Assembly: GCA_002205965.3 (NCBI GenBank)
Contig: NADL03000039.1
Coordinates: forward strand, 62,001 to 126,000
Source: Kappaphycus alvarezii
Taxonomy: Eukaryota; Rhodophyta; Florideophyceae; Gigartinales; Solieriaceae
DNA: 64,000 bases
Direction of reading: 5' to 3'
Below are positions 1 through 64,000 of this stretch, in pieces (positions within the stretch are counted from its first letter, which is position 1; the number at the start of each line of letters is the position of its first letter). The translations under genes and the position numbers were made by a program. A model generated the notes under the pieces. It was given only the letters and a program-made list of their open reading frames with translations. It ran no database searches and was not told the DNA's origin.

Positions 1-239
1 GACTGGTATTGCCGCACGGGCAGCCATTCCGATTGCTGATGCGCAGCGAACATTGTTCGCTCGTCACGCGGCGAGACTCGTCCAGAATAACGCCAGTTGT
101 TCGTTGGAAGGGGTTTTGAGCAACAATATATTCCACAACTTGAAAGTGCCCAGAGAACCTTCGTTCTTAGGGTATATAAGTGGCTTCCCTACTTACCGTA
201 GGGCTCGTCTTCGATTGCTCTTTTCAGGAAAATAAAGTA
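1..239 (+). mobile_element. LINE remnant, C-terminal end and 3' tail
   Basis: This stretch matches 21438-21765 closely at the DNA level, with shared words such as ACATTGTTCGCTCGTC and CTCGTCCAGAATA, and both end in a tail reading GGAAAATAAAGTA or similar. The translated piece (FARHAARLVQNNASCSLEGV) equals the last residues of the LINE protein seen more fully at 21140-21580. It is the 3' end of a non-LTR retrotransposon whose 5' part lies outside the window or is lost. The family assignment rests on the longer copy; this piece alone would not be diagnostic. Confidence 0.55.
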
Positions 240-1136
240 AACTACCCCTTTTAGCTTGTGTAAACCTATGTAAAGTACCCCATTTATCCCAAACGAGGCG
301 TGAGGGCCCTGTTCAGTAGGTGTATTTTTGGTGGAATGTTTCTGGCTCTTCTCTTTTGTCTCACATCCCCTCCCCATTCCTTCCAGTACCCAACAGTTAT
401 AAGTCTGCGGTGAACCCTCTGTGTCTACCGAAACCCTCTCGCACGTCACCGATCGGTGATAACCAGCCCTTATTTTCTACGGAAACTGCCCTATTATATT
501 CAACCCCGAAGGCTTCTATGGGCGTTCGTCAAATGGCCGCGCGGGTGAGGTTATTACGACCACGGCGATAGCCATGGATTTTTCTGTACGGGGTCTATAA
601 TTCACCTTGCTGGCGATGTATTCTTAATGATGGATGAGTTCTTTTTTCATAGACCAACCCATACCAACCCAATCAAGTAAACCACCTTATTCAGCCCAAA
701 CGTTCCCCCTACGAGCGTGCGATCTGTCGAGCTAATAAAATGCTGCTCTACGTTCCACTAATCCCGCAAAGTTTTATCCCGCTCGATATTATCCTGTTGT
801 TGTTGGTTTAACCTTGATTGGCGACAAAGTTATGCTGGATTCGGCCCTGGTTGTCGTTGCCCTCTTGAGAACCACATCGTGATGAAATTAAAAGTCTCTT
901 CACCCTCCTCTTTCTTACTCGCATGATATCTCATCAGTTGCCACCTGTACACGCTAACAGATTGCGATGTATCGCCTATAACTCTCAACGTTCTTACCAA
1001 CGACTATCCGACGCCAGATACAATAAAAATCACACACGCCTAACTTCAAAATCTGGCCTCCCTTCCACCTTTTGGTAGATTGGAGTGCCATCCACAGCTT
1101 TCGACGCATTGTACGGTTTCGCAATTGGCTTGACAA
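240..1136. other. No recognised gene
   Basis: Only short frames with no family resemblance occur here. Runs resembling the LINE 3' tail region (positions 240-290 and 650-680, AAGTAAACCACC-like words) suggest further worn LINE sequence, but I cannot align them with confidence. Confidence 0.4.
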
Positions 1137-1215
1137 TGATACGATATCTACGCTCCGGTACAAATTTACTGGATACCAACCCACATATCTACCACAGTAA
1201 ATTAACCCCCATTTA
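1137..1215 (+). repeat. M2 short repeat with internal inverted repeat
   Basis: One of five clear copies in the window. The core contains AATTTACTG and, 23 bases on, CAGTAAATT, a perfect 9-bp inverted repeat that would fold as a stem with a loop. The stretch GATACGATATCTACGCTCCGG precedes it. Nearly the same sequence is at 53196-53276, and reverse copies are at 18581-18646 and 32547-32629. No coding content. Confidence 0.75.
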
Positions 1216-1438
1216 AAAAAAACTTCAAAATTCATCCGGTTCTCAGCCCTCTGAGCTCCTACAATAGACATACCCCCTCTCCCCTACTTTCAGCCCTGTC
1301 GAGTTTGGTCTCAACTCATGACAGTCCTCTGTGATCATTCCCCCTTGTTCGATCTTAATACATGCATATGCCTGGCTCGCTTCAAAAAGCCGCCAATGCC
1401 TGCAAATAATAAAGCACACAAACACTACCTCAGTTGTA
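1216..1438. other. No recognised gene
   Basis: Pyrimidine-rich spacer between the M2 and M1 copies; nothing recognised. Confidence 0.4.
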
Positions 1439-1560
1439 GGGGAAAAGGTTTGGGTGTTTTACTCTTGGAAGATATATCCGATCTACCCCATGGTTTCCAG
1501 ACAACCACAATCGACTCAAAAAGGGTATACCGACACAGTAATGGGAAAGGAACTACGCCC
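1439..1560 (+). repeat. M1 inverted-repeat element, left part
   Basis: It begins GGGGAAAAGGTTTGGGTG and runs through TTACTCTTGGAAGATATATCC, then a body with CCAGACAACCACAATCGACTC, ending at AACTACGCCC. The same order is seen at 22600-22727 and 32092-32226. Only the left half is present; the complete form (24275-24515, 32092-32340) has the terminal sequence again, inverted, at the other end. Confidence 0.7.
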
Positions 1561-1638
1561 CGAATGTTGGGGTTACATTGAATGTGCTTTACTCAATTTT
1601 ACTGGAATATTTTGGGTTGGCTTACGGTACTGCAAGTG

Positions 1639-1707
1639 CTATCTCCGGTACAAATTTACTGGATACCAACCCACATATCTACCACAGTAAATTAACCCCC
1701 CATTTAC
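1639..1707 (+). repeat. M2 short repeat
   Basis: Matches the core of the 1137 copy from CTCCGGTACAAATTTACTGG through CAGTAAATTAACCCCC. Directly after it (1721-1744) is a fragment of the M1 body, AAAGTTTTCCAGACAACCAC, so the two short-repeat families touch here. Confidence 0.75.
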
Positions 1708-1745
1708 CAGTGCTATCGTAAAGTTTTCCAGACAACCACAATCGT

Positions 1746-2316
1746 TACCAAGCGAAGTGACCCGCTCATCGTGATGGTCGACTCGTTGTGGGCCGTATCT
1801 GTAGTTTATGAGGTGATTGTCGTAGAAGCACAAGGTTTTCGGACACCCGGCTCTTGGACAAGGGCTCCCAGTGCAAGTAATGGGGGATAACAGAAGTATT
1901 TAAACCATATCAACCAATTTTGGGTGCTCATAGCGGTCTTGAAACCTACTATGGGAGGGAATTAATCTATTCCTTGGCTTCCGAGAGATTCATCAAGGCC
2001 CGGAAGGACTGCCTGCTGCAACTACCCAAAGGAAGCTCCCTATACACATTCGCTTGGACTGCGTCGCTCAGAGATATTTGCGAAAGGGGGTCAGAACAAA
2101 AAGAAGTGAAGGGACGCTTGTCACTAGGACGGTGAGATGAACTCCACTGATTTATTGACGTCTTGGCCTCTGCGTAAGTAGCTAAAAGGTAGTTCAAGAC
2201 AAAATAGCACACAGTTCAACATATCTCGCCATTGATTACAATTATGCAAAAAGAAAATGTCTAACTTTCATCAGAATCACGTCTCGGATCACTAAGCTCT
2301 CTGAGCTATTCATTTT
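1746..2316. other. No recognised gene
   Basis: Short frames on both strands at 1920-2212 show no recognisable domain. The stretch forms the 3' flank of the secreted-protein copy that follows. Confidence 0.4.
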
Positions 2317-3189
2317 CTAGTCCTTCTTTTCCTCATTCAAACAAGTTATGATGGGCGCTGCAAATAAATTGACTAAAGCTTTTTGACTATCCGTAAATGG
2401 TGAGCGGAGCATCACTCGGAGGGCCGTGTATAGGTTTTTGCCTTCGGCTGGAAGCACATTGCCCGAAAGCGTGGCTGCTTCCGTTTCGTTGGGATCAGAC
2501 GTCACCACCAAACTAGAGCTACCGTCATTGAAGTACATTCTGGCAGTCCGAATAAAAACGTAGCCCTCCACAGGAATCATCGACAAACCGAACGCTCTCA
2601 AGTTGCCGACGACCGCAACTGTAGCTTCCTCTGTGCTCTCAAGTATTTCTTCGACAGTTTCTGAAAGCAGATTGTACCTGTCGATGAAAGTGGAGGCGAA
2701 TGCCTGACTCTCTAGGCTCGTAGTGCCGCCAAGGTTAATACCAAGCAGCTGTAGGATGGGTACGGAGAGTCCGTATTGTAGTCTGCAATCAGCCTATTGA
2801 GAATACCCAACTCGTTTCGTTGAGACTCGTAACGAGAGATTCAGTTAGAGAGGAAATCCTCTCTGATGTAATTGCATTCACTGTAATGTTGTAGCTGAGA
2901 TTTGCTGAGATGCCACGCTGCACTCTGACGCCGACCCCAGTTACCCGTGAGTACCCGGATGAACTTCTGTTAATGGCGTAGTGCACGTCCTCGGCCTGAT
3001 GTATCACCGGAACAGCGAGAGAATCGCGCTCAATCCTTACCAGCTTCCTTGGTTCTTTTCCAAGACACGGAATCCCGAGGTTTTCCTCGTGACATGGGAC
3101 GATGTCAATCTTTTGTTCTGAGGAGATCCTAGCAGCGAAGCAGGATGTTAAAGAAGGGCAACAGTGAATAAATTCTTTGAAAATTTCAT
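2317..3189 (-). pseudogene. Secreted protein of unknown function, copy 1 (decayed)
   Basis: Read on the minus strand from the ATG at 3187-3189, this encodes a relative of the proteins at 23340 and 29240. It has a hydrophobic N-terminus (MKFSKNLFTVALL), then a mature part with RKLVRIERDSLAVPVIHQAEDVHY-like sequence in pieces, RSSSGYSRVTG, the segment YNITVNAITSERISSLTESL, and a C-terminal part with GLSMIPVEGYVFIRTARMYF and VVTSDPNETEAATLSG, ending NEEKKD at 2317. The full family length is about 290 residues. The reading frame breaks at least twice, so this copy is probably dead. I know no domain that fits. The signal-peptide-like start and NxT/NxS sites suggest secretion. An M1 fragment lies 70 bp upstream. 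Confidence 0.65.
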
Positions 3190-3257
3190 TGTCAGTATTT
3201 CAGAGATGAAAGACTTCTTCCTTTGAGATGGCGTGAACGAATAAGTCTTGATACGGA

Positions 3258-3300
3258 AGGAAAGGTTTTGGTGTTTTACTCTCAATAGATATATTCGATG
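3258..3300 (+). repeat. M1 terminal fragment
   Basis: GGAAAGGTTTTGGTGTTTTA followed by GATATATTCGATG matches the left terminus of M1. It lies just upstream of the start of the secreted-protein copy on the other strand. Confidence 0.55.
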
Positions 3301-3645
3301 TCTTGATAGATGACTGGATGTGAGCTTCGACGCGGTCTTTTTTGCGGGGAGGAGTAGTTTAAATATTCCCCATGGCATCATCGGGGCTTCAATTTAATCT
3401 GAGTGAATTGAGAGATACCTACATTCCCTGACAGAGGCCCGATTGCATCACAAACATACAAAACAAAATAGCGTGTTGAGGCGTACGCAAAAAAAACGTT
3501 CGGAAGTAAAGCATTGTAGGACTTTTCTGAATATGGCGATTTGCGCTAGGGGAAAGTATGCCATGGGTGAAAGTTGTAGGAAAAGTGTCGCAAATCAGAA
3601 TTGAGCAGCAAGGAAACAGAAAAGGATTCGGCCGGAATGGAAAAT
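3301..3645. other. No recognised gene
   Basis: Upstream flank of the secreted-protein relic; no coding signal beyond short frames. Confidence 0.35.
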
Positions 3646-3704
3646 GGGGAAAAGTTTGGGTGTTTTACTCTTGGAAGATACATCCAATCTATGCCATGGT
3701 AAAT
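3646..3704 (+). repeat. M1 terminal fragment
   Basis: GGGGAAAAGTTTGGGTGTTT, then CTTGGAAGATACATCC and ATGCCATGGT, matches the left M1 terminus and the start of its body, then the similarity stops. Confidence 0.6.
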
Positions 3705-4420
3705 CGCAGACTGATGTTTTTGGCCATGATGACGCCGCTGGAGTTCAAAGTTGCATTGGTAAGATGGTACATGTAACGTGTGCAGCTAATTACTGATGGC
3801 AAATTTGTGTAATGCAACACAAATCATTCGCTACGGAATTGAACACTTCGTATTCCTCCTTTGCCATCGAAATAGACTAACCCCACAATTCCCAAATAAT
3901 TAAGTACACTGCACTCTGCCACCCCATTTACCCCACAATTCTCCATTCCCAGTTGATTCGGAATGCAGGCAAACATTGTTTGCATGTTTGATTTGTTTGA
4001 TGCTTCAACTGCTGTGGCATTCCGCACATTGCATAATAAGGAGCATTCTTATCTGTAGTAGAGAAAAGAAGCGCTCGTCATGTATAGCACTGGAATGCTC
4101 TCAATGGTTGAAATACGTTGCGATCGAACGAAAATGGTTTCCCGCTGTCTGCATAGCTGTAAACTATACTCAAGAGGTTGCACGGGTTTGCGACATAATT
4201 TTACTAAAAAGGGGGCTGGCAGGGGGGCCTCGCTTACTTTCACAATAAGCTTGCTGATACCCAGTCAACTTGTACGGTGGTAGTGAGCAATGTACGTGAT
4301 GGTTGCGGCAGGCGTTGATGGTGCTTGACTCTATCAGCAAGTAGAGGAGAGGGCAGCAAGCAAACAAACTGCATTGCAGGTTAGTGCCAATGCGGATTGT
4401 CGTGTTTGTGACGAGTTCTA
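3705..4420. other. No recognised gene
   Basis: Several short frames on both strands without domain resemblance. Words such as TGTGTAATGCAACA give no grouping. I see no gene here. Confidence 0.4.
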
Positions 4421-4429
4421 GGGCACGAA

Positions 4430-5400
4430 ATTGTGCGGAGAGTATTCACAGATCAACTACGCAGGCAAGCGGCGGGTGGAAACCTGTCGCACCCGCATCA
4501 ATTGGAAGCTAAAAGCAAAGCGGGTAGCTAAGTCGCGAGGTTCCTGCTGTAGAGATAACCACGAAGGGAAGCATCGAATGAAGCGAGGCGTTGGAGAAAC
4601 ATCTGGCCCTCGTCATCCAAGGCGCCATAGTTATCAAATCCGACACGGGGGAAAGGAGGATATCGTGTTGGTGGCAGTAATCGCCGTAATGGCGATGTTT
4701 ATCGCGCTCCGCGAGTGTCGCTGGCAGCGCCTGCGATAACTGTACTGGACGACATGTAGCGGAGAGCAGAGGGATGGGCAATAGTAACGTCGACTGCAAT
4801 GTCACTTGTGGGAAGACCGTAGGCACCCGGAATATAGACGTCCATTCGAAATGGACGGGACTCCCAAGGAATTGAAGAATTGGAATCTTGGACAGGAGGC
4901 GTATCTTAGACGAGTGCAGCAACGCCAAGTTCCTTATAGAAGCTAGCGATAACACCGCACAGGGCCATGGAATTTTTACCCTATATCCCACTCACAGTAA
5001 ACTAAACAAAACGTCCCCCCTGGTTGTGAAGGACATGATGTCGGCGAGTCCTGTCGTCTTCGTACTTGCTGTTAATGCATGCTGGTCGCTGGGGTCTAAG
5101 GCGGGAGCGACGTAAGAGCGCCGGGAGCACACCGTACAAGTGGGGGAATGATGCGGTAGTTTACTTCGTCGCCTGACACTTCTAGTGGGGGAATCAAAAA
5201 GGGACACCGTACAACCGTTGGATCCAGGGAACAGATCGATACCGAGATGGATAGCCAGGGCGACCTTCCACGCAGGGGAGGCCAAGTAAAAGAGTACCTT
5301 GCAACTTAGAAACTCGTTCCATCGCGCGGCTGGTGAAAGCTCTCAGAAGTTCCTTGACGTAGGCGGACGCCGTTGGTTGTCAGCTTCTGAGTATTGGGAT
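4430..5400 (-). mobile_element. LINE remnant, C-terminal region
   Basis: On the minus strand the frames translate to ALDPSDQHALT, then TLAERDKHRHYGDYCHQHDI and LITMAPW, the same order as in the LINE piece at 5682-6412 (LDPSGQHALTC, AEREKLRHYGTYCNRNDI, GIDIYGALGD). This matches the C-terminal part of non-LTR retrotransposon polyproteins, in which a CPxC...H.LTC zinc-type motif is followed by a conserved VTVxHP and (V/I)DxYGxLG region. The 3' tail on the minus strand (about 4430-4500) matches 56250-56390. Several frame breaks and a missing 5' part mark it as dead. Confidence 0.7.
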
Positions 5401-5681
5401 GGGGATGGGAGCTAGGCTGCTTTCCATCGGCAAGTTACCAAGAAATCCTTGGTATTTCCGCTTCTTTCCTGCGTGGGCTGTGTTAGGCGCGTGCTGATAG
5501 GAACGGATTTTTTTGTCGCCGTCATATACAGACCTTTAGTTTATTGTACAACCTCTCCTTGTCCAAATTTGCTTATAGTTCCGGTCCTTCCTCGTCCTCC
5601 CTGATCCTTGCTTATCATTACTGCGGTCCTCGCCAAATTTACTTTCATTTTATCTAGACTTTTTTATACTGTATCTACCCC

Positions 5682-6412
5682 AAGTCGCTCTGACTCTACG
5701 TCTCGGCATCACGCTATTCCCTGGAACTACTCGCTGTCCGGTCTGCTCCCGCCGCTCGGCCGACATCGCACCCGTCTTAGATCCAAGTGGTCAACACGCG
5801 TTGACCTGCAAATACGAAGACGGAATGACTCGTCGTCACCACATCCTCCGCAACTTTCTTGCCCGCTACTGCAAGGAAGTTGGGATCGTCGCCCTCGTCG
5901 AACATCCGCTCCTCCACCAGGTTCCCGACTCATCTGGGCATTCGGAGCCCCCCGTGCTACGAATGGATATTTACATACCCGCTGCATACGGGCTTCACAG
6001 TACCGATATCGCCGTCGACGTTACTGTTGCCCACCCTCCGCACGCCGCCACATTTCGCCAAGTACGGTTACTGCCGGCGCCGCCGCGACACTCGCAGAGC
6101 GCGAGAAACTTCGTCATTACGGCACTTACTGCAACCGAAACGATATCCTCCTCTCCCCGTCGGGATTGATATCTATGGCGCCTTGGGCGACAACTGTAAG
6201 GCTTTTTTCCGCCGCCTTGCTTCCTTCGCTGCTTCCCGTCGCGGTTCCTCCCCTCAACAGGAGCTCCGCGACTTCGTTACCCGTTTTGCATTTAGTCTCC
6301 AAATATTGCAGGCGCGACAAGTTTCTACCCGCCGCCCGCATCCGTAGTTAATTTATGAATACCCTCCGCACGCCTCTGTGCGACATTGTACGACAAATAA
6401 AGATCTACCACC
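5682..6412 (+). mobile_element. 5'-truncated LINE insertion with 9-bp target duplication
   Basis: The piece is flanked by ATCTACCCC on both sides (5673-5681 and 6413-6421), a clean target-site duplication inside the LTR. Translated pieces give VALTLRLGITLFPG, CPVCSRRSADIAPVLDPSGQ, HALTC, RRHHILRNFLARYCKEVG, VDVTVAHPPH, AEREKLRHYGTYCNRNDI and GIDIYGALGDNCKAFFRRLA. This is the C-terminal zinc-type and downstream region typical of one class of non-LTR retrotransposon. The frame shifts at least twice. The 3' end reads CGACAAATAAAGATCTACC. Only the last 0.7 kb was copied, the usual result of incomplete reverse transcription. Confidence 0.8.
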
Positions 6413-6799
6413 ATCTACCCCTCTGAATCGATCCCGAATCAAGTTGTTTTTCCCTTTTTGCTTACTTCCTCCTCCAAATTCGCTTTTTTGAGAAAAAGGG
6501 CGCAAATGAAGTACTACGAAATCCCTTATAGATTTATTTTACCTATTTCTAATCTATAGAACCTGTCCGGGAGCCTTTTTAAACGCCTTTATTCCAAGTT
6601 TTAAACGTCCATTATCATTTTACTTATCACCTCTCTCCCACGAAACACCCAAAACACCCTCAATTGCCCTACATTTCACAAAGCCTACCCAAATGATCAA
6701 TCTATGCCCCCCGAAAGTCATTTCCAAAAATCGCCATCCCCGCTCCCTAAACACTATTCCCCTACTCCCTTTCGGACCTATTGAGCGCGAGGAATACTC

Positions 6800-7248
6800 G
6801 CACCGGCAAACGAAAAGAAGGTTATCGAATTCGGTCGTCGACTTTTTATTGAGGATGAGGCGGAGGAGGTAGGTGAGAGGCGGGAGTGGGACATCGAGGT
6901 GGGAGCTGAGGAGACCTTCGAGGAGTGGGTAGCCCTTGAATTGGTCTAAGAGGTCAATAACGGGAGGATGGGGAGGATGGGGAGGAGTAAGAGGAGGAAG
7001 AGGAGGTCGAAGACGATTTGGATGAGGGAAAAGGGGGCGTGGAAAGTGTTAGACTGGTGGGGCCTGGACTGGAGAGTATGGAACAAGTCGTGCCGACGCT
7101 GGAACCGGATGAAGATATCTTTAGTAGTTTAGATATCTCCCAGGAGGAAATAGAGAGCTATGAGCCATCCGCGGATATTTGTGACTGCTTGGATAGCATG
7201 GATATTTTGGAGGAGCTGTTTGGATCTGATTTAGAGAAGGCGAAATAA
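6800..7248 (+). pseudogene. Diverged copy of the LTR-borne acidic protein frame
   Basis: Fossil copy of the reading frame described at 30286-30855. Recognisable parts are EFGRRLFIEDEAEEV, EETFEEWVALEL, GPGLESMEQVVPTLEPDEDI and FSSLDISQEEIES, ending with CLDSMDILEELFGSDLEKAK at 7248. The final 15 residues (DSMDILEELFGSDLE) are identical to those in the young LTRs although the DNA differs at several third positions. The copy is broken in a few places. Confidence 0.7.
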
Positions 7249-7736
7249 GAGGACCTCATTGATTCTTTGTTTGTTAAGTATCTTTTCTTTAGAGTATATC
7301 ATCCACACAAATTTTTTCTATGCATTTCCTGGTACCTTCTGTAGTTTTGTTCGGACTTCAGGGGTAGCCAAAAGTCTAAATAAGCTGAGTAAACTGCTTC
7401 CTCATGGAGAGGTCAAGCAAGTTGGCAGAAAACTTCAAGCCGAGTCCCAAATAGTTAGTAAGTTGAGAGTCAACTTCACATACAAGAAGCATTTACTTTA
7501 CGCTAGTCATTGATCATAGGTGGTAGACCCAGCCCCTTCCATACTTGCTTGTAGCCCTCTCAATTCTGTTGCATATACATTCCTTTTTGTTCGTTCAACT
7601 ATAACACGGTAGCACTTTTGTCGCTTGCAACACATCCTTCTTGGGGTAGTTGGTTCTGAGTATCTCTTTTCCCGGCGATTTACCCCTATCGGGCAGCGTT
7701 TAGGCTTGTGACTGAGTTAGTTTTCCTCGCTTTAAC

Positions 7737-10700
7737 TTAGAAATGGGCAAGAGGGTGAGCGAATATGGAACTCTCCAACGATTGTGGCCGCGATAACGCA
7801 TCTGCCTGTGAGTTCAGCTTGCCTTTCTTGTAAAAAACATCAAAATTGAACTCTGAAGACTGCACTCGCCATCTCAGAAGTCGTCCGGACGGATCCTGGA
7901 TTTCTATGAGCCATCGGAGTGAGCTCTGATCGGTGAGTATCACGAAGTTATCGAGCTGTAAATAGGTTGTAAAGTTGTGACTGCATACATTAGAGCGAGG
8001 CATACCTTTTCAATGACCGAGTATTTTCCCTCTGCCTTCGCGAGTGAGCGTAACCAGAACCCAATGGGGTGACGTTCTTTATCGATGGTCTGAAACACGG
8101 CTTACACTACGTGGTACTCCGATGCATCGGTTTCAACGGAATAGGGGCAGCCCCGTTTTGGTAACGTTAAAACGAGTAGTTCAGTCACCAGACGGATGAG
8201 TTCGCAGAATGCCTAGTCTTGCTCCTACGTTAACGGATTCAGTTTCGACGGGTTTTACTTCCTCCAGGGCTCGCTCAGTGGCGCCGCAACATGCGAGTAA
8301 TTTAGGACGAACCGTCAGTAGACATCACAAAGGCTGAGAAACGATCTGAGTTCAGTTTGCGTGCGAGGGTGCTTTGCATCTTTTAGAGCAGCGGTTTTCG
8401 CGCGGTTCACTTCCGCAGGACGTGGTTTCACAATGTGCTCAAGGTATTTCACCGTATCCGTGAAGAAAGAACAGTTGCGCAATTTCAGAGATGTCTCAGC
8501 CTTCTGAAAAAACTGTGAGGAGATTCCGTACATGAACGAGGTGTTCCTCAAACGATTTTGAGTAGATTACTACGTCATCCAAATAAAACAGGCAAGTTTG
8601 ACGTTTGAACCTTGATTACAAGATATGGAGTGCGCGTTGAAAAGTCGCGAGAACATTGGTTAAACCAAACGGCATACGTCGGAACCGGTAGGCACCACTG
8701 TGGCACACAAAAGTAGTCTTGTTGTGATCACGCTTTGAGATGAGCACTTGTCAGTTCCCTGAGCTACAGTCCAGTGTTGTCAAGATCGAAGCCTCGCCAA
8801 GCGAATCAATGTACTTGTACATTCGAGGGAGACGGTATGTGTCCTTCACGGTGATAGCATTGAAGCGACAGTGTTCTACGCAGAACATGAGGTATCTATC
8901 CGGGTTCGGAATCGGAACAACTGGCTTCGCCCACTCAAACTGTGATGGTTCGATAACATTTTCTAGCAACATGCGGTCTACTTCTTCTTTCTCAATCTCT
9001 CGTTGGCGAGGTCCCGCACGATAGGGTGGGGAAGCAATGGGGCGTGCTCCCGGAACGAGATCGATGCGGTGCTCAGTTATATTGATTTGACCAAGGTGCC
9101 GACTCCACATAGGAGAGAACTCACTGAGCCTGTCTCGAAGTCTCTTTTGCCTTTCCTTATCCAGCTTACTGAGATCGACGTCGTCCACCGTAGGGGATTG
9201 TGTTATGTGACTAGACGATGCAGAAGTTCCCGCTGTAGGGGATTTCGACTGCGATAACCCGTTGTCACTCGGATAGCCGTGGCCTTGGGTTCATCAGGGG
9301 ATTGTGCCGACGCGTCGTCCACGGTTCCAATCCCAGCACTTCTGCGAGCTTGACCGGGGACTCCACGACAGCCATCGGATGCGGGAGTGCATGGGCCAAA
9401 ACTTGTCCTTTTATCAAACGTATGGGATAATCCTAGAAGTTCGCAAAGAGGATGCGGAACGGTTTGTGGGGATCGACCTGGGCAACACCATTGGATAAAA
9501 GGATACCCTGGTTCTGTAACGTCTTGTTTGACGGTTGTAGCACGATGAACGTCTAAATCTGAGTGGACACGTCAACCCAAGACTGGGAGAGCGGAGATGG
9601 TTCCAGCGGCTTGTCTACGCGCACCTTATTCGAGACGCGACCTCGCGGATTCTTCCCCTTTTCATCGGATTGATCCGGGAGATCCCCAATGGGTTCCTGG
9701 ACAGGTTCCGTGTCAGACGCTTTGGGTAAAGGCTTGCTCACGATGGGACTAGCGTGCCGTCATCGAACTCCATTTTGCGCCGCTGCGGGTAAATAGCTTC
9801 GATGAAACGATCCGCGAAAATGCATCCGGTTTTAAGCAGAGCCGCGAGTCGTTCGAAAACAATAAATTTGACTTTGCACACTCGAGTACCAAGGCGCAAT
9901 TTCAACTCGGATAATCCGGATGTCCACAAGGAACCGTTTTTTCTATCTGCAATCGAGGGAAGTGCTGCAGGTAAGATGGGTGATCCCGGAGGTAAATTAG
10001 TTTTGCGAATAAAGTTGGGCCTGGCGCCAGTATCAATAACACCCAGTTTACAAACCAGAGAACTGGGATTGTTACCAATCTCAGCGTACGACTTAAAATT
10101 CCTTTGGCTAACACCAGGACATGACGCCTTATGTGCGAGGAATGTAAGGGCTCCACGGCGTAAGCAAAACATATTCATTTAACTGATTTCCTTTCGGGGG
10201 GCACTCGTCTTCGATTCACTCGATGTGGGTTTCTTTTCTTCAGATTCAGAGAAGGTGGGGCCTCGAACCTCCCCGGGGGAAGCAAGCAGAACGCTGTCCA
10301 GTTTTTCGGCTGGTCCGCAACAAGGGCTTTACGAGTGATAACACGTAGGTGCGGATCAGACGAACTGGGGGTTGACTTAGTTACCTAAGACGGGGACGCA
10401 GAACTGCAGGAGCGCATTCCCTCACCAGAGGTGGACCTCACCGCAAAGTGTGCCTTGGCGCTCAGATACGACAGATTTGGGACGCTATTATGCTCTTCTA
10501 CAGTGATGGACTCGTAATTCGCGATCACTTGGTACACCTGACAGGCCGACAAAGGAAACTAGGGCAAAAAGTGATTATGCTGGTAACAGACATGATATAT
10601 CACGGAGGTCTCGGATTTCAAGGGACGGGTTTCGGAGGATTGTCAATCCAAAGCGGGCCCGACTCGTTTTTGTTCTGCGAGTACGCAATTGGCTGCGGTC

Positions 10701-12960
10701 TCACATGACGTGGGCGCGGGTGTGCGAACAGGGCGCGTTCCGGACTCTCCGAAGAGTTCGCCTGTGTTAGAGGGAGCTCCGATTTCGGAATCGAGAACAT
10801 GTCCTCAGCGAGGTGCATTTCGGCACTGTGATGATCACTCCGGTCAGGAGAGCCTTCGTGATCGAACCCTTCTTCGACTTCGGCGAGCATTGCGGGACTT
10901 CCGGGCTTCTAGATAAGGGAATTCGCGGCCCTGACCCACAATGGGGAACCGACCAGCTCACGAGCCTTCTTGATTTTCGCGCGTGCCGAGGTACCCCTTC
11001 TTGTGCAAAGTACACGAGGCACTTATATAGGTCATGTCAGATCGTGAGTGCTCTTCGTGGTAACGCGCCGTCGCTGAACGAGTGAACTCGGATAAACCGT
11101 AGATAAACATCGTCATCTTGTCTGCAAGGGAGAACACGTTGCCGGTGCGGTTGTTCGCCTTTGAAACTCGAGTGTCGAAGTCAGTCTCCGATTCATTCGG
11201 GCCTTGATACAAAGTGCGGGCGTGGATAAGCGCTTCTCGGAGCACACTCCGGGTGGCATACGTTCCCAGAAGAAACTCTACAGCTTCCTACCAACACAAG
11301 ATCCCGTTTATCGAGCGCGAGGTCGCCTTTGAAGAGCGATATAGCGCGGCGGCTTCTCCCTTGAGGAAGTGCTGTACTGAGATAAACGCTTGCGCTACGG
11401 ATATATCCGAGGTGTCCACTCATCCGTGAACAGATTTAGAAAATCTAGGACCAGAACTGGGTCGGACCCATCAAATGCCATGTCCCTCATTGTGAGATCG
11501 AAGCGCTTGATGTGATCCTTGATCTTCCCAGTCTCGCGACGGGTGCGGGTTTGAGCCCTATTGAGCACATGGTAGAAACAATACGAGAAAAGATCATTAT
11601 ATTTGGGGTCAGTGGGCTTGAGCTCTTTGAGTCCGGGGTAACGGGGACCCTTTTTGCGAATTCCATCGGACAGGGACAGAACCGACTCTGTGTCAGACAT
11701 ATCTTCTCCACGTGAGGAACATTCGCTTTCCGAAGATAACGAATCGGGATCACCCGTTCTCCGTCCCTTGCGACGAGCGCGTCTGTATTCTCAACGCCCA
11801 GAGCGGGTCTTTACTTTCTTTGACTTGCGAGGTTTCTCGTTCGAATCCACGATGTCGAACTCCTCGATTTCCTTCAAGACGTCATCTCGGACCGCAACAG
11901 GCGCATACGTCGGAGCTTTCTCAAGACGCTCAACGCGGGGGAGAGCTCAGATACAAACTGGAAATAAGTTAAGCTGGGGACTGTTGTAGATTGAACCTGG
12001 TTGTTGACTGCCGAGACACGATCTTTAAGGCGGTTCAAGTCTTCACGGTTTAGACGGATAAACCGGGCCCAATCCATATAAAGCGCGGCGTGGTCCGTAA
12101 CCTTCTGCTGTATAGCGGCCATGTTCGTCATAAGACTTTAGTTCTCGAGCTCTATCTGCGATAAACTCGATTCAAAACCGCGGAGCGGATCCGATAACTT
12201 AACTTGAGGGATAACAGTCGGTACCCAAGGGGACAGCGATTTTCGCCGGTGCAGGGGGAATTCCCGGATGGGAAGTGAAATTGGCAAACTGGGGAACCGA
12301 AAGGGGAACAGAGGAAGGGGGAACTACTCGTGCTTCCGGAGTTACTCCCGTGCTACAGACTATACAGCAATGTCCTCCGTGTGGGGGGCGCGCGGGCATA
12401 GAACTGTGAACAGGGGGCGAAGTTCCCGGAATAACCGAGTCTTGGGGAACGTGTATCCGTACATCGGATCGGCGACTTGAGCTACGCATGGCTTCCAGAG
12501 GGAGTAACGTCTGGATATCCTGTTGCCATCCGTCTCATGGTATACGTACCACTCAGGATGGCTAAGTCAATGTAGTACGGAAGGCGACGGCGCTGGAATA
12601 TTCCTGGAGACGACGCCAACATGACAGAGGTATGGTGGGGATTCGAGAGGACTGGTTGCGGTAAACACGTTGGTAAAACTGAATCACTAGTTTTGCTTCC
12701 AAAGCTGCTGTCGAAAAGGGGACAGTCCCAGACACTAGGGTTTAAGTTGCGGCAGAGGGTGGCGGTAACGGATCGGAAACGGAAGCACCCACTGATGTGA
12801 CAGGGATTGTTTGGAGCGCTGAAACAGCGGCTGAAGAGACTATAAAGACAGGGATAATATTTATATATCCGGCAAATGCCGCTCGAATAGCAGGACCAGC
12901 CTAGGGTACAGTGGACTGCGACCCTCGCGAGCTTGATCTGGTGCGAACCATGACAGACCG
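7737..12960 (-). mobile_element. Old Ty3/gypsy fossil D (gag-PR-RT-RNase H), truncated
   Basis: Parts on the minus strand, in order from high to low coordinates: gag from about 12952 (start MVRTRSSSRGS) to 10620; a protease region with a DTG motif near 10050 (VIDTGARPNFI); reverse transcriptase about 8315-9188 (ENVIEPSQFEWAKPVV, TLDCSSGN); RNase H about 7737-8003 (ILTDQSSLRWL, LNSQADALSRP). No integrase is visible, because the fossil stops where the plus-strand LTR ends at 7691. It is a different and much older lineage than A and B, and carries many breaks. Confidence 0.8.
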
Positions 12961-13784
12961 GATAAAACGAGAACACAGAAAAAAGACTGAAGAAAACGGA
13001 CAACTGGGACGATAACATAAATTTAGGAAAGAAATGCAAAGAAGTTTGGGGTTAAAAGAAACGTGATAATCACTGAAATGAACCCTTCTATGTCGGGAGA
13101 CCAAAATGTAGTGCCACGACAAGCGCGCTAGGCGGGTGACACAAAAAGGAGAGTGGCTGCTGCCAGGTGGGCTAGAACGTTCCGTTAAATCACGTGTGTA
13201 GGAAGACAAAGAACTGCTATGTAGCGGATAGGGGTGGTAGAGCGTGTGCAATTCGGAGTAGTTCCGCGACTGTAAAAATAGAGAACGTGGAGTTAGTTCA
13301 AATTGTGAGATCCACGATAAAGGGGATCGGAAAATGGGGTACTGGGGTTGCAAAAAGGTGACAGCTGCGTAAATCGGGAGTGATCGAAGGGTTGAGTTGA
13401 CTAGCCCACACTCGGCGTTCAAAAACTAAAGTTCGGGGGTCCAGATTCAGGTGCCGGCTTGATGCCTTTACTCATGTGAAAGGGCTTTCGGCGAGTTTAG
13501 TAATACGGTCCCAGACCCTGGTGCCTAACTGACAAAGGCCCTAATAGCGGTAGGATAAACTAAAATAAAGAAAAAACAAAGGAATAATCTACAAATAAGG
13601 TCATATGGCCAGATTTCCAGTGTCAGACTACGCATGCCCCGCCACTCGGGCTTACAGGGGCAGGTGTAAAGGGGAGTGGAAGTACAAATTGGGCCCAGAT
13701 AGCACTGCAGTTAGTAGGGATGCCGAGAAAAAAAATAAGAAAAATCATTCCCGGACTTAGATCCCGGTCCATCAGGCGAGTGAG
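12961..13784. other. Spacer between two head-to-head gypsy fossils
   Basis: This probably holds the worn 5' non-coding or LTR sequence of fossil D and upstream sequence of fossil E. I could not find terminal repeats. Long minus-strand frames here (to 13422) lack any domain. Confidence 0.35.
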
Positions 13785-16680
13785 TTGACCATGGCACTAC
13801 ACGATGCTTATGCACTATCTGATTCCAGTGCTGTGCCTGACATCATGCCAGCAGACTTGTCTAAGTGTCTGTACCTCTTTCCGAACTATAAAACAAAGAG
13901 GACCAAGGTCGCGAATGGGGAAAGCTCTTCTTGCGTGGGCTTTTTGCTCAAAGTTCCGACCAAGTTTGGGAGCCAAGCGGTCAAGCTATACTACCCTTAG
14001 CGGAGAACTCGTCATAAGACCTCATAATTGGGAGCCCGAATCTCTCTGCTTTGCGTACAAATATGGATTTCGGTACCCAAAGTGTGCCCTTCCACGTTGG
14101 ACCCAAAGAAATTGTACTACGAGGAGTTAAGTGGTGCCCTTAGAGCAAAACTGGCGCATCTAAAAGAAAAAACAAGGGCGTCGCATGGACGATCGACGAG
14201 CTCCGTCCCGATTCGGTCCCGGTGGAGCCAAAATTAGAGCTAAAGGACCCGAACCCAATCTACCATAGGGTTCGGCCTTTAGCGCCTCGGCATAACGAAA
14301 CTGTCCGCCAAGAGATAAAAAAGATGTTGAAAGCAGAAATCGTGACCCTCGCTGCCTCCACGTGGTCGTTTCCCGTCGTCATTTATGGTCAATAAGGACG
14401 AAAAGTTTTGATTTTGCGTGGAATGCCGCACATTGAACCGCCGGATGAGGGCGGACCTTTGGAGGCTTCCTAAGATTGAAGAAATACTCGAAGAATTGGA
14501 AGGTTCCTCAGTGTTCACTATCATCGACTTATTCGCCGGATATTGGTATATTTGCGGTAGCGAGGGTGCAAGAAGATGACCACTTTTGTTTTTCCTCACG
14601 AATCCTTCAAGTTTGAGTTCATGCCGTTCGGGCTGATGAATGCACCATCGACCTCTGAACGCATAATGGACTTTATTCTGCGAGAGATTTCCTTTGTCCA
14701 TGTTTCCATGGATGATGTTGTGTTTTTCTAAAATTATATGGAGGATCTCGTTCGGAATTTAACGCAGTTTGTTCCAAGCCATCCAGAAGCTCAGACTGAA
14801 GCTCAAAAGTAATACATGCGAGTTCTCAAAACAGATAGTCAGCTCTACTGGACATCAAGTTGACAAGAATGGAGTTCACGCAGATAAAGAGAACATTAAA
14901 GCTATTAAGGAGGCTCCAATACCACGGAACTCGAATGAGCTGCGCATATTTCTTGGACTTGCTGTATAATATTGCCATTGTATCATGGGATTCGCCGAGT
15001 TTTCAGTTGCTCTGCATTCCGTGACCTCGAGAAACAAGGATTTCGTATGGACAGCCCAGATGATGGAATCATTCGAGAATCGAAAGGAAATGCTCAATTC
15101 TCGGCCTCTTCGGGCGTTTCTAGATTTCGAAGCCCCGTTTATTGTCGAGACTGATGCCTCAAGAGTGGATATTGGAGCAGATCTTGCACAGAAGAAAGAA
15201 GATGGAAAGGCACACCTAATATAGTTCGCGCGTAGGAATATGAAATCGTCATGACGGAACTACTCGGTATAAGAAAGAGAATTACTCGCGGTTATTTTCG
15301 CACTCAAGAAGTTTCGAGTGTATTTGCGATCGGAACTACCGTTAAAACTGGTTACCGACCACCAAGCCCTCCGTTATGCTTTCAAGAAGATCGATGTTCA
15401 CGGGAGGTTAACGCACTGGTAAAATCTTCTAGCCGAGTACAAGTTCGAGGTAGAAACCGTTCCGGAGCCGGGAACGGCGCTGTTGGCTACCTTTCTTGGT
15501 AATACCGGATTATCGAGCAGTCGCACCAGACGCCGACGAGGGAGATTTGGTGGCAAACATAGGATCCAGCGGCGTTGTTGTCGATGAAACGGTATTGGAA
15601 CCTCATTTAATCGACGTACTCCATTACATCCAGGGGTTTCAGGTTTCGGAGAAGGACCCAGTGAAGCGCAGCTCTATTATGCGTACCTCAAAACATTTCA
15701 TACTCTGGAAGGGTAAGTTGCTGAGGCGTACTAGCAACGGACTTCGCACGATTCTGGCTATCAAAGACAGACCGACGATATTAAGGAATTTTCATGACGA
15801 TATCGGTCATTGGAACGCCCTTACAACGAAAATGTTTGTTAATGATCGATTCTGGTGGATCCATGTCTATCAAAACATCCAAAAATACGTTGAGAGCGCT
15901 AAGGCCTGTCCAAGGGCTAGCCATTTGATTCCATATCGGACAACGATGGGAATTCTGCTCACGAACGTCTTCGAAACATACTTGATCGACTTGATAGGGC
16001 CATTTCCGAAGTCTCGTCTGGGTAATAAAGTTTCTCTTATCGCCGTCGAGCATCTGATCTGGTGGTCAATCGCCGCCGGGACGAAGAACGCATCGGCTTA
16101 AGTCGTGATCGAATTCGTGCAGATGGAGATCGTTTCCCCTTCCGGACCTCTAAAGAATGTCATCTCCGACAATTTGGGATGCTTTCCAGCATCTTCCCTC
16201 GTTAATTTCATGACCAGGAATGGAGTAAGTTGGAGTACCATGCTCACCTACGCTCCTATCTAGAATGTCCGCGCCGAAAGAATGGTGCGCACAATTAAGA
16301 CTAGGACTAAAAAGATGGTAAATGGACATAAGGCTGATTGGGAAGATTGCCTCCCACGCGTCTTGTATGGATACCGCCGCCAGCCCCTGAAAACAGGAGC
16401 TTCGCCATTCAAGTTAATATTCGGGGTCGCGCCTCGCCTGAACCCATCTGATGCGGTCTCACTCATAACAGACGCTTCCGACGTACATCGCCAAGTGGAA
16501 ATCATAGCAGGACTAGCCTTGCGGGCAATTCGGATCGACACGCAGTTGCAACGAGGTGTTGACGGAAACAATTCTGGGACCCCTGCAAGGTTTAATATAG
16601 GTGATTGGGTCTTAGTTGCTCACGGACAGGCCTTAACCTCCGTAGTCTAATGGCCGGCGTTTCGGTCCCGTTCCTTCGGA
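13785..16680 (+). mobile_element. Old Ty3/gypsy fossil E (RT-RNase H-integrase)
   Basis: Plus-strand parts: reverse transcriptase about 14250-14970 (IYHRVRPLAPRHNETV, FEFMPFGLMNAP, VSMDDVVFF); RNase H about 15000-15480 (FIVETDASRVDIGADLAQKK); integrase zinc-binding and core about 15600-16100 (FHDDIGHWNALTTKMFVNDR, YLIDLIGPFPKS); integrase C-terminal part 16282-16650 (WEDCLPRVLYGYRRQP, FNIGDWVLVAHG). It resembles the A/B family (compare FHDELGHWDLETTKKFV there) more than fossil D. It is broken in many places and no LTRs are evident. Confidence 0.8.
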
Positions 16681-17149
16681 CCTTGTCGAGTTTGAAAGGT
16701 AGCCCACCAAGGGTACTGGCTAACGTCTCACAGGGGCAGGTGCTTCCGGGGAGCTATACATGCTCCTAGCGCCCTGCGCTCTTCGCTCGTCGTTCCTACA
16801 CAATTAATTTCCAGACACGTCCTGTAGGTGACGGCTCCTAGTTTTCTATTTTATTCTACGAATTTCTTTGTTCATTTCAGCTTTTGAGTACAATCTGATT
16901 CATTTTATCGCTTTATCAACTCTACAAGACTCATCCTCCAATATTATGTGGGTAGCACGCGAGGACATAAAGAAGCATCCAAGACGAATAGGATGTTCGG
17001 AGTCCGTAAGAGCCAGCATAGGAACGTTTGCGGTCAGAAGAAGAGGCAACCGAGGCCCTCTAGCGGCGCCAGCTATGCTTCTTGTTCCCCGGACCTGAAG
17101 GCGTGTAGAGATTCGTAGACTCGCCAGGAGGAAGGCCCTTTCCAATCAG
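16681..17149. other. No recognised gene
   Basis: Sequence downstream of fossil E. It may hold its worn 3' non-coding region; a polypyrimidine-rich patch sits at 16845-16880, but no terminal repeat was found. Confidence 0.35.
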
Positions 17150-18250
17150 AGGAACTAAAAGGCGCACGTCGTCCATTTCAAGAAATCTTCCGGCTTCTCC
17201 TCACCGCAACATATTTTGAGAGACTCGTTGGAAAAGCGCATGGAATACTTCTCTGCACAATCGTAGATGAGAATGGACTTTTTATTCGCGTCGATACAAA
17301 ACGCATGCTGCGACTACAGTCTCCCCGTAGCAGCGGCGACATAAATCCCACGGTCAGGAGCACTCGGCAATTTTTACGACCAGCCAGCTTCAATAGAGGA
17401 TTCCACTTCACGACGAAGGCTGCTCTTGGTGCGTCTCAATAAACCCTTGGAAGGCTTGACGTGGCAAAGGACCACAAGACCTTGGTAGACTTCGTATGAA
17501 CCCTTTTGGATGTCGGCAAAGGAAAGAGACTTAAGGTGGTAGCCAAGCTGCTCTAGAGTGTCATGGTCGCGGATTTAATCCGTGTTCCAATAGGTATCTG
17601 CCGCTCCTGCACCGAAGATAAGGGAAATGTCGTTCACGACTGCAGCTTGCATACAGCTTCCCTCGAATTCCCGGAAGCGCACAACTGGTCCATAATAAGA
17701 TTCTGGGAAGAAAGGGGACAAGGTACACTCGTTATTGGGAATAACACGCGAAAGTCATCATTCGGATTCCTCTGAAACCAACGTTCGATCTGTACGATGA
17801 CGCCCACTTTCAAACTGAGATTCCTGCCAAAGCCTCGTTGATGATTCCATCGTTCTCCTTCTCTTCCCAGAGTTTACGCTTAGACGTATTGAGTCAAGCG
17901 TGGCCAGGAGGTATCTCGTTGAAGGAAATGTTGTTGAGGTCAATCTGGTGCTTTTCCTTGGTTTCCTCATTAACCTCGATCTGGTGCTTTTCCTTGGTTT
18001 CCTCATTAACCTCGAAATAGCGACCAGTCTTCCGCGCGACTTTTTGCGAAAGTTTCTTTCCAGGGGGTTCTCCCCCGGTCGATGCTTTGGATGTATGCTT
18101 GGTTTGCGCTATCTTAAGAGCCCACACAGGGATTTTGAGATAGATCTGAAGCTGTTCAACCTTCTTTTCTACTAGCAAGATGAGGCAATCCCAGAGGGCT
18201 TCAGCTGCCCTGAATTGATCTGCATTATAAGAGAGAACATCGCTATGCAA
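17150..18250 (-). pseudogene. Unrecognised gene relic
   Basis: Minus-strand frames are protein-like over more than 1 kb with few stops: ALWDCLILLVEKKVEQLQIY near 18190, then a lysine/glutamate-rich stretch with a 12-residue tandem repeat (EVNEETKEKHQI twice), and further on YHLKSLSFADIQKGSYEVYQ near 17530 and CIDANKKSILIYDCAEKYSM near 17290. The pieces lie in different frames, so this is either a decayed gene or one with introns. I do not recognise the family. It could also be an extra gene of a transposon, since it lies between fossil E and the repeats. Confidence 0.35.
17943..18014 (-). repeat. 36-bp tandem repeat, two units, in coding frame
   Basis: Two perfect or near-perfect 36-bp units (17943-17978 and 17979-18014) preserve the reading frame and encode EVNEETKEKHQI twice within the unrecognised gene relic. 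Confidence 0.85.
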
Positions 18251-18552
18251 GGGAGGAAGGTTCGCGGGGAGGAGATTGGGGTATGCACTGAAAGAAAAGG
18301 GTCGCTTGCTGGTAATGGTAAGACACAGCAGTCTGGTTCAGGGCTCGAGCAAATAAAAGGTTTTATAGTGCACCGGGCTTCCATCTGGAGCCGGGGTGGT
18401 GTTGGGAGCTCCTGGATGCTTCTAAAAATGTCTAAATTTGGGCACTTGCATGAAGTATTTTTATTTCTACTGCCCTCGACATAGTCTAGCAACTGTAATC
18501 TGGCCTATTTTTTAGTTATTTTCTACAGTTTTATGATTTTTTGATTTTTAGA

Positions 18553-18671
18553 TGGGCAGTGTGTAGCTCAACCTTGTATGGGGGGTTAATTTACGTGGTA
18601 GATATGTGGGTTGGTATCCAGTAAATTTGTACCGGAGCGTAGCTCAACCTGGTGTTGCCAAACACTGCCCA
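18553..18671 (-). mobile_element. 119-bp inverted-repeat element containing an M2 core
   Basis: The ends are TGGGCAGTGT (18553-18562) and ACACTGCCCA (18662-18671), a perfect 10-bp terminal inverted repeat. Inside, on the minus strand, is the M2 core (18581-18646), flanked on both sides by GTAGCTCAACCT. No clear target duplication is visible. It has no coding capacity and looks like a tiny non-autonomous element or a foldback insertion. Confidence 0.6.
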
Positions 18672-19571
18672 CCCACATAAAACCACTCCCGGGCCTATCC
18701 GGAATGGAAAGCACGGGGACACCAAAAATTTGGGGGGGAGGCCACCCAAAACGCCCTCTTCTATTTTTTTACCTTTTTTTTCTGTCGCTCTCGACCACCA
18801 AAGGGCGGCAAAAACTACTGGATGGTACCATTGCAGGTACCGTACAAGAAAGTACGTATTGCTGTACTGTACAGTACTGTACTTAAGACGATTACGTATA
18901 ACTGTTGAGAACATCCAACAGCTGACTGTGTCTTTCAAATATTAAAACATTCCAAATATTCCAAAAGCAATTCAAAGCGCATATTTAACGGAATATTATC
19001 AAATCGGCGCATATTAGCTAATTTAATGCATATGCCCCATTTTGCATTTTAACTCCTTTTAGATGGCCACCTCCAATAATTGTGCAAACTCGTAATGACC
19101 AAAGGCGCAATTTTGCAAGCATGATGAATGTACGTTGCAGTCAATACATTATATGTATTCCTGCCTCTGCAAATACAAGCAGGCATGAACCCGTACCACC
19201 AGTCCACTATTTTGTATTTTGAGTGTCCAGGGCAGTCGCTACATTTAATGGCAAGTTAAAATGCAAAGTTCAGATAAAGGAGTTGGGTCTACTCCCTGAG
19301 CGAACTGAGAAGTACAATAACAACAAACTCTTATTCAAGACATTTGCAGTATGCGCCCACCTCTAAACATACTGCGGAAACCTCCCAATTTCATTGACGC
19401 GAGCCTCTGCAACAAAAAGCCTACGTGGGGAAGCACTGGTAGCTTTGAAGTGATTGGTCAGGATCAATTATTCCTGAAGAGGACAACAGCAGGAATTAGA
19501 AAGTACAGCGATATGACAAAGACCTTTTAACAACTACATAGTGGAGCATCCCTTTCTAGATTGTTACAATG
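18672..19571. other. No recognised gene
   Basis: AT-rich spacer. It holds a palindrome GTACTGTACAGTAC at 18864-18877 but no coding signal. Confidence 0.45.
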
Positions 19572-21048
19572 TGATAGGGGTAAATCGGCGGGGGAAGAGA
19601 TCCTCAGAACCAATTACCTTGAGAAGGAGGTGTTGCGAGCGACAAAAGTGCTACCGTGGTATTGTTGAACGAACAAAAGGGAGTGTATATAGAAGAGAGT
19701 TGAGGAAGCTACAAGCAAGTATAAAAGGGGCAGGGTCTACCACCGACGCTCTGCGACTAGCGTAAGAAAAAGTTTTCTTGGGTCTGAAGTTGACTCTCAA
19801 CTTCCTACTACTCGGGACTTGGCTTGAAGTTGTCTGCCAACTTGCTTGACCTCTCCATGAGGAAGCAGTTTACTCAGCTTATATAGACTTTTGGCTACCC
19901 CTAAAGTCCGAACAAAACTACAGAAGATACTAAGAAATGCATAAAAATACTTTGTGTGGACAATATACTCTAAGCAAAAGATACTTAAGAAACTAACAAT
20001 TAATTTGGTCCTCTTATTTCCCATTCTCTAAATCAGATCCAAACAACTCCTCTAAAATATCCATGCTGTCCAAGCAGTCCCCACAAATATCTGCGAATGG
20101 CTCACAACTCTCTATTTCCCCTGGGAGATATCTAGACTACTAAAGATATCTCCATCCGGTTCCATCGTGGGCACAACTTGATCCATACTCTCTATTCCAG
20201 GCCCCACCGGTCCAACACTTTCCATGCCCCCTGTTGCCTCATCTTCCTCCTCCTCCTCCTCCTCCTCCTCCTCCTCATCCTCTTCTTCCTCATCCTCATC
20301 CTCCTCATCCTCCTCATCCTCATCTTCCTGATCCTCGTACACTAGCTCAGGGGCTAACCATTCCTCGAAGGACTCCCCGCTCTCCTCCTCGACCTTCTCA
20401 GCCTCTCCCGGACTTACCTCCCTCGCTTCTTCTTCTATGAAGAGGCGGCGCACGAATCGATGATTTGCTTCTTTGTTTGCCGCCGGATGTAGTCGTCGGC
20501 ATCGGTTGGCCCGTAGGCGGCGGACGAAGGCCATTGATGGAACGGGAAGGGCGGTTTTTGGAAATAGGGACAGAGGGGCGAAGGTTGCTCATTGTGATAG
20601 AAGTTGGGGAACAGGAGGCAATGTGGGGTGCTTTGGGTGTGTGGGGGAGAGGGGTGATGAGTAAAATGATCGGGGGCATTTGGAACTTAGAATAAAGGGG
20701 TTTAAATAGGCTCCCGGGGCAGGTTCTATAGATTAGGAATAGGTAAAATAAATCTGCAAGGGATTTTGCAATAGTGCATTTGCGCCCTTCTTCTCAAAAA
20801 AGGCGAATTTGGAGGAGGAGGTAAGCTAAAAGGGAAAAGGGACTTGATTCGGGGTCGATTCAGAGGGTTAAATACAGTATAAAAATATTCTAGATAAAAT
20901 GGAAGTAAATTTGGAAATGACGGTTGGAGAAGTTAGGGGCGGGATCGTTGTAGGTTGCTGGATTACACGAGGGGAGGACCATTTCCTGTCTTACGTGAAG
21001 GGAGGACCATTTCCTGTATTAAATGAGGGAGGACCATTTTTGTATACA
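19572..21048 (-). mobile_element. Solo LTR of the young gypsy family
   Basis: The LTR runs from TGATAGGGGTAAATCGG (left, its 3' end on the minus strand) to TGTATACA (right). It is flanked by CAATG on both sides (19567-19571 and 21049-21053), a 5-bp target duplication of the size integrase makes. It is 1477 bp long and closely similar to the LTRs of elements A and B, including three 26-27-bp units near the right end. The internal region was presumably lost by LTR-LTR recombination. Confidence 0.92.
20014..20592 (-). pseudogene. LTR-borne acidic protein frame in the solo LTR
   Basis: Copy of the frame described at 30286-30855, with SNLRPSVPISKNRPSRSING at the start, EFVRRLFIEEEAREVSPGEA-like sequence, a long glutamate/aspartate tract and the CLDSMDILEELFGSDLENGK end. 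It is interrupted in a few places in this copy. A TATA-like TTTAAATAGG box (minus-strand CCTATTTAAA) lies upstream near 20701. Confidence 0.75.
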
Positions 21049-21139
21049 CAATGCAAGTCTGAGACTCTATCCATTACAAAACTCGCAGCAAACCAAACAG
21101 TTTTTCCACCACGGACTGTCAACCTTTCCATTACTCGCA

Positions 21140-21770
21140 GTAAACCAACCCGAGTCCTCTAGCCGCCACAATGCGGCCACAAAGTTCGCCCGGACATCAA
21201 GGCACTTGGAGAGAACGGGGGGACGGACTTTTTCGACGTAACTGTCATCCACCCATTGACCCCCGCCCGCCTTCCCTCCTTGGCGCGATGCCCACTCAAT
21301 CCCCTTAACCATGCCCGCCTTGGCAAGGACACTCGCTTTGCCGAATTGATACGTTCAAAAGGCCCTGGGCATAGCTTCATTGCCCTTCCACTTTCCACAT
21401 TGGGGGGCTGGCACCTGGCTGCTCGGGACATTGCGAAACGGGTTGCGACCGGCATTGCTGCACGGGCGTCTGTTCCGATTGCTCACGCAACGCAAACATT
21501 GTTCGCTCGTCTCGCAGCGAGGCTCGTCCAGAATATCGCCAGTTGTCTGCTGGAAGGGGTTTTGGGTGAGTCTTAATGTCGCAACGTGCAAGTTAGTATG
21601 TTCCAGAGAACCTCTGTTCTCATGGTATCTCCGTCCCTACGTAAGTTAGGCCTCTTCCCTGTTATGTCTAGTTCCACCCTGTTCCACCCTATCTACCAGT
21701 CATCCGTTTCTGTATAACCCCAATTTACCCGATTGCTCTTTGCAGGAAAATTAAGTATACCAACCCATTC
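21140..21770 (+). mobile_element. LINE remnant, C-terminal region (second lineage)
   Basis: The frames give HNAATKFARTSRHLE, VIHPLTPARLPSLARCPLN, FAELIRSKGPGHSFIALPLS, TLGGWHLAARDIAKRV and FARLAARLVQNIASCLLEGV. These follow the order VTVxHP, then a (T/V)xGxLGxxAR motif, as in the LINE at 5682-6412, but the sequence is clearly different, so this is a second lineage. The 3' tail ends GCAGGAAAATTAAGTA near 21760. A sister piece is at 1-239. Confidence 0.65.
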
Positions 21771-22599
21771 AAGTAAACCCAATTTAACCTAATTTTTATG
21801 GCTTTTTTCCACCGTTGCCAGTCGCCTGCGTCTATTGACAATAAGGCAGTGAAGTTCTTTTCCCTTTGTCAATATTGCGAGTTGTTTTCTGCAAATATAT
21901 AAACCGTATTTTGTGAAGCAGACAATCAAGAATTATCTATTCGAAAATGATCGATCTCATAAAGAGTTCAGAATCATTCGCACTCGTGAATAGCACCAAT
22001 ATGCTGTACATGCGTGGCTATTCTCATTTTCTGGATTCGTCCCAAACAAGGCGTATTCGCATTAAATATACAGTGTTGAGTGGGAAACTCTGCCTCCAAA
22101 CTTGCAAATTTCACACGATTGCGTACAACTATGCAATATAGAGAATAGTTTTGTTCTGGCGCGGTCTGATCTGTAATGCCATTTCACTTGCTTTGATGTC
22201 AGCTTTTTTACTCTTAACGAAGTTTCAAAAATATTACATAGCTAGTGAAATGAGCCAGCAGGTAGCACAATTCAACCTCAAAACACGGCAATATCGAAGG
22301 ACATATTTTCATCATTTAAAAAACATTGATATTCTGGTCGAGTCTCTTCCATTTTTTATATTGAAAGCTTGTTACAAATCACCACAAATCAATGTTTGCG
22401 TTCCTTTTTCGACAATAGCCTTCGAAGTTTTCATGATGTTGAAATGTGGTCCTTGCGGCTTTAGTTTTCTTACATCTCCGTGATCACAAGTATCCTCCGA
22501 AGGGGGAATTTTTTGGTTTATTTTAATGTATGGAAGTTGTAGTCGGTTGTGTCCACGCCGCTAGTGCGTTGTGCGGATATAGTAAATCGTCACTGATAG
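21771..22599. other. No recognised gene; two weak open frames
   Basis: Plus-strand frames at 21947-22141 (64 residues) and 22151-22483 (110 residues, with a hydrophobic stretch LICNAISLALMSAFLLL near its start) show no family I know. They may be chance frames in AT-rich sequence. Confidence 0.3.
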
Positions 22600-22727
22600 T
22601 GGAAATGGTTTGGGTGTTTTTACTTTCGGCAGATATATTAGATCCATATTAAAGTTTTCCAGACAACCACAATCGACTCAAAGAGGTTTCCCAACTTAGT
22701 AATGGGTGGAACTACGCTCCCTAAAAG
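22600..22727 (+). repeat. M1 element, left part
   Basis: GGAAATGGTTTGGGTG, AGTTTTCCAGACAACCACAA and GTGGAACTACGCTCCCTAAAA follow the M1 order. The right terminus is missing; LINE sequence follows directly. Confidence 0.7.
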
Positions 22728-22734
22728 GAAATGC

Positions 22735-23030
22735 AGGCTGAGTCTGCCGTCATCACAATGTCCTCCTCCTCCCTGCCGGCATTAACGTCTGCGGGGCGGT
22801 AGGCGACAAGAGCTCCATGTTCCTCCGCCCTCTCGCCACCCATGCAGCATTACGTCGTAACACCCACCCCAACCAGGAGTTCCACGACTTCCCTATGTGA
22901 TTTTCTTTCTTCTTACAGGGAATGCAATCCCGTCAGATTCTTACACGCTGTCTCCCTAAGTAGCATGCATTCTATTCACGCCTTCCGCACACGAGTGCCT
23001 GTAAAACATTAAAGATATTCCCCCTCAAAG
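22735..23030 (+). mobile_element. LINE 3'-end fragment
   Basis: It aligns with 6140-6405: both carry a CCTCCT...GGCATTAACGTCTGCGG-type stretch equivalent to the GIDIYGALGD codons, then CCAACCAGGAGTTCCACGAC against CTCAACAGGAGCTCCGCGAC, and end in an ATTAAAGAT or AATAAAGAT tail. It is 5'-truncated and worn. Confidence 0.65.
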
Positions 23031-23209
23031 TGCGTTCTTAGTCGAAGTAATCTTACGATGCTGCATTTGGTAATGATTTTATCCTGAAATTGCTCAACAT
23101 GCTCAACATACTGCATTGCAAGGTTGCAACAACGACAGGTTTCTTGCTCTAAGAATTCAGCAATTGTTGGATCGCCTAGATTTAACCAACCGTCTTAAAA
23201 ATGATGAGA

Positions 23210-23222
23210 AGACTATTTAAAG
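23210..23222 (+). promoter_or_regulatory. Possible TATA box of the secreted-protein copy 2
   Basis: GACTATTTAAAGT lies about 120 bp before the ATG at 23340, a plausible distance for a fungal promoter with a short leader. Sequence support only. Confidence 0.35.
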
Positions 23223-23339
23223 TGATACTGCATCGCTTGGAAAGGCCAAATCCAGCGCACACACCATTAATCAGTCTAAACCAATTTACTTTCCTACCAC
23301 CACCTCGAAGGAGGACGTTACTCATAACCGATACCGAAA

Positions 23340-24151
23340 ATGGAATTTCTCAAAACTTTCATCACCATCGCCCTTCTGACGGCATCCTGTCTGGCTGCAA
23401 GCATCCCTACAGGACAAAAGATTGACATTATCCCGTGTCGTGAAGATAGCTTTGGGATTCCATGCGTCGAGCGGCAACCGAGGAAGCTGGTCAGGATTGA
23501 GCATGAATCTCTAGCTGTTCCCGTGGTACATCAGGCGGAGGACGTGCACTTTGCTCTGAACAGAAGTTCATCCGGGTTTTCGAGAGTGACTGGCGCGTCG
23601 GTGTGAGGGTGCAGCGTGGCATTGCAGCAGATCTCAGATACAGCATCACTGTTAATGCAATTACGTCAGAGAGGATCTCTTCTTTAACTGAATCTCTTGT
23701 GTCACGTCTCAACGTAACCGAGTTGGGTATTCTCAACAGTTTATTGGCTGACTACAACCATGGTCTCTCTGTCCCCATTTTGCAGCTGCTTGGCATCAAC
23801 CTCGGAGGTACCACAAACCTAGAAAGCCAGACCACGGCCTCCATGTTCATCGACAGATACAATCAGCTATCAGAAACTGTTCAGGAGATCCTTGAGAGCA
23901 CAGAAGAAGCGACAGTGGCTGTTGTTGGTAACTTAAGGGCGTTCGGGCTGTCGATGGTTCCCGTGGAGGGTTTCGTTTTTGTTCGAACTGCAAGAATGTT
24001 TTTCAATGATGGCACCTCTAGCTTGGTTGTACATCTGATCCTAACGAGACGGAAGCAGCAACTCTCTCGGGCCAAATTCTTCCCTCTCAAGACAAAAACC
24101 TATACACCGGCCCTGTCGATGGTATTCCTGCCTCTCTTCTTAGGTAGATAG
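23340..24151 (+). pseudogene. Secreted protein of unknown function, copy 2
   Basis: This is the best-preserved copy. The N-terminus MEFLKTFITIALLTASCLAA is a textbook signal peptide. The mature part starts near SIPTGQKIDIIPCREDSFG and has cysteines at IIPC and GIPC, then VVHQAEDVHFALNRSSSGFS, YSITVNAITSERISSLTESL, LSVPILQLLGINLGGTTNLE, ASMFIDRYNQLSETVQEILE and GLSMVPVEGFVFVRTARMFF. NRS, NVT and similar sites suggest glycosylation. Two changes of reading frame (near residue 88 and again towards the end) mean it is a pseudogene, unless an intron or assembly error explains them. The C-terminal end differs from copy 1. I recognise no domain. Copies at 2317-3189 and 29240-29855. Confidence 0.65.
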
Positions 24152-24274
24152 AAGAATTCATCGCCATATTTGTGGGACGCGACAGAATCCTTTGGATGAA
24201 ATCGTTCTACGAACAGATTAAAATCTGAATAGCTACGTATCAGAGAATTATGTGCCAGTAAACCTTTGACGTAA

Positions 24275-24515
24275 GGGGAATCGTTTGGGTGTTTTACTCT
24301 TGGAAGGTATATCCGCTTAACATTTACTATCTGTGGGATCGGATTCACTTCCGCCATGTCCAATGCGGCCTGCTTGATGGCTGGCCTGAAGGTATCCTTT
24401 TAGGTAGCGTAATTCCTTCCCCACTACTGTATCGGCATATCTTTTTGAGTCGATTGCGGTTGTCTCGAAAACCATCGGATATATATGCCAGGAGGAAACC
24501 ACCCAAATGTTCCGG
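24275..24515 (+). mobile_element. M1 element, full length with terminal inverted repeats
   Basis: The left end reads GGGGAATCGTTTGGGTG and then CTCTTGGAAGGTATATCCG. The right end, read on the opposite strand, is GGAACATTTGGGTG followed by CCTGGCATATATATCCG. The two termini are about 38-bp imperfect inverted repeats around a 165-bp body with no coding capacity. This is the layout of a MITE-like non-autonomous element about 240 bp long. No clear target duplication is visible. The truncated gypsy relic C begins exactly at its right edge. Confidence 0.7.
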
Positions 24516-27500
24516 CGTGTTCATATAGTCAGATATGGAATTGGACTCTTTCTAATTCTCTTTGCAAAATTTATCACCTTTCATACTCTAAATGGCGTCC
24601 TTTGATTCGGAATTACAGCTAAAGAAAACATATTAGGGTCTCATAATTACCATAGGATTCCAGTCCTCATCTTTTAAATCCAAAATCATAATCACCCCAT
24701 GCCCTGTTCAGTATTCTTCGAGCGCACTTTTTTCCCATCTTCGAAAGTTTTTTTTGGCTCTAAATTTTCGCTTTCATAGCTAGAAGGGAAATATTCAATG
24801 TCTGTTTCTCTTAAAACTTCCGGGTGTGTGCTATTGTCGGAGTCCAGGGGCATCTTTGCTGTTCTGCAATCAATATGAACTGAAACGCTTTGTTTGCCCA
24901 AGTCAATGCATTTTATTAGTCTTTACATGGTATTGCAACCAATGATTGCACCGAAAGGTAGATCAAGCATGAAAAGAAAGTCTTCATCAACTTAAGAGTC
25001 TCCAAAGAATTCTGAAACCTTGTCAACAGTGCCTATTCATTTTGATACAGGTCCATCGGCAATAGTTACTCTTCGTGTGGTTGGCTTTGTTTCGAAAACT
25101 AGATCTGTCACCAAATTTTCTGAAAAAAAAATTGGAACAGCTCCCGAATAGAAATAAGCTTGGGTCTACATTCTCAATACTTTGACTTCTATCAGCTTAA
25201 GACGTCTTGGTGCTATCGAGAACGATTGAAGAAACAATTTCTTACCATTAGCGGACTTATGAGATCTTATAATTCTTTAGAGTTCTTTTCTCGCATCCTC
25301 TCCGTGACCAAACTTTATCCCAATTGGGGCTGATGCAACCAATTTGTACTTCTTCACATACTCTAGTAAGTCCTTTGGATTACTATTTAATTTCTGTTTC
25401 TTATTCATTTACTTGGTCGCATTTATTTCCACTTCTGGAACAACTTAATCAGACCTTTTCGTCCGAAGAGGTTCAGGTGCTGGAATACGCTCAAGCATTT
25501 CAACTAAGGTAGGTTTTTTATAAAATGTTTCTTTCCCCATCCATTTTTTTAAATTGATTTGACTGATTTTTTTCGTGATAGATACGTTACAAGCATCTAT
25601 CCCCCTTTTGTTCTTCTTGCTTTGTGATATTTTTATCTCTGGTTCTGTTTGGTTTTCATGTCCGATAAATATGCTCATTTGTTGTCTCTAGGCCATCAGT
25701 TCCTTTCGTGGTGCCTACAACGACCGCACTTTGCGAAAGTATTATTCCTACGTGGATTATCAGTACATCTATTTGCAAAGTTTCCAGGCTTGTGGAAGAA
25801 GTAACAGACTTATTCAGCCTTAGGAGCCCATCCTGGTTCTTCCTAATATTAAGAGTAAGGATATCAAACTGCGAGGTTATCATGTCAAGGCGATTATCAA
25901 ATCGTTTTTCCAAACCCTCTTCCAAGTTTTAACATCGCTGCTAACAGATTTCAGTGTCACTGCACTAGTAGCCCGCCTTTGATAATACTTCTCAAGATGT
26001 ATTAAGACATCAAACCAAGGTCCCCTTCGATAATTCACTCTGCACCCGCAATGTCTCCGAGTTTTTTTACAAACTTTACTGTGGTATCCTTCAGTCCATT
26101 TAAATTGTGAGGACCCTTGATAAGGTGAGAATAAGAGAGCCGCTTATCCCACATCGCAGTCTTACCCGGGCGTTGAACACTATCTTTTTATACAGATCAC
26201 CGAAGTACACTAACAAGCTCGACAAATATTCAAACTTGAGCCGGGTTTCTATAGCAGTACGAATTATCTCGTCTGGTTCTACCTGCTTAGAATATTTTTC
26301 ACAAGATACTCACATACCTCAGAGAAGCTACGTCCATTCCAATTAAGCGACCACCCTCCGATGAACTTAGGCTTGTATTTGTACTTTGCATCCCCATAAA
26401 GATATGCAAAGATAATTGTGCCTTCTTATCAGCGCTCCTATCACACATCAAAACGTTAAAATATGTAATAATAAACTCCTCAACCTCTTCACTCTTTCCG
26501 GCTGTGAACATCATACGGGCAGCATTGAGATCCATTGTTACAGAAAATGAATCCACCCTAAGTGATACCTAGTACTCCATAGCTCCAATACCTCGGGGGA
26601 GACCCCCTCCACAAGAGTAGCAAATGATAAGTGTAAATCCTCGGAAGAAGAGATACGCAGCACCAAATACCCAGAAGGGAGGTGTTGAAAGCAACAAAAG
26701 TACTAATGTGGTATAGCTGAGTGATAAAAAAGAGTTGGGTAAGGACAAAAGTTGAGAGGGCTGCAACCAAGTATAGAAAGGCAGAGTCTACCACTGATAT
26801 ACTTTGACCAGAGTAAGAGCAATGGTTCTTGGGTCTGAAGCTAGTTTTCAACTTCTTATTACTCGGGACTTGGCTTGAAGTTGTCTGCCAAATTTCTTGA
26901 CCCATCCGTGAGGAAGCAGTTTTCAGTTTTCAGCTTATATAGAAATTCGGCTATCCCTAAAGTCCGAACAAAACTACAAAAGATAGCAGAAAATACATAA
27001 AAATAATTCGTGTTGATTATGTATTCTAAACAAAGATTCTTCGGAAGCTAACAATCGATCTGATCCTCTTAGTTCCTATCTTTGAGATCAGATCGAAACA
27101 ACTCTTCTAATGTACACATGCTACCCGAGCAGTCCCCGTAAATATCCCCAACGGTTCATACTTCTCTTTTTCTCCTGTGAGATATCTAAACCACTGAAGA
27201 TGCCCCATCCGGTTCCATTGTCGTGACCACTTGGTCCATTCTGTCCAGCCCCGTCCCCATCCCAACATTTTCCAAGTATACCTCCCCATTTTTCTTCTCG
27301 TCTTCCTCCTCATCATCCTCTTTGTCTTCCTCTTCATACAAATTCTAGTCGACAAGTTCCTGGGCTGCATACTCCTCAAACGTCTCCTCAGCTCCCTCTT
27401 CGACTTGCTCTCCTTCCACTTACCGACCTCCCCCCCTCATCCTCGACGAACGAACTCGATCACTTTCTTCTTTTTTTTCGGTGAAGATAATCATCGCGGT

Positions 27501-28041
27501 TAGAAGGGCCGAAATGGAGTAAAGAAATGGCGTCTAAAGGACGAGGGTGGCGATTTTTGGAAATTACAATGCAGGAGTATAGATTATTCATTTGGGTGGG
27601 TTGTAGAGATTGGCAGACAATTGAGGATGTTTTAAATGGATAGCGGGGAGAAGTGGTAAGTAGAACAATCAGAGAAGTTTGAATCTTAGAAAAGGGGATT
27701 AAACAAGCTCCCGAGAGTGCATTCTGTAGTTTTGGAATAGGTAAAATAATTTCACAAATGTATTTTTTTAAAGTATTTTTCGCCCATTTTCTCAAAAAAT
27801 GAATTGACAGGAGGCAGGCGAAAAGGGAAAACGAACTTGATTCGGGATCACTTTAGAGGGGTAGATACAGTATAAAAATATCCAGATAAAATGGAAGTGC
27901 GTTTGGAGAGGACGCGGAAAGGATAAAAAAGGGTCAGAAAGGAGAGATATTCTCCCCAGGAAGGTGCTTAGAGTAAGAAAGATCGGAAAAGGACCAGAAC
28001 TACAAGCAATTTTGGACAAATGGGGGTACTACAGTAATTAA
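24516..28041 (-). mobile_element. Decayed gypsy element C (5' LTR, gag-PR)
   Basis: On the minus strand: 5' LTR about 26625-28041, primer-binding region about 26603-26622, gag from about 26536 (MDLNAARMMFTAGKSEEVEE), a zinc-knuckle region near 25700, a protease-like region near 25100, and the beginning of the pol frame near 24900-24690 (RTAKMPLDSDNSTHPEVL). Every part aligns with element A but is clearly more diverged and has many breaks. The element is cut at 24516, so RT onward and the 3' LTR are missing. The distal LTR end resembles variant 2 (compare 5500 and 29856). Confidence 0.85.
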
Positions 28042-28972
28042 AAATCGGTAGATGACAATAACAAAAATATTCATTCCGATTTGCGGGCGATTAACACAAG
28101 TGTTACCACAACTACATGCCGCAACGGCAGCGATGTCCAATGCGGCGTACCTATATGCTGGCCTCCAGCAAGTTTTCTTGCATTCTGACGGTTCCCCCCC
28201 AATCTTTTACCATGTAAGCTTTTGCCCATATCACGACATCCCTCATGGAACAACTGGCTTCATTTTTCATGGATTGAAACCCCCTCCCAATTTACCCCAG
28301 TAGATCCTTAATTATGGTTTGGATGGAAACTCAAGGGACTCCTAACGTTTTGCACCACTGGTAGTAAAAAATAACCCACTTATCAAATTGCTCCGGGCAG
28401 TAACATCAATCACTCTCGAAACATTCATAGTTTCCTTGATGTTCAACACTGCTATTTGATGGTATACGCGTTACAAATCTCAGTAAGAACGCATCCAGTC
28501 ATCAAAAGTTCCTTGGCTGCGAAAACGAAGAAGCATAGTTAGCTTCATGGGAGTTATAAAGTAGAGGTCTACGCAAACTCTTTTGTTGTTGGAAAGAAGT
28601 ATAGTGCAAAAGTACCAACCATGTAGCCACTATGTAGAAGCTTGTAATTATGTCGACGAGTATGCACCAGAAAAAAACCAGTCATGGGCGCACTCAAATA
28701 TCATGCTGCTGAGAGAGTGCAACCTAAGCTTTGCAGTATTGGTTAAATGTCCTGCTTCCATGTTTTTGGACCACAGTAATTCTACAATCCTGCATTCGTC
28801 GATGATTTTCTGTGGTAGTACTCAACGCTTTGTCGTTCAAGTTCGTAAAGTAAATTACACCCAGCATTAGAGTTCAGAGACCTTCAAATCCAATGCATAA
28901 AATAACCCAAAATTTTCCTCTTTCCAAAAAGGGTCCTTCGGCCCTCTTGTATTGAATGAGCTTTTTCCTAGA
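28042..28972. other. No recognised gene
   Basis: Contains words shared with the M1 body (GATGTCCAATGCGGC at 28132, as at 24353) and two short plus-strand frames (28052-28303, 28583-28870) of unknown nature. I see no supportable gene. Confidence 0.35.
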
Positions 28973-29021
28973 GGGGAAAATATTTTGGTGTTATACCCTT
29001 AGAAGATATATTCGATCTATA
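28973..29021 (+). repeat. M1 terminal fragment
   Basis: GGGGAAAATATTTTGGTGTT and AGAAGATATATTCGATCTAT match the left M1 terminus; similarity ends at 29021. It lies about 220 bp upstream of the secreted-protein copy 3. Confidence 0.55.
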
Positions 29022-29239
29022 AGGGTACCACAAACTTTACAGAGTTGAGCTCTGTTAATAAAGTAGTCTCCGAAAGCGGAAAAAATCAGTCTTCCGTCAT
29101 CATCATCCTAAATGGGGAAATCACTCATTTCGTTTCCTACCTGAAGATGCATTTTAACGAAATTCGTTGCTGTTAACTGTTTGGTGACATTCTGTTTGTC
29201 TGCGAGGATTCCTTCAGGACGTTATTTTGATCTTGTCCC

Positions 29240-29855
29240 ATGTTAAAAAAGGGCTCTGGAATTCCGTATATCGAGAGAAAGTCGGAACATTTGGCTAGGA
29301 CTGAGCACGACTTCTTCGCAGTTCTCGCAGTACATCAAGAGGAGGACGCTAATTTTTCCCTAAACGGAAGTACATCAGGGTTCTCCAGGGCGACTAACGG
29401 GTGTGTGCGGGTACAACGTGGTTTTCCCTCACAGCTATGGCTGAACATCACTGTTAATGCGATTACGTTAAAGCAGATTTTTTCTTTAACGGAATCGCTT
29501 GTTAGCAGTCTCAACGAAACCGAGATGGACATTCTCAGCAGGCTGTATGCAAACTAAACCAACAGACTATCTGTTCCCGTACTGCAGCTGTTCGGCATCA
29601 ACCTTAAAGCTATTGCAAATCTATTAAGTCAGAGAGGTGCTGCAATGTTCATCGAAAGGTATAATGAGTTGTCGAAAACTGTTGAGGATATCCTTAAGAG
29701 CACAGAGGAGGAGCCAATTGCATTTCTTAGACAATAGAGGGTGTCAACTCTACAGGAGGCTTTTGAGTCCATTGGGACTGCCCGAATTTTCCGAAATGAT
29801 GAAAGTTGTATGTTGATTGTAACGTCTGATCCAGAAGAGACGGATGCTGCTAGCG
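29240..29855 (+). pseudogene. Secreted protein of unknown function, copy 3 (decayed)
   Basis: Aligns with copies 1 and 2: GIPYIERKSEHLARTEHD, AVHQEEDANFSLNGSTSGFS, LNITVNAITLKQIFSLTESL, LSVPVLQLFGINLKAIANLL, AAMFIERYNELSKTVEDILK and TSDPEETDAAS. The signal-peptide part upstream of 29240 is worn. In-frame stops occur, and the gene is cut off where LTR sequence begins at about 29855. The copy is dead but shows that the family has expanded in this region. Confidence 0.65.
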
Positions 29856-31297
29856 CCGATTTTTTTGCCGCCGTCATCCCAGGCCTATAGTTTACTGTAC
29901 TACCTCTCCTTGTCCAAATTTTCTTATAGTTCCGGTCCTTCCTGGTCCTCCCTGAACCTGGCTTATCATTACCGCGGTTCTCTCCAAATTTACTTCCATT
30001 TTATCTAGATATTTTATGCTGCATCTACCCCTCTGAATCGATCCCGAATCAAGTTCTTTTTCCCTTTTTGCTTACATCCCCCTCCAAATTCGCTTTTTAG
30101 AGAAAAAAAGGCTCAAATGCACTACTACAAAAAAACCTTCCAGATTTATTTTACCTATTCCTAATCTACAGAACCTGCCCCGGGAGCTTGTTTAAACCCC
30201 TTTATTTCGAGATGTAAACGTTCCCGATCATTTTGCTCAGCAGTCCTCTTTCCCTACACACCCCGCTCACCCTTTTTCCAGAAATATGACATCAAATCGT
30301 CCCTCTGTCCCTATCTACAAAAACCGCCCTTCCCGTCCCATCAATGGCCTTCGTCTCGCCCCCTACGGGCCAACCGATGCCGGCGACTACATCCAGCGGC
30401 AAGCAAAGAAGCAAATCATCAAGTTCGTTCGCCGCTTCTTCATAGAAGAAGAAGCGAGGGAGGTAAGTCAGGGAGAGGCTGAGAAGGTCGAGGAGGAGAG
30501 CAGGGAGTCCTTCGAGGAATGGTTAGCCCCTGAGCTAGTGTACGAGGCTCAGGAAGAGGAGGAGGATGAGGATGAGGAAGATGAGGAGGAGGAGGAGGAC
30601 AAGGATGAGGACGAGGACGAGGTGGATGAGGGAACAGGGGGAATGGAAAGTGGTGGATTGGTGGGGCCTGGACTGGAGAGCATGGAACAGGTGGTGCCGA
30701 CGATGGAACCGGATGGAGATATCTTTAGTAGTCTAGATATCTCCCAGGGGGAAATAGAGAGTTGTGAGCCATTCGCAGATATTTGTGGGGACTGCTTGGA
30801 CAGCATGGATATTTTAGAGGAGTTGTTTGGATCTGATTTAGAGAATGGGAAATAAGAGGACCAAATTAATTGTTAGTTTCTTAAGTATCTTTTGCTTAGA
30901 GTATATTGTCCACACAAAGTATTTTTATGCATTTCTTAGTTCTTCTGTAGTTTTGTTCGGACTTTAGGGGTAGCCAAAAGTCTATATAAGCTGAGTAAAC
31001 TGCTTCCTCATGGAGAGGTCAAGCAAGTTGGCAGACAACTTCAAGCCAAGTCCCGAGTAGTAGGAAGTTGAGAGTCAACTTCAGACCCAAGAAAACTCTT
31101 TCTTACGCTAGTCGCAGAGCGTCGGTGGTAGACCCTGCCCCTTCCATACTTGCTTGTAGTCCATTCAATCTTCTTCCCTCTCCACTCCTTTTTGTTCGTT
31201 CAAACTATACCACGGTAGCACTTTTGTCGCTCGCAACACCTCCTTCTTGGGGTAATTTGTTCTGAGGATCTCTTCCTATGCTGATTTATTCCTAACA
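29855..31297 (+). mobile_element. Solo-like LTR, variant 2
   Basis: The left part matches 5505-5670, and the rest matches the LTRs of A and B through both TATA boxes and the acidic reading frame. The end near 31297 (CTGATTTATTCCTAACA) corresponds to CCGATTTACCCCTATCA in the young LTRs. No internal region follows. The left boundary is uncertain by about 10 bp and no target duplication was found. It carries the only copy of the LTR reading frame that is open from start to end. Confidence 0.8.
30286..30855 (+). CDS. LTR-borne acidic protein, open copy (189 residues)
   Basis: The frame runs from ATG to stop within the LTR. Residues 1-25 are basic and proline-rich (RPSVPIYKNRPSRPINGLRL), 26-60 look helical and basic to mixed (DDYI-like QRQAKKQIIKFVRRFFIEEE), and 60-90 are acidic with EEWLAPELVYEAQ. 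Residues about 90-115 are an almost pure glutamate/aspartate tract, then a linker with GPGLESMEQVVPTMEPDGDI. The C-terminus SMDILEELFGSDLENGK mixes acidic and bulky hydrophobic residues like an activation domain. Versions occur in every long LTR of the window. I know no homologue. Role (regulator of the element's own transcription?) is inference only. Confidence 0.6.
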   Translation: MTSNRPSVPIYKNRPSRPINGLRLAPYGPTDAGDYIQRQAKKQIIKFVRRFFIEEEAREVSQGEAEKVEEESRESFEEWLAPELVYEAQEEEEDEDEEDEEEEEDKDEDEDEVDEGTGGMESGGLVGPGLESMEQVVPTMEPDGDIFSSLDISQGEIESCEPFADICGDCLDSMDILEELFGSDLENGK

Positions 31298-31553
31298 GAA
31301 GCCACAACAATTTTGGGTAATACACTCCCCATTGAGAAGAGACAGTTTTGTTCCGGACCTTGTGGTGATATTTCTCCAACTCTATTCGCGTAGCCAATAG
31401 ATCTGGTTAATATGTTCACATTGATAAGCGGAACCTGTCTCGTTAAACTTTGTTGTACGAAAAGAATTGGGCAAAACTAAAGATTGAAAATTCAAGTACA
31501 CCTTACGCTGGGTCAGCGACATTTAGGTCCTTTTTAAGGTTTCTCACAACAGC
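31298..31553. other. No recognised gene
   Basis: Flank of the LTR; nothing recognised. Confidence 0.4.
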
Positions 31554-31640
31554 GAAAAGTTTTGTTTGTTTTACTTTTGGAAGATATATCTGATCTATCC
31601 CATAGTTTTCCCGACAACCACACTCGACTCAGTGCAGGAA
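31554..31640 (+). repeat. M1 element, left fragment
   Basis: CGAAAAGTTTTGTTTGTTTTAC, AGATATATCTGATCTATCCC and GTTTTCCCGACAACCACACT follow the M1 order, then similarity stops. Confidence 0.6.
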
Positions 31641-32091
31641 TCCAATGTTCCACTCAGATATGAAATGTGATTAGGTTGCAGCCAAAAACTCTGTTACTCT
31701 AAACTAAAACTCTCATTTCGGCCTTAAGATTGGATATATGGAACAAAGTTTCGGTGTTGGGCTCTCAATGCCAAGACTTTCACATTCGTCCATTCTTTCC
31801 TGTCTGTGTTGAATTGATGCTAGTCTATGGGGTGGTTTACTACCAATTGTGATATAGTTATTGGTCCTATCAATTTCAATTAAAACTAAATGTCAGGATG
31901 TGCAGCCCAAAGTAATGTAGAGAGTCCAACTAGAAAGTAGCTGGTAGCCCAGTCCAGAAGCATGTTGCTTCGGAGGTGGTCATCAACACGGCATGTCGTT
32001 GAAGGAAAATCGCCATCGGCCTGAAATATTTGTCAAATTTCGGGGTCAAGGGACCAATGGGACTACCTCCTTGATGTAAAAGACCCTCAGT
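31641..32091. other. No recognised gene
   Basis: AT-rich spacer between two M1 copies with no coding signal. Confidence 0.4.
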
Positions 32092-32340
32092 GGGGGAATT
32101 GTTTAGGTGTTTTCACTATTGGAAGGTATAATACATCTATCTTAAAGTTTTTCAGACAATCACAGTCGATTCAAAAACGTGTGCCGACGCAATAATGGGA
32201 GCGGGACTACGCTCCCTAAAATGCCGCCATCAGGCCAGCCATCAAGCAGGCCGAATTGGACGTTCACCCTATGGGACTTATGTTTGTCTTGAAAACCAGA
32301 GGAAAGATCAGATATATCCTGCAAGAGTCCAAACGTTCCC
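32092..32340 (+). mobile_element. M1 element, full length with terminal inverted repeats
   Basis: The left end GGGGGAATTGTTTAGGTG faces a right end that reads, on the opposite strand, GGGAACGTTTGGACTCTTGC followed by GGATATATCTG. The body contains TTTTTCAGACAATCACAGTC, GACTACGCTCCCTAAAA and CAGGCCAGCCATCAAGCAGG, so both halves of the family are in one unit of 249 bp. No coding capacity; no clear target duplication. Confidence 0.7.
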
Positions 32341-32546
32341 TCTCTGAGATAAGTTCTCTATTACGCCACTGAGCAACAGAGACTTTCTTGTTGTCCAAAT
32401 GTAGCTCTCTTTTCCGCAGTGTTGTAAGAAAGAATCAGGATAGGGGTCTCGTTCTAGGAATTGGTGATAATCCTACGGTGATTTATACCTAATCTTTTAA
32501 TTTATGCAAAATCAACTTATTTAATGTACTGTACAGTACCATGGCC

Positions 32547-32629
32547 GGTAAATGGGGGGTTGATTTACTGTAACAGATAGGTGGTTTGGTACCCAGTAAA
32601 TTTGTCCCGGAGCGTAGATATCGTATCAT
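32547..32629 (-). repeat. M2 short repeat (reverse orientation)
   Basis: GATTTACTGTAACAGATAGG, GGTACCCAGTAAATTTGTCC and CGGAGCGTAGATATCGTATC match the reverse of the 1137 and 53196 copies. A perfect 14-bp palindrome GTACTGTACAGTAC sits 8 bp before it (32526-32539). Confidence 0.75.
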
Positions 32630-35600
32630 GGTACAAGAGCCGGTTACAGGCCTATATGGTAGTAATTTCAGTAGTTCTCCTTTATTGGTACTCTACTAGG
32701 TAGAGCTGCATCTTTTTAGTGAGCTATAATATACATGTACTACTACAGTAGAGTATAAAGCTGCAGCACAGTACTGGCTATAAAAGCGGGCGGGTGTTCT
32801 GGATTATTTGGGGCATCCAGCTGCACTCCATCGAGACTTTGTCCGAAATTTTCTGAAATTCACTCGCATCGTGTCAACTACTCCTTTAGTATCGCTCCGG
32901 CTGCATCTTTTTGTGCTTAACTTGTAGCATTTCCCTCACCGCCTTCCCTGCTGTTTCACTTTTATTTTATTCTAGCAGGAGGCTTTCTAACATGTGGAAT
33001 GTTGTCCTTTTGTCTGTTGCTGAATTTCGGAAAATGTTTCCCGCAGTTTTGTGGAAGTAATATTTATATACTGTAATTGTGGGCAGGTGTACCACTACGG
33101 GAGTTCCAGTTAATCTGCAAGTCACTGTCCCCAAATTTCACGGATACCGCTCCATGATCTCGGCAACCAGAACCCGAGGGTTCCACGAAGGCTGTTTTAT
33201 CTATTTAATTACGTACAAGTAGCGTGGAGACCACACGAAGGTGTATGATGCTGTGCAGAGTACTAAACCTGAACATTCAGGCTTAGATAAGTTGCCCTAT
33301 TAAAGCAGTTCGTATGAAAAGGCCCCATTTTACGGTCTTCTGTCAGTATTCCTCTAATATCCTATTGCGTGTGTTGGCTATTAGCTAGGTTACCGATTGG
33401 ATCACAGATTCAAGACGTGCTTCAAGTGGGAGACTTAGACTGAGATTGGACTACGAAAAACATTCGCATAATGGATATTACTTGGTTATTGTCCAACTTA
33501 TGGTCGGATTGAAATTATTTCTTTCAGGGTGACGACACCTATCGCTGCGCACATAATGGACTGCTGAGGATACCTCAAACGAATTGCCGAGTAATTTCAG
33601 AATCCAGGTGTTTTCTGAGCTGCCATCCCCCTGTAGGGAGCTAATCGGTCGTGCAGGGACGAATATCTTACAAATTTCGTCTCCGAGGGCTTCTAATCAA
33701 CTTTAGGAGGTAGAGTGAAGATTCAAGCAAGGGGCTTGTCTAAGATACCTTTCTTTAAAAAAAAATAAGTCGCTGTTATTTAATGGGACTTTGAGATGCA
33801 TTGAAGGTTGGTTCATGGTTGCATTCAGTCGAGAAAGTACCAAAGATTTACTCAAGTGGGTGAGAGCAAATTTATCAGTACCATTAATTCTATTCCCTTT
33901 TATTTTAGTCTTATGACCAGTACTACGACAAGCAGGTAGTACACGCTTGTTTCCGAGAACATTGGCCTTCCGATTTAGGAAGCTTTCAAACTCTCAGTTG
34001 AGGCTGAGTTTATTCCCTAGGATAGTGTTATTGGAGATCGTGAGAATTTTACCAAGAAACGCCACGAATAAAAAGTGGTGGCGTATCTATCTGAGTTAAA
34101 GAATTCGCTTATTATATGTTCCCGGGATGAGAGATTTGGAAAAGTCGGCATGGTTCTCCGAAGTTCTCGAAACAACATTCTGCTGGAGGTCCGTAAGAGA
34201 GTCTATCTTAGTGCGAAAGTGTTACTAATATCACTCTCAACTTTGATAGAAACTTTTACGGTGCAGATTTATACACTGGAAGACATTAATTTTCAAGCAA
34301 TCTAAACACCTCAGGTCCAATGCAAATGGAGACAGTAAACTGGGACATAGTCCCAATGGGCAGATTAAGAAGTAATTGATCGAGAATCGATGGTTTAAGA
34401 GCCATAAAATGTTCTTTACATCTTTTAAACACAAAAAAACGGGAATAAAGGTAACAGGGGTGATATTCACGTGTATAAGAACAACGCACAGGTAATACAC
34501 GAAAAATGAATAGATTCCACTCGGAAATATATCTGCTCCAACATACTTAGTGAACACCCATAAGAGAACAGTAATGAGTTTAAACAGAGGCCCAAATGAA
34601 CAGGGTGAAATCATTATTGACATCCTCGGGTCAAAATTATCAGATGACAGGGAACCTTCGGGAATCTCCAAAGCCGAGTCTAAGTTAATCACCTCTACTA
34701 ATAATAAAAACATCACCACTGGCGGAACTCTACTAGTAGAGCCTTTCTTTGTGGTCGATGTTAGAATGTATGAAATAGCAGTCAAAGTAATAAATAATAA
34801 AATATTCCATACAAACGTGGTTTCAACTTAGTCCCCGAAGCGAATTAGGAACTGTTTCGATGCTTGGCGCTAACCAATCATTTCATTCATTTCACATGAG
34901 TTGATTAAAGAAGAGGCATATCAGATCATTGTCAACGGAACTATACGATTAGGTGATCATATCAACGCTTATAATTTGGATAACTCTCAGAGTAAGTATA
35001 ACATTCTGCTGGAAATGGGCTGCCAATTTGCCTACGATACGAATAATTCCTATAAACGACTAATCGTGATGTTGAAAGATGTTTTCCCTTCAAGTAATTG
35101 ATACAGATTCTAAAAACACTATTGATGTGTCCCATTCGGGAGTGAGGAAATTTAGAGGAATGCTGAGGCATGAATGTGACTTCAAACTTCAATTAAACGA
35201 AGTTTTTTGATTTCCTAAAATTCACAACACGAGACGGCCGATGGATTCTGAGCCAAACAAAAAACTAAGAATTTACTGGAACAGTACAAAGAGGTTTTTC
35301 GTCGAATATTTTTCAAGAGGGCCTGCTTCGAAAAGACCAGTGGATCATAAGATCTAAATAGGGGAAGCAGCAAAGATACCTCATCGATCATTTGTCCCAT
35401 CTTAAATAAGACCAGCAAAAGAGAATGTCGATCTTTTTTTAGAAGAGGGATGATAAGACTCAAAAAAGCACCATATGGAGCACTGATTTTCTTCTTGACA
35501 TACTTTTTTTGTCGATTACAGTGATTTAATTGCATTAATGGAGGAACAAAACTCCATTACCTCGATATGATTAAACATTAGATCGGCTTGAAGTTGAAAG

Positions 35601-36499
35601 TTTTTTTCTAAGCTTAATCTAAGATAATTTCATTACGTAAGGTCGAGTGAGGATTTCATCGAAAATAAATAAATCAATTCAAAGTATAAAAAGTTTGTAT
35701 ATCTTGTTACATATATATATATATGGTAGTTTGTAATGCACCTGATACGTTCTGAATATTAATGAGCCAGTATGTTTTTCGACCTCATAGATTTCTTCTT
35801 GATTATTTATATGAATGACTTTCTAATCTTCAGTGAGAATAAAAATAAAAAATAAACATTTAGAAATTGTATTGAAGCGACTTCAGGAGGATGAGCTGTC
35901 TAAAAAACTGTAGAAATGTTTTACCTTCAGAACTAACTTTCATTCCTGGATTTAATTGTTGAGAAGGGCGGTAAAAGGAGACCTTGAAGTCTCAGTAAAT
36001 AACATTAGATTTCAAGAGAGATATATAAATTAGATCATTCTTCGGTGTGATTATGACCAGCTTTTCAGTCCAGCGGTAAAAGCCATGGAGAGAGAGCGAA
36101 AAGATAACGAGGTCCAGGTACAAGAACCTGAGAGAACTCTGCTAATGGTCTGGAAGTGGGGTTGCAGGCTGCTTCTCAATGGAAAGTTTTGTGTGCCGCA
36201 AATATCCGTCTCAAAACTTTGCGAATTGCTCCCGACGCAAAAATCGGTGGACATTTCACCTTTATAAATAGAGTGTCGAGATCAGAAATTTCCATAGAAA
36301 AAATAAAGCTTAGATGTTGGAAAGCATGGTGAAGGTTGTCTTACTTGCCGGCTGTGTAAGGACTCCAAACAAAAGAAGTTGGTAGAAGCAATTTCGCTGA
36401 AGTTGACTAATCGCATTTGGTTATCGCTAGCCGCAGGATTCATTGTGAGGCTACCCATAGCAAAGAGCTGTCATGATTAGTTTACGACCTGGATCGGTC
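32630..36499. other. Long stretch with no recognised gene
   Basis: AT-rich sequence with scattered frames on both strands (for example 34075-34305, 34237-34785 minus, 34550-34831, 34901-35101, 36085-36267). The 182-residue minus-strand frame at 34237-34785 is rich in hydrophobic residues but lies opposite equally open plus frames, so coding is doubtful. A short (AT)n run is at 35709-35723. I see no repeats shared with the rest of the window. Confidence 0.4.
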
Positions 36500-37520
36500 G
36501 AATTACTCTTCGAGTCTATTTTCTTGAATAAAAACGTTGGATACTATTGAATACTCAGCTAAGGACTTCTTTTTGAACAATTTTTGAAAACAAGGGTTTC
36601 TGGACAATTTGACCTTAGACAGAGATAACAAATGGGTTGTTAAAGAACACGTGGTGTATTATTCAGTACCGACAGAGGCGTTTAAGACAGAAGTACCCTC
36701 GCTGTACTCATCTTTAATTCTTTCTGGGTAGAGGCTCTCTTCTGACCCTAGAGTGTTTGGAGTCCACCATACAGGGCTCCTTGGCGGAGACAAGCGCAGT
36801 GCTTGTCTTTCAGAATCTTTGAAGCGAAGTATTTCAATTGATTTGATAAGTGTCTAGTGGCGTCCGATAATTTACCCATCATCGTGGCAAAACGGTCGAA
36901 GTAACAACTTTGCCAAATATCCGCCCTCCACTTACTGTGAACTCAAGAGTTGTTTTATTCTGAGGATAAGAGGGTGCAGCACTAGGTTGAAGACGAAGCC
37001 CCCGTAGGTTTCTCCCTGTTGCTTCATACATACGATTCTTGTAATGTGACATCCTATGTACAAGAAAGGGGTCTTGTTTGCGTAACAGTATGAGACTGCA
37101 GACTGTAAATTTGGGATTAGCTGTCTCACCGCGCTTAAAAATGAGTGCCTGTTTTATAAATAAAAAACTTTCTTGAGATCGACTGTCACTAGCCCATACA
37201 CTGTATCACTGCCGTAATCCCGAACGATTTTTTGGATTCCGTGTACAAATATGTCGGTACCCGAATTAGTGGTTATGCCTACTTGAAGGGGTCGGCGGTA
37301 ATATGACGCTTTCTGAGATACTCGCTTCGGCGTGCAGCTACCGAGTAATCTGTGCAGTGTCTCTCCAACAACGATTGGTCTAAAAGACATGTCTTTCTCC
37401 GCCTTTGGGATTTTGGGAGCTCCAAAGATTCAAGAAGAGAGGGCAACTACTGATTTTCTTGTTGCTAATATATTAAAAAGTCGCAAAAGAGCTACCAGAA
37501 AGTCAGAATTACCCGATGGG
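36500..37520 (-). mobile_element. LINE remnant, reverse-transcriptase region
   Basis: Minus-strand translation gives RPIVVGETLHRLLGSCTPKR, GITTNSGTDIFVHGIQKIVR, VYGLVTVDLKKVFYL (the finger and first catalytic region, corresponding to VDxKNAFN), then VRQLIPNLQSAVSYCYANKT and QQGETYGGFVFNLVLHPLIL (the QQGDPLGP motif in degraded form). This order is characteristic of the non-LTR retrotransposon class whose C-terminal ends occur elsewhere in this window. It is probably continuous with worn upstream sequence to about 38400. Stops and frame shifts are frequent. Confidence 0.75.
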
Positions 37521-38810
37521 GATAGTTATTGATATCACAAAAATTGCAGAACTTTTTAGATTTAAGATTCCAGGAGAGAATTCTGATTTGAATCCCCTGA
37601 CGGCAGTAATGATCTCGTCTTCATGGATCTTTCGGAAACTGTAGTTGTAAGAAAATGGTCTGCTGACCATATTTGTCATCAGAGGATTGCTGGGGATTTT
37701 GACTTATAGGGGAATCGACATTATCACCGGTGGCTGTTAGAACATCCATTGAGCGCAAAGGTTGCGTAGCATTTCCATACGCATCCCTTTCGCCAATTTT
37801 GTCGCCCGTTAGATACTGGCAAGTTGCATGTTTGAAGTAGAACGACTTGATCGCGTCCGTATTCTGATTTGGTCAAGGGCTTGAGCTCATTGTGTTTTGA
37901 AGTTCCTTTTGTTCAACAAATTTATTCTGTATGTCATTTTGTCAGTAATGAAGTGCCGTCTGTATTCACTTGAGGACGAGTTCGAGTGAATGTTCTTAAT
38001 CATACCGGCGTGGAAGAGAAATAATTTATGAGCGACTGAAATGCTCGAGAATTCTCATAAAGACATACGTTCACCGCATCGTCCATTGAATTTTTATACG
38101 TCTTTACCTTACAACCGTAGAAAGTTTTCGGTATACGTCGTGACAGAGGTGTTAGTTTTAGAGATCTCTTTTTCAGAGGGCAGAGACTGCTCACAAAGAT
38201 GAATTTATGCCTTGAAACGTTAATGTAGTCACAGTATCAAGGAATTGCTGACGGTTTCTGTTTTCTCCTTTCCTTCTCTCCATACTCTGTTGTGATCCCG
38301 CTGATAAAATTACGAGACGACGAATTGGACTACCCCATCCTTCCCCTCTTCTTGAGGCTCTGTATGTGTAAGGCTTGCGATATAACCTTACCATAGCACT
38401 TTCATGATTCTTAGTCCTTTTCCCTCTGATGCTATGTTAGGTATCTGGTTTAGAGCTGCGAGAACTGAGGCGTCTGTAACCTGAACGGATGTATTGTAGT
38501 CGACCTTTTAATAAATTATATGTTCTAGGATAACCTTATCCGTGCTGGCGATTTAAAGCTGATCTTCCGCAAGCTTTTCGCGATTTTATACCGCTTTTGC
38601 CCCCTTTTTATCGTACTGCAAATGAATATATCTCCTAACTAGACAGCAAGCCGACAACCTTCGTCGTCACAGTCCGCGATAATCTGTTTGTGGCAAAAAA
38701 ATGTCTCCGAAACGCGGATTCAATTAGCGAATATTCTTCTATGAACGAAGTGGTTTTGAAGGGACGAATTGTTGCCAGCATTGTTACAAAAGGGAATGTG
38801 GGGTTTTATA
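37521..38810. other. Probably worn LINE sequence; no intact gene
   Basis: This is upstream of the LINE RT relic on the minus strand. Short minus frames at 38000-38194 and 38191-38394 may be its N-terminal part, but I cannot name motifs in them. Confidence 0.35.
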
Positions 38811-40356
38811 TGGGGTAAATCGGCGGGGGAAGAGATCCTCAGAACCAATTACCCTGAGAAGGAGGTGTTGCGAGCGACAAAAGTGCTACCGTGGTATTGT
38901 TGAACGAACAAAAGGGAGTGTATATAGAAGAGAGTTGAGGAAGCTACAAGCAAGTATAAAAGGGGCAGGGTCTACCACCGACGCTCTGCGACTAGCGTAA
39001 GAAAAAGTTTTCTTGGGTCTGAAGTTGACTCTCAACTTCCTACTACTCGGGACTTGGCTTGAAGTTGTCTGCCAACTTGCTTGACCTCTCCATGAGGAAG
39101 CAGTTTACTCAGCTTATATAGACTTTTGGCTACCCCTAAAGTCCGAACAAAACTACAGAAGATACCAAGAAATGCATAAAAATACTTTGTGTGGACAATA
39201 TACTCTAAGCAAAAGATACTTAAGAAACTAACAATTAATTTGGTCCTCTTATTTCCCATTCTCTAAATCAGATCCAAACAACTCCTCTAAAATATCCATG
39301 CTGTCCAAGCAGTCCCCACAAATATCTGCGAATGGCTCACTCTCTATTTCCCCCTGGGAGATATCTAGACTACTAAAGATATCTCCATCCGGTTCCATCG
39401 TGGGCACAACTTGATCCATACTCTCTATTCCAGGCCCCACCAGTCCAACACTTTCCATGCCCCCTGTTCCTCATCCTCCTCCTCTCCTCCTCTTCCTCTC
39501 CTCCTCCTCATCTCCTTCCTCTCCTCCTCCTCTCTCCTCCTCATCCTCATCTCTCCTCCTCCTCCTCTCTCCTCCTCCTCATCCTCATCCTCTCTCCTCC
39601 TCCTCCCTCATCCTCCTCCTCCTCATCTTCCTGAGCCTCGTACACTAGCTCAGGGGCTAACCATTCCTCGAAGGACTCCCCGCTCTCCTCCTCGACCTTC
39701 TCAGCCTCTCCCGGACTTACCTCCCTCGCTTCTTCTTCTATGAAGAGGCGGCGCACGAACTCGATGATTTGCTTCTTTGTTTGCCGCCGGATGTAGTCGT
39801 CGGCATCGGTTGGCCCGTAGGCGGCGAGACGAAGGCCATTGATGGAACGGGAAGGGCGGTTTTTGGAAATAGGGACAGAGGGGCGAAGGTTGCTCATTGT
39901 GATAGACGTTGGGGAACAGGAGGCAATGTAGGGTGTTTTGGGTGTGTGGGGGGAGAGGGGTGATGAGTAAAATGATCGGGGGCATTTGGAACTTAGAATA
40001 AAGGGGTTTAAATAGGCTCCCGGGGCAGGTTCTATAGATTAGGAATAGGTAAAATAAATCTGCAAGGGATTTTGCAATAGTGCATTTGCGCCCTTCTTCT
40101 CAAAAAAAGGCGAATTTGGAGGAGGAGGTAAGCTAAAAGGGAAAAGGGACTTGATTCGGGGTCGATTCAGAGGGTTAAATACAGTATAAAAATATCTAGA
40201 TAAAATGGAAGTAAATTTGGAAATGACGGTTGGAGAAGTTAGGGGCGGGATCGTTGTAGGTTGCTGGATTACACGAGGGGAGGACCATTTCCTGTATTAC
40301 GTGAAGGGAGGACCATTTCCTGTATTAAATGAGGGAGGACCATTTTTTGTATTACA
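38811..40356 (-). repeat. 3' LTR of element A
   Basis: On the minus strand it begins TGTAATACAAAAAATGG next to the polypurine tract and ends ...CCGATTTACCCC. It includes three 26-27-bp units at the upstream end, two TATA boxes and a copy of the acidic reading frame (39249-39897, interrupted). The outermost bases differ slightly from the TATCA end of the 5' LTR. Confidence 0.9.
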
Positions 40357-40369
40357 CGCCCCCTTTCTC
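40357..40369 (-). other. Polypurine tract of element A
   Basis: On the minus strand GAGAAAGGGGGCG directly precedes the LTR start TGTAATAC. This is the standard position and composition of the plus-strand primer of LTR elements. Confidence 0.8.
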
Positions 40370-40389
40370 AAGGCGAACGTCCCGGGTCG

Positions 40390-41460
40390 TCACTGCTCTT
40401 CTTCTGCTTCCGTTAGTGTTCGCTGTCTTATTGATAAGATGTATGGTCTCTCAAACGGGTACGGATGCAACTGATTACCAATATGATGCTCTAAAAAGTA
40501 GGTTCGCATTACTGGTACCTCACTTTGTAGCATAGCCTCATATATTGGTTTGATCACATCGAGGTGGGGTTGAATACATTCTTCTTCCGTGACTCTTCCG
40601 AATCTTCCAAGAGTGAAAAAATATATGTGATATGCAAACTCTTCTGGAAGATGCCGGAGGAATGGATGTCGATAAGAAAAGAAGACGCGCATCATCAAGA
40701 ACGAATCTTCGTAAGATAAGTGCGGTCCATGTAGCGCCCTAAAACATAAACAGATGCTTATCATGAAATAAGAAATGACCTGCGCATCGTTCGCATCCTC
40801 GGAGATATTGCGCAGCCAAAAAGATAATCTTCTTCTTCCGACTGTATGCTGTGCATGGTTGTGAAGCAGAGCTAGAGATGAAGTTGTGGTGGACGGTCCC
40901 GATGAATGGCCGCGACCAGCTCCTGACGTACTGGGACCTGCACGAGGTCCTCTCGGGGGACGACCGGAACCTCTTCTGGGCGGGTTGTTGTCTCCTGAAG
41001 GTCCTCCTCTGGTCATCATCACTGCTTCAGGAGGATCCTCGCCGCCTCCAACGTTCCCAATTTGTGGCGGAGAAACGTAAGGTTCCCATAGAGGATACGG
41101 GACCAGCCTGTATTCCATATCCGGGGGTAAGGCGTAACCTCTCAGTCGCACGTCTTGGTTGTTCTTGAGAAATACGTAAATTGGACGGATAATATTCAGA
41201 TACGTTTGCGACAAGTCTCCAGCAGCTACCATTCCATATCTTCCTATAGAGTAATGATATATTACCTCCACAAACTCTGGACCTGCTTCCGTGAACCTTC
41301 CGTTTTGGAATGAAAATAGAACTCTTATTAATAGTCGGAAATCTTCTTCAGGTAGCAATGGTCCGTTCAACGTACGAAAACATAGGCATATATTAATGTA
41401 GAAATGGATGATTACGTGGAGTTCGTAGTAGTCCCGCGTAACCGAGATGATCCATTCCCA
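40390..41460 (-). CDS. Extra C-terminal Pol region with two tandem unknown modules
   Basis: The open frame that carries the integrase C-terminal part continues about 355 residues past it. Module 1 (about 41460-41071) and module 2 (about 40821-40438) align over their length: ICLCFRTLNGPLLPEED with ICLCFRALHGPHLSYED; EVIYHYSIGRYGMV with YHIYFFTLGRFGRV; YLNIIRPIYVFLKNN with HLDVIKPIYEAMLQS; LVPYPLWEPYV with LHPYPFERPYI. Between them lies a Gly/Pro/Arg/Ser-rich linker of about 80 residues. The frame stops at 40390, twenty bases before the polypurine tract. No chromodomain, envelope or known domain is recognised. Element B runs off the window before this part. Confidence 0.7.
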   Translation of the reverse strand, partial: WEWIISVTRDYYELHVIIHFYINICLCFRTLNGPLLPEEDFRLLIRVLFSFQNGRFTEAGPEFVEVIYHYSIGRYGMVAAGDLSQTYLNIIRPIYVFLKNNQDVRLRGYALPPDMEYRLVPYPLWEPYVSPPQIGNVGGGEDPPEAVMMTRGGPSGDNNPPRRGSGRPPRGPRAGPSTSGAGRGHSSGPSTTTSSLALLHNHAQHTVGRRRLSFWLRNISEDANDAQVISYFMISICLCFRALHGPHLSYEDSFLMMRVFFSYRHPFLRHLPEEFAYHIYFFTLGRFGRVTEEECIQPHLDVIKPIYEAMLQSEVPVMRTYFLEHHIGNQLHPYPFERPYILSIRQRTLTEAEEEQ

Positions 41461-41499
41461 GGCCCTTTTTCCTCCCATAGGAATCATTCTATAGTTAAA

Positions 41500-44400
41500 G
41501 ATGAGTATGCCCCGTGGTTGCGCATAGTCCTGTGTGAGAAGGAATTCTTCAGGCCTCTGATGGTAAGGGACCAGACGACGTGCATGGATGGCCCTCCTTG
41601 ATCTCTTCCCTGAGCTTGAACAGAGCTGATAGTGCGGGTGTCTTTCCTCCGTGACGATGCAAGGGTTCGAGTACTTGGTTTGGAAGGCCGGCCACTTCAC
41701 AGCCTGCTGCATTGCTTTTCCATGTACTACAAGTACTTTAGAGCCAACTGAAAAGGTTCTGACTGCAGGTTCTGCATCCTTATTTCTTGTCTGTGTTAGC
41801 GCGCGGTGTGATCTCCAGCCTTCGGTGGCCAGTAGTTCAACTTCCCTACTCTCTTCATCGATAATATTTGTTTCCATGTCTCTCTGTAACATTCTAGGAG
41901 CCCTTCCGTACATTAGCTCGAATGGTGAGCGTCCATTTCTTCCTCTTCTTCGACGGTAGCCGTATAACACTTTTGGTAAGGCATCTTCCCACTGGATTTC
42001 ATTCTCCAACATAGTTTTCGATATTGCTCGTTTGATGGTTCCAACCATCCTCTCCGCTTTCCCGTTGGACATAGGAGCGTATGCGAGAACGGTCTTCAGC
42101 TGAATCCCTTTCTCTTCCAAAAACGAAGCAGTGAAGTTGCAGTAAAACAAAGGGCGTTATCCGAGATGATCCTTTTTGGAAGACCAAACGGTTCAATTAT
42201 TTCTTTTTCGATGAATCTCAGTACCACCTCAGCATTTGCCTCCTCGATGCAACTGCTATTGGCCATCCAGTAAGATGTTCCACCCCTATAAGGAGATATT
42301 TGTTTCCGGAAGAAGTTTCCTTGAACGGGCCCGCGAAGTCAATTGAGAAGGTTTCAAAGAGACCGGAAACTGGAAAACTTAGAGTTGTCTTATACTTCCG
42401 TATTGGAGTGAATTTTTGGCAGTTGTCGCAGCTTTTCACGAAGTTATAGACGTCCTTATGGATACCGGGCCACCAGAATCTCTCAGTTACGAATTTTTTG
42501 GTTGTTTCGAGATCCCAATGCCCTAGCTCATCATGGAAAGTCCTCAAGATCTTCATTCTTTCTTTCAAAGGGGCCACTAGTCGGGGACCGGCTTTAGTGT
42601 GCCGGAAAAGTTTCCCATTCCACAATGTAAAAGCCTTTTGATTCCTGCGTACCCAATTTCGGTGTTCAAGATCAACCTTTCTCATTTCTAGTCCATCGAG
42701 GAATTTGATCAGTCCGTGAATATTAGCTTCGTACTCGTTATCGTTCGGCAACTGCAACTCGGCGACTCCGACGATGTCCTCCGAAGCTTTTTCATTTGGA
42801 ATCAGTGCGTCCCTCAAGCGGGATAGGTAATCGGCAGGCTGATTATTGCGTCCGGGTCTATACACAATTTCAAACCGATATTCTGCGAAAATGTCGAGCC
42901 ATCGGGCCAAGCGGTGATGTACATCCTTCTTTTGGAATGCTGTTTTAAGTGCCTGGTGATCAGTTATCAAGACAAATTTCTCGAGTGATAAAAGGTATAC
43001 GCGAAACTTTTTCAGCGCGAAGACGACAGCTAGCGCTTCTTTCTCGCAGACTGAGTATCTCTTTTCCGCGTCATTCAGAGTTCGGCTTGCGAATTGAACA
43101 GGGTGTAGTCTTCCGTTTTCATCTTTTTGGGACAAAACGGCACCCAAAGACCGTTCTGAGGCATCTGTCTCCACAACGAATGGTCTCTTGAAATCTGGGT
43201 ACATGAGAACTGGGGGGACACATAGCTTATCTTTAAGCTCCTGAAATGCAGTTTCCATTTCCTTGTTCCAGTAAAATTTTCCGTTCTTCGTAGTGCTGGC
43301 ATGTAACGGTGCTGCAGTCTTGGCGAAATCTTTGATAAATCTTCTGTAATATGAGGCCAGTCCTAAGAAGCTTCGGACCTCCGTCTTTGAAGCGGGCCTT
43401 GGTGCCAACTTTATTTTTTTCGTTTTCTCTGGATCCACTCTAATTCCCTCTTGGTCGACGATATGACCGAGTAATTGGATAGAAGTTTTCGCAAAGAAGC
43501 ATTTGCTCAACTTAATTTTCAAGCTATACTCCGATATCCTCTCCACAACTGTCTTGACGTGCGAGATGTGCTGATCCAATGTTTCTGAGAATATGACGAC
43601 ATCATCGATATAGACTCTTGCGAATGGAAGTCCTTTCAAAACCTCGTTCATCATTCTTTGGAATGTAGCTGGTGCATTCATGAGACCAAAAGGCATCACT
43701 TCGAACCTGAACGTACCGGCTTTGCTGGTAAAGGTTGTTTTTTCCTTACATTTTTCATCCAATGGAATCTGCCAATAGCCAGTGTAAAGGTCAATTGAGG
43801 TGAAATATCTCCCGTCCTTCAGGTCCTCGAGGATCTCCTCCATGTTCGGAATCGGAAATCGATCGGGTATCATTCTCTGGTTCAGTTGTCGGTAATCGAC
43901 GCAAAAACGCAGCTTTCCATCCTTCTTTGGTGCGACCACAACTGGAAACGACCATGGGGATGAAACTGGTCGAATAATATCATTTTTCAGCATACTTGTA
44001 ACATTTTCTGAGATAAATTGGTCATATTTTGGCGGTTGACGTCTAGGCTTGTGGTAAATCGGTTGAGTGTCGGTAAGTTCGAACGAGTGAGTAACCGGTA
44101 CACTTGCTTGTCTTAAATCTGAAACGCTCCATGCAATTACTTCGGAAGATGTTAACATGTCGGATATTTTCAGTGAGGCGGGGGCGGGAAGGTGCTGCTT
44201 TTTTCCTTGGATTTCTGCCATTTGGCGCCCTTTTTCTTCTTGATCCTCAACCTCAATATTTTGAAGGACCTCTTCCGTCGTGCTCACATCTTCATATATG
44301 GAATTCGACGTATTCTTATTTTCTTTGCAAAGGTAATCTTCTTTCATGCTCCGAATTCTGTCCTTTGATTCGATATCATCGCAAAAAGAAACACATTCGG

Positions 44401-44692
44401 GTTTCAAACTTATCCTAGAATCCCAGTCGTCATCTGTTTCAAACCCGGAATCATAATCGTCCCATGCCATGTTCATTAACCCCCGAGGGTACCCTTTTCC
44501 ACTTCCGAAAGTGTTAGTTGGTTCCGAATCTTCGCTGTCATAGCTAGAAGTGAAATCTTCACTGTCCGTTTCTTTTAAATCTTCAGGATGCGTGCTTTTG
44601 TCGAAATCCAGGGGCATCTTCACGGTTCTGCCGTCAATATTAACTGAAACCATTTGGTTGCCCAAGTCAATGCATGTCCCTAGTCTTTCCAT
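41500..44692 (-). CDS. Pol of element A: reverse transcriptase, RNase H, integrase
   Basis: The frame opens with an acidic spacer (EDFTSSYDSEDSEPTNTF). Reverse transcriptase follows around 44100-43350 with RFCVDYRQLNQRMIPDRFPI, FEVMPFGLMNAPATFQRMMN and the catalytic YIDDVVIF near 43610. RNase H lies at 43200-42800 (FVVETDASERSLGAVLSQKD, ITDHQAL). The integrase zinc-binding part is near 42530 (HDELGHWDLETTKKFV, SCDNCQK) and the core shows FSIDFAGPF, then GKAERMVGTIKRA with the third catalytic residue. The integrase C-terminal part has FSVGSKVLVVHGKAM. Family: Ty3/gypsy (Metaviridae). Pol starts in the -1 frame relative to gag at an overlap, and element B has the same arrangement. It is nearly whole, with about one break. 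Confidence 0.9.
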
Positions 44693-46353
44693 GGTGGGCA
44701 GCCAATGATTGCATCGAAAGGGAGATCCGGCATGACAAGAAAGTCTACATCAACTTTAGAGTCCCCAAAGAACACGGAAACCTTGTCAACAGTGCCCATG
44801 CATTTTGAGACGGTTCCATCCGCTACAGTTATTTTTCGAGTCGTTGGAGTAATTTCGAGACCTAGATCTGTCACCAAAGTTTCTGAAATGAGGTTTGGAA
44901 CAGCACCCGAATCGAAGAGAGCTTGGGTTTTCATACCCAATACTTTGACTGGTACCAGCTTAAGACGTCTTGGTGCTGTCGAGGCCGATTGAAGAAACAG
45001 TTTCTTACCCTTAGCGGACTTATTAGACCTGATAATTTTTTTGAGTTCTTTTCTCGCATCCTCTGCGTCGCCCCTCAAAAGTTGACCAAACGTTATCCCA
45101 GTTGGGGCCGATGCAAGCTCAGCCACCAAATTGTACCTCTTCACATACTCTAGTACGTCCTTAGAGATACTCTTAACTTTCTTACTCTTTTTCGTCTTCT
45201 TGGCCGGAGTGACTCCCACTCCTGGAACAACTTGATCAGACCTCTTGGTTCGAGGAGGTACAGGTGCTGGGATATGCTCCAGCATTCCATACTCTAGCCT
45301 AGGTTTCTTCGATAAAATGTTCCCTTCCCCATCCCTTTTTGTCACATTGACTTGACTAATCTCTTCAGCGATGGATACGTTACCGGCATCCGTCAACCTT
45401 TGATCCCTTCTATTTTGTAAGATTTTCACCTCTGGTCCTGACTCACTCCTTGCTTCCGATAAATTTGCTCTTCTGTTGTCTTTAGACCAGCAGTTACTTT
45501 CATGATGCCCATATCGACCGCACTTTGCACAACGAGTGTTTCTATGTGGATTATCAGGACACCTGTTTGCAAAGTGTCCAGGCTTGTGACAGTAAGAACA
45601 GACTTCTGCGGCCTTAGGGGCCCCAGACTGGTTCTTCTTAATGGTAAGAGTAAGGCTTTCCAACTGCGAGGTTATCATGTCAAGTCGATTATCGAATCGG
45701 GTTTCCAACCTTTCTTCCAAGTTTTTGACATCGCTCCTGACAGATTCTAATGCCGCTGCACTAGTAGCCGGCCTTTGATAATTCTTTTCAGGATGTACGA
45801 TAGACATCGATGTGCGGGTTTCCCTCGGTACCTCACTCAGTGACTGAAACGTCTCCGAATTTTTGACAAATTCTACTATGGTACCCTTCAGTTCATCAAA
45901 AGTGTGAGGGCCCTTGATGAGGAGGAAATCGGAGAGCCGCTTATCCCCCATAGCCGCCTTACGCAGCATTCCGTACTTGGCTTGGGCGTTGAACCCAGCC
46001 TTTTCATAAAGATCACACAAGTACACCAATGAGCTTAACAAATCGTCGAAGTTGAGCCGGGCCTCTATGGCGGTACGAATCATCTCATCTGGTTCTACCT
46101 CCTTAGCATACTCTTTCACAAGCCACTCACATACCTCACCGAAGTTACGCCCATTCCCGTTAAGAGACCACCCGTCGATAAACTTGGACTTATATTTGTG
46201 CTTTGCGTCACCATGAAGATAGGCGAAGATACTTGCGGCCTTCTCTTCATCGCCCTTCTCTCGCATCACAACGTTGACATATGTGTAAAGAAACTCCTCA
46301 ACGTCTTCAGTCTTGCCCCCTGTGAACGTTATACGAGCAGCATTGAGATCCAT
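44680..46353 (-). CDS. Gag-protease of element A (557 residues)
   Basis: The ATG lies about 85 bp after the primer-binding site. The capsid-like region (residues 1-200; FKxx-type DEVEEFLYTYVNVV, YLHGDAKHKYKSKFIDGWSL) is followed by a coiled-coil-like stretch (about 205-240). Two CCHC zinc knuckles at about 252-290 read CSYCHKPGHFANRC and CAKCGRYGHHESNC. A lysine-rich spacer comes next, then an aspartic protease with DSG near residue 480 (ALFDSGAVPNLISETLV) and the flap-side FLVMPDLPFDAIIGCP. The order and size fit Ty3/gypsy. It ends where the pol frame begins. Confidence 0.9.
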   Translation of the reverse strand: MDLNAARITFTGGKTEDVEEFLYTYVNVVMREKGDEEKAASIFAYLHGDAKHKYKSKFIDGWSLNGNGRNFGEVCEWLVKEYAKEVEPDEMIRTAIEARLNFDDLLSSLVYLCDLYEKAGFNAQAKYGMLRKAAMGDKRLSDFLLIKGPHTFDELKGTIVEFVKNSETFQSLSEVPRETRTSMSIVHPEKNYQRPATSAAALESVRSDVKNLEERLETRFDNRLDMITSQLESLTLTIKKNQSGAPKAAEVCSYCHKPGHFANRCPDNPHRNTRCAKCGRYGHHESNCWSKDNRRANLSEARSESGPEVKILQNRRDQRLTDAGNVSIAEEISQVNVTKRDGEGNILSKKPRLEYGMLEHIPAPVPPRTKRSDQVVPGVGVTPAKKTKKSKKVKSISKDVLEYVKRYNLVAELASAPTGITFGQLLRGDAEDARKELKKIIRSNKSAKGKKLFLQSASTAPRRLKLVPVKVLGMKTQALFDSGAVPNLISETLVTDLGLEITPTTRKITVADGTVSKCMGTVDKVSVFFGDSKVDVDFLVMPDLPFDAIIGCPPWKD

Positions 46354-46422
46354 GATTACCGAAAAGAAATCCCCCCGAAGTGTTCCTTACTACTGCTCAA
46401 CTCGAATACCTCGGGTGCAACC

Positions 46423-46440
46423 CCCTCCACAAGAGTACCA
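46423..46440 (-). other. Primer-binding site of element A
   Basis: Two bases after the LTR end (CTATCA) the minus strand reads TGGTACTCTTGTGGAGGG. TGG start and position fit a tRNA 3' end as primer. I cannot say which tRNA. Element B has the same sequence at 59104-59121. Confidence 0.65.
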
Positions 46441-46655
46441 AATGATAGGGGTAAATCGGCGGGGGAAGAGATCCTCAGAACCAATTACCCTGAGAAGGAG
46501 GTGTTGCGAGCGACAAAAGTGCTGCCGTGGTATTGTTGAACGAACAAAAGGGAGTGTATATAGAAGAGAGTTGAGAAGCTACAAGCAAGTATAAAAGGGG
46601 CAGGGTCTACCACCGACGCTCTGCGACTAGCGTAAGAAAAAGTTTTCTTGGGTCT

Positions 46656-46674
46656 GAAGTTGACTCTCAACTTC
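46656..46674 (-). other. Perfect hairpin in the transcribed part of the LTR
   Basis: On the minus strand GAAGTTGAGAGTCAACTTC forms an 8-bp stem with a 3-base loop, about 80 bases after TATA box 2. The same sequence occurs in the other LTRs, for example 58871-58889 and 31062-31080, with a slightly changed form at 7458. It is a candidate RNA structure near the start of the genomic RNA. Confidence 0.6.
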
Positions 46675-46746
46675 CTACTACTCGGGACTTGGCTTGAAGT
46701 TGTCTGCCAACTTGCTTGACCTCTCCATGAGGAAGCAGTTTACTCA

Positions 46747-46756
46747 GCTTATATAG
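46747..46756 (-). promoter_or_regulatory. TATA box 2 (downstream) of the LTR
   Basis: CTATATAAGC on the minus strand lies about 300 bp before the LTR end and after the acidic reading frame. This position suits the promoter for the genomic transcript. It is present in all LTR copies, with CTAAATAAGC in the old copy at 7377. Confidence 0.6.
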
Positions 46757-47660
46757 ACTTTTGGCTACCCCTAAAGTCCGAACAAAACTACAGAAGATAC
46801 CAAGAAATGCATAAAAATACTTTGTGTGGACAATATACTCTAAGCAAAAGATACTTAAGAAACTAACAATTAATTTGGTCCTCTTATTTCCCATTCTCTA
46901 AATCAGATCCAAACAACTCCTCTAAAATATCCATGCTGTCCAAGCAGTCCCCACAAATATCTGCGAATGGCTCACAACTCTCTATTTCCCCCTGGGAGAT
47001 ATCTAGACTACTAAAGATATCTCCATCCGGTTCCATCGTGGGCACAACTTGATCCATACTCTCTATTCCAGGCCCCACCGTCCAACACTTTCCATGCCCC
47101 CTGTTCCTCATCCTCCTCCTCTCCTCTCCTCCTCATCCTCTTCTTCTCCTCCTCATCCTCCTCATCTCTCCTCTCCTCCTCTTCCTCCTCCTCATCCTCC
47201 TCATCCTCTCCTCTCATCTCTCCTCCTCCTCATCCTCTCATCCTCTTCTCCTCCTCCTCATCCTCCTCATCCTCTCCTCCTCATTTCCTGAGCCTCGTAC
47301 ACTAGCTCAGGGGCTAACCATTCCTCGAAGGACTCCCCGCTCTCCTCCTCGACCTTCTCAGCCTCTCCCGGACTTACCTCCCTCGCTTCTTCTTCTATGA
47401 AGAGGCGGCGCACGAACTCGATGATTTGCTTCTTTGTTTGCCGCCGGATGTAGTCGTCGGCATCGGTTGGCCCGTAGGCGGCGAGACGAAGGCCATTGAT
47501 GGAACGGGAAGGGCGGTTTTTGGAAATAGGGACAGAGGGGCGAAGGTTGCTCATTGTGATAGACGTTGGGGAACGGAGGCAATGTAGGGTGTTTTGGGTG
47601 TGTGGGGGAGAGGGGTGATGAGTAAAATGATCGGGGCATTTGGAACTTAGAATAAAGGGG

Positions 47661-47669
47661 TTTAAATAG
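47661..47669 (-). promoter_or_regulatory. TATA box 1 (upstream) of the LTR
   Basis: CCTATTTAAA on the minus strand stands about 107 bp before the ATG of the LTR reading frame. The same GGAGCCTAT(T/A)TAAACCCC context occurs in the other LTRs (57910-57927). This is a plausible promoter for the acidic protein's own transcript. Confidence 0.55.
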
Positions 47670-48039
47670 GCTCCCGGGGCAGGTTCTATAGATTAGGAAT
47701 AGGTAAAATAAATCTGCAAGGGATTTTGCAATAGTGCATTTGCGCCCTTCTTCTCAAAAAAAGGCGAATTTGGAGGAGGAGGTAAGCTAAAAGGGAAAAG
47801 GGACTTGATTCGGGGTCGATTCAGAGGGTTAAATACAGTATAAAAATATCTAGATAAAATGGAAGTAAATTTGGAAATGACGGTTGGAGAAGTTAGGGGC
47901 GGGATCGTTGTAGGTTGCTGGATTACACGAGGGGAGGACCATTTCCTGTATTACGTGAAGGGAGGACCATTTCCTGTATAACGTGAAGGGAGGACCATTT
48001 CCTGTATTAAATGAGGGGAGGACCATTTTTTGTATTACA

Positions 48040-48985
48040 GGGTGCTTAAGTATTTGAAGGATGTGGTCCTTTTGGCCCAGAATATTCTGGAGGGTGATCA
48101 ATAGTGCAGTACTTCCTTACCTTGCCCCTAAACCAGGTTAAAGCCAGGCAGTGGTGAAAAAGCGCTATTTCTACCATATGAACCGATTTACGCTCACTTT
48201 CCTATGAATCTACTTAGATAAGTACTATACGTGCATCCCTAGTTGCATTGCTGCGGATCGCCAAATGAAAACTAATAGTTCTGCGGAAGAAGTATTAATT
48301 TCTAGGCCTGTGCCGTGTGAGTCATGGAGACCTTTGCTAGGGTGCGATCTGCTGTTATGCAAAGACACATTGCGGCGACGGCTTCATCGAGCGCATCATG
48401 TCTCATGGATGTCCTCACGCGCAGCCCTATGAGGTCGTATCTCATGACTTTTCTCAACTTTTAGACTCTCTAGTACCGATAACAGCCTCCCGTAGTCTTC
48501 GCAAAATAGCCGCTCTGCATTCTGAATCAGTAAAGCACCCCAATTTCCCCCCATCCTGCGAAAGTGGTCATTAGCCAATACTATACGTATACTTTAATGA
48601 AGATTGCGATATGAATATTGTTACGAAAAAGGTCCTCTATGTAAGAAAGCGGTTCTCTCAGCAAAATATGTCTTCTCTTCCCTGTAAATTTTCATAAAAA
48701 CAACTCTTCCAATCAATTTTATTTAAGAACAAAATAATGAAACACATTTGTCCCCATGAATCCAAAATCACTTCAAAACTCCGTATTATTTTATCTTTGA
48801 GTATTTGGGTTCCCTTTTTCAAAAAAGGAATCTTTCGACTTTTAATCCTCTTCGCCCTCCAATTCAGTTCGATTAATTTCAAGCAGATTTTTAGTTATTG
48901 CCTTATTGCATGCAAATATAAAGCTGCTGCATTGCCTCAAAAGTTTTATATCGCCCCAAGTCTGAGAGAATTTTCGAAGACGTCG
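48040..48985. other. No recognised gene
   Basis: Flank of element A. Frames at 48396-48578 and 48658-48994 are short and unplaced. A box GCCTATTTAAAGT at 48985 precedes the next feature. Confidence 0.4.
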
Positions 48986-49012
48986 CCTATTTAAAGTTCG
49001 ATATCAACGTCG

Positions 49013-49285
49013 TTGAAGAAACCTTCGCTATCATCTACCCCATCGGCTCCCCCTCCTTTGGCCCTTAACGTAACCAGCCTCCGCCCTTCTTTCACCATCG
49101 CTAAGTCATTCCGAGGCCCTCAACCTCTCAACGCAATGGCTCTAATGGGTAATAAACCAAACGAATATGATGGTTTCTCAAGAAGATTGAACCGAGAACG
49201 CGATCGGAATTGGGCCCGTCTGCACTGCTTCGAGGAGGCAGAGGGTTCAGAGGAGGAGGTAGAGGAAGAAGCGGTAGAAGAATAG
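49013..49285 (+). CDS. Divergent homologue of the LTR-borne acidic protein (90 residues)
   Basis: The translated part SLRPSFTIAKSFRGPQPLNA then DGFSRRLNRERDR and EEAEGSEEEVEEEAVEE keeps the order of the LTR frame (SNLRPSVPISKNRPSRSING, DDYIRRQTKKQ, then the acidic tract). A TATA-like CCTATTTAAAG lies about 30 bp before the ATG, matching the GCCTATTTAAA context in the LTRs. The DNA around it does not otherwise look like the known LTRs. It could be an old LTR of a sister family or a host-held copy. It ends soon after the acidic tract, without the conserved C-terminus. Homology is by eye. Confidence 0.4.
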   Translation: MKKPSLSSTPSAPPPLALNVTSLRPSFTIAKSFRGPQPLNAMALMGNKPNEYDGFSRRLNRERDRNWARLHCFEEAEGSEEEVEEEAVEE

Positions 49286-49329
49286 GAGAAAGAGGAGGAA
49301 AAGAAAGATGAGAAGGTGAACTGGGTGGC

Positions 49330-49955
49330 ACGATGCCGAATAGGATGAGGCAAAGCGTGTTTCTCCGCAGAATAGAACATGTACGTACCGTGGTGGGGGT
49401 GAAGAATCGAAGATAAAACAGAGGAGGCGGCGTATGTGCGCACGAAGAGTAGTCGTGCTCGATCGTTTGCTGCCCCGGACAAGAAGAAACTATCGGACTT
49501 CTATGGAATGAGTTCAGTTGTGATCGCATACTTGAGCCTTTGCCGGAGAACAGAGCTTAACACCGCTCGAAAAGATCCGTACCGGTAAGGGGCAGCGAGT
49601 TGGTTGTTTTACTCTTGGAAGACATATCCAATCTGTAAGCGATGATGACAGCTGCGCGTGGCGAGAAGATAAGAGCGAGATTGCGGACCGAGAGATCTCC
49701 TCCAGGTGGTGTTCCTGGGGAAGAGGTAGCAGGTCGGAGGTTAACCCAAAGTGAATCAATAACAGATGCTGCGTAAGCAGCCTCGGTAATTTCTGAAGTT
49801 TGCTGGAGACATAGACCGCCCATTGACAAGGAGGAGAGGCCTAGAGCTAGGCTCAATACGGCAGGACAATGGCAGCTCGTGGAACGCTTCTCTCTGCTTC
49901 TGATCGAAGCTGGCGGCGAGTACCGCAGATTGAGTGGGTACCGTATTAAGCAAAT
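49330..49955 (-). mobile_element. LINE remnant, region after the reverse transcriptase
   Basis: Minus-strand pieces: FHELPLSCRI near 49880, LGLSSLSMGGLCLQQTSEIT and EAAYAASVIDSLW at about 49840-49760, equivalent to the GGLGI...I..AAYLAS pattern found after the RT domain in this LINE class. The piece at 49440-49480 (LLVRTYAASSVL-type) parallels the LSVAAP..ARLLSAP stretch in 55395-55670. It is broken by frame shifts and by an M1 fragment. Confidence 0.6.
49587..49637 (+). repeat. M1 terminal fragment inside a LINE remnant
   Basis: GTTGGTTGTTTTACTCTTGG then AAGACATATCCAATCTG matches the left M1 terminus. It interrupts the LINE translation, so it probably inserted later. Confidence 0.5.
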
Positions 49956-50686
49956 ATATTAATATTTATCACGGTATCCTACAGTGATACCTACTTTTGG
50001 TGTGTTATTTTTATTTGAGACCCACTATTAGAATTATTAGGAGTCATTAAGCAATATTTTATGTATTTTATCGTGGCCCGTTTTGGCACTGTAGTCAGTG
50101 CGAATTATTTTTTACACCCCATAGTTTGGTTTTCTTATACCCCATATTCGTAGCAGTTTTAATAACTGCTAGTTATTACCTAGAAGAGTGGTTATCTGTA
50201 AAATACTGCAATATTTATTGCTGAACCTTAAATATTTCCACTACATATGTTGAATTGTTTACCTAACTTTGTTAGTCATTTTTCAGCTGACGACTCAAGT
50301 CAGGTAGAGTACAGTAGTTTATACTGTGAAATATTGCATATTTATGGCTTTATCATACTGAATATGGGGGAAATTTAGGGTGTTTTTAATGCATGAAAAG
50401 TATGAACAGCTGTATATGGGTGAACTAGTGGTTTTAGGGGCTTTAAGATGATCCCTTAATCAAATAGTGTAATGATTCAATTCATCTTTAAGGCTTCCTT
50501 TATAGGTAATGCTTCCTCTATTAAGTCCATCCTGTTGGGAAGAATTCTGCTTCCTATCGTAATGTTCCTTGCTGCCGTACTAGGCTAGGTAGCAAGACAT
50601 TAGAATCTACACTGTTTCACGGCCTTCGGTCTCCTAAAGACCTTGCCCTGCTTGTATTTCACTGCGTGGTGCGCAGTTCTTCTCGT
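49956..50686. other. AT-rich spacer, no gene
   Basis: Low-complexity AT-rich DNA with repeated ATATTTAT-like words; no open frame of note. Confidence 0.5.
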
Positions 50687-51556
50687 CTAGGAACGGAACC
50701 CCGTCAGACAACGGAAAAAAACACAAACACACCAAGACTCACGGGGTGTTCGCTGTCCCTCTTTCTCTTTAAGAACCATGCGATACAGTAGCGCAGCTGG
50801 CCTACGGCGAGCAGAAATGTAGTTGGAAGATAGGGGTAATTCCTTTGACCGTTGGACGGTGCACTTGTCCTCCGGGTCGTAAGGGCGGACCGTGGTCCGC
50901 GGAATGCTATAAACTTGGTATGGGTTGAGTCCAAAGAACCGTAGACACCAAAGGTGTAATATTGGACAAAGAAGAGGTAGTAGTTGGTCAGTAGTGCTGA
51001 ATATGTACTTTAGAGATAAGGATGTTGTCACCAACGACAATCTTGAACTTTCTTTTTGTATATAGACGCCGGAGTCCAGGGCGCCAAGCGTAAGTATATA
51101 TCACAAACAAACAACAAAAGGGAGATTATAATGTTGGATAGAGAGGGGTAGTTAGAAAGGGGCCCGTGAGGATAAACGTGGCTATAGCCAAAGTTGCCGT
51201 TGGCAAGGATTCTGCAAAGGTGGAAGTTGGGAGTCAAGTTCAGAGCCAACACCTGGGTAGCTGTTACTTTTCGGGCACTAGTGGCCAGGTAGATACAAAT
51301 ACTAGTTAAGTAGGCTAGGGTTATCTATGACGGCAGGGTGAGTGAAGTTAGGGTCAGCGGAGTTAGGGAGAGCCAAGTTAGAGATAAGTAAATTCGACAG
51401 TTGACCCAATAGGTGCCTTTCACCTGCGAAAATATCAGGTCCAATTTGGGGGCCAAGTGGATCAGATTGAGAGCTCGTAAGCCCCATAGTGTGAGTATAC
51501 AGTACCACGAATAATAGCGGGCGACAGAAGAAAATTGCCCTTACTCTACAGTACAT
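50687..51556 (-). CDS. Possible multi-exon gene, unrecognised
   Basis: Three successive open frames on the minus strand read MGLTSSQSDPLGPQIGPDIF (51490), LTPNFHLCRILANGNFGYSH (51235) and FGLNPYQVYSIPRTTVRPYD (50935). An acceptor-like TTCCACCTTTGCAG lies at about 51210. An alternative frame at 50704-50934 contains a membrane-like stretch TTFLLAVGQLRYCIAWFLKR. I cannot assemble a convincing gene model, and chance frames are possible. Confidence 0.2.
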
Positions 51557-52281
51557 TTCTTGCTAGTTACCAATGAATAAGATCAAAAAAAGATAACCAA
51601 AATCAGCTCTGCCGATGGCAGTATGGTGTGATTGCACACTGCACTATACTCCTTTCTTTAATCAACGTAGTTACACCTTTTGTAGTCTGCGTAAAGTAAA
51701 AAAATCCCTGGTTTCGGCTGAGTAGCGCCCTGGCCCAGCTTTCGGTTCTTACAAATTCTAATCGATCGGGCTCTGCTAGCCTGACATTCGCGATTTCTGG
51801 GTAATAGACCTATTCTATTTACCCACACACCCATTAAACACCCTAGCTTTCTATCCCTACTGCTCCGACCTTTTCAAGATTCTTCTACCTGAGCTCTTCG
51901 CCGCCGCATCGGTATATGTCGCATCGTTCACTGTCGCTCTCGTTATTATCGCCCTACTCCAAATACAGAAGACTTCAATGAAAATAGTTTGGTGTCCTTA
52001 TCTCTGTTAAACAGAGAAGCAGAGATATTTTCCCGCCTTCGGCTGACTATAAAGCTACATGGAAGCTATCTAACCTTGATAGTTGTGAGAAAATGGCTTC
52101 GAACAATTCCCGACTGATCGCAGGAGAAACTTGAGGCTACGGCGCACCTTCGCCATTCGAAGCATTCTCATCGGAATACCCAAACTCCTCTCGGGATTCA
52201 GTTGAGGTTTCCCGCTAGTGGAAATCGAAGCGAAAGTCTCTGTTCACACTTAAACGTCAATCCCCCACAGTATTTCAAGAA
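51557..52281. other. No recognised gene; one inverted repeat
   Basis: Contains TCTCTGTTAAACAGAGA at 52005-52021, palindromic apart from its centre. Possibly the upstream region of the next gene. Confidence 0.4.
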
Positions 52282-52992
52282 GTGATCGATCCGAACATTC
52301 CCTCCGGCCCCTCCTCATGTAGCCCAACCCTGCTCCCGGCCTGCTCCAGTCCGGACCACCAACAAACGTCTTCGTCCTCAACCATCTTCGTCCTACTCTC
52401 CGAATCCTTACGTTTCAGAGTTCCTCCCTCCGCTCCTTTCCTGCTCTCTTTCCCACCAACCAATACCTTGCGGGTTCTCAAGCATCCTCTTTTTGACCCC
52501 GCACCCTCTCCCTCTTTATTTACCCACTTACGCTCTTACCCTGCGCCCCAACGCATTCAACCAACCCCATACTCCACCACTAACGCCAGCACCGCCCCCT
52601 ACAAATCAGTTACCCGCACCCAGCCCACTGTGACCCGCACCAACAACGCTCTTCGTCGCAACATACCCCTAGAGACTCTCCTCGACGGGATAAGCGCTCC
52701 CCTCTACTGCGTCGCAAGCTCGTACGTGAGCAAAAGGAACCGCAAAACCTTCGAGTGTACTGTTTGCAACAATACATGTTGTAGTTACACCCAAGTACAG
52801 ATTTATAAAGACTCTGACTCCCGTAAACGACAATTGAAGAGACTTTCTCAACGTAGAGGCGTACATTTTGCGCAGTGTGACGCAGGTTTCCAAGTATACA
52901 CAACCTATCAAAAACACGAAAATGGTACACTTCATCGCTGCCGATCTCGATACCTGGAAGGTCGTTGTGAGTTAATTTTTTCTCTTACTTAA
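52282..52992 (+). CDS. Hypothetical protein with cysteine/histidine-rich C-terminal half
   Basis: Single open frame of 236 residues. The first 120 residues are rich in Ser, Pro and Thr and look disordered (PSGPSSCSPTLLPACSSP). From about 150 the sequence becomes basic and Cys-rich: FECTVCNNTCC, then RKRQLKRLSQRRGVHFAQCD and YQKHENGTLHRCRSR, which resembles degenerate C2H2 zinc-finger spacing (F-x-C...F...H...H) without satisfying it. An AATAAAA signal lies about 60 bp downstream (53049). It does not match the repeats of the window. It might be a host gene for a nucleic-acid-binding protein; that is inference. Confidence 0.4.
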   Translation: MIDPNIPSGPSSCSPTLLPACSSPDHQQTSSSSTIFVLLSESLRFRVPPSAPFLLSFPPTNTLRVLKHPLFDPAPSPSLFTHLRSYPAPQRIQPTPYSTTNASTAPYKSVTRTQPTVTRTNNALRRNIPLETLLDGISAPLYCVASSYVSKRNRKTFECTVCNNTCCSYTQVQIYKDSDSRKRQLKRLSQRRGVHFAQCDAGFQVYTTYQKHENGTLHRCRSRYLEGRCELIFSLT

Positions 52993-53195
52993 CAGTAAAA
53001 ACCAAAAAAGACAAAAAACCCCCAACAGAAACCAGTAACCAAACACGAATAAAATTTTCAAAAAAGTTCAGACATCAAATTTTGGCTTACAGAGCTTTGT
53101 GAGCCTTACGGGTCTCATTATACATTTGATTTCATCGCTATCACTTTTAATTTTATAGTATCCGGACACTGCAACACAGTACAGTTATTAATACG
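52993..53195. other. Downstream region
   Basis: A-rich sequence with a possible polyadenylation signal AATAAAA at 53049-53055; no gene. Confidence 0.35.
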
Positions 53196-53276
53196 ATGAT
53201 ACGATATCTACGCTCCGGTACAAATTTACTGGATACCAACCCACATATCTACCACAGTAAATTAGCCCCCAATTTA
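53196..53276 (+). repeat. M2 short repeat
   Basis: GATACGATATCTACGCTCCG, AAATTTACTGGATACCAACC and CAGTAAATTAGCCCCC; almost identical to the copy at 1137-1215 across about 78 bp, including the flanking GATACGATATC. Confidence 0.8.
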
Positions 53277-53541
53277 CACAAGTTATTAATATGTGGACAA
53301 CAATTCAAATTTGCACATTAAGTATTTACTGTAAGACTATTTTTCCGTAATAGACTTCGCAAAACGGGCCTGCAATTTCTCAAATAACGCGATTAAAGAT
53401 AAGGACAATATAGAAGGTATCCATATTGTCAACACCGAAAGCACATCTTCCGCATACCAAAGTTGTCTCAGAGTCACATACCCTCTTTTTCGAGAGACTG
53501 AAGAATAAATAATTTACATCCATCTCAGGAAAGTATCTCCT

Positions 53542-53793
53542 CTATACATGCACCTCTTGCTGGGCCGTCCAACATTGTTGCATCAGAGAACCTCTCAATT
53601 TCTCCAACCGCTGTTCTGAATGGCTTTGCATCTGGAGACAACCCTTGTCAGGGTACGCGAACCAGTAATTCACTGCAAATTCAAGTTCTACCCAAGGGCA
53701 ATCGACAAATTCACTCAACTCCACACTCTGCTCCACATCGTCCACAATATGATCTTTTTCAAACCCTCCTCCCCTTTCCGACAGACTGCCCAT
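53542..53793 (-). CDS. Unrecognised short open frame
   Basis: 83 codons on the minus strand with a hydrophilic, acidic composition (GGGFEKDHIVDDVEQSVELS, WVELEFAVNYWFAYPDKG). It may be an exon or a relic; no domain is recognised and the opposite strand is also open. Confidence 0.2.
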   Translation of the reverse strand: MGSLSERGGGFEKDHIVDDVEQSVELSEFVDCPWVELEFAVNYWFAYPDKGCLQMQSHSEQRLEKLRGSLMQQCWTAQQEVHV

Positions 53794-54237
53794 GTCCCAA
53801 AAGTTGATGTCTCCTCTGCACCACCTTTTCCTTTACTTACTCATCACGGCGTACCTGTTATCGCGAAACCCCTGGTATAGCGAAAAGTAATCCTAGGTTG
53901 GTAGAAATATTTATAATTAGATTGGGCCATCAATCAACCTCCCTCGATCAACTATCAATGAAATTGGTTTTCTATTATTCAGTCTAAGTCCAATTCAGGC
54001 CGATAATATTATTTCAGTTGGAACTACATGTTTTCTGGATCTATCTGTTCCACTTTTTTGCAGTGCAAAAGAGAATTACTCCTGGGGATTCCAGGAGGCA
54101 GGCTTTTCGCACATCTAGGGCCCTCTCGGGAGCTAAGGAATGGGTGTACCTTACCCCTTACCCTGGTCTCTAGACAAGCATTGGACTCGAGAATTTTCGT
54201 TGTGGCTTCAATACTACTGTTAAGTCCCACTTTTTCA

Positions 54238-54538
54238 CTCTGGCACACCATACCCGACAAGGAATTGCCGGAAACACCTGATGTGCATGGTGATCATCTC
54301 ATACACTACTTGTATAAAGCCAACAAGATCAACCGACATGATCGCATAGTCACCCATCTCGCAAAAAACGTCAGAGGAGCTGTTCGTCACCCTGTCGTAG
54401 AGCCACGCCATGGTCTCCACATCACGAGACCTGGCATCCAAGCAATAGTAAGCGGCGGAGGCACTAACGTTTTTGGTGTTATCTTCATGAAACCCTTCGC
54501 TAGCTCCAACAGGAGAGTGAGGTCCTTCAACCTAATGT
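54238..54538 (-). CDS. Unrecognised open frame
   Basis: About 100 codons on the minus strand, with VSASAAYYCLDARSRDVETM, WLYDRVTNSSSDVFCEMGDY and IQVVYEMITMHIRCFRQFLV. No start is evident and the plus strand carries a 180-codon frame (54028-54570), so the strand is uncertain. Neither translation resembles a family I know. Confidence 0.2.
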
Positions 54539-54776
54539 CATCTCTGAATGCGCCGCAAAATGCATCGTAGGGAATATATCAATTCTTTACTGCGATTTCC
54601 ATCAGAGGAAGGCTCGTGCCTATACCAGTCTTCACTCCTGGAGGTTGGCTCCGGTTGCTGGCGCAGTGCTTCATGACGTGGCAACAAATGTGGCTGTGAG
54701 GGCAATGGTGACACACGGGAAGGTTCGGGTTTTTTTTTGCAAAGGTACGCTGCAGCAGCCGTCATATTCAATGTAA

Positions 54777-54930
54777 CCTGCTTGGTGGATGGCCTGAAGG
54801 GGGCGTTTTAGGGAGCGTCGTCCCTCCCCAATACTGTGTCAGAACTCTTTTTTGAGTCGATAGTAGTCTGGAAAACTTTAGGATAGATCGAATACATCTT
54901 TCAGCAGTAAAAACACCCAAAACTTTCCCC
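54777..54930 (-). repeat. M1 element, partial, reverse orientation
   Basis: From CTGCTTGGTGGATGGCCTGA through TTTTAGGGAGCGTC and AGTCTGGAAAACTTTAGG to ACACCCAAAACTTTCCCC, the order is the reverse of the M1 body and left terminus. The distal inverted terminus is missing. LINE sequence follows at 54931. Confidence 0.7.
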
Positions 54931-55830
54931 TGACAGTAACGCCAACATGATATCACTTGTAAGAAGACCATAGGCACCTGTCATGTCGATATCTACTTGG
55001 TATGAAGGGGACTCCCAATGAATAGTGAAAAAAGGATCCTGAACGGGAAGCGAAGGTTCCACAAGGGTAGACATTCCACCTTCGTTACAGAAGCAGGCAA
55101 GAAAGTTGAGAAGAACGCATGTTGGCGATTCATTCTGCCTTCGTACTTGCAGCTCAATGCATGTTGGTCTCTCCGATTAGAGACGGGTGTGACGTCGACA
55201 GAGCTCCGGAGTCAGAACTTGCAACAAGTTGATGGAAGGAATAGCGGGGGTAAATGTAGGGGGAATTTTGGGGTTATGTTAATGCATGGAAGATGTGGTC
55301 GGTTAAATGTAGGGTGATTCAATATTTGAAAGATATGATCGATTGTGGCCCGGAAATATCTTACAATATTCCGAGTAATACCTCTTAAATTACCCTAAAT
55401 AGGAATAGCGTGATACTGAGACGGATAGCCAGAGCGACCCTCCATAAAAGGAAGTGTACGTACCTCGTTGCCGGTGAGGGAGCGAAGAGAAACCGGAAAA
55501 GGAGGAAGGTGTGGCGCAGAGAGGAGCCGTGCTTGTTTGGGTGCTGCTACGGACAAGAACAGGAGGTCTGACTTAGAAAGCATGAGATTATTGTTGATCG
55601 CAGATTGGAGCCTTTCGCCGAGGACGGGCAAACAATAACGCTTGAGAAGGGCAGTGTCTGTTATCGACAAAGACAGCTGCGGATTGCGAGAATACAGGAG
55701 CGAGATGCCAAAACGGAGAACCTCTCCCGGGTGGTGTTCGAGAGAAAGATTCAGGGGTTTCGGAGATAAGACGGAAAGATTCGATTGTTGATGCGGCGTG
55801 AGCAGACTCGGTAATTTCCGACTTTTGTAG
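54931..55830 (-). mobile_element. LINE remnant, C-terminal half
   Basis: Minus-strand frames contain RLQSAINNNLMLSKSDLLFL, SVAAPKQARLLSAPHLPPFP and LRSLTGNEVRTLPFMEGRSG, the zinc-motif upstream region of this LINE class. Lower down, 54945-55200 aligns at DNA level with 4800-5110 (for example CACTTGTAAGAAGACCATAG against CACTTGTGGGAAGACCGTAG, and AATGCATG(T/C)TGGTC(T/G)CT). Frame breaks are common. Confidence 0.65.
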
Positions 55831-56249
55831 AAGACCGAGACCTGACTACTTCACTTTACGAGAATTATTCTCGTACTCATAATCATTCTTCTCCTTTACG
55901 AGAAACGTTGGAAGTCTATTCCGAATAAAAAATAGATGCATGTACAATCTATGGTACCAACAAACCAAAGAATAGAGAGCGTTAGAGCAAGGGCAAATAT
56001 GTGCATGGACGGATACTAGGAAATCCTGGGTAGCTTATTTGGTTAGGAGCTTGTATAATGGTAATCTGACGGAACTTCGAATATATTGAGAACGTCGATA
56101 CAAGATTCACAGGATAAGAATGGACCGCAGATACAGTGACTTGGCAGTTATGTAAACTGCAGTAGTGACATGTACGTAAAAGTTGCACCATAGCTTGCAG
56201 ATTTACAGCAAAGAATCGTCGAGAAAATGCAAAAGTAATTACTGGTGTA
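55831..56249. other. No recognised gene
   Basis: Short AT-rich spacer with no coding signal beyond a 69-codon minus frame (55982-56191) without features. Confidence 0.4.
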
Positions 56250-56390
56250 TCACGGTGGTATTTGGAAATCTTTACGAGTTGTTAGGCACGAGAGTGTGCA
56301 GAGAGTATTTAGAGATCAACTACGCATACAGGCGGCGGGTGGCAACCTGTGGCGCCTGCATCACCAATTGAAATTGAGCATGCACAAGCA
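56250..56390 (-). mobile_element. LINE 3'-end fragment
   Basis: On the minus strand TGCAGGCGCCACAGGTTGCC and ACCCGCCGCCTGTATGCGTA match the 3' end of the LINE at 6310-6400 (TGCAGGCGCGACAAGTTTCT, ACCCGCCGCCCGCATCCGTA), and also 4430-4500. It lies immediately downstream of the stop codon of the cysteine-rich gene. Confidence 0.65.
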
Positions 56391-56391
56391 G

Positions 56392-56667
56392 TTATCCAGG
56401 ACAAGTTTCATACGAATGAAGACAAATACCAGGGCCAGGAAGCCGTCTTGCATCTTGCGGTAGACAACACCACATTCCATCTGGACAGATATCATCGCTG
56501 GGACAAACAATGTAGCCATCGTTGGTTATGACAAGGTCCGAAGGGCCATAGGGGAAATGGTGCCTAGAAGTGGGTTTGCTTGGATGGTTGGGGTAGCGAA
56601 ACGGGGCACAGAGAGACGATGTGACGAGAAGACATAATAAGAGAAAAATGGCAGCACCGCTGATCAT
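56392..56667 (-). CDS. Small cysteine-rich secreted protein (91 residues)
   Basis: The start ATG at 56665-56667 gives a strong signal peptide (MISGAAIFLLLCLLVTSSLC, cleavage likely after SLCA). The mature part has a Pro/His/Arg-rich stretch and then a compact Cys motif near the C-terminus: C-x5-C-x5-CC-x13-C-x6-C (VCPSDDICPDGMWCCLPQD, GICLHSYETCPG). CPDGxxCC resembles half a granulin repeat, but the protein is too short for a full one. An in-frame ATG further upstream (56832) would bury the signal peptide and is less likely. A TATA-like ATATATA is about 120 bp upstream. It is intact. Function unknown; a secreted effector-like or structural role is only a guess. Confidence 0.65.
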   Translation of the reverse strand: MISGAAIFLLLCLLVTSSLCAPFRYPNHPSKPTSRHHFPYGPSDLVITNDGYIVCPSDDICPDGMWCCLPQDARRLPGPGICLHSYETCPG

Positions 56668-56786
56668 TTTCTTCGTCACAAGGTAGTAGGCGGAGTAGAG
56701 ATATCGATGGTCAGGTTGCTTGTTTGTTTGGAGTTGGAGGGGAAAGAAAAGAGGGATTCTAGTAGAACAATGTTGTCGTGAAGCCA

Positions 56787-56793
56787 ATATATA
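56787..56793 (-). promoter_or_regulatory. TATA box of the cysteine-rich gene
   Basis: GTATATATTGG on the minus strand lies about 120 bp upstream of the ATG at 56667, consistent with a transcription start about 90 bp before the start codon. Confidence 0.45.
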
Positions 56794-56826
56794 CTGTTCT
56801 CGAGAAGATGGCATCTCGTTTGTCAT

Positions 56827-56872
56827 GGGCAAGTTTTGGGTGTTGTTTCTGTTGGACGATATATTCGATCTA
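56827..56872 (+). repeat. M1 terminal fragment in a gene promoter
   Basis: GGGCAAGTTTTGGGTGTTGT and CGATATATTCGATCTATCG match the left M1 terminus. It sits 35 bp upstream of the TATA box of the cysteine-rich gene. Confidence 0.5.
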
Positions 56873-57578
56873 TCGTTTGTAATGGTGGAGTCGCTCGTCT
56901 GTAAGAACGAAGCAGTACGTCAGAAACAGTACAGCACAATCCCACTAAAAAAAGGGGGGCACGTGGGAGCCATTCTGCTGTAACAGATAAGCTGGCTGAT
57001 AAAAAATTGATGCATCACAATTCCTATTACCAAGTTACACCTACTACTCTGTAGGTATTGTACTGTAATGTACTGTACAGCACATCATTGGGAAACCCTA
57101 CAGTGCAGTACCTTACTGCAAAGAAATGCCAAAGAGATGTAAGATTACTGTAACAGTGCGATGAGCTCCGAAAGATATGAGCTCATCTGTTCGTTGATGC
57201 TTAATTCTTTCATACTATATCTAACCACTGAAGCAGTGTGTTCATATTCCACAGCGGACACCTGTCATACTAATGCCGTTAATAATCATCATTGCATAGT
57301 ATAGTAGAGAGTATACACTAGCGAGTTTCTGCAATGTTTTTTGCCTATTTTACCAGTATGTGTACCACGTATACCAGGGGATACAGATTTTCTGTAACAG
57401 AGTTACAAAGTAATACAGAAATATGAGCAGTTTAAAAAACGAATTCTGAACCTATACAAAGGCGCGAAAGTCATAAAACAATAAATCCGAAGGTTCGACG
57501 GCCACCAATTACCCTTTTGAGCTAGCCTTTATTCCACATCTTATTTGCAAAAACAAACTCCACTCATGCCCAGACCCC
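56873..57578. other. No recognised gene; worn M2-like sequence
   Basis: CTGCTGTAACAGATAAGCTGG at 56977 resembles the M2 copy at 32562 (TACTGTAACAGATAGGTGG). A near-palindrome GTACTGTACAGCAC lies at 57070-57083. No coding signal. Confidence 0.35.
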
Positions 57579-59101
57579 CGTAATACAAAAAATGGTCCTC
57601 CCCTCATTTAATACAGGAAATGGTCCTTCCTTCACGTAATACAGGAAATGGTCCTCCCCTCGTGTAATCCAGCAACCTACAACGATCCCGCCCCTAACTT
57701 CTCCCACAGTCATTTCCAAATTTACTTCGATTTTATCTAGATATTTTATACTGTATTTAACCCTCTGAATCGACCCCGAATCAAGTCCCCTTTCCCTTTT
57801 AGCTTACTCCTCCTCCAAATTCGCCTTTTTGAGAAGAAGGCGCAAATGCACTACTGCAAAATCCCTTGCAGATTTATTTTACCTATTCCTAATCTATAGA
57901 ACCTGCCCCGGGAGCCTATATAAACCCCTTTATTCTAAGTTCCAAATGCCCCCGATCATTTTACTCATCACCCCTCTCCCCTCACACACCCCAAACACCC
58001 TACATTGCCTCCCGTTCCTCAACGTCTATCAAAATGAACAACCTTCGCCCTTCTGTCCCTATTTCCAAAAACCGCCCTTCCTGTCCCATCAATGGCCTTC
58101 GTCTTCGCCGCCTACGGGCCAACCGATGCCGACGACTACATCCGGCGGCAAACAAAGAAGCAAATCATCGAGTTCGTGCGCCGCCTCTTCATAGAAGAAG
58201 AAGCGAGGGAGGTAAGTCCGGGAGAGGCTGAGAAGGTCGAGGAGGAGAGCGGGGAGTCCTTCGAGGAATGGTTAGCCCCTGAGCTAGTGTACGAGGCTCA
58301 GGAGGAGGAGAGGAGGATGAGGAGAGATGAGGAGGAGGAGGATGAGGATGAGGAGATGAGGAGGAGGAGGATGAGGAGATAGGAGAGGAAGAGATGAGGA
58401 GAGATGAGGAGGAGGAGGAGGAGAGAGGAGGAGGATGAGGAACAGGGGGCATGGAAAGTGTTGGACGGTGGGGCCTGGAATAGAGAGTATGGATCAAGTT
58501 GTGCCCACGATGGAACCGGATGGAGATATCTTTAGTAGTCTAGATATCTCCCAGGGGGAAATAGAGAGTTGTGAGCCATTCGCAGATATTTGTGGGGACT
58601 GCTTGGACAGCATGGATATTTTAGAGGAGTTGTTTGGATCTGATTTAGAGAATGGGAAATAAGAGGACCAAATTAATTGTTAGTTTCTTAAGTATCTTTT
58701 GCTTAGAGTATATTGTCCACACAAAGTATTTTTATGCATTTCTTGTATCTTCTGTAGTTTTGTTCGGACTTTAGGGGTAGCCAAAAGTCTATATAAGCTG
58801 AGTAAACTGCTTCCTCATGGAGAGGTCAAGCAAGTTGGCAGACAACTTCAAGCCAAGTCCCGAGTAGTAGGAAGTTGAGAGTCAACTTCAGACCCAAGAA
58901 AACTTTTTCTTACGCTAGTCGCAGAGCGTCGGTGGTAGACCCTGCCCCTTTTATACTTGCTTGTAGCTTCTCAACTCTCTTCTATATACACTCCCTTTTG
59001 TTCGTTCAACAATACCACGGCAGCACTTTTGTCGCTCGCAACACCTCCTTCTCAGGGTAATTGGTTCTGAGGATCTCTCCCCCGCCGATTTACCCCTATC
59101 A
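57579..59101 (+). repeat. 5' LTR of element B
   Basis: Starts at TAATACAAAAAATGGTCC and ends CCGATTTACCCCTATCA. Contains three 26-27-bp units (57580-57665), TATA box 1 at 57916-57924, the acidic reading frame 58034-58662 (interrupted), TATA box 2 at 58788-58798 and the hairpin at 58871-58889. Confidence 0.9.
58034..58662 (+). pseudogene. LTR-borne acidic protein frame in element B
   Basis: Starts NNLRPSVPISKNRPSCPING and ends CLDSMDILEELFGSDLENGK. The middle is a long GAGGA/GATGAGG-type tract whose length differs between LTR copies. The frame is interrupted in this copy. Confidence 0.7.
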
Positions 59102-59103
59102 TT

Positions 59104-59121
59104 TGGTACTCTTGTGGAGGG
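59104..59121 (+). other. Primer-binding site of element B
   Basis: TGGTACTCTTGTGGAGGG begins two bases after the LTR end, identical to element A. Confidence 0.65.
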
Positions 59122-59190
59122 GGTTGCACCCGAGGTATTCGAGTTGAGCAGTAGTAAGGAACACTTCGGGGGGATTTCTTTTCTGTAATC

Positions 59191-60924
59191 ATGGATCTCA
59201 ATGCTGCTCGTATAACGTTCACAGGGGGCAAGACTGAAGACGTTGAGGAGTTTCTTTACACATATGTCAACGTTGTGATGCGAGAGAAGGGCGATGAAGA
59301 GAAGGCCGCAAGTATCTTCGCCTATCTTCATGGTGACGCAAAGCACAAATATAAGTCCAAGTTTATCGACGGGTGGTCTCTTAACGGGAATGGGCGTAAC
59401 TTCGGTGAGGTATGTGAGTGGCTTGTGAAAGAGTATGCTAAGGAGGTAGAACCAGATGAGATGATTCGTACCGCCATAGAGGCCCGGCTCAACTTCGACG
59501 ATTTGTTAAGCTCATTGGTGTACTTGTGTGATCTTTATGAAAAGGCTGGGTTCAACGCCCAAGCCAAGTACGGAATGCTGCGTAAGGCGGCTATGGGGGA
59601 TAAGCGGCTCTCCGATTTCCTCCTCATCAAGGGCCCTCACACTTTTGATGAACTGAAGGGTACCATAGTAGAATTTGTCAAAAATTCGGAGACGTTTCAG
59701 TCACTGAGTGAGGTACCGAGGGAAACCCGCACATCGATGTCTATCGTACATCCTGAAAAGAATTATCAAAGGCCGGCTACTAGTGCAGCGGCATTAGAAT
59801 CTGTCAGGAGCGATGTCAAAAACTTGGAAGAAAGGTTGGAAACCCGATTCGATAATCGACTTGACATGATAACCTCGCAGTTGGAAAGCCTTACTCTTAC
59901 CATTAAGAAGAACCAGTCTGGGGCCCCTAAGGCCGCAGAAGTCTGTTCTTACTGTCACAAGCCTGGACACTTTGCAAACAGGTGTCCTGATAATCCACAT
60001 AGAAACACTCGTTGTGCAAAGTGCGGTCGATATGGGCATCATGAAAGTAACTGCTGGTCTAAAGACAACAGAAGAGCAAATTTATCGGAAGCAAGGAGTG
60101 AGTCAGGACCAGAGGTGAAAATCTTACAAAATAGAAGGGATCAAAGGTTGACGGATGCCGGTAACGTATCCATCGCTGAAGAGATTAGTCAAGTCAATGT
60201 GACAAAAAGGGATGGGGAAGGGAACATTTTATCGAAGAAACCTAGGCTAGAGTATGGAATGCTGGAGCATATCCCAGCACCTGTACCTCCTCGAACCAAG
60301 AGGTCTGATCAAGTTGTTCCAGGAGTGGGAGTCACTCCGGCCAAGAAGACGAAAAAGAGTAAGAAAGTTAAGAGTATCTCTAAGGACGTACTAGAGTATG
60401 TGAAGAGGTACAATTTGGTGGCTGAGCTTGCATCGGCCCCAACTGGGATAACGTTTGGTCAACTTTTGAGGGGCGACGCAGAGGATGCGAGAAAAGAACT
60501 CAAAAAAATTATCAGGTCTAATAAGTCCGCTAAGGGTAAGAAACTGTTTCTTCAATCGGCCTCGACAGCACCAAGACGTCTTAAGCTGGTACCAGTCAAA
60601 GTATTGGGTATGAAAACCCAAGCTCTCTTCGATTCGGGTGCTGTTCCAAACCTCATTTCAGAAACTTTGGTGACAGATCTAGGTCTCGAAATTACTCCAA
60701 CGACTCGAAAAATAACTGTAGCGGATGGAACCGTCTCAAAATGCATGGGCACTGTTGACAAGGTTTCCGTGTTCTTTGGGGACTCTAAAGTTGATGTAGA
60801 CTTTCTTGTCATGCCGGATCTCCCTTTCGATGCAATCATTGGCTGCCCTACCATGGAAAGACTAGGACATGCATTGACTTGGGCAACCAAATGGTTTCAG
60901 TTAATATTGACGGCAGAACCGTGA
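59191..60924 (+). CDS. Gag-protease of element B (577 residues)
   Basis: Nearly identical to the gag-protease of element A: capsid-like region, two CCHC zinc knuckles (CSYCHKPGHFANRC and CAKCGRYGHHESNC), and a protease with DSG in ALFDSGAVPNLISETLV. The frame overlaps the start of pol, which again lies in the -1 frame. Confidence 0.9.
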   Translation: MDLNAARITFTGGKTEDVEEFLYTYVNVVMREKGDEEKAASIFAYLHGDAKHKYKSKFIDGWSLNGNGRNFGEVCEWLVKEYAKEVEPDEMIRTAIEARLNFDDLLSSLVYLCDLYEKAGFNAQAKYGMLRKAAMGDKRLSDFLLIKGPHTFDELKGTIVEFVKNSETFQSLSEVPRETRTSMSIVHPEKNYQRPATSAAALESVRSDVKNLEERLETRFDNRLDMITSQLESLTLTIKKNQSGAPKAAEVCSYCHKPGHFANRCPDNPHRNTRCAKCGRYGHHESNCWSKDNRRANLSEARSESGPEVKILQNRRDQRLTDAGNVSIAEEISQVNVTKRDGEGNILSKKPRLEYGMLEHIPAPVPPRTKRSDQVVPGVGVTPAKKTKKSKKVKSISKDVLEYVKRYNLVAELASAPTGITFGQLLRGDAEDARKELKKIIRSNKSAKGKKLFLQSASTAPRRLKLVPVKVLGMKTQALFDSGAVPNLISETLVTDLGLEITPTTRKITVADGTVSKCMGTVDKVSVFFGDSKVDVDFLVMPDLPFDAIIGCPTMERLGHALTWATKWFQLILTAEP

Positions 60925-63900
60925 AGATGCCCCTGGATTTCGACAAAAGCACGCATCCTGAAGATTTAAAAGAAACGGACAGTGAAGATTTCACTTCTAG
61001 CTATGACAGCGAAGATTCGGAACCAACTAACACTTTCGGAAGTGGAAAAGGGTACCCTCGGGGGTTAATGAACATGGCATGGGACGATTATGATTCCGGG
61101 TTTGAAACAGATGACGACTGGGATTCTAGGATAAGTTTGAAACCCGAATGTGTTTCTTTTTGCGATGATATCGAATCAAAGGACAGAATTCGGAGCATGA
61201 AAGAAGATTACCTTTGCAAAGAAAATAAGAATACGTCGAATTCCATATATGAAGATGTGAGCACGACGGAAGAGGTCCTTCAAAATATTGAGGTTGAGGA
61301 TCAAGAAGAAAAAGGGCGCCAAATGGCAGAAATCCAAGGAAAAGTGCAGCACCTTCCCGCCCCCGCCTCACTGAAAATATCCGACATGTTAACATCTTCC
61401 GAAGTAATTGCATGGAGCGTTTCAGATTTGAGACAAGCAAGTGTACCGGTTACTCACTCGTTCGAACTTACCGACACTCAACCGATTTACCACAAGCCTA
61501 GACGTCAACCGCCAAAATATGACCAATTTATCTCAGAAAATGTTACAAGTATGCTGAAAAATGATATTATTCGACCAGTTTCATCCCCATGGTCGTTTCC
61601 AGTTGTGGTCGCACCAAAGAAGGATGGAAAGCTGCGTTTTTGCGTCGATTACCGACAACTGAACCAGAGAATGATACCCGATCGATTTCCGATTCCGAAC
61701 ATGGAGGAGATCCTCGAGGACCTGAAGGACGGGAGATATTTCACCTCAATTGACCTTTACACTGGCTATTGGCAGATTCCATTGGATGAAAAATGTAAGG
61801 AAAAAACAACCTTTACCAGCAAAGCCGGTACGTTCAGGTTCGAAGTGATGCCTTTTGGTCTCATGAATGCACCAGCTACATTCCAAAGAATGATGAACGA
61901 GGTTTTGAAAGGACTTCCATTCGCAAGAGTCTATATCGATGATGTCGTCATATTCTCAGAAACATTGGATCAGCACATCTCGCACGTCACAGTTGTGGAG
62001 AGGATATCGGAGTATAGCTTGAAAATTAAGTTGAGCAAATGCTTCTTTGCGAAAACTTCTATCCAATTACTCGGTCATATCGTCGACCAAGAGGGAATTA
62101 GAGTGGATCCAGAGAAAACGAAAAAAATAAAGTTGGCACCAAGGCCCGCTTCAAAGACGGAGGTCCGAAGCTTCTTAGGACTGGCCTCATATTACAGAAG
62201 ATTTATCAAAGATTTCGCCAAGACTGCAGCACCGTTACATGCCAGCACTACGAAGAACGGAAAATTTTACTGGAACAAGGAAATGGAAACTGCATTTCAG
62301 GAGCTTAAAGATAAGCTATGTGTCCCCCCAGTTCTCATGTACCCAGATTTCAAGAGACCATTCGTTGTGGAGACAGATGCCTCAGAACGGTCTTTGGGTG
62401 CCGTTTTGTCCCAAAAAGATGAAAACGGAAGACTACACCCTGTTCAATTCGCAAGCCGAACTCTGAATGACGGAAAAGAGATACTCAGTCTGCGAGAAAG
62501 AAGCGCTAGCTGTCGTCTTCGCGCTGAAAAAGTTTCGCGTATACCTTTTATCACTCGAGAAATTTGTCTTGATAACTGATCACCAGGCACTTAAAACAGC
62601 ATTCCAAAAGAAGGATGTACATCACCGCTTGGCCCGATGGCTCGACATTTTCGCAGAATATCGGTTTGAAATTGTGTATAGACCCGGACGCAATAATCAG
62701 CCTGCCGATTACCTATCCCGCTTGAGGGACGCACTGATTCCAAATGAAAAAGCTTCGGAGGACATCGTCGGAGTCGCCGAGTTGCAGTTGCCGAACGATA
62801 ACGAGTACGAAGCTAATATTCACGGACTGATCAAATTCCTCGATGGACTAGAAATGAGAAAGGTTGATCTTGAACACCGAAATTGGGTACGCAGGAATCA
62901 AAAGGCTTTTACATTGTGGAATGGGAAACTTTTCCGGCACACTAAAGCCGGTCCCCGACTAGTGGCCCCTTTGAAAGAAAGAATGAAGATCTTGAGGACT
63001 TTCCATGATGAGCTAGGGCATTGGGATCTCGAAACAACCAAAAAATTCGTAACTGAGAGATTCTGGTGGCCCGGTATCCATAAGGACGTCTATAACTTCG
63101 TGAAAAGCTGCGACAACTGCCAAAAATTCACTCCAATACGGAAGTATAAGACAACTCTAAGTTTTCCAGTTTCCGGTCTCTTTGAAACCTTCTCAATTGA
63201 CTTCGGGCCCGTTCAAGGAAACTTCTTCCGGAAACAAATATCTCCTTATAGGGGTGGAACATCTTACTGGATGGCCAATAGCAGTTGCATCGAGGAGGCA
63301 AATGCTGAGGTGGTACTGAGATTCATCGAAAAAGAAATAATTGAACCGTTTGGTCTTCCAAAAAGGATCATCTCGGATAACGCCCTTTGTTTTACTGCAA
63401 CTTCACTGCTTCGTTTTTGGAAGAGAAAGGGATTCAGCTGAAGACCGTTCTCGCATACGCTCCTATGTCCAACGGGAAAGCGGAGAGGATGGTTGGAACC
63501 ATCAAACGAGCAATATCGAAAACTATGTTGGAGAATGAAATCCAGTGGGAAGATGCCTTACCAAAAGTGTTATACGGCTACCGTCGAAGAAGAGGAAGAA
63601 ATGGACGCTCACCATTCGAGCTAATGTACGGAAGGGCTCCTAGAATGTTACAGAGAGACATGGAAACAAATATTATCGATGAAGAGAGTAGGGAAGTTGA
63701 ACTACTGGCCACCGAAGGCTGGAGATCACACCGCGCGCTAACACAGACAAGAAATAAGGATGCAGAACCTGCAGTCAGAACCTTTTCAGTTGGCTCTAAA
63801 GTACTTGTAGTACATGGAAAAGCAATGCAGCAGGCTGTGAAGTGGCCGGCCTTCCAAACCAAGTACTCGAACCCTTGCATCGTCACGGAGGAAAGACACC

Positions 63901-64000
63901 CGCACTATCAGCTCTGTTCAAGCTCAGGGAAGAGATCAAGGAGGGCCATCCATGCACGTCGTCTGGTCCCTTACCATCAGAGGCCTGAAGAATTCCTTCT
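60879..64000 (+). CDS. Pol of element B, incomplete at window end
   Basis: Parts in order: acidic spacer, reverse transcriptase about 61460-62130 with the same VYIDDVVIF centre as element A, RNase H about 62330-62700, integrase zinc-binding region near 63000-63125 (HDELGHWDLETTKKFV), catalytic core to about 63500, and the integrase C-terminal part to the end (FSVGSKVLVVHGKAM). A few breaks are present, so it is treated as a fossil. Confidence 0.85.

Follow-up and report, generated by a model that had tools for sequence, protein, structure and literature searches.

A conserved protein-coding gene within the LTRs of a Ty3/gypsy lineage, with a possible role in self-regulation

Introduction

Long terminal repeats (LTRs) are usually viewed as regulatory DNA, and solo LTRs as scars. 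In the window analysed here (the whole stretch of 64,000 nucleotides from Kappaphycus alvarezii), one LTR that is solo in the assembly contains a long open reading frame. Does this frame encode a protein, is the protein kept by selection, and what might it do? We addressed these questions by comparing the copies of the frame in the window and in the rest of the same genome (336,021,096 bases in 884 contigs).

An open frame in a solo LTR

The frame runs on the forward strand from an ATG to a TAA (30286..30855, +; 189 codons) with no internal stop, just as the initial annotation had read it. The LTR that holds it (29855..31297, +; delimited by self-comparison and alignment of the window LTRs, left edge approximate) is kin to both LTRs of element A, to the LTR of element B and to three LTRs of greater age in the window. 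When the sequence of this LTR was shuffled 1000 times with dinucleotides preserved, no ATG frame attained 189 codons; however, the longest shuffled frame reached 181 codons and, since this margin is small, the selection tests described below carry more weight.

In every copy the frame lies on the sense strand of the element; in element A, gag and pol share their strand with the frames of both LTRs. The frame ends upstream of a TATA box (box 2; 30983..30989, +) that is strongly conserved in the window LTRs and is followed by conserved sequence. From this conservation we infer that box 2 is the promoter of the genomic RNA. If box 2 does start the genomic RNA, the frame, being upstream of it, probably sits in U3 of a Ty3/gypsy LTR, and we refer to it below as the U3 gene.

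Copies in the window

All seven LTRs that the initial annotation had listed as carriers bear the frame or its remains. In element A the frame is lost in the Glu/Asp tract in both the 3′ LTR (39249..39897, −) and the 5′ LTR (46884..47554, −), and in the LTR of element B (58034..58662, +) it is shifted in the N-terminus and the tract. The young A and B frames are thus broken mainly in the tract and by small indels, which may be assembly errors or real slippage. A further copy of the same family (family I; 20014..20592, −, in LTR 19572-~21049) is shifted by single-base indels. Two old copies resemble a different family (family III): S6 (6690..7248, +, in LTR 5500-7691), the C-terminal part of which is open (6991-7245), and S27 (27050..27560, −, in LTR 26625-28041), which is decayed. 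The last 15 codons of S6 had been said to differ from those of young copies only silently, and the alignment bears this out, with three differences, all of them silent. The LTR of S6 is interrupted by 5682-6411, a sequence that resembles 4433-4943 on the opposite strand (74%).

We found an eighth, far more diverged copy at 49067..49279 (+), within a diverged LTR remnant. It resembles the N-terminal part, consisting of the N-terminal domain and the start of the acidic tract, and belongs with a second family (family II). Its protein matches the N-terminal domain, with scores of 43-59 against four copies or pieces that none of 3000 shuffles reached in any of the four comparisons. The DNA of 49067-49279 gave no alignment above shuffles with the other window LTRs.

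Three diverged LTR families carry the frame

Searches of the whole genome revealed that three diverged LTR families carry the U3 frame. First-look candidates numbered 2758 (family I), 3785 (II) and 2520 (III), but these are unscored and may overlap, and so do not amount to a gene count. A DNA search for family I gave 40 scored places, the window copy and 39 others at 91-93% identity. In 16 of the 28 LTRs read (the window copy and 27 more), both ends of the protein are in one open frame; among these 16, the last motif is a variant in two and the tract is scrambled in two. A DNA search for family III likewise gave 40 scored places including a family-III copy of the window, the others at 73-77%, and the eight copies that we fetched are decayed.

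Searching with 49067-49279 returned 150 scored matches including itself, the others at 55-66%, and these form family II, with the parts of the protein in the same order. Of 20 copies picked for long frames, five have no interruption between the N-terminus and the end of the C-terminal motif. When 50 family-II loci were compared with one 1392-bp family-II LTR, the match began at its first bases in 27, near position 194 in 21 and deeper inside in 2, while 46 extended to position 1381 or beyond. These loci are therefore parts of LTRs, and their distal ends are of at least two kinds (IIa and IIb). Taking one copy per family (and at most 44 residues for family III), the N-terminal domains are 50% (I-II), 55% (I-III) and 41% (II-III) identical, and the C-terminal parts 67%, 80% and 74%, respectively.

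Selection on the protein

The cleanest test compares family III with the family-I frame, because both sets of copies were found by DNA searches. Over 73-85 codons of the N-terminal domain, pN/pS was 0.28-0.47 in ten of ten family-III copies. Shuffling the alignment columns gave means of 0.82-0.87, and for none of the ten copies was a value as low seen in 300 shuffles, although the copies have common ancestry and hence are not independent.

Within the window, the old copies S6 and S27 compared with the young ones gave dN/dS of 0.12-0.28 in the N-terminal domain, against 0.87-1.42 for the other two frames of the same pairs. In the C-terminal part, dN/dS was 0.12-0.33 in all window pairs with synonymous differences, and 0.58-2.84 in the other frames, leaving out pairs of young copies that differ at one site or none. 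In the N-terminal domain a different picture emerges when the copy at 30286 is set against the A/B type, with dN/dS of 1.27-1.41 on 11-12 differences and 0.24 in frame 1. The excess of third-position differences is modest: p was 0.014-0.031 in four of six N-terminal pairs and 0.045 in one of six C-terminal pairs, and one of 12 pairs of non-coding controls also reached 0.031.

Median dN/dS of the true frame within family I was 0.99 for the N-terminal and 0.33 for the C-terminal part (other frames 0.35 and 0.80, and 1.52 and 0.54, respectively); the window copy is counted twice in these values (as L001 and wS30). With pooled differences below 4%, they hold little information on the N-terminus. 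The corresponding medians were 0.25 and 0.49 within family II, and 0.38 and 0.58 within family III, with 0.66-1.46 in the other two frames of both. The family-II values are biased downwards because its loci came from a protein search and the 20 copies were chosen for long frames. The selection on the protein that the initial annotation had suspected is thus seen between families, where dN/dS or pN/pS is well below 1 and other frames are mostly near 1, but not in the N-terminus within family I.

Could the frame be open merely by composition, and the similarity reflect constraint on the LTR as DNA? The tract is stop-free by composition. Its length keeps the frame in 22 of 31 copies (34 minus three without anchors), whereas the lengths of upstream non-coding sequence spread 12/10/8 over the three phases; however, slippage of a three-base repeat preserves the frame by itself, and the length of a short non-coding segment downstream is likewise constant in 26 of the 31. 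The composition, the slippage, this constant length and the family-I N-terminus would suit an LTR without a gene. Against it stand the codon-phase selection between families, measured relative to both the other frames and the column shuffles, and protein similarity that persists beyond the reach of DNA alignment. We regard this explanation as largely refuted and scarcely credible. Judged by substitution patterns, purifying selection keeps a three-part protein between the three diverged families, and the LTRs of this Ty3/gypsy lineage hold a genuine gene, probably in U3.

We also considered a spliced gene, as a donor-like site, GAGGTAAGT, lies inside the family-I frame. It was dropped as a general feature because the family-II frame examined lacks GAGGTAAGT there and the copies remain in frame across the tract.

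Anatomy of the protein and what it may do

The N-terminal domain (30286..30459, +; about 58 codons) is basic: residues 1-50 of a family-I copy contain 11 basic and 4 acidic residues (charge +7). It is followed by a Glu/Asp tract of variable length (30553..30630, +), in which 25 of 28 residues of the family-I copy are acidic, and by an acidic-hydrophobic C-terminal part of 72 residues (30637..30852, +) in which 18 residues are acidic, 1 is basic and 22 are large and hydrophobic (charge −17), and which ends with the motif DSMDILEELFGSDLE. AlphaFold placed helices at residues 32-58 (in the N-terminal domain), 65-79, 82-92 and 170-181, with low confidence (mean pLDDT 51.1). By composition, the three parts described by the initial annotation are all present; the resemblance of the C-terminus to transcription activation domains that it proposed is a presumed one.

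A scan of the U3 protein P0001 and of a family-II copy against Pfam gave nothing above cut-off, and no known DNA-binding or activation domain; below cut-off, the weak matches of both were to charged nuclear proteins. The sole PDB match of a family-II copy has an E-value of 0.032. A protein search with the whole of P0001 scored 7980 candidates, none with E ≤ 1, and a search with the tract masked yielded 85 candidates, none with E ≤ 10. Searches of viral contigs and of prokaryote genomes found no relatives of the U3 protein.

The anatomy fits a self-encoded transcription regulator that would act on its own element, a function that we infer from sequence and to which we give an even chance. The main rival is a counter-silencing or chromatin factor: the protein would associate with chromatin, or with host repressors that carry SUMO, and relieve silencing of the LTR without being a strict activator. 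Family II additionally holds GVIVISDSSDEDEE, the core of which (as defined by a pattern) is kept in 35 of 39 gap-free copies, and which presumably resembles a SUMO-interacting motif; histone-binding proteins can have long acidic tracts, and the sub-threshold Pfam matches are to charged nuclear proteins of this sort. Since the SUMO-like motif is unseen in families I and III, and the conserved C-terminal motif would be unneeded for mere loss of silencing, we consider this rival unlikely.

The basic N-terminal domain could alternatively bind element RNA, in an RNA-binding or export factor similar to Rev or Rex, with the Leu/Ile-rich end (DSMDILEELF) as the export signal. By eye, though, the spacing is not that of a canonical export signal, the C-terminal part is acidic throughout, and gag-pol of element A and of a related element (L079) show no sign of a need for splice control in the features examined, all of which makes such a factor improbable.

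Promoter-like boxes and a shared site

The initial annotation had pointed to a TATA box upstream of the frame, and in families I and II a TATA-like box indeed precedes the ATG by 85-114 bp. In the open copy, box 1 (TTTAAA; 30191..30196, +) is 95 bp before the ATG. Among the young LTRs it reads TATTTAAA in those of A and in 19572-~21049, and TATATAAA in that of B. The spacing between box and ATG is 114 bp in A's family-I LTR, compared with about 85 bp in an LTR of family II.

A promoter-like box of its own within the LTR would also suit a particle-associated or copy-control protein. The Ty1-encoded restriction factor is the product of an internal promoter, and high copy number would favour control. 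The U3 protein has no apparent similarity to gag, however, and the element encodes gag in a frame of its own; moreover, selection on the element would hardly conserve a protein that restricts it in three families. We regard copy control as very improbable.

In the distal U3 of the open copy there are two copies of GGTCCT (29934..29950, +), the second within an exact TGGTCCTC (29943-29950); another exact TGGTCCTC, in reverse orientation, directly follows the stop codon (30856..30863, −), upstream of box 2. Four types of distal U3 (A/B, S30, IIa and IIb; 190 bp, one copy each) have two 8-mers in common on either strand, TGGTCCTC and TCCAAATT, and none of 1000 shuffles reached as many. Common descent accounts for part of the sharing of TCCAAATT, since the last part of the 190 bp can be aligned between A/B and S30. 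The window contains 19 exact copies of TGGTCCTC, 18 of them in family-I LTRs (13 in distal U3 and 5 reversed after the stop, upstream of box 2), although these 18 are not independent events, the LTRs being copies of each other. None was found in the family-III LTRs of the window or in the relic at 49067. The young family-I LTRs have 28-bp tandem repeats at their outer end, in 3.0-4.4 copies (47918-48039, 40264-40356, 57580-57672 and 20958-21039) and with GGTCCT in each unit; outside the LTRs, the density of GGTCCT on both strands is 0.42 per kb. The user of the candidate site TGGTCCTC may be the element's protein or a host factor.

One gag-pol with different LTRs

Element A has an LTR pair, as seen by self-comparison, between which open reading frames and Pfam identify gag and pol (40390..46353, −). 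The H2C2 domain scored above cut-off and the integrase core weakly (rve_3, below cut-off); no env was detected among its frames. The frame after integrase (40390-42150, −), also present in L079, has a terminal extension of two units of ~110 residues (41/108 identical) joined by a Pro/Arg/Gly-rich linker and without a Pfam match. Elements A and B (59191-63441, +) are 98.5% identical, with their gag/pol frames broken at different places, which hints at single-base assembly errors. In a search for pol relatives, the best 120 of 6147 were at most 66% identical in sources without an organism name and at most 47% in named organisms, and pol of the element was not found in viral contigs. A fungal host, assumed in the initial annotation, finds no support: Zn_clus gave no matches, a weak indication as none of 14 controls matched either. 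The homeodomain gave 14 matches, which would be a low number for an animal.

Over 6 kb of gag-pol, L079 and element A are 92% identical. The 3′ half of its LTR matches A at 79%, and the 5′ half, with the promoter and the N-terminal domain, matches in the tract only. More broadly, A-like internal sequence of at least 100 bp was present at 26 of 86 other loci, 19 with family-I and 7 with family-II LTRs. The identity to A was 98.6-100% at 17 of the family-I loci, 97.9% at one and 88.4% at one where the match does not touch the LTR; at the seven family-II loci it was 84-94% (87-94% for the five that touch the LTR edge). The LTR and U3 protein thus differ far more than gag-pol, and have therefore either been exchanged or changed much faster. 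The copy at 30286, whose N-terminus is that of family I while its distal end resembles the S6 and S27 LTRs, speaks for exchange. Strict coupling of the N-terminal domain to the distal U3 was considered and rejected, because this copy mixes family I with a family-III-like end and because IIa and IIb have one N-terminus with different distal ends.

In L079 (reverse-complement coordinates), the left LTR (1082-1669) is cut short and leads directly into gag, and the right LTR (7736-9154) is 99.66% identical to it over 588 bp. Next to the right LTR come about 27 bp of the sequence that in A follows the 5′ LTR.

A model for the U3 protein

On the regulator reading, promoter 1 would yield a short mRNA for the U3 protein from any LTR, solo LTRs included, and promoter 2 (TATA box 2) would yield the genomic RNA. 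The N-terminal domain would target the protein to the LTR, either through contact with DNA or via a host factor; the candidate binding site is TGGTCCTC, which family I has in the distal U3 as well as directly behind the stop codon, ahead of box 2. The acidic C-terminus would recruit the transcription machinery, so that the protein, nuclear and acting in trans, would raise the expression of both its own gene and gag-pol. Several observations count against this reading. Pfam offers no DNA-binding or activation domain, no functionally characterised homologue was found and the protein model is of low confidence. Exact TGGTCCTC is absent from the old family-III window LTRs and the 49067 relic, and may serve a host factor, while IIa and IIb have different distal U3 sequences with a common N-terminal domain. 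Finally, the N-terminus is not constrained within family I, and the young window copies in A and B are broken.

Tentatively, the scheme can be extended. Each LTR, even a solo one, may be a cassette of promoter 1, an activator gene, promoter 2 and, in family I, TGGTCCTC upstream of both; distal-U3 modules and activator genes would swap between families on a common gag-pol, and the very many solo LTRs would form a trans-acting network. We would sooner doubt than affirm this extended scheme as a whole.

The nearest known layouts are those of mouse mammary tumour virus (MMTV) sag and foamy-virus Tas, by analogy and with no kinship detected. The superantigen gene sag lies mostly in U3 of a betaretrovirus LTR and has several reported promoters in the LTR (PMC4667437). 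It resembles the U3 gene in being a gene within an otherwise non-coding LTR, here probably also in U3; Sag is a superantigen, however, whereas the protein here is highly charged and belongs to a Ty3/gypsy element without a detected env. Neither P0001 nor a family-II copy matched a retroviral superantigen in Pfam. In bovine foamy-virus Tas, an N-terminal domain binds DNA and a C-terminal one activates transcription, the targets being the LTR and the internal promoter that drives tas (PMC4929722). The working scheme proposed for the U3 protein would be the same as that of Tas (Bel-1), but the internal promoter of tas lies between env and the 3′ LTR (PMC4929722), and the frame here is wholly inside each LTR. 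No kinship to Tas/Bel-1 was apparent, either in Pfam above cut-off (P0001 and a family-II copy) or in the protein searches with P0001.

Additional genes occur on other LTR retrotransposons. The ORF3s of bdelloid rotifer elements have a modular make-up and typically form spliced transcription units of their own (PMC5408684), and a regulatory role has been proposed for antisense aORFs of plant elements (PMC7264820); in the portions available, neither source describes them as internal to the LTR. We found no protein-coding Ty3/gypsy LTR in the accessible parts of the open-licence literature, including PMC11117352, PMC13195028, PMC12786077 and PMC4234436. A conserved protein gene, probably in U3, in at least three diverged Ty3/gypsy families means that solo LTRs may carry working genes, and that genes can be missed where LTRs are masked as non-coding. 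If the regulator reading is true, this would be a self-regulating element outside retroviruses; the reading predicts a short mRNA, a binding site and an activation domain.

Other sequences in the window

Further Ty3/gypsy-like pol remains are at 7740-9290 (−) and 15454-16647 (+), with Integrase_H2C2 in 15496-16098 and, by eye, frames like reverse transcriptase and RNase H. A repeated gene-like sequence occurs at 2320-3199 (−), 23328-24148 (+) and 29188-29709 (+); the second copy, of which 23603-24148 had no Pfam match, has a signal-peptide-like start, and the third ends just before LTR 29855-31297. A 146-aa cysteine-containing frame at 56395-56832 (−), without a Pfam match, has a signal-peptide-like stretch and is possibly a host gene.
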